This document shows positions 1 to 48,973 of a stretch of DNA of 48,973 nt, in pieces. The notes beneath the pieces are model-generated. The model had not been told where the DNA came from. It did not search any database and saw only the letters and a list, made by a program, of their open reading frames with translations. The DNA is from Nitrospira sp. CR1.2 (GTDB lineage Bacteria; Nitrospirota; Nitrospiria; Nitrospirales; Nitrospiraceae), in NCBI GenBank assembly GCA_014055495.1, contig WIAG01000026.1, positions 1 to 48,973 of the forward strand. Direction: 5' to 3'. Positions within the stretch are counted from its first letter, which is position 1, and each line of letters starts with the position of its first letter. Position numbers and translations under genes: made by a program.

Positions 1-1151
1 ACGTCCTTGACTTCTCCCTTGAGGACGCCGCCCTGGACGCCGGCGCCGATGGCGACGACTTCGTCGGGGTTCACGCCGCGATGCGGTTCCTTGCCGAAGA
101 ATTCTTTGACGACCTGGATGACTTTCGGCATCCGGGTCATGCCGCCCACCAGCACCACTTCCTGAATATCCTTGGCGCTGACACCGGCATCCGCTAAGGC
201 CTTCCGGCAAGGCTCAATGGTTTTCTGGATGAGGTCGCCTACCAACTGTTCCAACTTGGCACGGGTCAGCTTCGTGACCAAGTGCTTCGGTCCGCTGGCG
301 TCGGCCGTGATGAACGGCAGGTTGATTTCGCTTTCCTGAGAGGACGAGAGTTCAATCTTGGCCCGCTCCGCCGCTTCCTTCAGGCGCTGCAAGGCCATGC
401 GGTCCTTGCGCAGGTCGATGCCTTGATCTTTCTTGAACTCCTCCACCAGCCAATCCATGACACGTTCATCGAAGTCGTCGCCGCCGAGGTAGGTGTCGCC
501 GTTTGTAGACTTGACTTCGAACACGCCGTCGCCGATTTCAAGGACGGACACGTCGAAGGTACCGCCTCCGAGGTCATAGACCGCGATGCGCTCGTCCTTT
601 TTCTTGTCGAGGCCGTAGGCCAGTGAAGCCGCCGTCGGTTCATTGATGATGCGTAACACGTTCAATCCGGCGATCTGTCCGGCGTCTTTGGTAGCCTGGC
701 GCTGACTGTCGTCGAAATAGGCCGGTACGGTGATGACGGCCTCAGTGACTTTTTCACCGAGATAGTCCTCTGCGGTCTGCCGCATCTTCTGCAGAATCAT
801 CGCCGAGACTTCCGGCGGGCTGTAACGCTTGCCGCGCAGTTCCACATGTGCGTCACCGTTGTCGGCTTCCACCACTTTGTACGGAAGCCGCTTCATGGCT
901 TCCTGCACTTCTTTGCTCCTGAATTTCCGTCCCATCAAGCGCTTCACGGAGAAGATGGTATTCTCGGGATTCGTGATGGCCTGCCGCTTGGCAATTTGCC
1001 CAACCAAGCGCTCGCTCTTGTCCGTGATCCCCACCACAGAAGGGGTGGTGCGACTGCCTTCGGCATTGGCGATGACGACCGGGTCTCCACCGCTCATAAT
1101 GGCAACGCAGGAGTTTGTCGTGCCGAGGTCGATTCCGATGACTTTGCCCAT
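1..1151 (-). CDS. dnaK: Chaperone DnaK (Hsp70), C-terminal part cut off by window edge
   Basis: ATP-dependent Hsp70 chaperone that folds and protects cytosolic proteins with DnaJ and GrpE. About 383 codons are visible, covering the whole nucleotide-binding domain: the N-terminal phosphate loop IDLGTTNS, the second loop [10 protein letters not shown], and the adenosine motif [11 protein letters not shown]; the substrate-binding domain lies outside the window. The start ATG at 1149-1151 is preceded by a good GAAGGAG ribosome site. It lies 89 bases downstream of grpE on the same strand, so the two are likely co-transcribed. No CIRCE operator or clear sigma-32 promoter is visible upstream of either gene. 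The identity is certain. Confidence 0.98.
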
Positions 1152-1240
1152 GGGTTGGCTCCTTCGCAAAAGAATATCAATACGTGAACGATTGTGTCAG
1201 CTGCTCGCGTGAAACTCGCGTGGTCTTTTCGCGGCTGGCG

Positions 1241-1795
1241 TTAATTCGCCGCGCCGGTGGAGACGGTCACCATGGCGGCCCGGAGGATGCGGTCTTGGAG
1301 GAGATAGCCCTTTTGGTACTCTTCCACGACATGATTCTCAGGGACAGTATTCGACGGAACCTGCGCGACTGCCTGTTGTGTCGCCGGGTCGAAGGCCTGT
1401 CCGACGCTGTCGACGGCTTTGACGCCGAATTTCGTCAGCGCGCCGACCAACTGTTTGAGTGTGAGTTCCACTCCCTCCGTCAGGGCGTCGACAGTTCCCG
1501 CTCCCTTGGCGGACTTGATGGCCCGCTCAAGATTATCCACTACCGGGAGCAGTTCCTTGAGAATCTGTTCGTTGCCGAACTTGATCTGTTCCCGTTGATC
1601 CCGCTGGGCGAGTCGCTTGTAGTTGTCGAACTCTGCCGCCAGTCGCAGGTATTTTTCGTTGGCGGCGTTGCATTCGTCGGTCTTGGCGTTCAGCGCCTCT
1701 TGCAGTTCGCTCGAGCCGTCACTCGTGCCTGCCGCCGCCTCGCCGGAATCGTCTAAGTTGTCGATACTGTGAATGTTCTTGTCGTCTTCAGACAT
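1241..1795 (-). CDS. grpE: Nucleotide exchange factor GrpE
   Basis: GrpE dimers release ADP from DnaK and so reset the chaperone cycle. The 184-residue product has the expected layout: an acidic, disordered N-terminus (about residues 1-35), a long helix/coiled coil carrying the family signature around RLAAEFDNYKRL (about 50-65), and a C-terminal beta domain with the typical GxAFDPxxQQAV-like stretch near residue 137. It sits directly upstream of dnaK. The 134-base gap to coaX upstream contains a plausible sigma-70 type promoter, so grpE-dnaK may form its own transcription unit inside the larger same-strand cluster. Confidence 0.97.
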   Translation of the reverse strand: MSEDDKNIHSIDNLDDSGEAAAGTSDGSSELQEALNAKTDECNAANEKYLRLAAEFDNYKRLAQRDQREQIKFGNEQILKELLPVVDNLERAIKSAKGAGTVDALTEGVELTLKQLVGALTKFGVKAVDSVGQAFDPATQQAVAQVPSNTVPENHVVEEYQKGYLLQDRILRAAMVTVSTGAAN

Positions 1796-1818
1796 TGATT
1801 ACACCTTTGCTGGGGAGT

Positions 1819-1846
1819 GAGATAGCCATATGTGAGGGGAAGTCAA
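1819..1846 (-). promoter_or_regulatory. Putative sigma-70 promoter for grpE-dnaK
   Basis: On the minus strand a -35 box TTGACT (1841-1846) and a -10-like box TATCTC (1819-1824) are separated by 16 bases, ending about 24 bases before the grpE start codon. The -35 box matches the consensus in five of six positions, the -10 in four. There is no CIRCE inverted repeat or sigma-32 box in this gap. The call rests on pattern match only. Confidence 0.4.
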
Positions 1847-1929
1847 CGGGGAATAAAAAGAAAACATCGCTTTTTCAGGTCCCTACGGGCTTGATCGGGG
1901 GCTGCAGCGGCGGCCGCGGAGAGCCGGCC

Positions 1930-2700
1930 CTATGCGAGGCGATTGCGGCGGTACAACAACTCCAAGCCTTCGAGTGTCAGGAAGGGGAGCACCTCTTGGA
2001 TCGTTTCGGCTTCTTTGGCGATGACCGTGGCTAGGCCGCCTGTGGCGATGACCGTGGACCGCCGACCGAGTTCGCGCTCCATCCGGTGCACAATGCCGTC
2101 CACGAGTCCGACATAGCCGAACAGCAACCCGCTTTGAATGCCCCCGATTGTGTCGGTCCCGATGACGGTTTTCGGACGGATGATTTCGACCTTGGGCAGT
2201 TTGGCGGTGCGGGAAAACAGCGCATCGGCAGAAATTCCCAAGCCGGGCGCGATCACACCACCGAGATATTCACCCGAGCCGGTGACGGCGCAGAATGTGG
2301 TGGCGGTACCGAAGTCGACGATGATCAGATCGGAGCGGTATCGCGCATAGGCGGCGGCCGCGTTGACGATCCGGTCGCTTCCGATTTCTTTGGGATTGGC
2401 ATAACGGAGCGTCAAGCCGGAATCGGTGTCAGGGCCGACAATGACGGGGATATGGTGAAAGTAGGCCTGAAGCAGCGAATCGAACGTCGCGGTCAGCGCG
2501 GGTACGACACTGGACAGGATGCAGCCGGTGATCTGCCCGGGTGCGAATCCCGCATTTTGAAGCAGGTTGAGCAGCAGAATGCCGTATTCATTGTCGGTTC
2601 GCCGCGATTCGGTGGCCAAGCGCCAGTGCGCCCGCAGGGTGGACCCTTCGAACAGGCCGCACACCACGTTGGTATTCCCGATGTCGATGGCAAATAACAT
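1930..2700 (-). CDS. coaX: Type III pantothenate kinase
   Basis: Phosphorylates pantothenate, the first committed step of coenzyme A synthesis; CoaX enzymes are not feedback-inhibited by CoA. The 256-residue protein has the usual family length and motifs: N-terminal phosphate loop DIGNTNVVCGLFEG (residues 6-19), the DFGTATTFCAV block, and GGVIAPGLGISADALF around the substrate pocket, all of the ASKHA acetate-kinase fold. It follows birA by 35 bases on the same strand; the birA-coaX pairing is common in bacteria. Pantothenate supply could connect to the ketopantoate reductase-like gene at 10,481, but that is inference. Confidence 0.97.
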   Translation of the reverse strand: MLFAIDIGNTNVVCGLFEGSTLRAHWRLATESRRTDNEYGILLLNLLQNAGFAPGQITGCILSSVVPALTATFDSLLQAYFHHIPVIVGPDTDSGLTLRYANPKEIGSDRIVNAAAAYARYRSDLIIVDFGTATTFCAVTGSGEYLGGVIAPGLGISADALFSRTAKLPKVEIIRPKTVIGTDTIGGIQSGLLFGYVGLVDGIVHRMERELGRRSTVIATGGLATVIAKEAETIQEVLPFLTLEGLELLYRRNRLA

Positions 2701-2735
2701 GGTGAGGTCACTCTACCCCAAGCGGGAGACGGATT

Positions 2736-3608
2736 TCACCCCCGCAGGTGGACGACTTCCGCGCTCCTGACCTCCAGCAACGACGAGGTGGGCGGTTGAG
2801 CGTTGTCGGAAATGACACGGAGCCTCAGGCAACCGTCGGGACCAATGGATTCGGCAAGGCCTTCGACGATGCGCCCCTGCTCAAGGCTGACGCGGACGGT
2901 TTTGCCGAGGGTCGAGCATCGTTGCGTGAATTCGTCGATCATCCCGGTCGGCCCATCGGTGAGGAGACGGTCCAGGCGTTGCTCAAGCCGGAGGAACAAC
3001 TCTGCCAGGAGAGTGACACGGTCCACGGGGCGACCGCCTTCTGCCGCGAGGGTGGTGGTAGCGGCTTGGAGCTCCTCTGGAAAACCGTCGAGCGGAGCGT
3101 TGATGTTCAATCCTATGCCGATGACGATGGCGATCGTCTTATCGGGTCTGGTGGTTTGTTCGCACAAGATGCCGCCGATTTTTTTTGTGTCGATCAATAG
3201 GTCGTTCGGCCATTTGACGGCAATGGGTAGTCCGGTCGCGGCGGCGAGTGCATCCGTGGTGGCCAATGCCGCGAACAGGGGAATCCATGACAACCAGGGA
3301 CCGACACGGGTGACTCCCGGCGCGGGGAGCAGCACCACGGATGTATAGATATTGCCTTGAGGAGGCGAGTGCCAGGTTCGACCCCGCCGCCCTCGGCCCG
3401 CGGTTTGACGGTCGGTGAGGAACACCGACCCGTGAGGAATCGGTGTGGCACTCGGCTGTTGCAGGGCCAGCAGCGCATCCGCGTTGGTGGAGGTCGTGGA
3501 GGGAGTGTATCGCAGAACCCGGCCGAACGCGCGCGTGCGCAGGGACGCTCTGAGGCGGTCGATGTCCAAGTGATCGGTGAATGGTGAATGGTCAGCGGTT
3601 CCGGGCAC
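2736..3608 (-). CDS. birA: Biotin--[acetyl-CoA carboxylase] ligase
   Basis: Activates biotin to biotinyl-AMP and attaches it to the carrier protein of acetyl-CoA carboxylase. The 290-residue protein shows the biotin-binding signature GRGRRGRTWHSP, the catalytic-loop stretch KWPNDLL with KKIGGILCE, and a C-terminal SH3-like domain. It has no N-terminal helix-turn-helix, so it is a monofunctional ligase rather than a BirA repressor. The ATG start overlaps the end of nadC by 17 bases; a TTG 13 codons further in would remove the overlap and cannot be excluded. It is part of the valS-nadC-birA-coaX string. Confidence 0.95.
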   Translation of the reverse strand: MPGTADHSPFTDHLDIDRLRASLRTRAFGRVLRYTPSTTSTNADALLALQQPSATPIPHGSVFLTDRQTAGRGRRGRTWHSPPQGNIYTSVVLLPAPGVTRVGPWLSWIPLFAALATTDALAAATGLPIAVKWPNDLLIDTKKIGGILCEQTTRPDKTIAIVIGIGLNINAPLDGFPEELQAATTTLAAEGGRPVDRVTLLAELFLRLEQRLDRLLTDGPTGMIDEFTQRCSTLGKTVRVSLEQGRIVEGLAESIGPDGCLRLRVISDNAQPPTSSLLEVRSAEVVHLRG

Positions 3609-4473
3609 GACGCCCCCGAGAGGCGGAGAGGTCCATGCTGAGGTTGGCTGCGGGGGCCGAGTGGGTCAGCGCGCCGACTGAAATAAAATCCGCGCCGGCC
3701 TGGGCCATGGCAGCGACCGTCTGCAGGGTCATCCCGCCGGAGACTTCCACCAGGGCGCGTTGTTTGATGAGCGCGACGGCCTGCCGCACCAGGGCGGGGG
3801 ACATATTGTCGAGCAGGATGATGTCGGCCTTGCCGGCCAATGCTTCTTTCACTTCCTGCAAGGTTTTCGCTTCCACTTCGATGCGCAAACCATGGGGAGC
3901 GCCGGCGCGCGCCAGGCGGCAGGCTCCGGCCACATCAACGCCCGTCGAGCGCAGGACCGCAAGGTGGTTGTCCTTGATGAGCACGCCGTCACTGAGCGAG
4001 AACCGATGGTTCTTTCCACCTCCCAGCTGTACCGCCCATTTTTCGAGGGCTCGTAACCCCGGTGTGGTCTTGCGTGTATCGAGAATCCTGGTCGGAGAGC
4101 CATGAACCGCGGCGCAGAACCGCGTCGTGAGGGTGGCGATGCCTGAAAGTTGCTGGAGAAAATTGACGGCAACCCGTTCGGCCATCAGCAGTGAGCGCAC
4201 ATCACCATGCACCGCGAGCACCGGGGTCTCCGGTTTCACAGCGTCTCCGTCTTTCACGGTCGTGGTGATGCGCACGGAGGGATCCACTGCCAGGAACACT
4301 TCGCGGGCAACGGCGACTCCTGCGACGGTCATCGGCTGATGGGCGACAATGGTGGCCGTGGCCTGAAGCGCAGTTGGAAACAACGCGCTGGTGGTGGCGT
4401 CGCCGGAGGCGAGATCTTCATCTAGCGCCAGTTGCACGGCGCTCCGAATGGTCTGGAGACTAGGAGCGCTCAT
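3592..4473 (-). CDS. nadC: Nicotinate-nucleotide pyrophosphorylase (carboxylating)
   Basis: Quinolinate phosphoribosyltransferase: converts quinolinate and PRPP to nicotinate mononucleotide, CO2 and pyrophosphate in de novo NAD synthesis. The 293-residue product carries the hallmark RILDTRKTTPGLR, the basic pocket stretch HRFSLSDGVLIKDNH, EVEAKTLQEVKEAL, and the C-terminal EVSGGM and ISVGALTHSAPA phosphate-binding blocks of the alpha/beta barrel. It overlaps valS by 14 bases at its start and birA by 17 at its end, a strong sign of one transcript. The nadA and nadB partners are not in the window. Confidence 0.97.
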   Translation of the reverse strand: MSAPSLQTIRSAVQLALDEDLASGDATTSALFPTALQATATIVAHQPMTVAGVAVAREVFLAVDPSVRITTTVKDGDAVKPETPVLAVHGDVRSLLMAERVAVNFLQQLSGIATLTTRFCAAVHGSPTRILDTRKTTPGLRALEKWAVQLGGGKNHRFSLSDGVLIKDNHLAVLRSTGVDVAGACRLARAGAPHGLRIEVEAKTLQEVKEALAGKADIILLDNMSPALVRQAVALIKQRALVEVSGGMTLQTVAAMAQAGADFISVGALTHSAPAANLSMDLSASRGRRARNR

Positions 4474-7222
4474 GACGTTTACGGTCCCAGGTGTGAACCT
4501 CTATATGGCCGAGCGCTTCCTGGAAGAGTTGAATTATTTGGGATTCGCGTTTGAGACGTTCGTGGTGTTCGCTCAGGACATCGGGCGGTGCCTTGGCGAC
4601 AAAATCTGGATTGCTGAGCTTCTGCTGCGTCCGTGCCACTTCTTTTTGAAGCAGCATGTTCTGCTTGATGACATTGTCTTTGGCCTTCTGAAGGTCCGCG
4701 TCCTCCATGGATGTTCGCACTTGGACTGAGTTGCCAGTCAGGACCAAAAGGCCGCCGGGATTACTGCCTTCAAAAGTATCTGCAATCCAAAGGTCTTCAA
4801 CGTTCTCCATGTACTCGATCAAAAATTTATGCTTCCTAAGAGCTGAGCCAACTTTACTCGTTTTCCCGTGCGCCCTGAAATGGAGTTTCTTGCCTGCGGG
4901 ATACCCGAGGATCGCACGCGCCTGGTTCATCAGAGCGCGACATTCTTCCAGCAGCGCGAATTCCTGCTCGACTTCCTGTGACTCCCAATCCGTTCTGGTG
5001 GTCGGAAAAGGGCTCCGGACGATGCTGGCGCCTGCATGCGGCAACGTTTGCCAGATTTCTTCCGTGATGAACGGCATGAACGGATGCAGCAATCGCATCA
5101 TGGTTTCGTACGTCTCGGCCAATGTTTGCCGCGTACTCTTCGCCTGTTCGGAGGTCGCATCCTTGAGCGCAGGCTTCACCATCTCGATGTACTTGTCGCA
5201 GTACTCGTGCCAGATGAATTGATAGACCGCACTGGAAGCCCGGTCGAACCGGTACTGCTCCAACTCCTGAGTGACCGTGCTGATGGCGGTATTTAGGCGG
5301 CTCAGAATCCAGCGGTCAGGAAACGATCGTTGTGCGGGCGGGACGTCGACGCGTTCGCCGTCCAAATGCATCAGGAGGAAACGGGCCGCGTTCCAGATTT
5401 TGTTCGTGAAGTTCCGGTAGCCTTCGATCCGCTCCTCGGCTAGTTTCACGTCCCGCCCGGGGGAGGCCATGGCCGCCAGGGTGAAGCGGAGCGCGTCCGT
5501 GCCGTATTGCTCCATCACATGCAACGGATCGATCACGTTGCCTTTCGACTTACTCATCTTCTGGCCTTCGGCATCGCGAACCAGCGCATGGATGTACACG
5601 TCGCGGAACGGCACATCGCCCATGAACTTCAGGCCCATCATGATCATGCGCGCGACCCAGAAGAAGAGAATGTCGAGCCCGGTGACCAGGGTGGAGGTCG
5701 GATAATAAGCCTTCAACTCCGGCGTTTGCTTGGGCCATCCCAGGGTGGAGAAGGGCCAGAGCGCGGAAGAGAACCAGGTATCCAGGACATCGGGGTCCTG
5801 GACCAGGGCGTCGCGGTGGCCGTGCGGACAGGCGTCCGGCATCGTTTTCGCCACGATGGCGACGGCATCCGAGGGAATCAATGGCGCTCCATCCGAACTG
5901 CGCCGCAAGAAGGGCGTGCCGTAGCAGGTTTCGCAGTACCAGGCAGGAATTTGATGACCCCACCAAATCTGCCGCGAGACGCACCAGTCTTTGATGTCCC
6001 GCATCCAGCCGAGATAGTTGTTCTTCCAGGCCTCGGGAATGATTCGCACGCGCCCGTCTTCGACGACCTGGATCGCCGGTTCGGCCAGCGGCTTGATCTT
6101 GACGAACCACTGGTCTGACAAGAACGGTTCAACCACCGTCTTGCAGCGATAACATTTGCCGAGCGCCATCTTGTGGGGCTCGGATTTTTCCAGGAATCCC
6201 TGATCGGTGAGGAGTTGTTCGATCTTCGGGCGAGCCTTCGCGACAGGAAGATTCTCGACCGCTTCCGCAACGGCCGCATCGGCCAGGGAATCGGCCAATC
6301 GGAGGTGCGCATGGAGATCGAGGATCTTGATCCGTTTCAGCGCGTGTCGCTCGCCTGCTTCAAAGTCGTTAAAGTCATGGGCGGGCGTAATCTTGACGGC
6401 GCCGGTGCCGAATTCCCGATCGACCAGGATCGAATCGCCCACGATGCGGATTGCGCGGTCCGTCAATGGTAATCGGACGTGCTTGCCGATCAAGTGGCGG
6501 AAACGGTCGTCTTCCGGGTGCACGGCCACCGCCGTGTCGCCGAACAGGGTTTCCGGGCGTGTGGTCGCCACCAGAAGACACTGTGTCGGATCGTCCGCCA
6601 GGCGATAGCGGATCGTGTAGAGCTTTCCCGTCGTCTCTTCGTGTTCGACTTCGATATCCGACAAGGCGGTCAGACAGCGCGGGCACCAGTTGATCAAGCG
6701 CTCGCCGCGATACAGCAGTTCGTCCTGATGCAAGCGAACGAAGACCTCACGGACCGCTTCGGACAGACCGGGGTCCATTGTAAACCGTTCCCGCTCCCAA
6801 TCGCAGGAGGCTCCAAGCTTCTTGAGTTGGCCGATGATCGTCCCGCCGGATTGTTCTTTCCACTTCCATACGCGCCTTAGGAATGCTTCTCGCCCGAGTG
6901 TTTCCCGCGACGTGCCTTCGGCCTGCAGTTGCCGCTCCACCACATTTTGCGTCGCGATGCCGGCGTGGTCCGTCCCGGGCATCCAGAGCACATTGCGCCC
7001 TTGCATGCGCCGCCAGCGGCTCAAGATGTCTTGCAAGGTGTTGTTCAAGGCGTGGCCCACGTGCAGCGACCCCGTGACGTTCGGGGGAGGGATCACCATG
7101 GAATAGGGCTGACCTGTATGAGCCGGATCGGCGTGAAACAGGCCGCCATCGATCCAGCGCTGGTACCAGCGGTTTTCGACGTCGTGCGGGCTGTAGGTTT
7201 TATCGAGTTGTGGGGTGGACAT
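4460..7222 (-). CDS. valS: Valine--tRNA ligase
   Basis: Class I aminoacyl-tRNA synthetase that charges tRNA-Val and edits mischarged threonine. The 920-residue length fits bacterial ValRS. The HIGH motif appears as HVGH at residues 54-57 and KMSKS at 555-559; between them lies the large editing insertion (about 190-350) with the TTRPETLFGDTAVAVHP signature. The anticodon-binding domain spans about 600-770 and a C-terminal coiled coil (about 850-910, rich in Lys/Glu/Gln) ends the protein, as usual in this family. It is the first gene of the minus-strand cluster running to dnaK. Confidence 0.99.
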   Translation of the reverse strand: MSTPQLDKTYSPHDVENRWYQRWIDGGLFHADPAHTGQPYSMVIPPPNVTGSLHVGHALNNTLQDILSRWRRMQGRNVLWMPGTDHAGIATQNVVERQLQAEGTSRETLGREAFLRRVWKWKEQSGGTIIGQLKKLGASCDWERERFTMDPGLSEAVREVFVRLHQDELLYRGERLINWCPRCLTALSDIEVEHEETTGKLYTIRYRLADDPTQCLLVATTRPETLFGDTAVAVHPEDDRFRHLIGKHVRLPLTDRAIRIVGDSILVDREFGTGAVKITPAHDFNDFEAGERHALKRIKILDLHAHLRLADSLADAAVAEAVENLPVAKARPKIEQLLTDQGFLEKSEPHKMALGKCYRCKTVVEPFLSDQWFVKIKPLAEPAIQVVEDGRVRIIPEAWKNNYLGWMRDIKDWCVSRQIWWGHQIPAWYCETCYGTPFLRRSSDGAPLIPSDAVAIVAKTMPDACPHGHRDALVQDPDVLDTWFSSALWPFSTLGWPKQTPELKAYYPTSTLVTGLDILFFWVARMIMMGLKFMGDVPFRDVYIHALVRDAEGQKMSKSKGNVIDPLHVMEQYGTDALRFTLAAMASPGRDVKLAEERIEGYRNFTNKIWNAARFLLMHLDGERVDVPPAQRSFPDRWILSRLNTAISTVTQELEQYRFDRASSAVYQFIWHEYCDKYIEMVKPALKDATSEQAKSTRQTLAETYETMMRLLHPFMPFITEEIWQTLPHAGASIVRSPFPTTRTDWESQEVEQEFALLEECRALMNQARAILGYPAGKKLHFRAHGKTSKVGSALRKHKFLIEYMENVEDLWIADTFEGSNPGGLLVLTGNSVQVRTSMEDADLQKAKDNVIKQNMLLQKEVARTQQKLSNPDFVAKAPPDVLSEHHERLKRESQIIQLFQEALGHIEVHTWDRKRHERS

Positions 7223-7312
7223 AAGAGGCGCACGTGGCGGCGCGGGCGCATCTTACCATGTGCTGCCGGGGCTCTCAAGACAACGACGGCGCATCAGTGG
7301 CGGTGCAAAAGG

Positions 7313-7342
7313 TTGTAGCGGAGTGAAGCCCTGTGATATACA
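7313..7342 (+). promoter_or_regulatory. Weak candidate promoter for the 39-residue basic protein
   Basis: A -10-like TATACA (7337-7342) lies 18 bases downstream of TTGTAG (7313-7318), and about 70 bases before the start of the small basic gene. The boxes match the consensus only in part (four and three of six positions), so this is a weak call. The region is shared with the divergent valS gene. Confidence 0.25.
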
Positions 7343-7413
7343 TCCGGCGGTTCAGCCGATGTCGAGAGAGCTCGCCGGCCCGCAAGCCGATGTATCGTTA
7401 GTAAGGAGAGACT

Positions 7414-7533
7414 ATGCCGAGGGGACGTGAGAAGGATCGGAAAGTTCGCAAGAAACACCGCAAGAACATTGCTCGCGTGAAGGGATTGGCCAAGGCCCGT
7501 CGTGCGGCGGCCAAGAAGGTCAAGCGAGGGTAA
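7414..7533 (+). CDS. Small, highly basic protein (39 aa), unknown function
   Basis: The reading frame starts at an ATG with a strong AAGGAG ribosome site (7403-7408, spacer 5) and encodes 39 residues, more than 40 percent of them Lys or Arg, with no acidic cluster, cysteine or membrane segment. The composition (MPRGREKDRKVRKK at the start, then alternating K/R/A helix-forming stretches) suggests a nucleic-acid or ribosome-binding helix. It does not match the Thx/S31e ribosomal peptide that I know. It stands alone between divergent valS and the convergent response-regulator gene. The ribosome site and clean frame make it a likely real gene; the function is unknown. Confidence 0.7.
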   Translation: MPRGREKDRKVRKKHRKNIARVKGLAKARRAAAKKVKRG

Positions 7534-7548
7534 CGCAGCGAGGCGTTA
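7531..7548. terminator. Palindrome joining two convergent stop codons
   Basis: A perfect 6-bp inverted repeat, TAACGC / GCGTTA with a 6-base loop, begins with the TAA stop of the small basic gene and ends with the TAA stop of the convergent response-regulator gene. It could form a short hairpin on both transcripts. No U-tract follows, so terminator function is uncertain. Confidence 0.3.
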
Positions 7549-8679
7549 GTCGGGTGAGCTCAACCGTGTGATCTCGGCCCGTATCTGAGTTTCCGCCACG
7601 TCTGGAACGATCCGTTGCACAGCCTGCAGGATCGGGTCTTGTGCCATTTCCCGCACAATCTCATCGGCCGCCTGTCGTGCACAGGTCGCAGCCGCGTGCT
7701 CGACTTCTTTTTTCAGTAAGTCCGTGATCAAGTCGCGTTGGCTGTGCAGGGCTTGCGGCAGGTGTTGCTTCACGCTGGCGTCCGTCAGCGCACCGAGTAA
7801 TGTCTGGGCCGACTGTTCGACGAGGGCCGGCGCTAGTTCGGTCACTGTCTGCCGGACGGTCGTCTCAATGCCGGCACGGTGCGACTGGCTCTGGCGAGCC
7901 ACTTCTTCCTGAACCATTGGCCGGAGGCTATGCTGCATCCGTTCCGGGGCGAACGCCTCCGCAACCTGTTTGCTCACTTCAGCCTGTACGGCCTTGCCGA
8001 GGGCAGCCCCTAATTGCCCTGCGACCTCCTTGGCGACCGCGGCGGGCAAGAGCTCGGTGATGGCGCGGTCGGCTTTGACGGCCGTCGATTGGAGGAGATG
8101 CTCAACCAGACCCCTCATCAGGTCTTCGCCTGTCGGTTTGCCTGCGGATGCTGCTGAGGACATAGGGGCGTGCTCCTTCTCCCTCACCTGGCGGGGAGCC
8201 TGGGCGGCGACGGCGTTTTTCGGCGATTCCTGCTCTTCCTCGTCGTCGGCTCCTGTGGTGGCCGGGGGCCAGGTACGTGCCTTGGCCGGTTTCTGGCCGC
8301 GCGATCCTTCAGGCTTGCTGAGGATGGTCTGAATGGTGTCCAGGAGCTGTTCGCGTTGAAGCGGTTTCGTGAGGAAAGTGTGGACACCGAGCGAGCGCAA
8401 TTTGCTTTCGTCTAGGCGGTCGGCGGCATCCACCATGGAGACAATCAGCGTCTCCGCCAGATGATCCTGCCGTCCGACTTCCTTGCAGAAGCCGGAGAAG
8501 GTCATGTTCGCAAGGTGGTAATCGGCAATGATCAATGCGGGGTTTTGCGTCCGGGCGGCGTCGAGAGCGGCGGGACCGTCTTGAAATCCTAACACCCGAT
8601 GTCCCTCAGGGGCGGAGAGTTGCTCTACCATGCGTTGTACCGCCGGGCTGCTGTCGATGACGAAGATCGTGGAACCCAT
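7546..8679 (-). CDS. Response regulator: REC domain plus long helical C-terminal region
   Basis: Residues 1-115 form a receiver domain: acidic D9 in FVIDSS, phospho-acceptor D53 in IIADYH, conserved K105 in TFLTKPL. A low-complexity linker (about 118-165, rich in K, E, P, A) leads to a C-terminal region (about 170-375) of helical, amphipathic repeats rich in Ala, Gln, Glu and Val, with no DNA-binding, HisKA, GGDEF or CheB-like domain. Such tails often mediate protein contacts or oligomerisation. There is no kinase gene next to it. GTG/ATG choice: the ATG at 8679 has GAGGGG upstream. Output function is unknown; a FrzS-like or scaffold role is only a guess. Confidence 0.9.
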   Translation of the reverse strand: MGSTIFVIDSSPAVQRMVEQLSAPEGHRVLGFQDGPAALDAARTQNPALIIADYHLANMTFSGFCKEVGRQDHLAETLIVSMVDAADRLDESKLRSLGVHTFLTKPLQREQLLDTIQTILSKPEGSRGQKPAKARTWPPATTGADDEEEQESPKNAVAAQAPRQVREKEHAPMSSAASAGKPTGEDLMRGLVEHLLQSTAVKADRAITELLPAAVAKEVAGQLGAALGKAVQAEVSKQVAEAFAPERMQHSLRPMVQEEVARQSQSHRAGIETTVRQTVTELAPALVEQSAQTLLGALTDASVKQHLPQALHSQRDLITDLLKKEVEHAAATCARQAADEIVREMAQDPILQAVQRIVPDVAETQIRAEITRLSSPD

Positions 8680-8709
8680 CAGAACCCCCTCGCTGTACCC
8701 ACCCAGGCG

Positions 8710-8738
8710 AAGCTAACAAAGGGTCTGGGAACTGTCAA
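8710..8738 (-). promoter_or_regulatory. Putative sigma-70 promoter of the response regulator
   Basis: The minus strand has a perfect -35 TTGACA (8733-8738), a 17-base spacer and a weaker -10 TAGCTT (8710-8715), about 31 bases before the start codon at 8679. The perfect -35 and ideal spacing support it. Confidence 0.45.
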
Positions 8739-8813
8739 AGAAAAGGCCGAAACCGACTGGGGGGAGGAGGCCATGTCCGGCGAGAACGCCGCTGGCGGAG
8801 GTTTTACGTATCC

Positions 8814-8822
8814 TGATACAAT
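8814..8822 (+). promoter_or_regulatory. Extended -10 promoter candidate for the HAD gene
   Basis: TGATACAAT is an extended -10 element (TG, one base, then TACAAT, five of six matches), 65 bases before the HAD start codon. There is no good -35 box at the normal distance, which is typical for extended -10 promoters. Confidence 0.4.
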
Positions 8823-8887
8823 CCACCACCCGGCCGGTCGATGAGTGACTGTCCAGGAGATCTGATCATGAGGAGTGAGTCAGCACG

Positions 8888-9613
8888 ATGAGCCGGAGCC
8901 GGATCCAGGTGGTCTTCTTCGACGCGGCCGATACCCTGTTTCACATTCAAGGGTCCGTGGCGGAGATTTATCTCCAGCATGCGGAGCGCCATGGATTCCG
9001 CACGACGCCGGACTCATTGGCTGCGATCAAAGCGGCATTTGCCCGCTCGTTTCGCGATGCGCCGCCGCCGGTGTTTGCTGCAACGGAACCCAGCGCGATC
9101 AAACAATCGGAGCGCTTATGGTGGTTCGACATCGTCCACAATGTCTTTTACCGCGTGGGCATGTTCGAAGGGTTCGATGAATTTTTCGAGGAGGTGTTTG
9201 CACGGTTTGCGCAAGCGGAGTCCTGGCGCCTGTTTCCCGAGACGCTGGGCGTGCTGACGGCGCTCAAAGATCAGGGATACGAGTTGGGGATCATTTCCAA
9301 TTTCGACTCGCGGCTATTTCCCGTGCTGCGAGGACTCGGGATCGCCGACTTCTTCGATACGATCACGATTTCCAGTTTGGCTCATGCTGCGAAGCCGTCT
9401 GCGCGAATTTTCGAGCAGGCGTTGGAGAAGCATGCCGTCGACCCGGAAGATGCGCTGCATGTCGGCGATAGCGAGCGTGATGATGTGAAGGGTGCAGTCG
9501 CAGTCGGACTGACGGGGGTATTGCTGGCGAGAGGTCTGCCGTCCGGGGGATCGAGTGGAACGACGATTGCGACCCTCGATGAACTTCTGCCGCTGTTGTC
9601 ACGCCTCCAGTAA
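8888..9613 (+). CDS. HAD-superfamily hydrolase (HDHD3/DREG-2-like)
   Basis: The 241-residue protein has HAD motifs in order: motif I FFDAADTLF with nucleophile D12, motif II IISNFDSR, a lysine region SLAHAAKPSARIFEQAL (motif III), and motif IV HVGDSERDDVKGA. The second Asp of the usual DxDxT is replaced by Ala14 (DxAxT), as in the HDHD3-like branch, so ordinary phosphatase chemistry is uncertain. A helical cap domain lies between residues 20 and 115. An AGGAG site precedes the ATG by 12 bases. The 3' end overlaps the convergent sirtuin gene by 15 bases. Substrate unknown. Confidence 0.9.
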   Translation: MSRSRIQVVFFDAADTLFHIQGSVAEIYLQHAERHGFRTTPDSLAAIKAAFARSFRDAPPPVFAATEPSAIKQSERLWWFDIVHNVFYRVGMFEGFDEFFEEVFARFAQAESWRLFPETLGVLTALKDQGYELGIISNFDSRLFPVLRGLGIADFFDTITISSLAHAAKPSARIFEQALEKHAVDPEDALHVGDSERDDVKGAVAVGLTGVLLARGLPSGGSSGTTIATLDELLPLLSRLQ

Positions 9614-10330
9614 CAGTGGCACGAGGTCTCGCGCGCGTCCCTGCAGCGTGGCGTCCGCCAGATTCGAGCGCGGCGTCGAGTCGATATTGATCTCCACGAT
9701 ACACGCGCCCGCCTGCTTGGCGATGGCGCCGAATCCCGCGGCCGGATAGACCAGCCCCGACGTACCGACGATCAAGCAGACATCGCTGCTCTGCAGTGCG
9801 GCGGCGCTCTTTTCCAAATCTTCTGCTGCCAGTGATTCCCCGAACCAGACAATGTGCGGGCGAAGCAATCCGCCACAGGATTGGCAGAGGGGAAGAATCG
9901 CGATGGGTACATCCCGATTTTCAACGATACAGCGACAATCAGTGCAGCGGACCTTCCAGATGTTGCCGTGAATCTCGGATAGCCGCCGCGAGCCTGCGTC
10001 GCGGTGCAATCCGTCTACATTCTGCGTAATGAGCCAGAAGTGTTCGAATCGCCGCTCCATTGAGGCCACCGCGTCGTGCGCGGGATTCGGTCGTTTGGTC
10101 GCGATGAGTTCCCGGCGCCAGTTGTACCATTCCCACACCAGCCGGGGGTCGCGCTCAAAGGCTTCCGGCGTGGCGAGATCTTCCGCACGGTATTGCCGCC
10201 AGAGCCCGTCGGCGCCGCGAAACGTCGGCACGCCGCTGTCGGCGGAGATTCCCGCCCCAGTCAGGACGGTGACGGACCGGGCCGCGGCCAGTGTGGATCG
10301 GATCAGTTGAAGTGTGGAGCCGGTTCCCAT
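9599..10330 (-). CDS. cobB: SIR2-family NAD-dependent protein deacylase (class III type)
   Basis: Sirtuins remove acyl groups from lysines using NAD. The 243-residue form starting at the ATG at 10,330 fits the family; the frame stays open to 10,489, but the extra 53 residues have no sirtuin features and would overlap the promoter of the next gene. Visible motifs: GAGISADSGVPTFRG (25-39), TQNVDGLH (102-109) with catalytic H121 in IHGN, zinc cysteines C129, C132, C149 and C152, and GTSGLVYPAAG. Tyr69 and Arg72 in the YxxR pattern mark class III sirtuins, which prefer succinyl- or malonyl-lysine; that preference is known for the family and inferred here. Confidence 0.93.
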   Translation of the reverse strand: MGTGSTLQLIRSTLAAARSVTVLTGAGISADSGVPTFRGADGLWRQYRAEDLATPEAFERDPRLVWEWYNWRRELIATKRPNPAHDAVASMERRFEHFWLITQNVDGLHRDAGSRRLSEIHGNIWKVRCTDCRCIVENRDVPIAILPLCQSCGGLLRPHIVWFGESLAAEDLEKSAAALQSSDVCLIVGTSGLVYPAAGFGAIAKQAGACIVEINIDSTPRSNLADATLQGRARDLVPLLLEA

Positions 10331-10437
10331 CGTCGTCGGTGGTGCCGCTTGTTGCGGTTGTGTCGTGAGACGGCATGCTAGCAGATTGTGACGGTGCGGG
10401 GAAATGAGGCCGATGCTGGCGGCTCTCAGAGACAGCC

Positions 10438-10446
10438 TGCTATAGT
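10438..10446 (+). promoter_or_regulatory. Extended -10 promoter candidate for the ketopantoate reductase fusion
   Basis: TGCTATAGT gives the extended -10 pattern TGnTATAGT (five of six -10 matches) 34 bases before the ATG at 10,481. No convincing -35 box is seen. Confidence 0.45.
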
Positions 10447-10480
10447 ACGCGTCTTTTGAACGCAATGAGTGAGGCATCTG

Positions 10481-11848
10481 ATGAAGCAAATCATGGTGGT
10501 CGGGGCCGGTTCAGTCGGCGGATTTTTTGGAGCGCATCTTGCCAGGAACAATCCCAATGTCTCATTCCTCCTCCGGCCCCGCACGTTGGAGGCCGTGAAG
10601 CGCAACGGCCTGACGATCAAGAGTGCCAAGGGAAATTTCACCGTCCATCCGCCGGCCGCATCCGATCCTCGGCAACTGACCACCCCCGATCTCATTATTC
10701 TTGCGGTGAAGGCCTATGACCTCGACGAGGTCATGACGCAGTTGGAACCGGTGCTGACCGATCGCACGGTGATCCTCACGCTGCAAAACGGCATCGATAC
10801 CGAAGATCGAATCATTGCCCGCGTGCAGCGAGACTGTGTGGTCGGCGGGGTGGCCTTCATCTATTCGAAGATCGTCGAGCCCGGGGTCATTGAACACTAT
10901 AAGCGCGGTGGGGTGGCGATCGGAGAACTGATGGGGCATACGAGCGAGCGGGTCTCGCAGATCGCCGAGATCTTCAAGCAGGCGGGGATTTCCTGCCAAC
11001 TCAGTGAGGATATCCGCAGGAGCAAATGGGAGAAGATGTGCTGGAATTGCGTCTTTAATCCACTCACGGTGGTGATCGACGACAAGGTGGCGAAGGCGCT
11101 CGATCATCCGGAAATGGCCGGCGTGATCCGGCAGATTGTCGGTGAAGTCGCAGCGGTGTCTGCGGCGGTAAAAGTGCCGTTGGCGCTCGACATGGCCGAA
11201 AAGGTCGTGAAATGGACGCAAGAGTTGCGCGACATCCACACCTCGATGTACGACGATTGGAAAGCCAAGCGCCCGACGGAGATCGACTACCTGAACGGCT
11301 ATATCGTGCGTGTTGGAGGCGAATTGGGGATTCCTACGCCGGTCAATGAAGCGCTGACTGCGATGGTGAAAACGATTACCGAAAAGGAACTGTCGGGTCC
11401 TGGCGTTGTCCGCATCGACGGCGCCGTCGTTCAGCCGGTCTCATTGACGAGGACGGCCCTGCAGCAATTGTCGCAGGAGCAGCGGGTGGATGATATCAGC
11501 GTGTTGATGCCGTCTATGCGGGGCCGTGCCATCCGCGTGAAGGGCCTGTTGGAGATTCCGGCGCTTGCGGTGGACGCCGACCATGTGACCTTTCACTCCC
11601 TCGATGGGAAATATGCCGCCACCCTCACATTACAACAGGCCCAGGACTTCGGGCTGTTGCTGTACGAGCTTGACGGGCAGCCTCTACCGGACGGCAAGGG
11701 CGGCCCCTACCGCTTGGTGACGCCGGGGCTCGGCGATCTCTGTGCCAATGTGAAGGGCGTGGGACGCATCGAGGTGCGCGCCGGATCGGGCAAAGATACG
11801 CGGCCGGCCGTCCGACCGCCGGAATGTGCGATCGACGGAAAGGGTTGA
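10481..11848 (+). CDS. Ketopantoate reductase-like protein with molybdopterin-oxidoreductase-like C-terminal tail
   Basis: Residues 1 to about 300 are a 2-dehydropantoate 2-reductase (ApbA/PanE family), which reduces ketopantoate with NADPH: Rossmann loop GAGSVGGFFGAHLA at the N-terminus, LQNGIDTEDRI, and the catalytic-lysine region RRSKWEKMCWN. A further 150 residues follow that PanE lacks: the stretch from DHVTFHSLDGKYAA through LLYELDGQPL to GGPYRLVTPG and VKGVGRIEV resembles the C-terminal half of sulfite-oxidase-type molybdopterin-binding domains, without the cofactor-binding cysteine part. The ATG at 10,481 has GTGAGG six bases upstream; a GTG 12 bases earlier is also possible. True substrate is uncertain. 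Confidence 0.88.
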   Translation: MKQIMVVGAGSVGGFFGAHLARNNPNVSFLLRPRTLEAVKRNGLTIKSAKGNFTVHPPAASDPRQLTTPDLIILAVKAYDLDEVMTQLEPVLTDRTVILTLQNGIDTEDRIIARVQRDCVVGGVAFIYSKIVEPGVIEHYKRGGVAIGELMGHTSERVSQIAEIFKQAGISCQLSEDIRRSKWEKMCWNCVFNPLTVVIDDKVAKALDHPEMAGVIRQIVGEVAAVSAAVKVPLALDMAEKVVKWTQELRDIHTSMYDDWKAKRPTEIDYLNGYIVRVGGELGIPTPVNEALTAMVKTITEKELSGPGVVRIDGAVVQPVSLTRTALQQLSQEQRVDDISVLMPSMRGRAIRVKGLLEIPALAVDADHVTFHSLDGKYAATLTLQQAQDFGLLLYELDGQPLPDGKGGPYRLVTPGLGDLCANVKGVGRIEVRAGSGKDTRPAVRPPECAIDGKG

Positions 11849-11853
11849 GTGCC

Positions 11854-13191
11854 TCAGGTGGGTGACGAACGAAGCACCCGGATGCTTCTCCACCGCTCCG
11901 AGCGATACCGCCAGAGCATCAACGCCATACGCAACGTCCAGTCGGCGATCATGGCCAGCCACACGTAGAACACTCCCATGTTCAACCAATAGCCGACTAC
12001 CACGGCGATGGGGATACGCACGCCCCACATGCCGATCATCGTGGCGACCATGATGAACCGGGTGTCGCCCGCTCCGCGCAGTGATCCGGCCACCACCATG
12101 GTGAGCGCGAGTGGGATCTGCAACAGCGCCACGATTTTCAAAAAGAGGGTACCCAGGTCGATGACCGCTTCGTCGCTGGTGAAGGCGCGCAGGAGGGCAT
12201 AGGGGAAAAAGAAGAAGATCACTCCCATCACCGACATCATGTACGCCGCCAACCGATTTGCTTCCCAGTGCTCCAGTTTTGCCCTGGTGTATTTCCCCGC
12301 TCCGATACTCTGTCCCACCATGGTGGCGGCGGCGATCGCAAAGCCGTAGCCCGGTAGGAACGACAGGGACTCAATCGATAGCCCGACCTGGTGAGCCGCG
12401 TACGATACCGTCCCGTAGATCAACACGATCTTGGTGTACAGCAGGATCCCGGCTTGCTGCACGATGCGCTCACCAGAGACCGGGGCGCCCACGCGCCAGA
12501 TCGTGTGAATCAAATCGAACCGGAGTCGATGGAAGGGGCGGAGCATCCCACGGCAATGGGAGAGGAGGTAGACACATCCGGTCGCTTCTGCAATGCCGAC
12601 CGCGATCGCTGCGCCGTTGACGCCCAGTTCCGGCAACCCCCATCGGCCATAGATGAGGGGAAAGGCGATGACGATATGGAGCAGATTCACGACGATCATG
12701 GCATACATCGGTGTTTTTGTGTCACCCGTGCCTTGCAGGATCGAGGAGAGGACCTGTAGCGTGATCGTGAAGGGAATGAGCAGGAAGATCAGGTTGGAGT
12801 AGGGCAGCGCGAGACGGATGACGTCTGCGTGTGCCCCAAGCAATTCCATCGCAAGCCGATTTGCAAGCAGGCCGAACGTGAGGAGGCCAAGCGAGATCAA
12901 TAGCGACAGTCCGAGAAAATGGCGCGCGGCCTGGCCAGCATCATCATACCGGCGGGCGCCCCATAATTGCGCCATGACGACGTTGGATCCGACCGAGAGG
13001 CCGGAAACCAGCGTGGTGGCGATGAAGGCCAGCAACTGCCCGAGGCCGACGGCGGCAATCGGGACGGCCCCTAATCCCCCGACCAGAAAGACGGCGACGA
13101 TGCCTTCAGCCCGTTGCAGCAGGCTGCTGACGGTGACGGGAAGCGCGAGCGTGAGAACGGAGCGTCTGATCTGTGCGATGCCCTGTGCCAT
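11854..13191 (-). CDS. MATE-family efflux transporter
   Basis: Multidrug and toxin extrusion proteins export cationic drugs and metabolites in exchange for Na+ or H+. The 445-residue protein has the twelve hydrophobic segments expected, in two bundles of six. Family features include the N-terminal LTLALPVTVSSLLQRAEGIV stretch, SVGSNVVMAQLWGA after helix 2, and the matching SIGAGKYTRAKLEH loop in the second half (after helix 8), followed by RGAGDTRF. The ATG follows a short gap opposite the divergent DUF2779 gene. It ends 5 bases from the convergent ketopantoate reductase-like gene. Substrate unknown. Confidence 0.95.
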   Translation of the reverse strand: MAQGIAQIRRSVLTLALPVTVSSLLQRAEGIVAVFLVGGLGAVPIAAVGLGQLLAFIATTLVSGLSVGSNVVMAQLWGARRYDDAGQAARHFLGLSLLISLGLLTFGLLANRLAMELLGAHADVIRLALPYSNLIFLLIPFTITLQVLSSILQGTGDTKTPMYAMIVVNLLHIVIAFPLIYGRWGLPELGVNGAAIAVGIAEATGCVYLLSHCRGMLRPFHRLRFDLIHTIWRVGAPVSGERIVQQAGILLYTKIVLIYGTVSYAAHQVGLSIESLSFLPGYGFAIAAATMVGQSIGAGKYTRAKLEHWEANRLAAYMMSVMGVIFFFFPYALLRAFTSDEAVIDLGTLFLKIVALLQIPLALTMVVAGSLRGAGDTRFIMVATMIGMWGVRIPIAVVVGYWLNMGVFYVWLAMIADWTLRMALMLWRYRSERWRSIRVLRSSPT

Positions 13192-13292
13192 GCGGCGTCA
13201 TCCTAACAGAACCAGGTTTGCTTCGTGGAGCATGCGCCTTGCCGGACGGGGCTGGACAACTCACATCGCGCTTCGGTAGCCTGCAAGAGTCT

Positions 13293-14798
13293 ATGTTGAT
13301 CTCACCTGAGCCTGCCGCGCGTTCCTCCTATCGCTTATCCAAATTGCGCTATCTGTCGGGTCTGCAATGTCATAAGCGTCTGTACCTGGAGATCCATGCG
13401 CCAGGATTGGCCACCAAGCCGGATGCCGCCACACAGGCGATTCTGGATATGGGCACGGATCTGGGTGAACTGGCGCGCCGACGGTTCCCCGGCGGACGGC
13501 TTGTCACGGCCGGGTATCGGCAATCTCAGGAAGCCTTGGCGCAAACGGCCGAGCTGCTGAAGGATCCGATGGTCCTGGCGATCTTCGAAGGGGCGTTTCA
13601 ATTCAACCAGGTCCTGGTCCGTGTGGACGTCCTGCAACGTGTCGGGCTCAATGAGCTGGGGCTGCCGACTTGGCGCCTCGTGGAGGTGAAGTCTTCCACC
13701 AAGGTGAAGGCGACCCATGTCGACGATCTGACCATTCAGAGCTTCGTGCTGGAGGGAAGCGGCCTGGTGTTAGCGGAGATCTGTCTGATGCACGTCAATA
13801 CGCAGTATGTGTACGACGGTCGGCATGTAGACCTCGACCAACTGTTCACCCTGCGTTCGCTGACCGACACCGTGCGGCCTCGGTTGCCGGAAGTCGAGAC
13901 GCGGCTCGGGGCGATGCAGGCGATGTTGGAAGACTTGTCGGCGCCTGCCATCCCTCCGGATGAGCATTGCCACAGTCCCTATGAATGCCCGTTCTGGGAT
14001 CACTGTACGCGGGAAAAGCCGGCCCGCTGGATTTACCATTTGCCCGGGAGCAGTAAGACGGTCATCCAGCTTCGCGAGTTGGGGGTGGAGACCATCGATG
14101 ACATCCCCGATCAGGTGGTGCTGACGCCGGTGCAACGGCGGGTGAAGGATAACCGCGAATGGGTGGGAGCAGGCCTGCGGTCGGCGTTGGAGACCATCGT
14201 CTATCCCGTGCACCATTTGGATTTTGAGACCTTCATGCCCGCGGTGCCGAAGTATACGGATACCAGGCCGTATCAGGTGATCCCGACCCAATGGTCCAAC
14301 CACATCGAACATCTGGACGGCACGCTGGCGCATGCCGAGTTTCTGTGCCGGGACGAACGGGATCCACGCGAACAATTGGCGGTGACGTTGTTGGAGTCGT
14401 TGGGTCGGGAGGGCAGCATCTGCGTCTACTCGAGTTACGAACGGTCTGTAATCGAGCGGCTGGCGGAGGACTTTCCTTCGTTGCGAAAGGATCTGAAGCG
14501 AATTGTGGGCAGACTGTGGGATCTCCACGTGATTATCCGCGACCACTACTACCATCCGGCCTTCGGGGGGAGCTACTCGATCAAGGCCGTCTTACCGGCG
14601 GTGGTGCCTGCCTTGAGTTATGACGATCTGATCATTCGCGACGGGGGGGTGGCGGCGTGTGAATACAGCCGCATGATTTTCGCAGTCAGTGACTGGATCG
14701 AAAAGGCGAGAATTGAGGAGGCGCTCCTGCGCTATTGTGAGCGTGATACCTTGGCTATGGTCGAATTACGGAAGGAGTTGAAGAAACGAGCCGGTTAG
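13293..14798 (+). CDS. DUF2779 protein: RecB-like nuclease part plus RNase H-like exonuclease part
   Basis: The 501-residue product (ATG at 13,293; the frame is open further upstream but would overlap the divergent MATE promoter) looks like a two-part nuclease. The first half resembles PD-(D/E)XK RecB/Cas4-like enzymes: LVEVKSSTKVK (E131, K133) is the likely active-site strand, and C226, C232 and C238 with an early cysteine (C28 in LQCHKRLYLE) form the typical iron-sulfur cluster set. The second half starts with VHHLDFETF (D310, E312) and ends with YCERDTLAMVEL, matching the DEDD/RNase H-like exonuclease fold. Cellular role is unknown; a DNA repair or RNA processing role is inference. Confidence 0.9.
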   Translation: MLISPEPAARSSYRLSKLRYLSGLQCHKRLYLEIHAPGLATKPDAATQAILDMGTDLGELARRRFPGGRLVTAGYRQSQEALAQTAELLKDPMVLAIFEGAFQFNQVLVRVDVLQRVGLNELGLPTWRLVEVKSSTKVKATHVDDLTIQSFVLEGSGLVLAEICLMHVNTQYVYDGRHVDLDQLFTLRSLTDTVRPRLPEVETRLGAMQAMLEDLSAPAIPPDEHCHSPYECPFWDHCTREKPARWIYHLPGSSKTVIQLRELGVETIDDIPDQVVLTPVQRRVKDNREWVGAGLRSALETIVYPVHHLDFETFMPAVPKYTDTRPYQVIPTQWSNHIEHLDGTLAHAEFLCRDERDPREQLAVTLLESLGREGSICVYSSYERSVIERLAEDFPSLRKDLKRIVGRLWDLHVIIRDHYYHPAFGGSYSIKAVLPAVVPALSYDDLIIRDGGVAACEYSRMIFAVSDWIEKARIEEALLRYCERDTLAMVELRKELKKRAG

Positions 14799-14929
14799 TG
14801 CTTTCCCCGTCGGCGCATCCATTTCACCATCTGCAGACAGGTCGATCCGAGTTGTTCATCCGCCATCAGTGCGATCCCACCCAAGGCCAACAGCGTCATC
14901 ACCAGCGCGGCTTCGGTTTGTTCGAACAT
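14795..14929 (-). CDS. Small single-pass membrane protein (44 aa), unknown function
   Basis: The ATG at 14,929 is preceded by AGGAGG with a 5-base spacer, the best ribosome site in this stretch, and opens a 44-residue frame. Residues 7-23 (AALVMTLLALGGIALMA) form one membrane segment; the C-terminus is basic (KWMRRRGKH), so an N-out/C-in orientation is likely. The frame is open further upstream to 15,028, but that part is Pro-rich and has no ribosome site. The stop codon overlaps the stop of the convergent DUF2779 gene. No family recognised. Confidence 0.5.
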   Translation of the reverse strand: MFEQTEAALVMTLLALGGIALMADEQLGSTCLQMVKWMRRRGKH

Positions 14930-15129
14930 GCGGCCCTCCTGTGTGGACCAGAGACTATCCTGGATCTGAGGAGGCGAATAGTCCACCAGAGGCGGGGGAA
15001 GGCCCCGGCCTGTTGGAAAGTGCGTCACCGCGAAGGGTAAGGCATCGAAGCCTACGCGAAGTCAGATGAGCACGGAGTAGACGAGGGGCTTTTGCTGGAA
15101 GGGGAGGATGCAGGTCAAGCGCCCCTGCG

Positions 15130-15217
<88 letters not shown>

Positions 15218-15241
15218 GCGCAAGGTCAGGCAAAGACGTGC

Positions 15242-15270
15242 AGCTTACCGTGGACGGTTACGAGATTCAA
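15242..15270 (-). promoter_or_regulatory. Candidate promoter of tRNA-Ser
   Basis: TTGAAT (15,265-15,270) and TAAGCT (15,242-15,247) on the minus strand are 17 bases apart and end about 25 bases before the tRNA 5' end. The -10 match is poor, so this is a positional guess. Confidence 0.25.
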
Positions 15271-15321
15271 ATGAAATCATATGCTTGAGCCAGACTTTCT
15301 TCCGCCGTGAGGGAAATCCCG

Positions 15322-15343
15322 CAAGTGGGGAACAAGTGGGGAA
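15322..15343 (+). repeat. Two tandem 11-bp copies of CAAGTGGGGAA
   Basis: CAAGTGGGGAA occurs twice head to tail upstream of the NRPS gene, just before its candidate promoter at 15,358. The position would suit an activator site, but two copies of a short repeat may also be chance. I know no regulator for it. Confidence 0.5.
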
Positions 15344-15357
15344 AAGGTGATTCCGTT

Positions 15358-15385
15358 TTGTAATGCATTCATTCCACCGTAGACT
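15358..15385 (+). promoter_or_regulatory. Candidate promoter of the lipopeptide operon
   Basis: TTGTAA (15,358-15,363), a 16-base spacer and TAGACT (15,380-15,385) lie about 72 bases before the NRPS start. Each box matches the consensus in four of six positions. It would drive the NRPS, ABC exporter and phosphopantetheinyl transferase together. Confidence 0.3.
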
Positions 15386-15457
15386 GACCACGTGCCGCGA
15401 GACGGGCCGGGGACAGTGGTGTGACCGGATTTTTTGTGGTTACATCATGATGGGTCT

Positions 15458-18400
15458 ATGACCTGTCTTTTCCGCACGCCTCTCGGTCCCACTGGGGTTG
15501 AGCATTTTGTGGTCAGACATCCACCGGTAAGCATTCCACCCGGCGACACGTTGTGCGATGTGCTGCGTTGGCGGGCTGAGCATCAGCCCGACCGGCCGGC
15601 TTATGTGTTTCTCCGTGACGGCGGCAGCAGCGAGGCCGTCCTTACCTATGGCGAGCTCGACCTACGGGTTCGCGCGATCGCCGGATATCTGCAATCCCGA
15701 ATGGCTCCGGGAGAGCGGCTGCTCCTGATCTATCCCCCTGGACTTGAGTTTGTGCAGGCCTTCTGGGCAGCGCTCTACGCGGGCTTAATTGCCGTGCCGG
15801 TGCCGCCTCCCGATGCATTTCGCGTGAAGTCCGGCGCGTCACGCGTGCAGAGCATCATGCAAGATGCCGGCGCTGTCGGCGCATTGACCACCGGCACAAT
15901 TCTCAACACACTGCAGTCGCACCACCAGCTACCCTCGATGGGACAGTGGTTGTCGATTGAGGACACGGCCTCAGCATCGCCTTCAGACTGGCGCCCGACG
16001 CCTCCCTCCGCTACCGGGGTGGCCTATCTGCAATACACGTCCGGCTCGACTGCCGCCCCCAAAGGGGTGATGGTCAGCCACGACAATATGACGGCGCAGA
16101 GTCGCTGCATCACCGAGGCCGGCGGCTACGACCCAGGATCCGTCACGCTCTCCTGGATGCCGCATTTTCATGACTATGGGCTGGTCAAGGGAATCATCCA
16201 ACCGGCCTGGATCGGCCGCCCCGCCTACCTCATGTCGCCGCTGACCTTCCTGAAGCGCCCGGTTCGCTGGCTGGAGGCTATCCAGCGATATGGAGTCACC
16301 CATAGCGGTGCGCCCAATTTTGCGTATCGCCGTTGTGTCGACGCGATCGCACCGGACGATCGTGCCAAACTGGATCTGTCCGGGTGGCAGGTGGCCAGTT
16401 GCGGCGCTGAGCCCATTGCACCGGACACGATCGAGCGATTCCTGGACGCCTTCGGACCGGCAGGCTTCCGGCGAGACGCGTTTTATCCTGCGTATGGCAT
16501 GGCGGAATATACGCTCCTCATTTCTCTAAAGCGGCAAGGTGTGCCGCCCACGATCGAGTCCCTCGATGCGGCCGCGCTTGAGCAGGGGGTTGCGGCAGGG
16601 CCCATGGCCGGAACCGGGCCTGTTCGACAGGTCGTCGGGTGCGGGCTTCCGGTTGGCGATACCAGGGTGGTCATCGCGCACCACGAAACCCTGTCCCGTT
16701 GTGCGGCGCAGCAGGTCGGAGAAATCTGGCTGGCCGGCACCAGCACGACGCAAGGGTATTGGAACAATCCGGAGGAGACGGCGCGGACCTTCGGCGCAAG
16801 GCTACGGGATACGGGCGAGGGGCCGTTCCTGCGCACTGGCGACCTCGGGTTCGTCAAAGATGGCGAACTGTTTGTCACGGGGCGTCTGAAAGACTTGCTC
16901 ATTGTGCGAGGGAGAAATCATTACCCTCAGGACCTCGAGCGCACGGTGCAGTCGTGCCATCCCATGTTCCGAGTCGGGGGAACGGCGGCCTTTTCCGTCG
17001 AGGATGCCGGTGAAGAAGCTGTCGTGATCGTACAGGAACTCGAACGGCAGGCCGTACCGCCGCCTATCGAGGAACTGGCTTCTTCGATCCGCCTCGCCCT
17101 GTCGGAGCAGCATGATCTGCATGTGTCCGGCGTCGTGTTTATCAAGGCGGGCAGCCTTCCCAAAACCTCAAGCGGCAAAGTGCAACGGCGAACCTGCCGT
17201 GAGCAGTACTTGGCGCGTCGTTTGGCGGTGATCGGCCAGAGTGGGGTGCCGCTTCCGTCAGTCGTGCCGTCGGCGACGACCAACGAACCAACCGACCTGC
17301 GTACGCTCTTGCCTGATGCGCGCCGCCACACGATCATGCAGGAGGTGCAGAGGATCATTGCCGGTCGACTCGGGCGGAGCGACGAAGCGATTCCCTTTGA
17401 CCGGCCGATCCATCGTCTGGGGCTCGACTCTTTGATGGCAGCCGACGTCCTGCATCGCATCGAACAGTCGTTTCAAGTGGCGCTTTCCCTTCACACCCTC
17501 CTGGGAGGCGCGACGATCAATGACCTCGCCACGACGATTGACGGTGAATGGGGTGCGGGGGAATCACCCGCAATGGCGGTCTCTTCGACGGCCGCTGATG
17601 CCGAGACCCCTGGGCCATTGTCCGACAATCAGGCCGCCTTGTGGTTCTTGAGTCGCCTCGCACCGGACAGTTCAGCCGCCAACGTGTCGGTGTTGCTGCA
17701 TGTGCCGCCCACAGTCGATCCGACCACCGTACGGCAAGCGCTGGACCGAATGGCTACCCGGCACGCGATGCTTCGTACGACGTTTGAGACAGCGGCCGAT
17801 GTTCCAGTCCAACGTGTTCATGACCATCTCCCGCCGGGCTGGATGCTGGTTGAGAGTACGACCTGGGATTGGACCCGGTTGCGGCAGGAGGCGATGACTG
17901 CGGCGGCGATGCCGTTCGATCTTTCACAGGGGCCGCTGTGGAACGCCCGTTTCTTTCATGGAGCCACACAGAATTGGTTGTTGCTGGTCGCCCACCACAT
18001 CGTGGTCGACGGATGGTCGATGCTCCACCTCGTCGAGGAACTCAAGCGTGACTGTGCGCCGGGAACGGGGCAAGCTCGGGAAGTGGGTGAAGAGACGGGC
18101 TCTCCCGCACCCTACCGGCAGTTTGTCGGATGGCATCGGATCCTGTTGGCCGGCGAGGAGGGTAAACGCCTGTCACAATATTGGCAGGCGCAGTTGGCCG
18201 GTGAATTACCGAGCTACGACATGTTGTATGACCGGCCGCAGCAGACGCTTGAGCCTGCGCACTATGCCTGGCACGCATTTCATCTCGAAGCGGCACTGGT
18301 TGAGCGTCTCAAGGCATTGGCCCGTGAAGAGGGAACAACACTGTATGTCCTGTGCCTGGCCGCCCTTCAGGTCCTGCTGTATCGATACACGGATCATGAA

Positions 18401-21400
18401 GACACGATGGTGGTTACGCCCGTGTTCGGTCGAAGCCGGGTTCAATTTGCCAGAACGATCGGGGATTTCGTCAACATGCTGGTCCTGCGTGACACTGTGC
18501 GACCTGACTGTTCCGGACGCGAGTTGCTGGCACGAACCAAACAACGTTTTCTCGACGCCCTCACGCACCAAGATTATCCCTACGCGCGTCTCGTGTCGGA
18601 TGTGCGCCCGATTCATCACGGACATCGCGCTCCGTTGGCGCAAGTGTTGTGCGTGCTGCAGCCGTTCAAACTCCTGGCCGAGCTCGACGGGCAACAGCAA
18701 GTCCTGCCGCGTTCTGCTTCCGACGTCCGACAGCCTGCGTGGGCCTCCTATGTCATTCCTCAGCAAAGTGGCCAGTTCGATCTCTGTGTCGAAATGGCGG
18801 AATCGGATGAGGGCCTGAGCGGGTATTTCGAATATAAAGATGCGCTGTTGTCGCCGGACCGGGTCGCACGCATGCAGGAGCATTTTGTCCGCTTGCTGGA
18901 AGCCATTGCGGGTGATCCTGCTCGAACGATCGGGTCGCTTCCGCTGATGTCCGAGATCGAACGACGCGAGACCCTGTTGGCATGGGGGCAGTCATCCGGT
19001 GGCACGGAACCGGACCAGTGCCTCCATCGTCTGATCGAACGGCAGGTACAACGCACACCCGATGCCGTCGCCGTGGAACAAGACGGGCAGAAGGTGACGT
19101 ATCGAGACCTGGAGTCCCGCGCGAACCGTCTCGCCCATTACTTGCGCCGCCGAGGTGTCGAGCCGGGGATCGTCGTTGGGCTCTGCGTGGAACGTTCGAT
19201 CAACCAGATCGTGGGCCTGTTGGGCATTCTCAAATCGGGAGGGGCCTATCTGCCGCTGGATGCGGATTATCCGACGGAGCGACTGGAATACATGCTGCGC
19301 GACAGTGAAGTGCGCGTGCTGATCACGCAACAGGATCAGCTCGCTCGTCTGCCTGCGACGAATCCCCATACCGTCTGCCTCGACGCTGAATGGGATGAGA
19401 TTGCGCGGTTCCCCGATACTCCGATTCAGGGGACTGATGCCATCGAGACCGTCGCCTATGTGATCTACACGTCCGGGTCTACAGGGCATCCGAAGGGCGT
19501 GATGGTTGAGCACCGGTCGATCGTCAATTATGTCCAGGGCATCACCGGCATCATCGCGCTCACGCCTCACGATCGCGTGTTGCAATTTGCCTCGATGAGC
19601 TTCGACACCGCCGCCGAGGAGATATTTCCCTGCCTGGCCATCGGGGCGACGCTGGTGCTGCGCACCCCGATGATGGTCGATTCGGTGTCGGGATTTCTGG
19701 AGCGATGCCGGGAGTGGAACCTGACGGTCCTTGACCTGCCGACGGCCTACTGGCACGAAGTCGTGATGCGTATGGAACTGGAGCAGCTGCCCTTCCCGGA
19801 GTCGGTGAAGACCGTCATCATCGGCGGAGAACGGGTGCTTCCGCAGATAGTGCAGCGATGGAGCCAACAGGTCGGGACGGATGTGCGTCTGATCAATACC
19901 TATGGGCCGACCGAAACCACCGTGGCTGCGACCTGGGCGGACCTGACCGGTGTGAACAAGAGCGGTGAGGCCGCCGGAGAGCTTCCGATCGGCCGACCGC
20001 TCCCCCATGTCTCGGTCTATGTGTTGGACCGTCGGCAGGAGCCCGTTCCGGTGGGCGTGCCGGGAGAATTGTACATCGGCGGCCTCGGAGTGGCGAGGGG
20101 CTATCGGGGACGACCGGATCTGAGCGCGGTCAAATTCGATGCCGATCCCTTTTCCAGCCGTCCGGGAGCCCGTCTGTATCGCACCGGAGACCTGGTACGA
20201 TGGCGGACTGATGGACAGTTGGAGTTTCGCGGCCGTATCGATCGCCAGGTCAAAATTCGTGGATTCAGGGTGGAGTTGGAGGAAATCGAAGCGGTGCTGA
20301 ATCGCCATCCCGATCTGGAGCGCGCTGTCGTGGAGGTGCGGGAGGATCAGCCCGGCGACAAGCGGATCGTGGCGTTCATGGTTCCGCGACCGGCCACTCG
20401 CTTGGGGCTGGGGCAGTTGCGAGAACAGCTGCGCACACGATTGCCCGCCCACATGATTCCCTCGACGTTCATCGAACTGGAGGCGCTGCCGCTGACGGTC
20501 AACGGAAAGGTCGACCGGCGCGCATTGCAGGTGGCCGCGGATAGTCGGGCCAGCAAGGTTGATTTGACATCTGCCTATCTGGCCCCGCGGACTCCCCTTG
20601 AGCAGGTGTTGGCCGACATCTGGGGGGAGATCCTGCAAGTCAACGATGTCGGCGTGCACGACAACTTTTTCGAGCTGGGCGGTCATTCCCTGTTGGCGAC
20701 GCAGTTAGTGTCACGGGTGCAGGCGCTGTTCCGGATCACCGTGCCCTTGCGCCAGGTCTTCGAACGTCCCACCATCGCCACCCTGGCCGAGGTGGTGAAA
20801 GACGTGCAGGCCGGCCGGTCGGTCATGCAAGACCAGAACGGGTACGAGATTACGAAGACCGACCGTAGCGCGCCTCTTCGGCTGTCGTTCGCGCAGGAAC
20901 GGATGTGGTTTCTGTATCAACTCTCACCGGAGACTGCGGCCTACAACATTCCCGCCAGCGTGCGTCTCCATGGACCGTTGAACAAAGCGGCGCTGCGATG
21001 GGCGGTGAGCGAACTGGTTCGGCGTCATGACGTGCTTCGAACCACCTTTGCGCAAGTCGACGGACAACCGCGCCAGATTGTCCATGACACCTTGGACCCG
21101 CTCTGGGCGGAGGAGGATGTACGTCGGGTTCCGGCAGAAATGCGCGAGGGGCGAGCACTGGAGATCGCGACTGCGGAAGCACGACGGCCATTCGATTTAG
21201 AACGCGGACCGCTGTTGCGCATCTTCCTGATTCAAGTCGGCGATGAAGACCATGTGTTGGTCGTGAGCACACATCACATCATTTCCGATCAGTGGTCGTA
21301 TGGCGTGATTGCTCGTGAATTGGTGGGCTCCTACAACGCCTTCTGCGGGCGAAAGCCGTTTGCGACGGCGCCTGAACTTGCCATTCAGTATGCCGATTTC

Positions 21401-24400
21401 GCTCAGTGGCAGCGGCGCTGGCTCACGGGAACTGTGTTGGCCGAGCAACTCGCACATTGGAAATCCAAGCTGACCAATCTCCCGGTGATGGCCTTGCCGG
21501 CCGATCGGCCGCGGTTGCCGGTGCATTCGTTCAAAGGCGATCACGTCTCCATTGATCTGTCCTGGTCCTTGATCAACCGATTGAAGCAACTGAGTGTGCG
21601 CGAGGGCGTCACTCTGTACATGGTATTTCTGGCTGGATTCTTCAGCCTCCTGCATCGGTTGACGCAGCAACGGGACCTTGTCATCGGGACGCCGATCGCC
21701 AATCGCAACCGTCTGGAAATCGAAGACCTCATCGGGACCTTTGTGAATACGCTGGTGTTGCGCACCGAGGTGACCGGCGAGTTGACTTTCCGTGAGCTGC
21801 TCAGGCAGGTGCGCGAGTTGACCCTTGATGCGTATGCGCATCAGGACGTGCCATTTGAGAAGCTCGTGGAGGAACTGCGTCCGGACCGGAGCCAGGGCGG
21901 GCTTCCGCTGGTCCAGGTACTCTTCAATTTTGCCAACACGCCGTTTGCCAGGACGGAATTCCAACACCTGTCCTGGACGCCGTATGAAGTCAGTCGTGGC
22001 GCGGCTCAGTTGGACGTGGGGCTTTCCATCGACCCCCTCGCGTCGCGCAAGGCCTATCTGGAATTTAATACGGACCTGTTCGATCGGAGTTCGGTTGCGC
22101 GGTGGCTCTCGCAATACCGCCAGCTCATGGAAACCGTTGCCGATCATCCGGATGCGGTGCTGGGACGGGTCTCCATGCTGACGACCGAGGAACAGCATCG
22201 GATGGTGCGTGAGTGGAACGCGACCGACAGACCCTTCGATCACACCGCTTGTTTTCCTCAACTCTTTGAAGCGCAGGTTGCCCGAACGCCCGACGCGATT
22301 GCGCTGGTATTCGAGGGAGTCGAATGGTCCTACGCGGAATTGAACCGCCGGGCGAACAAGCTCGCGCACCATCTGCGTGGTTGCGGCGTGGGGCCGGATC
22401 TGGTCGTGCCGGTGTTGTTGGAGCGGTCCCCCGAGCTGGTGATCGCGCTGCTGGCCGTCATGAAAGCCGGTGGGGCCTATTTGCCCCTCGTTCCGGGTTT
22501 GCCGATCCGAAGGCTGGCCGCCATGCTGGAAGCCAGCCATGCGGCGGTGTTGGTGACGGATTCCACGCTGCTCGCCGGGCTCCCGCCGCATCAACTGCCG
22601 GTCGTCTGTCTGGATCGGGAGGCGGAAACGATCGCGTGCAACCTGAACGAGAATCCTTGTCCGCTGGCCGGTCCTGAGCATCTCGTCTACGTGCTGTTTA
22701 CGTCGGGGTCGACCGGGCAACCGAAAGGCGTAGAGATCGAACATCGCGCCCTCGTGAACTTCTTGCGCTCCATGCAACAGGAACCGGGGGTGACTGCTCG
22801 CGACGTCGTGATGGCGCTCACGCCGCTTTCTTTCGACATTGCCGGTCTGGAATTGTATTTGCCGCTCCTCGCGGGCGCGCGGCTCATGCTCGCAAACCGG
22901 CAACAAGCCATGGATGGGGCTTGGCTTCAACGTGAGTTGGACCAGGGCACGGTCACCGTCATGCAGGCGACGCCTGCCACCTGGCGGATGGTGCTGCAGT
23001 TCGGTTGGAGGGGAGGGCGGGGAGTCAAGGTATTGTGCGGAGGAGAGGCACTTCCTCGGGAACTGGCGGGGGACCTGCTCTCCAGGGCCGGGTCAGTATG
23101 GAACGTGTACGGACCCACGGAGACGACCATTTGGTCCACACTCGAACGGGTTCGCGCGGCCGATCGGACGATCCCCCTCGGGAAACCGATCGCGAATACA
23201 CAGGTCTACGTCCTGGACGCCAATCGGGAACTCGTGCCGGTCGGCACACCGGGCGAACTCTATATCGGCGGCATGGGGTTGGCGCGTGGATACAGAGGGG
23301 CCTTGCAGCTCACGACTGAGCGGTTTGTGCCGAACCCCTTCCGCGCGGGCGAGCGACTCTATCGCACGGGCGATCAGGTCAAGTGGATGCCGGATGGGCG
23401 GCTGGAGTACATCGGCCGCATTGATTTCCAGGTCAAACTGCGCGGGTTCCGGATTGAGCTTGGGGAAATCGAATCGGTCTTGGCGGATGATCCGACCGTC
23501 AAGCAGGCCGTCGTGATTGTGCGCGAAGATGCTCCGGGCGACAAACGGTTGGTGGCCTATGTCCTTCCGCGGGGCGGTACGACCTGCGACCCCCAAGCTC
23601 TTCGCCGGGCGTTGCGGGAAGCGGTGCCGGATTACATGGTGCCGGCGGCGATTGTCCCGATGACGGCATTCCCCCTGACGCCGAACGGGAAAGTGGATCG
23701 TCGCGCTTTGCCCGCGCCGTCCATCGAACCGGAGCATGAGAGTGGGCAGGCGATTGAGCCCCGGAATCGGCTCGAGCTGCAATTGGTGGCCATCTGGGAA
23801 CAGGTATTGGGCATCACGCCCATCGGTGTACGCGATAACTTTTTTGCCCTCGGTGGGTATTCTCTGCTCGCGCTCCGAATGTTCAGTGCGATTGAGCATA
23901 CGTTCGGCAAGCGCCTGCCGATGGCGGTATTGTTCCAGGCTCCGACGATCGAACAGTTGGCGGGCGTGCTGGCCGATGAGGGCTGCACGCCGCGCTGGCG
24001 ATCTCTGGTGGCGATTCAGCCGGAAGGACGGAAGACTCCCTTTTTTGCGGTGCCGGGAGTCGGGGGTAATGTGCTGGTGTTCGCTCGCCTGGCCAAGTTG
24101 CTGGGAGAGGATCAGCCGTTTTACGGGTTGCAGGCACGTGGGCTGGATGGAAAGGAAAAGCCGTTCATGCGGGTTGAGGACATGGCGGCCCATTATATCG
24201 AGGAGATACGGACCGTGCAGCCGAGAGGGCCCTACCTGATCGGCGGCACCTGCACCGGGGGCCTGGCGGCCTATGAAATCGCTCAACAGCTGACCGCGCA
24301 GGGAGAATCGGTCATTCTGGCCGTGATGGAGTCGTGGCACCCACGCTCCTACGTGCGACATTGGAGTCGCCCGCCGTATCTCCTCTGGCCATTGTTATTC

Positions 24401-24868
24401 GTGTGGATGAAAGTCGCGACCTATTTGCGGCTCATGCGGCAGCTGCCCGTCGCTGAATGGACGACGTTCTGGAAGGGGAAATTGCACCGATTGTGGAATA
24501 TGATGCATTCCACGGAGGCCGCTGAGCATCAAGACGAGTTTCTCTACAAAGATCAGGTGACCTATGCGACGTTCCATGCCGTGGCGCGATATGAGTTGAA
24601 ACCGTTCCAAGGGCAGGTCTTGAATGTCGTCGCGTCCAAACATCCGCTCACGAACTCCAGCAATGACACGCGGTTGGTCTTCGGTGAGTCGGCCATGGGG
24701 ACCAGCCGGACCATCTATCTGCCGGCGGAAGATTCCGGGCGGTTGTTTGTCGCTCCGCAGGTACAGGAGTTAGCGCAGCATCTTGCCGCGTTCTGGCAAG
24801 AGGCCGGAGGCCGGATACGAGAACATCCGGATGGGCAGGGAGACGGACCGGCTTCGAAAGCCGCCTAA
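15458..24868 (+). CDS. Lipopeptide synthetase: FAAL-ACP-C-A-PCP-C-A-PCP-TE
   Basis: The 3,136-residue megasynthase begins with a fatty acyl-AMP ligase (about 20-590; A3-like TSGSTAAPKG near 190) and an acyl carrier with Ser658 in LDSL. Module 1 has a condensation domain (HHIVVDG, 846-852), an adenylation domain (core TSGSTGHPKG from 1338) and a carrier (Ser1744 in GGHSLL). Module 2 has a condensation domain with the variant HHIISDQ (1939-1945), an adenylation domain (TSGSTGQPKG from 2415) and a carrier (Ser2802). A type I thioesterase ends it, with Cys2932 in GTCTGG. My pocket reading gives D-T-E-D-I-G-T-V-A-K for A1 (unassigned, acidic) and D-I-L-Q-L-G-V-I-W-K for A2 (close to known glycine codes). 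No epimerase or methyltransferase is present. The product should be acyl-X-Gly. The ATG at 15,458 was preferred over an in-frame TTG at 15,434. Confidence 0.97.
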   Translation: MTCLFRTPLGPTGVEHFVVRHPPVSIPPGDTLCDVLRWRAEHQPDRPAYVFLRDGGSSEAVLTYGELDLRVRAIAGYLQSRMAPGERLLLIYPPGLEFVQAFWAALYAGLIAVPVPPPDAFRVKSGASRVQSIMQDAGAVGALTTGTILNTLQSHHQLPSMGQWLSIEDTASASPSDWRPTPPSATGVAYLQYTSGSTAAPKGVMVSHDNMTAQSRCITEAGGYDPGSVTLSWMPHFHDYGLVKGIIQPAWIGRPAYLMSPLTFLKRPVRWLEAIQRYGVTHSGAPNFAYRRCVDAIAPDDRAKLDLSGWQVASCGAEPIAPDTIERFLDAFGPAGFRRDAFYPAYGMAEYTLLISLKRQGVPPTIESLDAAALEQGVAAGPMAGTGPVRQVVGCGLPVGDTRVVIAHHETLSRCAAQQVGEIWLAGTSTTQGYWNNPEETARTFGARLRDTGEGPFLRTGDLGFVKDGELFVTGRLKDLLIVRGRNHYPQDLERTVQSCHPMFRVGGTAAFSVEDAGEEAVVIVQELERQAVPPPIEELASSIRLALSEQHDLHVSGVVFIKAGSLPKTSSGKVQRRTCREQYLARRLAVIGQSGVPLPSVVPSATTNEPTDLRTLLPDARRHTIMQEVQRIIAGRLGRSDEAIPFDRPIHRLGLDSLMAADVLHRIEQSFQVALSLHTLLGGATINDLATTIDGEWGAGESPAMAVSSTAADAETPGPLSDNQAALWFLSRLAPDSSAANVSVLLHVPPTVDPTTVRQALDRMATRHAMLRTTFETAADVPVQRVHDHLPPGWMLVESTTWDWTRLRQEAMTAAAMPFDLSQGPLWNARFFHGATQNWLLLVAHHIVVDGWSMLHLVEELKRDCAPGTGQAREVGEETGSPAPYRQFVGWHRILLAGEEGKRLSQYWQAQLAGELPSYDMLYDRPQQTLEPAHYAWHAFHLEAALVERLKALAREEGTTLYVLCLAALQVLLYRYTDHEDTMVVTPVFGRSRVQFARTIGDFVNMLVLRDTVRPDCSGRELLARTKQRFLDALTHQDYPYARLVSDVRPIHHGHRAPLAQVLCVLQPFKLLAELDGQQQVLPRSASDVRQPAWASYVIPQQSGQFDLCVEMAESDEGLSGYFEYKDALLSPDRVARMQEHFVRLLEAIAGDPARTIGSLPLMSEIERRETLLAWGQSSGGTEPDQCLHRLIERQVQRTPDAVAVEQDGQKVTYRDLESRANRLAHYLRRRGVEPGIVVGLCVERSINQIVGLLGILKSGGAYLPLDADYPTERLEYMLRDSEVRVLITQQDQLARLPATNPHTVCLDAEWDEIARFPDTPIQGTDAIETVAYVIYTSGSTGHPKGVMVEHRSIVNYVQGITGIIALTPHDRVLQFASMSFDTAAEEIFPCLAIGATLVLRTPMMVDSVSGFLERCREWNLTVLDLPTAYWHEVVMRMELEQLPFPESVKTVIIGGERVLPQIVQRWSQQVGTDVRLINTYGPTETTVAATWADLTGVNKSGEAAGELPIGRPLPHVSVYVLDRRQEPVPVGVPGELYIGGLGVARGYRGRPDLSAVKFDADPFSSRPGARLYRTGDLVRWRTDGQLEFRGRIDRQVKIRGFRVELEEIEAVLNRHPDLERAVVEVREDQPGDKRIVAFMVPRPATRLGLGQLREQLRTRLPAHMIPSTFIELEALPLTVNGKVDRRALQVAADSRASKVDLTSAYLAPRTPLEQVLADIWGEILQVNDVGVHDNFFELGGHSLLATQLVSRVQALFRITVPLRQVFERPTIATLAEVVKDVQAGRSVMQDQNGYEITKTDRSAPLRLSFAQERMWFLYQLSPETAAYNIPASVRLHGPLNKAALRWAVSELVRRHDVLRTTFAQVDGQPRQIVHDTLDPLWAEEDVRRVPAEMREGRALEIATAEARRPFDLERGPLLRIFLIQVGDEDHVLVVSTHHIISDQWSYGVIARELVGSYNAFCGRKPFATAPELAIQYADFAQWQRRWLTGTVLAEQLAHWKSKLTNLPVMALPADRPRLPVHSFKGDHVSIDLSWSLINRLKQLSVREGVTLYMVFLAGFFSLLHRLTQQRDLVIGTPIANRNRLEIEDLIGTFVNTLVLRTEVTGELTFRELLRQVRELTLDAYAHQDVPFEKLVEELRPDRSQGGLPLVQVLFNFANTPFARTEFQHLSWTPYEVSRGAAQLDVGLSIDPLASRKAYLEFNTDLFDRSSVARWLSQYRQLMETVADHPDAVLGRVSMLTTEEQHRMVREWNATDRPFDHTACFPQLFEAQVARTPDAIALVFEGVEWSYAELNRRANKLAHHLRGCGVGPDLVVPVLLERSPELVIALLAVMKAGGAYLPLVPGLPIRRLAAMLEASHAAVLVTDSTLLAGLPPHQLPVVCLDREAETIACNLNENPCPLAGPEHLVYVLFTSGSTGQPKGVEIEHRALVNFLRSMQQEPGVTARDVVMALTPLSFDIAGLELYLPLLAGARLMLANRQQAMDGAWLQRELDQGTVTVMQATPATWRMVLQFGWRGGRGVKVLCGGEALPRELAGDLLSRAGSVWNVYGPTETTIWSTLERVRAADRTIPLGKPIANTQVYVLDANRELVPVGTPGELYIGGMGLARGYRGALQLTTERFVPNPFRAGERLYRTGDQVKWMPDGRLEYIGRIDFQVKLRGFRIELGEIESVLADDPTVKQAVVIVREDAPGDKRLVAYVLPRGGTTCDPQALRRALREAVPDYMVPAAIVPMTAFPLTPNGKVDRRALPAPSIEPEHESGQAIEPRNRLELQLVAIWEQVLGITPIGVRDNFFALGGYSLLALRMFSAIEHTFGKRLPMAVLFQAPTIEQLAGVLADEGCTPRWRSLVAIQPEGRKTPFFAVPGVGGNVLVFARLAKLLGEDQPFYGLQARGLDGKEKPFMRVEDMAAHYIEEIRTVQPRGPYLIGGTCTGGLAAYEIAQQLTAQGESVILAVMESWHPRSYVRHWSRPPYLLWPLLFVWMKVATYLRLMRQLPVAEWTTFWKGKLHRLWNMMHSTEAAEHQDEFLYKDQVTYATFHAVARYELKPFQGQVLNVVASKHPLTNSSNDTRLVFGESAMGTSRTIYLPAEDSGRLFVAPQVQELAQHLAAFWQEAGGRIREHPDGQGDGPASKAA

Positions 24869-24944
24869 CCTGCATTATTGATGAGCGGTTCTGCTGCAAT
24901 CTTCGACTCATTGCCGCGACGGGCCTCCGGACGGCGGGCACACC

Positions 24945-26642
24945 ATGATGAAACTTTATCGATTCCTCCTGTTCCTGTTGCGTGATGCCAGAGCCATGAT
25001 GGTTCTGATGGTGCTGACCGGCCTGCTGGCCGGCCTGTCCAGCGTGGGTCTGCTGGCCGTCATCAACAAGTTGATCAACGGAGCCGGAACCGTCTCCGAC
25101 GGGTTTGCGGTTGCCTTCATCGGACTAGCCTTGTTGAAAGTCGGTTCCAACTATCTCTCGCAACTGCTCCTCGTCACGTTCGCGCAGAAGACAATTCTCA
25201 AGCTGGGGATGGATCTGTGCTGGAAGGTGGTGCGCGCGCCCTACCGCACGTTGGAGCGCCGGGGGCCGCATGAGATTCTCGCGACGCTGACGGATGACAC
25301 GAATGCCATGGCCTGGGCCGTGAATGGACTACCCGGCTTGGCCATCAACGTTGCCATTCTCGCAGGTTGCTCACTCTATCTGGCGTGGCTGTCCTGGCAG
25401 GCGTTTCTCGGTGTCCTGGTCCTTGCCCTGTTGGGGTTGCTGGGTTATCGCCATCTGTATCAGCGGGTGTTGCAGTCGTCGTTGGCGGTTCGCGAATCGA
25501 AGGGCGTTCTGTTCGAACATTTCCGCAGTTTGACTGAGGGGATGAAGGAGTTGATGTTGCATCGCGGTCGCCGCGAAACGTTCGTCGATCAGGATATCCG
25601 GCAGGCGGCCGAAGCCCTGCGGCACCATAATCTGATCACCACCAAGCAATACCTCACCACGGATTCCTGGACGCAAGTCCTCTTTTATGGATTGATCGGG
25701 GTCATTCTCCTGTTGTTCCCTCGATGGCTCGCTCTGTACGGTGAATCGCTGACGGGTTATGCGTTTGCCATGTTGTATATGATCGGTCCGATGTGGGGCC
25801 TCTTGGGTATGGTGCCGACCTTGAGCCGCGGCCAGGTCGCGTTGGAGAAAATTGAATCGTTGGGGCTGGCCCTCGATGAGGGGCGTCGAGAAGGCGGGGC
25901 CGAGCGCCCCGTGGGCAGCGGGAGTCATTGCGTAGAATTGTCCCAGGCCGTGTTTGCTTACGAGGCAAAAGGGGAGGATGAGCGTCCGTTCAATCTGGGG
26001 CCGTTGGATCTGTCGATTCGTTCAGGGGAGCTGGTCTTCATCATCGGAGGAAACGGCAGCGGCAAGTCCACGTTTGTGAAAGTGCTCACCGGACTATACT
26101 TGCCGCAACAGGGTCAGGTCACACTCAACGGAGAAGCGATCGTCCCGGCCACGCAGGATTGGTATCGGCAGCATTTCGCGGCGGTGTTTTCCGACTTTTT
26201 TCTCTTCAAGAAGTTGCTGGGGCTCGACCCGTCCCTTGTCGCCAGCCAGGCAGCCGGGTGGTTGAAGACCCTACGTATCGATCACAAAGTCACCATTCAG
26301 GACGGCGAATATTCTACGATCAACCTCTCACAGGGGCAGCGGAAACGGTTGGCGCTCGTCACGGCGATGTTGGAGGACCGGCCGTTTTACGTGTTCGACG
26401 AATGGGCGGCCGATCAAGATCCGCAATACAAGGATGTGTTTTACGGGGAGTTGCTGCCGGAATTGCGGGCGCGGGGAAAGGGTGTGATCGTCGTGACGCA
26501 CGACGACCGGTATTTTCATGTGGGCGACCGCGTGCTAAAACTGGATGACGGGCGGATCGTGGAGACGTCACCCGGCAATGCCTATCCTGCCGGGTACCGT
26601 GCCGCTCCCGTACTGAAACCGGTCGCACGGTCGTCGGGATAA
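24945..26642 (+). CDS. Cyclic-peptide-export type ABC transporter (fused membrane and ATPase domains)
   Basis: The 565-residue half-transporter has six membrane segments in residues 1-290 and a C-terminal ATPase: Walker A GGNGSGKS (368-375), signature LSQGQ (461-465), Walker B FYVFDE with D485/E486, and switch His in VVTHDD. Sequence style and length match the PvdE/SyrD/YojI group, which exports siderophore precursors and lipopeptides from the cytoplasm and acts as a homodimer. It follows the NRPS by 76 bases and precedes the phosphopantetheinyl transferase by 28, so export of the NRPS product is the likely job. Two adjacent ATGs (24,945 and 24,948) can both serve as start. Confidence 0.95.
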   Translation: MMKLYRFLLFLLRDARAMMVLMVLTGLLAGLSSVGLLAVINKLINGAGTVSDGFAVAFIGLALLKVGSNYLSQLLLVTFAQKTILKLGMDLCWKVVRAPYRTLERRGPHEILATLTDDTNAMAWAVNGLPGLAINVAILAGCSLYLAWLSWQAFLGVLVLALLGLLGYRHLYQRVLQSSLAVRESKGVLFEHFRSLTEGMKELMLHRGRRETFVDQDIRQAAEALRHHNLITTKQYLTTDSWTQVLFYGLIGVILLLFPRWLALYGESLTGYAFAMLYMIGPMWGLLGMVPTLSRGQVALEKIESLGLALDEGRREGGAERPVGSGSHCVELSQAVFAYEAKGEDERPFNLGPLDLSIRSGELVFIIGGNGSGKSTFVKVLTGLYLPQQGQVTLNGEAIVPATQDWYRQHFAAVFSDFFLFKKLLGLDPSLVASQAAGWLKTLRIDHKVTIQDGEYSTINLSQGQRKRLALVTAMLEDRPFYVFDEWAADQDPQYKDVFYGELLPELRARGKGVIVVTHDDRYFHVGDRVLKLDDGRIVETSPGNAYPAGYRAAPVLKPVARSSG

Positions 26643-26670
26643 TATCGATGAGATCGATCCTGTTGATTGA

Positions 26671-27438
26671 ATGATGTCGCGTCACTCCAATCGCCCCTCC
26701 GTCTCCACGCCGTTTCCTTTCCTCGGACCATCAGACGTGCACGTCTGGTTCTGCGACCTCTTGCAGTATGCCGATGATCAAGGTGTCCTCGCTGCGCTGT
26801 TGTCCGGCGACGAGCAGGCGCGTGCGGTGCGGTTCGCGTTCGATCGGGATCGTCAACGTTATATCCTTTCGCATGCGTTGTTGCGGCTGGTTCTCTCCCG
26901 TTACACGCGCAAGGGAGCCGCGCAGATTCGATTTTCCACGGGGCAACATGGAAAACCGGCAATCAGCGGACCCGGCGCCGTATCCGATGACATTCAGTTC
27001 AGTCTGTCTCATTCCGGGCCCTATGCGCTGGTGGCGGTGGGAAGAGGCCGGGCGGTGGGGGCGGATGTGGAAGTCCTGAAGGCGGATGTCGACGCACTCA
27101 AGTTGGCACAGCGGTTCTTTGCGCCCGGCGAATCGGCGCTCATGGCGAAGCGTGACGGCGAGGCCAGGCGGCACCTGTTTTATCGGTTCTGGACGGCGAA
27201 AGAAGCCTATCTGAAAGGCAAAGGCGTAGGGCTCTCGCTCGGGCTGGACCGGTTTGAAGTGTTGTTCGACGGGGACTCATTGCCGGCCCGGGTACGGTGG
27301 ACGAACTCGGGGACGCTCGACTCGGACTGGCACATTCGGTCGTTAGCGCTGCTCGATCACCTGGCCGGAGCGGTTGCCGTCGAGGGTGAGGAGTGGGATC
27401 TGCACCAATTCGAGTCGACCGCCTTCTCGCTCTACTGA
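26671..27438 (+). CDS. Sfp-type 4'-phosphopantetheinyl transferase
   Basis: Transfers phosphopantetheine from CoA to the serines of the three carrier domains in the upstream NRPS. The 255-residue length and two-lobed layout fit the Sfp group: QFSLSHSGPYALVAV in the middle, the magnesium-binding GADVEV (D132, E134), and FWTAKEAYLKGKGVGL (W174, K177, E178). It is the third gene of the lipopeptide operon, making the locus self-sufficient for carrier activation. Its end overlaps the convergent tadA by 7 bases. It may also serve other carriers of the cell, but the position argues for the NRPS. Confidence 0.95.
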   Translation: MMSRHSNRPSVSTPFPFLGPSDVHVWFCDLLQYADDQGVLAALLSGDEQARAVRFAFDRDRQRYILSHALLRLVLSRYTRKGAAQIRFSTGQHGKPAISGPGAVSDDIQFSLSHSGPYALVAVGRGRAVGADVEVLKADVDALKLAQRFFAPGESALMAKRDGEARRHLFYRFWTAKEAYLKGKGVGLSLGLDRFEVLFDGDSLPARVRWTNSGTLDSDWHIRSLALLDHLAGAVAVEGEEWDLHQFESTAFSLY

Positions 27439-27923
27439 TGCAACTGTTTTTGAGCCGCTGCTTTTCTCAGGGATCGAAAAAAATCCTGCAACAGCATCTG
27501 ACTCTCTTCCGCACACACTCCTCCGACGACTTCCACGCGATGGTTCAGCATGGGCTCCGGAGGAATGTTCATGATGGATCCGCAGGCGCCGGCTTTCGGG
27601 TCGAGCGCTCCGAAGACCAGACGCGGAATACGGGCCAGCACAATGGCGCCGATGCACATCGTGCAGGGTTCTAATGTGACATACAACGTGCTGTCGGTCA
27701 GGCGCCAGCTCCTTGTCTGCCTGGCTGCGGCCCGAATCGCGAGCAGTTCCGCATGCGCGGTGGGATCCTGATCGGTTTCCCGCAGATTGTGAGCGCCGGC
27801 GATGACGAGGTCGTCGCGGACGAGCAGGGCGGCGATCGGGACTTCGCCGATCAGCGGCGCTTCCCGGGCAAGGGCCAGGGCCTGCTGCATGAAGTGTCTA
27901 TCGAGATCGTCGTGTACGGACAT
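27432..27923 (-). CDS. tadA: tRNA-specific adenosine deaminase
   Basis: Deaminates the wobble adenosine of tRNA-Arg(ACG) to inosine. The 163-residue protein shows the zinc site of the cytidine/deoxycytidylate deaminase fold: His57-Ala-Glu59 (AHAE) with the catalytic Glu, and PCTMC with C87 and C90; the following helix IGAIVLARIPRLVFGALDPKAGACGS is typical TadA. It is slightly longer than E. coli-type cores at the C-terminus (KKxxxQ-like basic tail). It sits alone on the minus strand, unrelated to the NRPS locus it overlaps by 7 bases. Confidence 0.96.
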   Translation of the reverse strand: MSVHDDLDRHFMQQALALAREAPLIGEVPIAALLVRDDLVIAGAHNLRETDQDPTAHAELLAIRAAARQTRSWRLTDSTLYVTLEPCTMCIGAIVLARIPRLVFGALDPKAGACGSIMNIPPEPMLNHRVEVVGGVCAEESQMLLQDFFRSLRKAAAQKQLHQ

Positions 27924-28044
27924 GGTATCGAGGTTGAGGTCGGTCGGCGGCAGAAGGCGTCGTCAGCCGGGCGACGAGGTCATGCTAGCACGTTCGGGGC
28001 GAGAACCGCAGCGGGAGTCTGCGTCGAAGATACGTGGCAGTAGG

Positions 28045-29061
28045 CTAGATCTGGCCGATGAGGTAGATGGCACCCGTCGGTTCCGGGCGTCCACCGTCCG
28101 GTTCCGCCGTCACCGCGAATTTCTTCATTCGCGGAAAGTCGCCCATGTTTTTGATCAACATGCGGGCCTTCTGCCCCGCGTCCAATCCGAATACGCCGGC
28201 GCTGACCGGTTTGTCGTCGATCGCCCAGAGCTGATAGACCTTTCCGCTCGGCAGCGCGGGCAGGTTGAACGCATAGAGCCAGGCTTTCTTGGTTGCCGGG
28301 TCGAACAGCAGAAACGCCCCTGCCGACTTCGCCATCTCAGAGCCGGAGAGGGAAACGACCTTGGACGCAGGATTCTTGAACAGGCCGGCAAACTCCTCAC
28401 TGTGGCGGGCGAGTCGCTGCAACGAACTTTCGTGTTGCGTCAGCCGGGCATGGGCATCGTCCAACTCCGCTTCCCGTTGCACTACCTGATCCCGCAATTC
28501 GGCTACCTCCGTCGTCCGCTGTTCCAATGCAGACTTCAGGGAGCCGAGGGTTTGCTCACGTTGCTGGAGCTCGGTTTGAAGGGCCGCCACACGTGCGGAC
28601 CCTTGTTGCACCGCCGTCTGGAGTTGTTGGATTTCACCCGAACGTTGCGCCGCCTGCGTAGAGGTGAGCCAGGCGATATAGCCGCCTCCGGCAATCAGCG
28701 CCACGGCGGCGACTCCCATGGCGAACCGGAAGGGCCACGAGCGGGCCGGTGTGATCGGAGGAAACAGATGGTTCATCCACTCGCCCGGTTCCAGGCTCGA
28801 TCGCGGGCCGGGCTGCTCTGTGTCGGCCTGGCTTGCGGTCGATGCCGGCGCCATCATGATCTTGGCCTTCAACGTATTGGGGGGCGTTGCGGGAGTCAGT
28901 CCGAACGGCAACAGCGAGGCGACGGTCTGATAGTCCTTCAAGGCGGCATGGCAGGCAGTGCATCCGGACAACAGATGCGCTTCGATTGCCTGCCGCTCCG
29001 AACGCTCCAGGGCGCCGATGGCGTAGAGGGGAACGGCCTCTTCCAATTCCTCGTGAGTCAT
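28045..29061 (-). CDS. Membrane anti-sigma factor, RskA type
   Basis: The 338-residue protein holds its partner ECF sigma factor inactive at the membrane. The cytoplasmic N-terminus has a zinc-finger-like anti-sigma motif (H29, C34, C37 in HLLSGCTAC). One membrane segment lies near residues 108-130 (RFAMGVAAVALIAGGGYIAW). The outer part starts with a heptad-rich coiled coil (about 135-215) and ends in an RskA-like domain (about 240-335) with VYQLWAIDDKPVSAG and AEPDGGRPEPTGAIYLIG, the usual end of this family. Its ATG overlaps the sigma gene stop by 4 bases (translational coupling). The signal sensed is unknown. Confidence 0.93.
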   Translation of the reverse strand: MTHEELEEAVPLYAIGALERSERQAIEAHLLSGCTACHAALKDYQTVASLLPFGLTPATPPNTLKAKIMMAPASTASQADTEQPGPRSSLEPGEWMNHLFPPITPARSWPFRFAMGVAAVALIAGGGYIAWLTSTQAAQRSGEIQQLQTAVQQGSARVAALQTELQQREQTLGSLKSALEQRTTEVAELRDQVVQREAELDDAHARLTQHESSLQRLARHSEEFAGLFKNPASKVVSLSGSEMAKSAGAFLLFDPATKKAWLYAFNLPALPSGKVYQLWAIDDKPVSAGVFGLDAGQKARMLIKNMGDFPRMKKFAVTAEPDGGRPEPTGAIYLIGQI

Positions 29062-29660
29062 ACCTGGTGACCTTGCGTCAAGGTCTCCTGCAAGGAGGCG
29101 CGGAGTTTGGTCATGGCCAGTTTGATTCTGGTCTTCACGGTTCCCAACGGCTGATTCAACTTGGCGGCGATCTCCGTGTGCGTCAATCCCTGGTAAAACG
29201 CCATCTCAATGGCCTGTTGCTGCGGGAGCGGCAGGTCGAGAATCGCCTTCGCCATGAGCTGTCGGATTTCAGTATCCTCACGGGCTTCGTACGGGTTCGG
29301 GCCGACATCGGGGGTGGCGGACACCAGCGGGTGCTCGAACGAGTCGGCTACCACATGTTGCCCGCGCGAGGCGCGTGCGCGTAGTCGATCGATCGCGCGA
29401 CTACGCGTCAGGGTCACCAACCAGGCGATGGGGCTGCCACGGCCCACATCGTATTTGGCGATTTTTCGCCAGACCTCGAGGTACACGTCCTGCAGCAACT
29501 CCGCCGCTTCGTCGCGATCGTTGAGAATGCGAGCGGCCAAAGTGAACAACAGCGTGCTGGACTGGTCGTAGAGTTGGCCGAATGCCTGTTGATCACCCCG
29601 GGCCACGCGGGCCAAGAGTTTGGGTTCGATCGATGATGCGGCGTGTCGCGGAGCGTCCAT
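29058..29660 (-). CDS. ECF RNA polymerase sigma factor (SigK-like)
   Basis: Directs RNA polymerase to stress-type promoters when released by its anti-sigma factor. The 200-residue protein has region 2 (about 18-90: FGQLYDQSSTLLFTLA, LLQDVYLEVWRK, SPIAWLVTLTRSRAIDRLR) and region 4 (about 135-190: LPLPQQQAIEMAFYQGLTHTEIA, LGTVKTRIKLAM) and lacks regions 1 and 3. The order sigma then RskA-like anti-sigma, with a 4-base overlap, matches the SigK/RskA pair of other bacteria. A sigma-70 promoter is visible upstream. No target promoter motif can be assigned from this window. Confidence 0.95.
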   Translation of the reverse strand: MDAPRHAASSIEPKLLARVARGDQQAFGQLYDQSSTLLFTLAARILNDRDEAAELLQDVYLEVWRKIAKYDVGRGSPIAWLVTLTRSRAIDRLRARASRGQHVVADSFEHPLVSATPDVGPNPYEAREDTEIRQLMAKAILDLPLPQQQAIEMAFYQGLTHTEIAAKLNQPLGTVKTRIKLAMTKLRASLQETLTQGHQV

Positions 29661-29708
29661 GCAGTCGGCCTAGATGCGGCGGCTATCCTCGGATTCTGAA
29701 TAGGCCCC

Positions 29709-29738
29709 ACTATAACACTGTACGAAAAAAACGACCAA
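29709..29738 (-). promoter_or_regulatory. Putative promoter of the sigma/anti-sigma operon
   Basis: On the minus strand TTGGTC (29,733-29,738), an 18-base spacer with a T-run, and TATAGT (29,709-29,714, five of six matches) lie about 50 bases before the sigma gene start. This looks like a housekeeping promoter rather than an ECF-type one. Confidence 0.45.
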
Positions 29739-29783
29739 TCGGATGTCAGTTTGCGCAGGGATCGGAAATGAGCAGGGCAGTGG

Positions 29784-30863
29784 TCATACGTAGCGGGCGA
29801 GAACCTGCGCGGCATCCTCCTGGCCGGAGAGCGGCGGGGGAGAGGCCGAAGGTGGTCGCTCCAGCGCCAGCTGGACGGCGGACTCCCATGCTCCGCGGTA
29901 AAAATCGTCCCGCGACAGCTCGACGCCGCGTCCATAACGATGGAGATAGTCCACCAGCGACTGCTCGTCGGCGAAATTGTAGCGGCGTACGTAGACGACG
30001 GGAATGTCGAGCGCGACGGATTCGACAATCGTGCCGTATCCGGGCTTCGTGAGGATAAGGTCCACCGATGCCAGGACCCGTTTGAAGGGGAGGCCCAGCG
30101 CAGAGAGCGGGACGACTCGCGAGACCCAGTTCGGGACGGGGCCGTCGAAGATAAAGCGGCTGGCAGGCATGGCTTCCATGTGTTCGAACGGGAGCGTGTC
30201 GAGCGGAATCCCACCGAATCCGACGAGGATGATCCGGTCTGCATCGTCCGCGCCGAGTGATCGACGGAGTCTTGCACGCTCCGGAGTGCTTGGTTCAGCA
30301 ATAGGGCCGATGTCGTCCATGGCTCGAAACGCCGTGATCGCCAACCCCGGCGTCACGCGCAGGAATCGATCGGCCTTGCCGTACGCGTCGCGGATCTGGC
30401 GCAGGATGACGGTATGGTCCGGTATCGCGGGATCGACGAATGGTTCGAGGACGAGATCCCAGGAGAGGGAAGAGAGGCCGATGGTCGGGATTCCGGCCGC
30501 AGCTCCGGCGGCGATGCCGAGGTGAGAAATATCCGAGAGGACCACAGCCGGACGGGCCCCACGAATCAGCGCGGCTTCCGTGGCGACTTTCTGATCCCAC
30601 CCTGCATGGAGTGCCCGGTGGGCCTCCCAGGTTCCAGGGACGTCGATCGTAAGGGGGCCGTTCTGGATGCAGCCGATATCCTGCTGGGCAGGGCGCAATT
30701 CCCACGGCAGCGTCAGGCGAGTGTCGAAAAATGTGGCCGGGAGTGAAGTCCTGAGGATGGCCTTCAGGTGCGGGACCCGTCGAGCCAGGGCATTCAGGAC
30801 CGGCACGACCTGCGCGGCATGGCCGTACCCGTGACCCGAGATGGAACACCAGATTAGCGACAT
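29784..30863 (-). CDS. Glycosyltransferase-like protein (GT-B fold), function unknown
   Basis: The 359-residue protein starts with CSISGHGYGHAAQVVPVLNAL, a nucleotide-sugar transferase-like N-terminal loop, and has a C-terminal half with ILVGFGGIPLDTLP and DLILTKPGYGTIVESVALDIPVV, which matches the donor-binding region of MurG/UGT-like GT-B enzymes. The same N-terminal arrangement occurs in the first half of plant L-arabinokinase-like proteins, so a precise reaction cannot be given. No membrane segment is seen. It lies 123 bases downstream of the sigma-factor promoter region on the same strand as its neighbours, but a link with sigma control is not shown. Confidence 0.8.
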   Translation of the reverse strand: MSLIWCSISGHGYGHAAQVVPVLNALARRVPHLKAILRTSLPATFFDTRLTLPWELRPAQQDIGCIQNGPLTIDVPGTWEAHRALHAGWDQKVATEAALIRGARPAVVLSDISHLGIAAGAAAGIPTIGLSSLSWDLVLEPFVDPAIPDHTVILRQIRDAYGKADRFLRVTPGLAITAFRAMDDIGPIAEPSTPERARLRRSLGADDADRIILVGFGGIPLDTLPFEHMEAMPASRFIFDGPVPNWVSRVVPLSALGLPFKRVLASVDLILTKPGYGTIVESVALDIPVVYVRRYNFADEQSLVDYLHRYGRGVELSRDDFYRGAWESAVQLALERPPSASPPPLSGQEDAAQVLARYV

Positions 30864-31021
30864 GACCGGATGCCGAACAAGCCTTCCAATGTCATTCTCG
30901 ACAGGGAGTCTCCCTCAACGCACCTTTGAACGTACGCCTCCGAAGGCTCCTCGGCGGCACCCTCGGCGGATGGCCGTTGTGAGCACAAGACAAGGGTTGT
31001 GCAGATCAGCTCCATCGCAGT

Positions 31022-31222
31022 TCAGCTGTTTGAGTAGTCGGATTCCATCGGGGCGATGTTGTACATGAGTTCCAAATCGAACTCGTCGATCAACTCGTTG
31101 ACGGCGTCACGGCCCATGTCGGAGCGCACTTCGTTGATGACCAATTCGATGGCCATGGCTGCATGCTGGCCGTATTGGGTCATGGCGGATTCGATCCGCT
31201 GTCTGGCTATGTCGAGATCCAT
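31022..31222 (-). CDS. Small acidic hypothetical protein (66 aa)
   Basis: Starts MDLDIARQRIESAM and has a mostly helical, acidic composition (IELVINEVRSDMGRD, NELIDEFDLEL). No cysteine, signal peptide or membrane segment. It follows the 105-residue TPR gene by 17 bases on the same strand, so it is probably the last gene of this small operon. No family recognised; an adaptor or TPR-ligand role would be speculation. Confidence 0.72.
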   Translation of the reverse strand: MDLDIARQRIESAMTQYGQHAAMAIELVINEVRSDMGRDAVNELIDEFDLELMYNIAPMESDYSNS

Positions 31223-31239
31223 AGATCCTCCATCCTGGA

Positions 31240-31557
31240 TTATCCCAGCGTTCGCAGGAGTTGTTGCAGTTCAGGCACCAGGTCTACACCGCCGTTGGAT
31301 CGGCCGGAGACCGCGGCATCGATGCCGGCTTTCAACACGGGCTTCGCTTCGTCCTTTTTTCCCAGTTTTACGAGCGCGCGCCCGAGGGCGAGGTGTGAGG
31401 CTACGTGAGTGGGGTCCAATTGTGTGGCGACGGTGAGGTGCTCTGCCGCTTCCTCCAGGCTGCCGCCTTCCTGGAGAATTTTGTTTCCCAGACCATAACG
31501 GCCGAGGAAGCCTTTCGGGTTCTTCTCCACCATCTGACGAAATGCGCTGATATCCAT
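31240..31557 (-). CDS. Small TPR-repeat protein (105 aa)
   Basis: Two to three tetratricopeptide helices are visible: NPKGFLGRYGLGNKILQEG followed by SLEEAAEHLTVATQLDPTHVASHLALG and RALVKLGKKDEAKPVLKAGI, with the canonical small and aromatic TPR positions. TPR domains bind peptide tails of partner proteins. There is no signal peptide, so it should be cytoplasmic. It belongs to a set of four minus-strand genes (32,878 to 31,022) that share TPR or helical proteins. Function unknown. Confidence 0.85.
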   Translation of the reverse strand: MDISAFRQMVEKNPKGFLGRYGLGNKILQEGGSLEEAAEHLTVATQLDPTHVASHLALGRALVKLGKKDEAKPVLKAGIDAAVSGRSNGGVDLVPELQQLLRTLG

Positions 31558-31623
31558 AGGGCTCCTTGTGATGCATGCATGGGGGGAATGACGGCGCGAA
31601 ATTCTACCATCACCCCGGCCGGT

Positions 31624-32391
31624 TCAGCTACGGGCGGCGCGGAGTCGCGCGAGGCGATCGCGGTCGGCAGCGGAGGGGGCGCGCCCGGTCCCCAGCGCCA
31701 AATGATGCAGACGTTCCACGCAACGAATGGCTGCGACGGTATCCGGTCGCTGCTCGTACAGATCGGCGAGTTCCCGCAGGACGGCCGCTTCGCCTGCCGG
31801 ATTGCCGAGTTTGATAAAATGTTCAGTGGCGTTGTTGAAACAGCGTTCCGCCTCCACAGTCTGCCCACTGTCCAGAAACATTTTTCCCATCTGACTATAG
31901 GTGCCGGCCAGCCCCTCCTCGTTCCCGACGGTCCGATGGGCATCCAGCGCTTGGGTGAACAGCCGGAGGGACTCGTCCCAATGCTGCCGACGAGCTTCGT
32001 CCATAGCTAGGTTATGGTAGAGGATGCCCAACGCGCGATGATCGTTGAGGGGCTTGAGCAGGTCCAGCGCCTCCAGGTAGTAGGGGCGAGCTTTTTCGGG
32101 CTTGTCGGCACCGATATACAGGTTGCCGAGATTCACGAGCGTGTGGGCAATGGCATGAGGGTCCCGCTCGTCGCGTTGGATGGCGAGCACCTCCTTGTAA
32201 CAGGCGTCGGCTTCCTCGAACGCACCGGCCAGGGCCAGGGTGTTGCCAAGATTGCCGAGGCTGTTGGACAGTTCGCGTGGCGTGCCTGTGCGGCGGTCGT
32301 CCTTGACCGCGGATTCCCAAGCGGCGCGGGCCTGGACGAGATCGCCCCGGTGGAGAAAGATTCTCGCGCGATGTTTATCGTTTTCCGCCAT
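31624..32391 (-). CDS. TPR-repeat protein (255 aa)
   Basis: At least five TPR units span the protein, for example LGNLGNTLALAGAFEEADACYKEVL, LVNLGNLYIGADKPEKARPYYLEAL, LAMDEARRQHWDESLRLFTQAL, YSQMGKMFLDSGQTVEAERCFNNA and LRELADLYEQRPDTVAAIRCVERL. The unit style resembles the LGN/kinesin-light-chain type of TPR. No signal peptide or catalytic domain. It is the second gene of the minus-strand set, 64 bases after the 140-residue gene and 66 bases before the short TPR gene. A scaffold role in protein-complex assembly is the usual inference. Confidence 0.9.
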   Translation of the reverse strand: MAENDKHRARIFLHRGDLVQARAAWESAVKDDRRTGTPRELSNSLGNLGNTLALAGAFEEADACYKEVLAIQRDERDPHAIAHTLVNLGNLYIGADKPEKARPYYLEALDLLKPLNDHRALGILYHNLAMDEARRQHWDESLRLFTQALDAHRTVGNEEGLAGTYSQMGKMFLDSGQTVEAERCFNNATEHFIKLGNPAGEAAVLRELADLYEQRPDTVAAIRCVERLHHLALGTGRAPSAADRDRLARLRAARS

Positions 32392-32455
32392 AGTCTCAGA
32401 ACCGTCGCTCGTCTCTCGTGGGTGGAACGCTTCACGAGCGACGTTTCACGTTCTG

Positions 32456-32878
32456 TCAGTCGCCGCCCTTCGGCGTATCCTTCCGGAATTCCACGACAAT
32501 GTCGTCTTCTTCGTCCAGGCCCAAACCCGCGCGAAACGAATCGCGCAATTCGGCAACGTCGGCGAGGTGCTGAGGATCCTTGCCTTCGGGTGTTGCGAGA
32601 TAGGCCTCGGCCCGCGTGAGCCCGGTCTGGAAATGATGCGCGATGGTCTCCTCGGTCACCTGCTGCCAGGTAATGTAAATGCAGAACGCCTGAAACCGGT
32701 GCGCGTCAGGGTGCCGGTCGGCCAGCGCGAGTAATGCCTCATAGGCCTCACGAGCCGTGCCCCCGGCATTCGAGGAAAACGTGCCTTCCAGTTCGACGGC
32801 CTCCTCCCAGTCGGCGCCGAGCTCGGCTTCGGCGCCCCGCAATGTGTCTTGAGCGGCCAGCGCGGCATCGAATCGCAT
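32456..32878 (-). CDS. Conserved-looking acidic helical protein (140 aa), unknown function
   Basis: The product is helical and acidic, with an aromatic-rich middle (DAHRFQAFCIYITWQQVTEE, residues 58-77) and an acidic tail ending in a DDIVVEF stretch. There is no membrane segment, signal peptide or zinc motif. A good GTGAGGAC ribosome site and a strong promoter lie upstream, so it is likely the first gene of the set with the two TPR genes. The helix-pair pattern resembles TPR-like arrays loosely, but I recognise no family. Confidence 0.8.
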   Translation of the reverse strand: MRFDAALAAQDTLRGAEAELGADWEEAVELEGTFSSNAGGTAREAYEALLALADRHPDAHRFQAFCIYITWQQVTEETIAHHFQTGLTRAEAYLATPEGKDPQHLADVAELRDSFRAGLGLDEEDDIVVEFRKDTPKGGD

Positions 32879-33204
32879 GCAGTCCTCACCGGTGTGAAAT
32901 GTTCATCGTCGGCTGTGGCTGCAGAATACTGGGTGGGCAGAAGGGAGGTCAATGGGGGCATCCGTAAGTGGAAACCCGTGAACGCCCTCTGTAACGTCGC
33001 ACTGCCCTCTTCGTACTCCTGCCCCCCGTTCCCACCGCAAGTCATGTAGATCTCGATGGTTTGCTCCTCCGCCCTCCCTGGCCCTTCTTACTCGTTCACT
33101 TAAGTTTCTGTTCTTTGTGACCGAAGGTACAGCCTGTAGGAGACTGCTGTCGGCAGGACTCGCGCGTCCGGTTGTGTCCGGTTGTCGGGAAAGCGCAAGC
33201 GATC
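32879..33204. other. Divergent intergenic region (326 bp)
   Basis: Lies between the minus-strand TPR set and the plus-strand TolC operon. It holds the promoter at 32,923-32,952 for the minus strand, a T/C-rich stretch (33,060-33,120) and, near the TolC start, two tandem copies of GTCCGGTTGT (33,166-33,185). I see no convincing plus-strand promoter and no RNA gene. Confidence 0.6.
32923..32952 (-). promoter_or_regulatory. Sigma-70 promoter of the TPR gene set
   Basis: TTGACC (32,947-32,952, five of six), an 18-base spacer and TATTCT (32,923-32,928) lie about 44 bases before the ATG at 32,878. One of the best promoter matches in the window. Confidence 0.5.
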
Positions 33205-34731
33205 ATGGTGTATCGAATCTGGGGCGTTGCGGCGGCCATGTGGCTGGTGAGCGGCTGTATGGTCACCCCAAGCCCTGTGACCAAAGAAGAGATCCAGGGT
33301 CGTGTCAGCCAGGATCTCCGCGCGATGTTGCAGGAGCAGGAGCCGATCGACAAGCCCATCGATTTCTATGAGGCGACGGCCAGGGCCCTCCGCTACAACC
33401 TCGATGCGAGGGTCAAGGCCATGCAAGCGGCTCTGGCGCACCAACAACTGAATGTGGCGCATTACACATTGCTTCCCCAGGTCGCGGTCAATGCGGGGTT
33501 CGATGGGCGCAACACCTTCAGCGGCGGCAGCGCGCAGTCCTTGCTCGACGGCCGTCCGGTCCTGGAACCCTTCACCTCGATGGATAAAAACGTGTTCAGC
33601 GGGAATCTGTCGCTCAGTTGGGACGTGCTGGATTTCGGATTGTCCTATATCCGCGCGAAGCAGGCCGGCGACAATATGTTGATCGCGGAGGAGGAGCGGC
33701 GCCGGATTGCCGTTCGCCTGTTGCAGGATGTACGGAATGCCTATTGGCGGGCCGTCAGCGCCGAACGGCTGTTGCCGCAAGTGCGGCAGCTCGACGGCAT
33801 GATCGACAAGGCGTTGAGCCAAAGCCAGGCGATTGTGGACCGCAAGCTCCAGGCGCCCCTCACGCCGCTGAATTATCGACGAGACATGTTGAACATTCAG
33901 CGGGAAGTGCAAAAGCTCATGCGTGAACTCAGTACGGCTAAAATTCAGCTCGCATCATTGATGGGTCTTCCTCCCGGGGTCCCCTTCGAGGTGCAGCCGC
34001 CGTCGCGTCATGGCGGCCCGTTGCTCGATACCTTGGATGCGGACAGTTTGGAGCAACAGGCGCTGACGTTCCGCCCGGAGTTGCGGACGATCGATTACCA
34101 AAAGCGGATCAACGCCAAAGAAGCCAAGGCGACGCTGTTGGAGTTGTTTCCCAGCATGAAATTGCAGTTCGGCGGCTATTACAACTCGAACACGTTCTTT
34201 CTGTATCAAAACTGGCTGAACTATGCGGCTCAGGTGAGTTGGAATCTCATGGGCGTCTTTCGCGTCCCGGCCAAGCTCAAGGCCGTCGAAGCGCAGCGGG
34301 CGGTGCTTGACGCTCAGAGTTTGGCGTTGACCATGACCGTGTTGACGGAAGTCCATGTGGGCGCGGCCCAGTTCATGTTGGCGAAAGACGAATTGGGCAA
34401 TGCCCGTACGTATCAGGAAACGCAGCAGGCGATCGTCGAACATACCCATAGTCTGTGGATCACGAACAGCACGAGCGACTTGGTCTTGTTACGGGAAAAG
34501 GTCAATCAGATTCTGGCGGAAGTCAGACTGGACGTGGCGCAGGCGGGAGTCGAGACGGCCTACGCCACCCTTCGGTCCGCGATCGGGGAGGAGGCGGTGC
34601 CGCCGTCCGTCCCGGACCAGACACTCTCCGGTCTGGCGGGCGCCTTGCGGCAGCTGTGGGAGCCGATGCCCGCCGGCGTTCCCGAATCGTCTCAAGAAAG
34701 GTCACATGATGCGACACCCATGGTTCCGTAG
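33205..34731 (+). CDS. TolC-like outer-membrane efflux lipoprotein
   Basis: Outer-membrane channel component of a tripartite exporter. With the ATG at 33,205 (a GTG at 33,172 would add residues before the signal peptide) the 508-residue protein begins with a lipoprotein signal ending in LVSGC, Cys18 being the lipidated residue. Two repeated halves of long alpha-helical hairpins and short beta strands follow (for example LSWDVLDFGLSYIRAKQA and VSWNLMGVFRVPAKLKAVEAQRA), the outer membrane efflux protein layout. It starts a run of four genes that overlap or nearly touch, and overlaps the next gene by 26 bases. Confidence 0.93.
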   Translation: MVYRIWGVAAAMWLVSGCMVTPSPVTKEEIQGRVSQDLRAMLQEQEPIDKPIDFYEATARALRYNLDARVKAMQAALAHQQLNVAHYTLLPQVAVNAGFDGRNTFSGGSAQSLLDGRPVLEPFTSMDKNVFSGNLSLSWDVLDFGLSYIRAKQAGDNMLIAEEERRRIAVRLLQDVRNAYWRAVSAERLLPQVRQLDGMIDKALSQSQAIVDRKLQAPLTPLNYRRDMLNIQREVQKLMRELSTAKIQLASLMGLPPGVPFEVQPPSRHGGPLLDTLDADSLEQQALTFRPELRTIDYQKRINAKEAKATLLELFPSMKLQFGGYYNSNTFFLYQNWLNYAAQVSWNLMGVFRVPAKLKAVEAQRAVLDAQSLALTMTVLTEVHVGAAQFMLAKDELGNARTYQETQQAIVEHTHSLWITNSTSDLVLLREKVNQILAEVRLDVAQAGVETAYATLRSAIGEEAVPPSVPDQTLSGLAGALRQLWEPMPAGVPESSQERSHDATPMVP

Positions 34732-35491
34732 CGGAATAGCGCTGCTCGTGCTGGGTTGGTGCGGGATGTCGGCCCCTGCCAGTGAGGCCAAGGGGGAACG
34801 TCCGCTGCAAGTGATGCGGACGGAAAAAGGGGTGATTCGGGGGATCGTGAAGGCGGCGGCCCAGGCCGTGTTGTACGCGCAGGTGCAAGGCCGCATCAAT
34901 CAGGTTCCCTTCAAAGAGGGGCAACGTTTCGAGAAGGGCAAAGTGCTGGTCCAGCTCGACTGCGAGCGGTACAAAGCGGAACTCGCGGCGGCGAAGGCGG
35001 AGCATGAAGCCAAGGGCAAAACCGCGCAGAACAATCGTTCGCTCATGACGCTCAATGCCGTCAGCACGCTGGATCTGGAGGTTTCCGAAGCGGAAGAGAA
35101 AAAAGCGGCCGCAGCGATCAAAGTGGCCGAGGTGAATGTGAAGGGGTGCCATATTACAGCCCCTTTTGCCGGACGCGTCGTAGCGGTCATGGTCAATGAA
35201 TATGAAAACGTGTTTCCGAACGACAAGTTGGTGAGCGTGTTGGACGATACGAGTTTGGAAATCGAACTGGTGGTGCCCTCGTCTGCATTGGCCTGGTTGC
35301 AGCGAAAAGCGCCGTTCACCTTTGTCGTGGACGAAACGCAACACGGATATCCGGCGACCGTCAAAGAGATCGGCGCCAACGTCGATCCGGCCAGTCAGAC
35401 CATCAAGATAGTCGGAGCCTTCGACCGGTTGCCGGTGGAAATTCTTGCCGGAATGAGCGGGTCTGCTCAGTTTGCCTCCGGCCAGCCATAG
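34706..35491 (+). CDS. Periplasmic adaptor (HlyD/RND-MFP family)
   Basis: The 261-residue protein has a signal peptide (LLVLGWCGMSAPASEA, likely cleaved after APA), a lipoyl half-motif at ALYAQVQGRINQVPFKEG-like positions 49-64, a short alpha hairpin rich in Ala, Lys and Glu (85-135), the second lipoyl half at ITAPFAGRVVAVMVNEYENV, and a beta-barrel end. Such adaptors bridge inner-membrane pumps and TolC. It is short for the family, with a reduced hairpin. Start: ATG at 34,706 or the next ATG at 34,709, which is better spaced from GAAAGG; the frame extends far upstream only as a shadow of the TolC gene. Confidence 0.92.
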   Translation: MMRHPWFRSGIALLVLGWCGMSAPASEAKGERPLQVMRTEKGVIRGIVKAAAQAVLYAQVQGRINQVPFKEGQRFEKGKVLVQLDCERYKAELAAAKAEHEAKGKTAQNNRSLMTLNAVSTLDLEVSEAEEKKAAAAIKVAEVNVKGCHITAPFAGRVVAVMVNEYENVFPNDKLVSVLDDTSLEIELVVPSSALAWLQRKAPFTFVVDETQHGYPATVKEIGANVDPASQTIKIVGAFDRLPVEILAGMSGSAQFASGQP

Positions 35492-35502
35492 GGGAAACGA
35501 TC

Positions 35503-36873
35503 GTGCAGGCCACTACTACCTCCGAACCGACGTCCCAGGAGATCGCGACTCTGATCCATCTGGCGACGTTGACGCACCTGGAAGGTCAGGTGCGCGCGGC
35601 GACGACGTTGTCAGAACTGCAGTTCGTCGCCGTCAATGAAACCCGCCGGTTGGTGCCCTACGATCACGCAGTGCTGCTGAGCGCCACCGATTCGGACGGG
35701 GCTTCCTATCGGGCCGTCACGGCATCCAGCGTGGCGGTGATCGATCAAGACGCTCCCATGCTGGTCTGGATGGAGCAGGTCGTGCAGGCGATGCGGACCG
35801 TGCAGCAGGAGGACGCGCCGATTGTCGTCGAACAGGGAAGCCTACCGGAAGGTCTGCGTGCCGCCTGGCGGGAATTCGTTCGTGGGCATGTGCTCTGGTG
35901 TCCGTTGAAGCATCCGGACGAGACGATTCTGGGAGGGTTGTGGATCGAGCGGGAGAGTCCCTGGCAGGACAACGATGTGACGATCGTGCAGCGCCTGGCC
36001 GGGAGTTACGCCTACGCTTGGAAGGCCCTGTCGAAACGTACCATCGGCTGGACGGCGCGGCTGAACCGGCCATCGATGGTCGCGCTGGTCGTGGTGCTCC
36101 TTGGCCTGCTGTGTCTTCCGGTCCGGATGTCGACGGTGGCGCCGGTGAAAGTGGTGGCGAAGGATCCGGTCGTCGTCAGTGCCCCCATGGATGGAGTGAT
36201 TGCCGATGTGGCAGTTTCACCGAATACCATGGTGCAGCATGATCGCCCGCTGCTGCGCTACGACGATACGAATATCCGAAACCAGTTCCGGCTGACTGAA
36301 CAACAACTCGCGGTGGCCAGGGCCGAGCATGCCCAGGCGATCCAGTCGGGGTTCGGCGATCCGGCGCGCAAGGCGGAGGTGCCGCTGAAGGCTGCGGAAG
36401 TCGCGCTCAAGGAGACAGAACTTGAGTATGCGCAGGAGAGGCTCGGGCAGATCGAGGTACGGGCGCCGCAAGCGGGATTGTTGTTGTATACGGACAAGTC
36501 CGATTGGGTGGGAAAACCGGTCACGGTGGGCGAGCGCATCATGGAAATCGCGGACCCTCTGCGCATCGAGCTCCGCATCGATCTGCCCGTCAGTGACGCA
36601 TTGTTGTTACAGGAAGGCGGAGACGTCATGGCCTTTTTCGATGCGTTACCGCTGGATTCGTTTCGGGCCGCGGTCAGTCGCACGAGTTATCATGCCGAGG
36701 TCCTCCCGGGGGATGTTCTCGCCTATCGAGTCACGGCAGACCTCGCTACCGTCGATCCTCGCATCCGCATCGGCTGGCAGGGATCGGCCAAGGTGTATGG
36801 TGAACGGGGGCCGCTGGCGTTTCTGCTGTTCCGCCGCCCGTTCACTGCGCTCCGTCAATTCCTGGGACTTTAG
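35503..36873 (+). CDS. GAF-like domain fused to membrane-anchored HlyD adaptor
   Basis: The 456-residue protein starts at a GTG (AGGGGAA upstream). Residues about 15-175 look like a GAF sensor domain (LEGQVRAATTLSELQFVAVNETRRL, then HVLWCPLKHPDETILGGLWIER). A membrane segment follows near 190-208 (MVALVVVLLGLLCLPV). The periplasmic part has a split lipoyl domain (VVSAPMDGVIADVAVSPNTM and IEVRAPQAGLLLYTD) around a helical hairpin, and a beta-barrel end, as in HlyD. The cytoplasmic GAF on an adaptor suggests that export is gated by a small ligand or partner. It stands 11 bases after the first adaptor and 3 bases before the M50 fusion. Confidence 0.9.
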   Translation: MQATTTSEPTSQEIATLIHLATLTHLEGQVRAATTLSELQFVAVNETRRLVPYDHAVLLSATDSDGASYRAVTASSVAVIDQDAPMLVWMEQVVQAMRTVQQEDAPIVVEQGSLPEGLRAAWREFVRGHVLWCPLKHPDETILGGLWIERESPWQDNDVTIVQRLAGSYAYAWKALSKRTIGWTARLNRPSMVALVVVLLGLLCLPVRMSTVAPVKVVAKDPVVVSAPMDGVIADVAVSPNTMVQHDRPLLRYDDTNIRNQFRLTEQQLAVARAEHAQAIQSGFGDPARKAEVPLKAAEVALKETELEYAQERLGQIEVRAPQAGLLLYTDKSDWVGKPVTVGERIMEIADPLRIELRIDLPVSDALLLQEGGDVMAFFDALPLDSFRAAVSRTSYHAEVLPGDVLAYRVTADLATVDPRIRIGWQGSAKVYGERGPLAFLLFRRPFTALRQFLGL

Positions 36874-36876
36874 CCC

Positions 36877-39012
36877 ATGGCCGGTGTCACGCCACAGTCT
36901 CAGAAAGAGCGCCCGCTTCCCCGACTCCGCAAGAATCTCCAGTTTCTCCGCGGGGCCCCCTCGCCGGAGGGCGTTCCCATGTGGACAATCGTCGATCCGG
37001 TCCGCAATAAGTATTTTCAGATCGAATGGCAGGTCTACCAGCTCGTAGAGCGGTGGAGCGCCGGCACGATCGAGTCTCTGGTGAAGGTCGTCGGCCGCGA
37101 AACCACTTCCCGCCTCCGCGTGGAGGATGTCGAGGACTTCGTTCGCTTTCTCTATGCCAACAATTTGACCGATCAATCGGCAAGCGGGCAAACGAAGGAC
37201 TATGTGGAGCAGCAGGCCGCACGCCGTCAGGCTTGGTGGCAGTGGTTGCTGCACCATTATCTGTTCATCAAGATCCCGCTCGTACGTCCCGATGCCTTTC
37301 TGCGTACGACGCTTCCTCTTATCGCGCCGCTGTACACCGTCGCTGCGGCCTGGGTCTTCGGTGTTCTGACCTGTGCCGGGCTCTTCCTCGTCAGCCGCCA
37401 GTGGGACACGTTCGTGTCGACCTTCTTGCATTTCTTCAATTGGCGCGGCGCCGTCATGTATGGCGCCGTGCTCTGCGTGGTGAAAGGCATCCATGAGCTT
37501 GGGCATGCCTACACGGCGACGCGATTCGGCTGCCGGGTCCCGACGATCGGGGTGGCGTTCATGGTGATGATGCCCATGCTCTACTCCGACGTCAGCGACG
37601 CGTATCGGCTGACGGACAAGCGACAGCGGTTGGCCGTAGCCGCGGCAGGCGTGCTGGCAGAGCTGGGATTGGCTGCCGTGGCGACATTGCTTTGGGGGTT
37701 CCTGCCGGATGGCACCCTGCGCAGCCTGGCGTTCGTGGTGGCCACCACCAGTTGGATCATGAGCCTGTCGGTGAACCTCAATCCGCTGATGCGGTTTGAC
37801 GGGTACTACTTGCTTGCCGACGGGCTGGGGGTGCCGAATCTTCAGGACCGCGCATTCGCGTTCGGTCAATGGCGAGTGCGGGAATTGCTCTTCGCCCCGT
37901 GTGCTGCGCCGCCGGAGGCGGTCGGCGCGTCGAGGCGGAACCTCCTGGTAGCCTATGCCTGGGCGGTGTGGGGCTACCGATTGGTGCTGTTCACGGGCAT
38001 CGCGATCATGGTGTATCACTACTTCTTCAAACTCCTCGGGATCGCATTATTCCTCGTCGAAATGCTGTTCTTCATCTGTCTGCCTGTATGGCGCGAGTTG
38101 GAAGCCTGGTGGTCTCGGCGAATCCTGTATGCCTCGACCCGTCGGTTTGCCCTCACGATGGCGAGTCTGGCGGCTGCCGTCCTGCTGCTGTTCATTCCCT
38201 GGCAAGGGCGCGTCTCGATTCCTGCGGTGCTGCAATCGGCGACCTATGCCACGGTGTATCCACCGGCTCCGGGACGCATTGTGTCGGTGAGCGCGCAGCC
38301 CGGGCAATTTATTGAAGAAGGGCAGACGGTGCTGGTGATGGAAAGCCCTGAGCTGGCCAAGGCCGCCAAGGCGGCAGAGATTCAGGTCGACCTGCTGGAA
38401 TTGCGGACACAACGCCAAGCCGGCAACCTTGAAGATCGTGCGCAGGGGGCGGTGATCCGGGAGACACTGAGTGCGAAACAGGTGGAGCTGACCGGTGTGA
38501 TGGAGCGACAAGAGCAGTTACGGCTGCGGGCCCCGATCGCAGGGGTGGTGGCCGACCGCGCGGAGTCGCTCCACCCCGGCCGGTGGATCGGCACCGACGT
38601 GCCGGTCGCCTACCTCGTTGATCCGCAACGAGCGCATCTGGTCGCGTTGGTTTCGGTGGAGGATGTCCGGTTCTTGGTGCCAGGGCAGGACGCGCGGTTC
38701 ATCCCCGACGACCTGACGCGTCGCGTGAGACAGGCGCGGGTGCTCACCATCAGAGGTCTCGACGAGCAGGATCTCTCGGTGCCGTATTTCGCGTCGACCT
38801 ATGGGGGGGAAGTCCCGGTCCGGAAAGATGTGCGGGGGCGGCTCCAGGCCGAACAGTCTGTGTACCGCGTGGAGTTCGAGGTGCTGGATCTCGAGGAGCC
38901 CCTCCATCAAGCCGTCACCGGGCATGCGGTGGTCGTGGGAGAACACCGCAGTCTCGCCGGCCGGATGTGGGATCGGGTGACGGCTGTCCTGATTCGAGAA
39001 AGTGGATTTTGA
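36877..39012 (+). CDS. PqqD-like / M50 membrane metalloprotease / HlyD fusion
   Basis: The 711-residue protein begins with a winged-helix PqqD-like peptide-binding domain (about 15-105). A polytopic membrane region of the site-2 protease family follows: HELGH at 206-210 supplies the zinc ligands and catalytic Glu, and NPLMRFDG (302-309) the third ligand D308. After about eight membrane segments, residues 440-711 are a HlyD-type part: TVYPPAPGRIVSVSAQPG, a helical hairpin, LRAPIAGVVADRAESLHPG, and a beta-barrel. Such M50-HlyD fusions are known near peptide and adhesin export genes. It could cut or guide the substrate in the inner membrane; with no ABC ATPase nearby the energy source is unclear. 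Confidence 0.93.
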   Translation: MAGVTPQSQKERPLPRLRKNLQFLRGAPSPEGVPMWTIVDPVRNKYFQIEWQVYQLVERWSAGTIESLVKVVGRETTSRLRVEDVEDFVRFLYANNLTDQSASGQTKDYVEQQAARRQAWWQWLLHHYLFIKIPLVRPDAFLRTTLPLIAPLYTVAAAWVFGVLTCAGLFLVSRQWDTFVSTFLHFFNWRGAVMYGAVLCVVKGIHELGHAYTATRFGCRVPTIGVAFMVMMPMLYSDVSDAYRLTDKRQRLAVAAAGVLAELGLAAVATLLWGFLPDGTLRSLAFVVATTSWIMSLSVNLNPLMRFDGYYLLADGLGVPNLQDRAFAFGQWRVRELLFAPCAAPPEAVGASRRNLLVAYAWAVWGYRLVLFTGIAIMVYHYFFKLLGIALFLVEMLFFICLPVWRELEAWWSRRILYASTRRFALTMASLAAAVLLLFIPWQGRVSIPAVLQSATYATVYPPAPGRIVSVSAQPGQFIEEGQTVLVMESPELAKAAKAAEIQVDLLELRTQRQAGNLEDRAQGAVIRETLSAKQVELTGVMERQEQLRLRAPIAGVVADRAESLHPGRWIGTDVPVAYLVDPQRAHLVALVSVEDVRFLVPGQDARFIPDDLTRRVRQARVLTIRGLDEQDLSVPYFASTYGGEVPVRKDVRGRLQAEQSVYRVEFEVLDLEEPLHQAVTGHAVVVGEHRSLAGRMWDRVTAVLIRESGF

Positions 39013-39168
39013 CGGCGTATGAGGACGGACACGGTCGACGGACAAACCACTGCCGGCCAGCCGGTTCCCTCCTTCTGAGGCAGTGTTGCTCGTTTGTGAT
39101 TGTTGTACGCGGTTCCGGGACTCGCCCGCCGGTCTGGGTCATTCTTCCGTCGGCCCTTCCTGTCAGAC

Positions 39169-39189
39169 TTTAGCTCGTGCATCGCTAAA
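39169..39189. promoter_or_regulatory. Inverted repeat upstream of the giant surface protein
   Basis: TTTAGC and GCTAAA form a perfect 6-bp inverted repeat with a 9-base spacer, 60 bases before the start of the giant gene. It may be an operator or part of a leader hairpin; no T-run follows. The rest of the 236-base gap after the M50 gene shows no other clear signal. Confidence 0.3.
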
Positions 39190-39248
39190 CCGATGAAGAC
39201 AGAGAGGAATTAGGCTGCCAAGCCGGGTTCAGGCAAGCCGGGGTTGGA

Positions 39249-42200
39249 ATGGGGTGGTTCGACTTCATGAAGAAGAAACGGCACGACGAGGGACGGGCAC
39301 GCAAGTCGTCGAAGGCTCCGCATCCGGCGGGCCGGGCGAAATCGTTGTTTCTGCCCCTCGAACAGCGCTTGATGTTCGATGCGGCGGCGGCCGCCACGAC
39401 GGCCGAGGTTGCTTCCGAACAGGTCGCGCAGGAGCAAGCCGAGGCTGCGCTTTCCGCGGACGCGGAGGAAAGCGGACCGGGCACGGGACCCACCGGGAGC
39501 GAGGATCTCGTCCAGGCGCTCACGACCTTTCTGCCGACAGACTCTCCCTCCGAAATGGCCTTCGTCGATCCGACCGTGCCGAACTATCAAGAGTTGCTCA
39601 GCGGCCTGGATCCGAACATTGAAGTGATCATGCTCGACGGGGGAAGCGACGGGATCGAGCAGATAGCAAATGCGCTGGCCGGGCGCACGGGGATCGACGC
39701 CCTCCATTTCATCGGTCACGGTGATCAAGGGTTGCTGAATCTTGGTACTGCGAGACTGACTGCCGAGTCGATGTCTGGGCAATACGCCGCCGAGTTGGCC
39801 ACGATTCAACAAGCATTGTCGGAGCAGGCGGACATTCTTGTCTACGGGTGTGATTTTGCGGCGGGAGACGAAGGGCTAGCCGCAGTGGCCGGGCTGGCCG
39901 AACTCACAGGTGCCGATGTGGCCGCCAGCAGCGACCAGACCGGTCACATCGATCTGGGCGGAGATTGGGAATTCGAAGTGCAAGCGGGTTCGATCGAAAC
40001 GGATTCGGCGTTGACCGATGCCGCGCAAATGAACTGGATGGGACTACTAGGGATCGAGACCGTGAGCGATACGTTCTCGTCTGAGTCCTACAGCAACAAC
40101 AATGGCACCCAATCGTGGTCTACAAGCTGGTCGGAAACAGATGCCAGCGGCGGGGGGGCCAGCGGCGGTGATGTGCGCGTCAATTCATCGCAGCTCCGGA
40201 TCGATACCGACACGGTCGGTAATGCAATCAGCCGGGGCGTCAACCTCAGTGGAGCGACAAGCGCCACGCTGACGTTCGACTATACAAATGCCTTACTCGG
40301 TGCTGACCGTATCGAGGTGCGCGTCTCGACCGACGGAGGGACAAACTATCAAGCTCTGACCGGCGGCACCTTCTCCAGTGCGGGCAACACGGGCAGCGGC
40401 ACGGCGAGTCTCGACCTCTCCAGCTACATGTCGGCCAACACAAGAATTCAATTTATCGTCACGGCTACCGGCGGTGGCGAACGGCTGTACGTCGACAATG
40501 TGCAGGTCAGCTACCAGACGAACAATGCGCCGGTGCTGTCGGATACGGCATTAACACTAACCGTGGTGGAGGATGCGGGGGCGCCGAGTGGGGCTGTGGG
40601 TTCCCTCATCAGTGCCTTCACGGGTGGGATCACCGACGTGGACGCGAGTGCGGTGAAAGGCATTGCGATTACGGGGACCGACCAAACGAACGGGACCTGG
40701 TACTACACGACGGATGGCGGCAGCGCCTGGACGGCGGTGGGCTCCGTCAGCAACACCTCGGCCTTGCTCCTCGCCGACAACGGGAGCACGCGGCTGTATT
40801 TTGCGCCGAGCGCCGACTACAACGGGACGAGCAGCGCGGCCTTGACTGTGCGGGCATGGGATCAGACGAGCGGGACGGCGGGGACCAAGGTCACGACGGC
40901 GAGCAACGGCGGCACCACTGCCTTCTCAAGTGCGACCGATACGATCGACGTGACCGTGAGCGCGGTGAACGATGCGCCGACGGATTTGAGTCTGTCGGGC
41001 AACTCGGTGGCGGAAAACGCGGCGAACGGCACGGTGGTCGGCACCGTGACCGGGACCGGTCCTGACACGGGTGATACGCAGACCTACAGCTTCACCGACA
41101 GTGCGGGCGGGCGGTTTGCCATCCAGAGCAGTACCGGCGTGATCACCGTTGCCGACGGCAGCCTGCTCGACTATGAGAGTGCCACAAGCCACAACGTGAC
41201 GGTGCGGGTGACGGACTCGGGCGGGCTCACCTACGACGAGACCTTTACGATCAACCTGACGAACGTCAACGAAGGTCCGACCGGCGCCGACGCCACGATC
41301 ACGCTCGCGGAAGACACGACGCATACCCTGACTACCGCCAATTTCGGCTTCAGCGATGTGGATGCCGGGGACAGTCTAAGTGCTGTGCGGATCGACACGG
41401 TGCCGAGTGCCGGCAGCCTGACCCTCTCCGGGGTCGCCGTCACGGCCGGGCAGGTGATTGCCGTCGCGGACATCACCGCCGGGAACCTGGTCTTCACCCC
41501 GGCGGCCGACGCCACCGGCACGGGCTACGCGAGCGTCACCTTTTCCGTCCGGGACAGCAACGGCACCTACGATGCAGTGCCCAATACGCTCACCGTGGAT
41601 GTGACGACTCAGAACGATGCGCCGACATTCAGGATAGGTGACGGGCAGGCCCTGACCAGTTTCGGGTCGGGATGGGAGTTTGGGAGAGAAACCGTCATCC
41701 AACCAGACGGCAAGATTTTGGTTGGGGGCTATAGCGATAGCGGCGGCAGCGATGATTTTAGCCTGGTCCGGTACAACGCCGACGGCACTCTCGATACCAG
41801 CTTCGGTGGTGGGGATGGGATGGCGTTTGCCGGGATCGTCGGTCGGGCGGAGACCATGGTCCTTCAAGCCGACGGCAAGGTGGTGCTGTCTGGGTATACG
41901 ACCACCGGCGGTTACCAAGTGTGCCTCGTGCGGTTCAATGCCGATGGCACGCTGGACACAAGTTTCGGCGGCGGGGACGGCATCGCGTCCTCCGGGGTGT
42001 ATGGCAGCGCGAAGGACGTGGCGCTTCAGACTGATGGCAAATTCCTGGTCGCGGCCGATCTGTCGAACAGCAACTTCAACCTGATGCGATTCAATAGCGA
42101 CGGGTCGCTCGATACCAGTTTCGGCGGCGGCTCAGGGTACGTCAGCACAGACCTTGCCGGGAGCACCGATCGTGCTGACAGCCTCACCATCCAATCTGAT

Positions 42201-45200
42201 GGCAAGGTGCTGCTGTCTGGGTTTGGATTCAACGGGACCAGTTTTGATTTTGCGTTGGTCCGGTACAACACGGACGGGTCATTGGACACGAGTTTCAACG
42301 GCACGGGGAAAGCGCTGACCGACTTCGTCGCCAACAGCAGCGATATGGGCAACGAGGTGCGGATGCAGGCCGATGGGAAAATCGTCGTGGCCGGATGGAG
42401 TAACGCCGGCGGCACCAACGATTTTGCGATTGCCCGCTACAACACCAATGGGACGCTGGACACCGGCTTCGGGACCGGCGGAAAAGTGACCATCAATCTG
42501 GGGGGCAGCGACCTCGCCGAAGGACTCACGATCCAGTCTGACGGCAAGATTCTCGTGACGGGTACGGCGGGGATCAACGGGGGTGATGTCGGCTTGGTCC
42601 GGCTCAATACGGACGGGTCCCTGGACACGACGTTCGGCGGTGGGGACGGGATTGTCACGACGGATTACAGTGGCGCCAGCGATGATCGGGGCTATAGCGT
42701 GGCGGTGCAAAACGATGGGCGGATTGTGGTGTCCGGTACCACTCAGGTCGGTGGCCTCGGTGGATACAACGTTGCCCTGAATCGCTACAGCAGTACCGGG
42801 TCGCTGGACACCACCCTCGATCCCGTCAATACGTTGAACGGGACGCCGACTTACACAGAGGGCGGGTCCCCCGTCGTGCTCGATGCCGACGTGCAGATCT
42901 TCGATGCGGAGCTCTCAGCCTTGAACAATTTCAACGGCGCTACGCTCACCCTCGCCAGAAACGGTGGGGCCAATGCTGAAGACCAACTCGTGTTCGACGG
43001 CGCGGTGGTGACGGTCAGTGGACCGGCTGTGTCAGTGAGTGGGGTGCAGGTCGGGACCTATACGTTTACGGGCGGAGAGATGACGATCGCCCTCAATGGG
43101 AACGCGACGCAGGCGCTGGTCAACAGTCTGATGCAGCACATCTTGTACTACAACGTGTCCGATACCCCTCCGGCCACCGCACAAATTGACTGGGCGTTTA
43201 GCGACGGCAACACTGGCGCTCAAGGCACCGGCGGGGCGATGCAAGCCACCGGTAGCACGACCGTGACGATCATCGCCGTTAACGATGCGCCGGTAGTCAC
43301 ACCCATTGCCCCTGATGTCACGTTTGTCGAAAGCGGGCTGGCACAGGTCATTGATGCGACGGGCACGATCACCGATGTGGACTCGTCGAACTTCGATGGT
43401 GGGGTGATGACTGTCTCGATTTCAGCCAATGGGACTGCCGATGACCGATTGATGGTGGGGAACTGGGGCACTGGCCCTGGCCAGGTGGGGGTTTCCGGCA
43501 GTGACGTCACCTATGGAGGGACCGTCATCGGGACCGTCAGTGGGGGGACCAGTGGGTCCGATCCCCTTGTGATCACATTCAATACCAGCGCGACGCCCAC
43601 TGCGGTGCAGGAAGTCTATCGCAGTATTCAATTCAACAATGTGAGCGACAACCCCTCCACGGCGACACGCACGCTTACGATCGGCCTCACCGATGGCGAT
43701 GGCGGGACGGCCACCTCCCAGACCAAGTTGGTCTATGTCCAAGGGACCAACGATGCGCCGGTGCTGACGGATACGGCCCTGGCCTTGACGGTGTCGGAAG
43801 ATGCGGGCGCGCCGAGCGGGACGGTGGGGAATCTGCTGAGCGCCTTCACAGGCGGCATTACGGATGCGGATAGCGGGGCCTCGAAGGGCATCGCGATCAC
43901 AGGGACCGACGAGACGAATGGGACCTGGTACTACACAACGGATGGCGGGAGCACCTGGACGGCCGTCGGTTCGGTGAGCAACACCTCGGCCCTCTTACTG
44001 GCCGACAACGGGAGCACGCGGCTCTACTTTGCGCCGAGCGCGGATTACAACGGGACCAGCACGGCCGCGTTGACCCTGCGAGCCTGGGATCAGACCAGCG
44101 GGACGGCAGGGACCAAGGTGACGACGGCGAGCAATGGCGGGACCACGGCCTTCTCCAGTGCGACGGACACCATCGATGTGACGGTGTCGGCTGTCAACGA
44201 CACTCCGACGGACCTGAGCCTGTCGGCCGGCACCGTGGCCGAGAACGCCGGCAATGGCACGGTGGTCGGGACCGTGAGCGGAACCGATCCTGACACGGGC
44301 GATACCAAGACCTACAGCTTGACGGATACGGCGGGCGGGCGGTTTGCCATCAACAGCAGCACGGGCCAGATCACGGTGGCGGATGGCAGCCTATTGAACT
44401 ACGAAATTGCGACCAGTCACAACGTGACGGTCCGGGTGACGGATAGTGGCGGCCTGACCTACGACGAGACCTTCACGATCACCGTGACGAACGAAAACGA
44501 AGCGCCGACCGGCGCCGACGCTACGATCACGCTCGCGGAAGACACGACGCATACCCTGACTACCGCCAATTTCGGCTTCAGCGATGTGGATGCCGGGGAC
44601 AGTCTGAGTGCCGTGCGGATCGACACGGTGCCGAGTGCCGGCACTCTGAACCTGTCAGGGGTCAATGTCACCGCCGGCCAGGTGATTGCCCTGGCCGACA
44701 TCACGTCGGGAAAGCTGATGTTCAGGCCTGCTACTGATGCCAACGGCACCGGCTACACCAGCTTCACCTTTTCTGTCCGGGACAGCACGAGTACCTATGA
44801 CTCAGCGCCCAATGTGCTTACCATCAATGTGACCGCGGTTAACGATGCGCCTGTCATGGCAACGAACGATGGTCTAACCGTCTCGGAGGCCGGATCAGTG
44901 GTCGTGTCTCCGAAATTCCTTTCCGTCACGGATGTCGACAATAGGGCCAGTGAGCTCACGTTCATGGTTACGACTCTTCCCGTCAACGGGACACTTCTGC
45001 TCAATCGTGTGCCACTCTCCCTCAAAGACACATTTACTCAAGCTGATATCGACCGCGAGATGCTTGAATATGTCCATGACGGTAGCGAGACTACGGTAGA
45101 CAGTTTTGCTTTCGTGGTGGAGGACGGGTCGGGGGGGGCAATTGCCGAGTCCACGTTCAAGATATCGATCACGCCAATCAACGACACCCCGACGGACCTG

Positions 45201-48200
45201 AGCCTGTCGGCGAACACCGTGACCGAGAACGCCAGCAATGGCACGGTGGTCGGGACCATCACCGGCACGGACCCCGATACAGGCGATACCAAGACCTACA
45301 GTTTCACCGACAGTGCGGGCGGGCGGTTTGCCATCCAGAGCAGTACCGGCGTGATCACCGTTGCCGACGGCAGCCTGCTCGACTATGAGAGTGCCACAAG
45401 CCACAACGTGACGGTGCGGGTGACGGACTCGGGCGGGCTCACCTACGACGAGACCTTTACGATCAACCTGACGAACGTCAACGAAGGTCCGACCTTTAGT
45501 AATCTCAACGGTGCTCCGACGTATGTCGAAGGGGGGGCTGCGGTTGTGTTGGACAGTGATGTTCAAATCACCGATCCCGAACTCTCATCGTCAAACAACT
45601 TCAGCGGTGCCACGCTGACGCTTCAACGCCAAGGTGGAACCAATAGTCAGGATATTTTCAGTGCCGCTGGGACATTGAGTCCTCTCATCGACGAAGGAGC
45701 CTTGGTCGTCAATGGCATAACCATCGGTGGTGTGTTGCAGAATGCAGGCGGTACCCTCATTCTCGTGTTCAACGGGAATGCGACGGGTGCGCTCGTCAAC
45801 GCGGCCATGCAGCAGATTGCCTATAGCAATAGCAGCGACGCGCCGCCGAATTCCGCGCAGGTGAACTGGACCTTCAGTGATGGCAACAGCGGCACACAAG
45901 GCACGGGCGGGGCACTGGGTGCCACTGGGAGTACCACCGTCACCATCACCGCTGTCAACGATACCCCGACGGACCTGAGCCTGTCGGCCGGCACCGTGGC
46001 CGAGAACGCCGGCAATGGCACGGTGGTCGGGACCGTGAGCGGAACCGATCCTGACACGGGCGATACCAAGACCTACAGCTTGACGGACACGGCGGGCGGG
46101 CGGTTTGCCATCAACAGCAGCATAGGCCAGATCACGGTGGCGGATGGCAGCCTATTGAACTACGAAATTGCGACCAGTCACAACGTGACGGTCCGGGTGA
46201 CGGATAGTGGCGGCCTGACCTACGACGAGACCTTCACGATCACCGTGACGAACGAAAACGAAGCGCCGACCGGCGCCGACGCTACGATCACGCTCGCGGA
46301 AGACACGACGCATACCCTGACTACCGCCAATTTCGGCTTCAGCGATGTGGATGCGGGGGACAGTCTGAGTGCCGTGCGGATCGACACGGTGCCGAGTGCC
46401 GGCAGCCTGACTCTCTCCGGGGTCGCCGTCACGGCCGGGCAGGTGATTACCGTCGCGGACATCACCGCCGGGAACCTGGTCTTCACCCCGGCGGCCGACG
46501 CCACCGGCACGGCCTACGCGAGTGTCACCTTTTCGGTGCGGGACAGCGCGAGCAGCTACGATGCGGCCCCCAACATGCTCACGTTCGATGTCACGCCGGT
46601 CAACGATGCGCCGGTGCTGACACGCGAAGCAAGTCTTGATTTCGAGAGCTATGTGCCTGGCAATCTTGGCACGCAGGACGGCTGGTCGATTGAGCTGTTC
46701 AATACATCGAATCAAGTACAGGTAACAGCTGGTGCCGGGCCGGATGGTGGGACGGCACTGCAATTCCCCTACTCGGGATCTGGAGTTGCCAATGCCCTCT
46801 CCAAGGTCGGGGAGACTGCACTGCCGGACTTAGTCAGTGCTGACTCGTTAACGCTGCAGTGGAGCATGCGGAATTCGTTCTGGGGGAATACCTTTGCTCT
46901 CGCGCACGATGCCAATGGTGACGGACAAATCCTAACCTCAAGCGGGGAAACTGCGATCGGAGTGTACAGCTCCCAGTCGACAAACTCACTCCAGATGCTC
47001 CTTCCGAATGGGACCAGTATTACAGTTGCCATGCCGGCTACGTTTGGGGCGGACGAATGGATCGAGTTTCGCTGGCAAATGGATTTGACCGCCAATGGCG
47101 GGCAAGGCGTTGGAACGCTGGAGTATCGCAATCTCAGCGACGGGGAGACGACTTGGAATAGCAATGCCAGCTTCACCAATGTCAATCTTGGGCTGAACCC
47201 ATTGGCGGTGGACAAAACGAACCCCGCCACGTGGGACGGCATCTACCTGTACCTCGAAGGAAGTCTGAGTGGATTTGACAACTACACCGCTACGGTCAAC
47301 GCGGATTCTGGTAGCGCGATGTTCACCGAGAATGGTGCTCCGGTCGTTCTGGACAGCAATGTCACGATTGCCGACATGGAACTCACGGCGGCCAATAATT
47401 TTAGTGGGGCGACGCTGATGCTCTCCCGCAACGGGGGCGCGAATGGGCAGGATGTGTTCAGCGCGACAGGCACCCTCTCCTCCATCTCGGCGGCGAGCGG
47501 GAATGTGGTGGTTGGTGGCACCACGATCGGAACGTACACCAACAGCGGCGGCACGTTGGTGATGACCTTCAACAGTAGTGCGACCAACACGCTGGTCAAT
47601 TCGGCGATGCAACAGCTTGCCTACAATAATTCGAGCGATGCGCCGCCGAGCTCGGTGCAGATTGACTGGAACTTCAACGACAGCAACGACGGCAGTCAGG
47701 GTACCGGCGGGGCCTTGACGGCAACCGCGAGCACGATGGTCTACATCACACCAGCCAACGACACCCCGACCGATCTGAGCCTGTCGGCGAACAGCGTGAC
47801 CGAGAACGCCAGCAATGGCACGGTGGTCGGGACCATCACCGGCACGGACCCCGATACAGGCGATACCAAGACCTACAGTTTCACCGACAGTGCGGGCGGG
47901 CGGTTTGCCATCCAGAGCAGTACCGGCGTGATCACCGTCGCCGACGGCAGCCTGCTCGACCATGAGAGTGCCACAAGCCACAACGTGACGGTGCGGGTGA
48001 CGGACTCGGGCGGGCTCACCTACGACGAGACCTTCACGATCACGGTGACGAACATGAATGAAGCGCCGACCGGCGCCGATGCCACGATCACGCTCGCGGA
48101 AGACACGACGCATACCCTGACTGCCGCCAATTTCGGCTTCAGCGATGTGGATGCGGGGGACAGTCTGAGTGCCGTGCGGATCGACACGGTGCCGAGTGCC

Positions 48201-48973
48201 GGCAGCCTGACCCTCTCCGGGGTCGCCGTCACGGCCGGGCAGGTGATTGCCGTCAGCGACCTCATGGCGGGCCAGCTCGTCTTCACCCCGGCGGCCGACG
48301 CCACCGGCACGGGCTACGCGAGTGTCACCTTTTCGGTGCGGGACAGCGCGAGCAGCTACGATGCGGCCCCCAACACGCTCACGTTCGATGTCACGCCCGT
48401 CAACGATGCGCCGGTGAACACGGTCCCGGGGGCCCAGACCGTCAACGAAGATACCGCCTTGGCCCTCAGTGGCCTCAGCGTCGCCGACGTGGACGGCAAC
48501 CTGAGTACCGTGCAACTGGGCGTGGGCAACGGGACCCTGTCGGTCACGCTTCAGGGGACCGCGACCATCAGTGCAGGCAGCAGCGGCACGGGCAGCCTGA
48601 CCCTTGCCGGCAGCCAAACCGACCTCAACGCGACCCTGGCGACGCTGATCTATCAAGGCAGCGCGCACTTCAACGGCAGTGACACCCTCACCGTCACCAG
48701 CACCGACAGCAACAGCCTCACCGACGTGGACACCGTCGCTATCACGGTCATGCCCCAGAACGATGCACCGACCCTCTCCGCCAACACAGGGAGCACGGCG
48801 GCAGAGGGGGGAACCGATACCATCACGGCCAGTGAGTTGGCCGTCACCGATGTGGACAACAGTGCCGCTCAGTTGACCTACTCCATCGGCACAGGGCCGA
48901 CGTATGGCCGATTGGAGCTGACAACGGCACCCGGTATTTCTGCAACGACGTTTACCCAGGCCGATATCGCAGC
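39249..48973 (+). CDS. Giant LEPR/DUF4347 surface protein with cadherin-like, tandem-95 and delta-60 repeats (partial, 3' end outside window)
   Basis: 3,241 codons are visible without a stop. Residues 1-50 hold a basic start and the motif FLPLEQRLMFDAAAA (34-48), a LEPR-type motif seen at the head of such proteins. A DUF4347 domain follows (about 105-250; HFIGHGDQG with H157, LVYGCDFA with C201), then a jelly-roll-like domain (about 270-420). From residue 425 on the protein is a long array: B, cadherin-like and tandem-95-like units, seven delta-60 repeats (41,628-42,830), more Ig-like units, and a concanavalin/LamG-like insert (46,614-47,290). DxDxG-like calcium positions such as TDSGG and SDVDAGD are frequent. 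It is probably exported by the four genes upstream and acts at the cell surface in adhesion; this is inference. Start ATG at 39,249; ATG at 39,267 is an alternative. Confidence 0.95.
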   Translation, partial: MGWFDFMKKKRHDEGRARKSSKAPHPAGRAKSLFLPLEQRLMFDAAAAATTAEVASEQVAQEQAEAALSADAEESGPGTGPTGSEDLVQALTTFLPTDSPSEMAFVDPTVPNYQELLSGLDPNIEVIMLDGGSDGIEQIANALAGRTGIDALHFIGHGDQGLLNLGTARLTAESMSGQYAAELATIQQALSEQADILVYGCDFAAGDEGLAAVAGLAELTGADVAASSDQTGHIDLGGDWEFEVQAGSIETDSALTDAAQMNWMGLLGIETVSDTFSSESYSNNNGTQSWSTSWSETDASGGGASGGDVRVNSSQLRIDTDTVGNAISRGVNLSGATSATLTFDYTNALLGADRIEVRVSTDGGTNYQALTGGTFSSAGNTGSGTASLDLSSYMSANTRIQFIVTATGGGERLYVDNVQVSYQTNNAPVLSDTALTLTVVEDAGAPSGAVGSLISAFTGGITDVDASAVKGIAITGTDQTNGTWYYTTDGGSAWTAVGSVSNTSALLLADNGSTRLYFAPSADYNGTSSAALTVRAWDQTSGTAGTKVTTASNGGTTAFSSATDTIDVTVSAVNDAPTDLSLSGNSVAENAANGTVVGTVTGTGPDTGDTQTYSFTDSAGGRFAIQSSTGVITVADGSLLDYESATSHNVTVRVTDSGGLTYDETFTINLTNVNEGPTGADATITLAEDTTHTLTTANFGFSDVDAGDSLSAVRIDTVPSAGSLTLSGVAVTAGQVIAVADITAGNLVFTPAADATGTGYASVTFSVRDSNGTYDAVPNTLTVDVTTQNDAPTFRIGDGQALTSFGSGWEFGRETVIQPDGKILVGGYSDSGGSDDFSLVRYNADGTLDTSFGGGDGMAFAGIVGRAETMVLQADGKVVLSGYTTTGGYQVCLVRFNADGTLDTSFGGGDGIASSGVYGSAKDVALQTDGKFLVAADLSNSNFNLMRFNSDGSLDTSFGGGSGYVSTDLAGSTDRADSLTIQSDGKVLLSGFGFNGTSFDFALVRYNTDGSLDTSFNGTGKALTDFVANSSDMGNEVRMQADGKIVVAGWSNAGGTNDFAIARYNTNGTLDTGFGTGGKVTINLGGSDLAEGLTIQSDGKILVTGTAGINGGDVGLVRLNTDGSLDTTFGGGDGIVTTDYSGASDDRGYSVAVQNDGRIVVSGTTQVGGLGGYNVALNRYSSTGSLDTTLDPVNTLNGTPTYTEGGSPVVLDADVQIFDAELSALNNFNGATLTLARNGGANAEDQLVFDGAVVTVSGPAVSVSGVQVGTYTFTGGEMTIALNGNATQALVNSLMQHILYYNVSDTPPATAQIDWAFSDGNTGAQGTGGAMQATGSTTVTIIAVNDAPVVTPIAPDVTFVESGLAQVIDATGTITDVDSSNFDGGVMTVSISANGTADDRLMVGNWGTGPGQVGVSGSDVTYGGTVIGTVSGGTSGSDPLVITFNTSATPTAVQEVYRSIQFNNVSDNPSTATRTLTIGLTDGDGGTATSQTKLVYVQGTNDAPVLTDTALALTVSEDAGAPSGTVGNLLSAFTGGITDADSGASKGIAITGTDETNGTWYYTTDGGSTWTAVGSVSNTSALLLADNGSTRLYFAPSADYNGTSTAALTLRAWDQTSGTAGTKVTTASNGGTTAFSSATDTIDVTVSAVNDTPTDLSLSAGTVAENAGNGTVVGTVSGTDPDTGDTKTYSLTDTAGGRFAINSSTGQITVADGSLLNYEIATSHNVTVRVTDSGGLTYDETFTITVTNENEAPTGADATITLAEDTTHTLTTANFGFSDVDAGDSLSAVRIDTVPSAGTLNLSGVNVTAGQVIALADITSGKLMFRPATDANGTGYTSFTFSVRDSTSTYDSAPNVLTINVTAVNDAPVMATNDGLTVSEAGSVVVSPKFLSVTDVDNRASELTFMVTTLPVNGTLLLNRVPLSLKDTFTQADIDREMLEYVHDGSETTVDSFAFVVEDGSGGAIAESTFKISITPINDTPTDLSLSANTVTENASNGTVVGTITGTDPDTGDTKTYSFTDSAGGRFAIQSSTGVITVADGSLLDYESATSHNVTVRVTDSGGLTYDETFTINLTNVNEGPTFSNLNGAPTYVEGGAAVVLDSDVQITDPELSSSNNFSGATLTLQRQGGTNSQDIFSAAGTLSPLIDEGALVVNGITIGGVLQNAGGTLILVFNGNATGALVNAAMQQIAYSNSSDAPPNSAQVNWTFSDGNSGTQGTGGALGATGSTTVTITAVNDTPTDLSLSAGTVAENAGNGTVVGTVSGTDPDTGDTKTYSLTDTAGGRFAINSSIGQITVADGSLLNYEIATSHNVTVRVTDSGGLTYDETFTITVTNENEAPTGADATITLAEDTTHTLTTANFGFSDVDAGDSLSAVRIDTVPSAGSLTLSGVAVTAGQVITVADITAGNLVFTPAADATGTAYASVTFSVRDSASSYDAAPNMLTFDVTPVNDAPVLTREASLDFESYVPGNLGTQDGWSIELFNTSNQVQVTAGAGPDGGTALQFPYSGSGVANALSKVGETALPDLVSADSLTLQWSMRNSFWGNTFALAHDANGDGQILTSSGETAIGVYSSQSTNSLQMLLPNGTSITVAMPATFGADEWIEFRWQMDLTANGGQGVGTLEYRNLSDGETTWNSNASFTNVNLGLNPLAVDKTNPATWDGIYLYLEGSLSGFDNYTATVNADSGSAMFTENGAPVVLDSNVTIADMELTAANNFSGATLMLSRNGGANGQDVFSATGTLSSISAASGNVVVGGTTIGTYTNSGGTLVMTFNSSATNTLVNSAMQQLAYNNSSDAPPSSVQIDWNFNDSNDGSQGTGGALTATASTMVYITPANDTPTDLSLSANSVTENASNGTVVGTITGTDPDTGDTKTYSFTDSAGGRFAIQSSTGVITVADGSLLDHESATSHNVTVRVTDSGGLTYDETFTITVTNMNEAPTGADATITLAEDTTHTLTAANFGFSDVDAGDSLSAVRIDTVPSAGSLTLSGVAVTAGQVIAVSDLMAGQLVFTPAADATGTGYASVTFSVRDSASSYDAAPNTLTFDVTPVNDAPVNTVPGAQTVNEDTALALSGLSVADVDGNLSTVQLGVGNGTLSVTLQGTATISAGSSGTGSLTLAGSQTDLNATLATLIYQGSAHFNGSDTLTVTSTDSNSLTDVDTVAITVMPQNDAPTLSANTGSTAAEGGTDTITASELAVTDVDNSAAQLTYSIGTGPTYGRLELTTAPGISATTFTQADIA
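40521..41624 (+). repeat. B-CAD-T95 supermodule, copy 1 (1,104 bp)
   Basis: Three in-frame units in series: B1 (40,521-40,982, 462 bp, starting at an N-A-P linker), cadherin-like CAD1 (40,983-41,279, 297 bp) and tandem-95-like T1 (41,280-41,624, 345 bp). The same three units with identical lengths recur at 43,749-44,852. The units end in NDAP or NEGP/NEAP linkers typical of bacterial cadherin-like arrays. Confidence 0.9.
41628..42830 (+). repeat. Delta-60 repeat block (seven units)
   Basis: Seven units of about 50-60 codons, each with an IQPDGKILVGG-like strand and a closing LVRYNADGTLDTSFGGGDG-like hairpin; the last is degenerate (YSSTGSLDTTLDP). This is the delta-60 repeat, which forms a beta-propeller-like fold in large bacterial surface proteins. 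The GGGDG ends resemble RTX nonapeptides but lack their nine-residue period. Confidence 0.88.
42834..43280 (+). repeat. F-type repeat, copy 1
   Basis: First of three copies of a unit that begins TYTEGGSPVVLDADVQIFD and holds NNFNGATLTLARNGGAN, a G-containing middle strand, and ends in a DWAFSDGNTGAQGTGG-like strand. The other copies are at 45,492-45,971 and 47,292-47,756; they are more diverged from each other than the CAD and T95 units. Confidence 0.8.
43749..44852 (+). repeat. B-CAD-T95 supermodule, copy 2 (1,104 bp)
   Basis: B2 (43,749-44,210), CAD2 (44,211-44,507) and T2 (44,508-44,852) have exactly the lengths of copy 1. CAD2 is closest to CAD4, not to CAD1, and T2 diverges from the other T units in its second half, so the supermodule has been patched after duplication. 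Confidence 0.9.
45195..45491 (+). repeat. Cadherin-like unit CAD3 (unpaired mosaic copy)
   Basis: 297 bp, in the same frame as the other CAD units but followed by an F unit instead of a T95 unit. Its last 190 bases look identical to those of CAD1 (41,091-41,282), while its first third matches CAD5, a mosaic pattern. Confidence 0.9.
45492..45971 (+). repeat. F-type repeat, copy 2
   Basis: Second F unit (TYVEGGAAVVLDSDVQITD, NNFSGATLTLQRQGGTN), between CAD3 and CAD4. It carries a short insertion compared with copy 1. Confidence 0.8.
45972..46613 (+). repeat. CAD4-T3 pair (642 bp)
   Basis: CAD4 (45,972-46,268) and T3 (46,269-46,613). CAD4 and the first part of T3 differ from CAD2 and T2 at only about three of 430 bases by eye, which marks a very recent exchange. 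Confidence 0.9.
47292..47756 (+). repeat. F-type repeat, copy 3
   Basis: Third F unit (MFTENGAPVVLDSNVTIAD, NNFSGATLMLSRNGGAN, ending QIDWNFNDSNDGSQGTGG), right after the LamG-like insert. Confidence 0.8.
47772..48413 (+). repeat. CAD5-T4 pair (642 bp)
   Basis: CAD5 (47,772-48,068) and T4 (48,069-48,413), again 297 plus 345 bp. CAD5 differs from CAD3 at only a few bases in its first two thirds. After it come a different Ig-like unit (48,414-48,770) and the start of a CSPG-like unit that runs off the window and has a relative at 44,853-45,182. Confidence 0.9.

Follow-up and report, generated by a model that had tools for sequence, protein, structure and literature searches.

A fusion of a predicted leader-binding domain, an M50 protease and an HlyD-type adaptor as a candidate cargo-recognition component for giant surface proteins in Nitrospira

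What might a single polypeptide do that joins a putative peptide-binding domain, a zinc protease and a periplasmic adaptor? The question was raised by a gene in the window, a contig of 48,973 nucleotides (WIAG01000026.1) and one contig of the 4.06 Mb genome of Nitrospira sp. CR1.2. The original prediction was that the protein could recognise the leader of the neighbouring giant protein, cut it in the membrane and hand the chain to TolC. With a rough probability of 0.55, we read the fusion as the cargo-recognition and processing component of a type I-like secretion system for giant surface proteins.

The fusion ORF (711 aa, ATG start) begins 3 nt past the end of the GAF-HlyD gene and is the fourth gene of a set encoding a TolC-family channel, an HlyD protein, a GAF-HlyD protein, the M50-HlyD fusion and a giant cadherin/DUF4347 protein (Table 1). 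The channel and the two further adaptors are encoded upstream of the fusion, all on the same strand. The HlyD gene overlaps the end of the channel gene and likely starts at the ATG of MMRHPWFRSG; the true start of the channel gene may lie downstream of the listed TTG. The gene for the giant runs past the contig end, giving a protein of at least 3241 aa. No ABC exporter is encoded in the window operon. Just upstream, at 15434-27438, lies a lipopeptide-like cluster made up of an NRPS gene, whose 3144-aa product begins with a fatty-acyl-AMP ligase, and then of genes for an ABC exporter of the cyclic peptide type (24945-26642) and for a phosphopantetheinyl transferase (26671-27438). A 422-aa ORF near this cluster (27802-29070) had no Pfam match. 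This ABC exporter was weighed as a candidate for the missing pump and not retained, as it matches cyclic peptide exporters (TIGR01194) and adjoins the NRPS gene.

Table 1. Features of the fusion operon and of the adjoining giant gene, in window coordinates
Feature	Coordinates	Strand	Basis
TolC-family outer membrane channel (OEP)	33172..34731	+	PF02321, 88.9 bits; equal place in related operons
HlyD/RND_mfp-type periplasmic adaptor	34706..35491	+	TIGR01730, 120.3 bits vs cut-off 94.9
GAF domain fused to HlyD-type adaptor	35503..36873	+	PF01590, PF13437, PF16576
Triple fusion: RRE/PqqD-like domain, M50 membrane protease and HlyD-type adaptor	36877..39012	+	Profiles, alignment, models
Predicted RRE/PqqD-like leader-binding fold, fusion residues ~13-102	36913..37182	+	Predicted structure
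HELGH zinc site, fusion residues 206-210 (H206, E207, H210)	37492..37506	+	61-homologue alignment
NPLMRFDG, fusion residues 302-309 (D308, third zinc ligand)	37780..37803	+	61-homologue alignment
HlyD/MacA-like periplasmic adaptor domain, fusion residues ~441-711	38197..39009	+	Profile and model
Giant protein, candidate substrate	39249..48971	+	Leader, DUF4347, cadherin-like and delta-60 repeats
Leader motif LEQRLMFDAA, giant residues 37-46, behind a basic stretch	39357..39386	+	
DUF4347 domain of the giant	39558..40049	+	Domain search

The composition of the fusion was analysed with profiles, alignments and models. Two of the three predicted parts were recovered with Pfam, namely Peptidase_M50 (PF02163, 31.2 bits against a cut-off of 27.2) and HlyD_3 (PF13437, 50.5 bits against 22.2), and the N-terminal domain was recovered by its predicted fold. 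Nitrospirota, Pseudomonadota and Desulfobacterota all have full-length homologues, so the gene is not a sequencing artefact and the triple fusion is confirmed as real. The zinc site was also found as predicted: HELGH and NPLMRFDG are both present, and H206, E207 (which we take to be the catalytic Glu), H210 and the distal D308 were invariant in all 61 aligned homologues. By these residues the M50 site is intact and the protein is a predicted protease. The full-length model had a mean pLDDT of 85.4, and its C-terminal part resembled the MacA, EmrA, MexA and AcrA adaptors, in agreement with the predicted periplasmic adaptor. In a Foldseek search with the whole model, adaptors filled the entire match list, making it uninformative on the M50 part.

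For the N-terminal domain, a sequence-only search for solved relatives returned nothing credible, and structure comparison was therefore used. A separate model of residues 1-134 had a mean pLDDT of 68.3, with values of 73-83 across residues 11-100; in the full-length model the domain reached 82-88 over most of its length. The top two PDB matches of the N-terminal model in Foldseek were TbiB1, a lasso-peptide B1 protein with bound leader. After realignment of the fold matches, lasso B1 proteins led with Z scores of 9.7, 9.5 and 9.2 over 81-83 residues, followed by ThcOx, CteB, TruD-type heterocyclases, GdmN and MccB. Most of these top matches contain known leader-binding (RRE) domains. The Pfam PqqD profile (PF05402) gave no match in the window fusion itself; it matched weakly in 4 of 29 fusion homologues (best E 0.01) and just below the cut-off in a related protein of locus L047 (E 3.8e-4, 21.2 bits against 23.4). 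The modelled domain is thus named a winged-helix RRE fold; under the original designation as PqqD-like, the leader-binding fold was recovered and a PqqD profile match above the cut-off was not. The associated idea of leader recognition by the fusion is partly supported.

An RRE-type domain combined with an M50 protease is also found in MpaP, which is described as an RRE-dependent intramembrane peptidase that removes the leaders of daptides (PMC10036551). The MpaP profile (NF041824) spans fusion residues 38-402 with an E-value of 4.6e-50; the score of 170.8 lies below the equivalog cut-off of 300. Unlike MpaP, the fusion carries a C-terminal HlyD adaptor, and its candidate substrate has thousands of residues rather than being a short peptide. 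For another M50 protein, EpeP, a double role in cleaving its peptide and exporting it has been proposed (PMC10885120).

The N-termini of the giants were then compared. In the giants beside the fusion, a basic stretch at the start precedes LE[PQS]R[LI][ML]FD[AG]A, usually with AT later. The 49 distinct N-termini compared were gathered by the motif pattern, and the invariance of its fixed positions is therefore partly by construction; in many other loci the 10 kb flank ended within the giant, leaving its N-terminus outside the data. When every reading frame of 60 aa or more in 80 loci was scanned (1,422,513 residues), a similar pattern matched 35 times, in each case close to the beginning of a long ORF beside the operon, and a chance origin of the motif was rejected. 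In locus L082, the large neighbouring ORF has an ordinary signal sequence instead of the leader. Means of hydropathy over 19 residues were 0.5-1.5 in the leader, below those of a signal peptide or a membrane span, and by this measure the leader is too polar for an ordinary transmembrane or Sec signal. The leader resembles LEPR-XLL (NF012209), which likewise has a short LExR motif at the N-terminus of large, repetitive proteins. The window motif scored 15.9 against the cut-off of 17 for that family, and the window-type form is LE[PQS]RxMFD[AG]A. A search for the fusion beside other LEPR-type proteins, as proposed with the original prediction, found the same fusion adjoining LEPR-type giants across phyla.

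The 80 loci with a similar gene set came from a scan of bacterial genomes and belong to Nitrospirota, alpha-, gamma- and zetaproteobacteria and Desulfobacterota. Fusion homologues of at least 48% identity were present in 47 of the 118 genomes of the family. DUF4347 and a close fusion occurred together in 44 of these genomes, the fusion only in 3, DUF4347 only in none and neither in 71 (Fisher 3e-29, a value that overstates independence because related genomes share ancestry). Gene order was the same in all 13 fetched loci with the SecA-less form, and a DUF4347 giant was adjacent in 12; in the exception, L045, it lies outside the fetched stretch, and that genome does have DUF4347 proteins.

Plasmids served as a control. 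The leader was present in all six records with a full-length fusion (L137 among them) and missing in nine of ten DUF4347 records without the fusion (Fisher 9e-4). L137 holds the cassette of Cupriavidus metallidurans CH34, with the giant at 5058-16310 and the fusion at 19992-22091. The exception was Qingshengfaniella (L146), with a leader-bearing giant and no fusion on that plasmid, for which the plasmid record alone was covered. Plasmid DUF4347 proteins without the fusion came from Phaeobacter, cyanobacteria and others, and those of Phaeobacter and cyanobacteria (L139 14989-16776; L141-L144; L151) start almost directly at DUF4347. As these proteins have neither the leader nor a linked fusion, DUF4347 was rejected as the cargo-defining mark; it is the leader that tracks the protease. 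In L139 and L141, the gene next to the DUF4347 gene encodes a calcium-binding or M10-type C-terminal protein.

The window-type giants are, on this sequence evidence, strong substrate candidates. Since the fusion is nearly always found with giants that start with the same short tag, it probably reads this tag during export and perhaps also cuts it. A regulatory role would fit the M50 family, whose members are known as regulators, and the operon does contain a GAF domain. The protease would then act on some unrelated membrane protein, in the way RseP cleaves RseA, with the GAF-HlyD protein sensing the signal and the adaptor merely acting as an anchor. No regulator substrate is linked to the locus, and cargo recognition is a better fit to an RRE-type domain together with a shared leader on the neighbouring giant, making a regulatory role very improbable.

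For cargo recognition and processing, the following steps are proposed. The RRE domain would bind the LE[PQS]RxMFD leader of the giant on the cytoplasmic side and deliver it to the M50 site, which would probably remove it. The three adaptor-bearing proteins would form a mixed ring docking to the TolC-family channel, and the chain would therefore exit without a free periplasmic stage. The products of the operon may also act in sequence without contact. HlyD-type adaptors, a TolC-family channel and a giant repetitive surface protein are features of type I secretion as well (HlyB-HlyD-TolC; LapA-type giant adhesins). The window operon differs in lacking an HlyB-type ABC exporter and in the N-terminal position of the conserved signal.

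Against this scheme, the leader is hydrophilic compared with the usual substrates of intramembrane proteases, a difficulty for its access to an intramembrane active site. Site-2 proteases normally cut transmembrane helices. The C-termini of the giants differ between clades. A hydrophobic segment such as ALTGTTLSVGFVLWAVRKGRLLAG followed by a basic tail, a possible membrane anchor, ends several Nitrospira giants (L035, L036, L039, L040, L044, L057, L062). These features would suit a route in which the giant leaves by way of SecA/SecYEG on an atypical signal and the M50 site comes into play afterwards, for instance to cleave a C-terminal membrane anchor, by which the giant would be released or tethered. 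Most proteobacterial giants with the same protease are without such a segment, and it is the N-terminal leader that both groups share; we consider late cleavage unlikely. At their C-termini the proteobacterial giants (L083, L087, L106, L117, L122, L123, L131, L135, L137) share a loose pattern in which S-F or S-L precedes Q-L or Q-I and a helix-like stretch comes last, perhaps a second sorting or docking signal. Two loci, L040 (10478-20000) and L060 (13340-20522), contain a tandem pair of leader-bearing giants downstream of one operon, which suggests one exporter serving several cargoes.

For the passage of the giants across the inner membrane, the cassette brings along no ABC exporter and no second SecA. 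The comparison here is with loci described by Kamneva et al. in 2015, which contain M50-HlyD, GAF-HlyD and a secondary SecA_DEAD protein; they proposed SecA_DEAD as the ATPase and M50 as the pore, named no substrate and called the biological role "completely unknown" (PMC4452313). The two forms have in common M50-HlyD, GAF-HlyD, HlyD and OEP genes in one locus and the absence of an ABC transporter, and the GAF-HlyD protein of the window is of the same class as theirs. Unlike the SecA_DEAD module, the window form is a five-gene cassette linked to DUF4347 giants. No SecA_DEAD gene or other SecA homologue was found in the 80 loci with the window-type cassette. The window's own genome has a single SecA, and four proteobacterial genomes each have one strong SecA, their second matches being weak. 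A tblastn search with one ABC ATPase across the 80 loci, covering linked genes only, gave sporadic distant matches.

This lack of a linked motor is also what would be expected if the M50-HlyD protein mainly provided inner-membrane passage in place of an ABC exporter, its protease residues being kept for a secondary role; an M50 pore has already been put forward for the SecA_DEAD module. We regard such a passage role as rather unlikely, given that the perfect conservation of the four catalytic residues points to a real protease. In addition, an M50 fold is not known to act as a protein-conducting pore. Under the favoured reading of recognition and processing, with no dedicated ATPase encoded, the chain might pass through the housekeeping SecA/SecYEG, through a pore made of M50 proteins or through an unlinked transporter. 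A bolder version would be a distinct export route without an ATPase of its own, in which an RRE-guided intramembrane protease picks giants by a RiPP-like leader, cuts this leader and threads the chain directly through its own adaptor into a TolC-type channel; we hold this version to be doubtful.

The SecA_DEAD form itself is present in related Nitrospira genomes (L046-L052), and the M50-HlyD proteins of that type in other Nitrospira genomes are paralogues of 25-29% identity. In L047, SecA_DEAD (335.9 bits) lies beside an M50-HlyD protein and an LEPR-XLL protein, the latter (8552-17664) carrying ELWxxDGT repeats. Based on this adjacency, LEPR-XLL proteins are candidate cargo of the SecA_DEAD module too. 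In the genome family, LEPR-XLL and the SecA-type form occurred together in 13 genomes, LEPR-XLL only in 4 and the SecA-type form only in 10 (Fisher 2.7e-8).

For a secretion module with a role still "completely unknown" in 2015, the analysis thus puts forward both substrates and an address tag as candidates. We consider the cargo tag its most useful new element. Leader recognition as known from small peptide natural products would thereby be tied to the export of proteins thousands of residues long, and the question arises what powers this export. Both the substrate and the tag proposals are testable in tractable bacteria. In a literature search that was thin on subscription journals, no paper was found that describes the triple fusion, its SecA-less setting or the leader. 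In many environmental genomes and some Enterobacterales plasmids, the cassette goes under the name 'HlyD family efflux transporter periplasmic adaptor subunit', which is uninformative.

A compact five-gene version of the cassette was found on an E. coli plasmid from wastewater. Its fusion gene was present in 24 of 5426 complete E. coli genomes and was mostly plasmid-borne. Degraded copies of the fusion were also observed: one in L070 (10001-12084) is broken, with the split near 10340, and genome G055 carries a second, fragmentary copy with an internal stop (C32:49458-50210).
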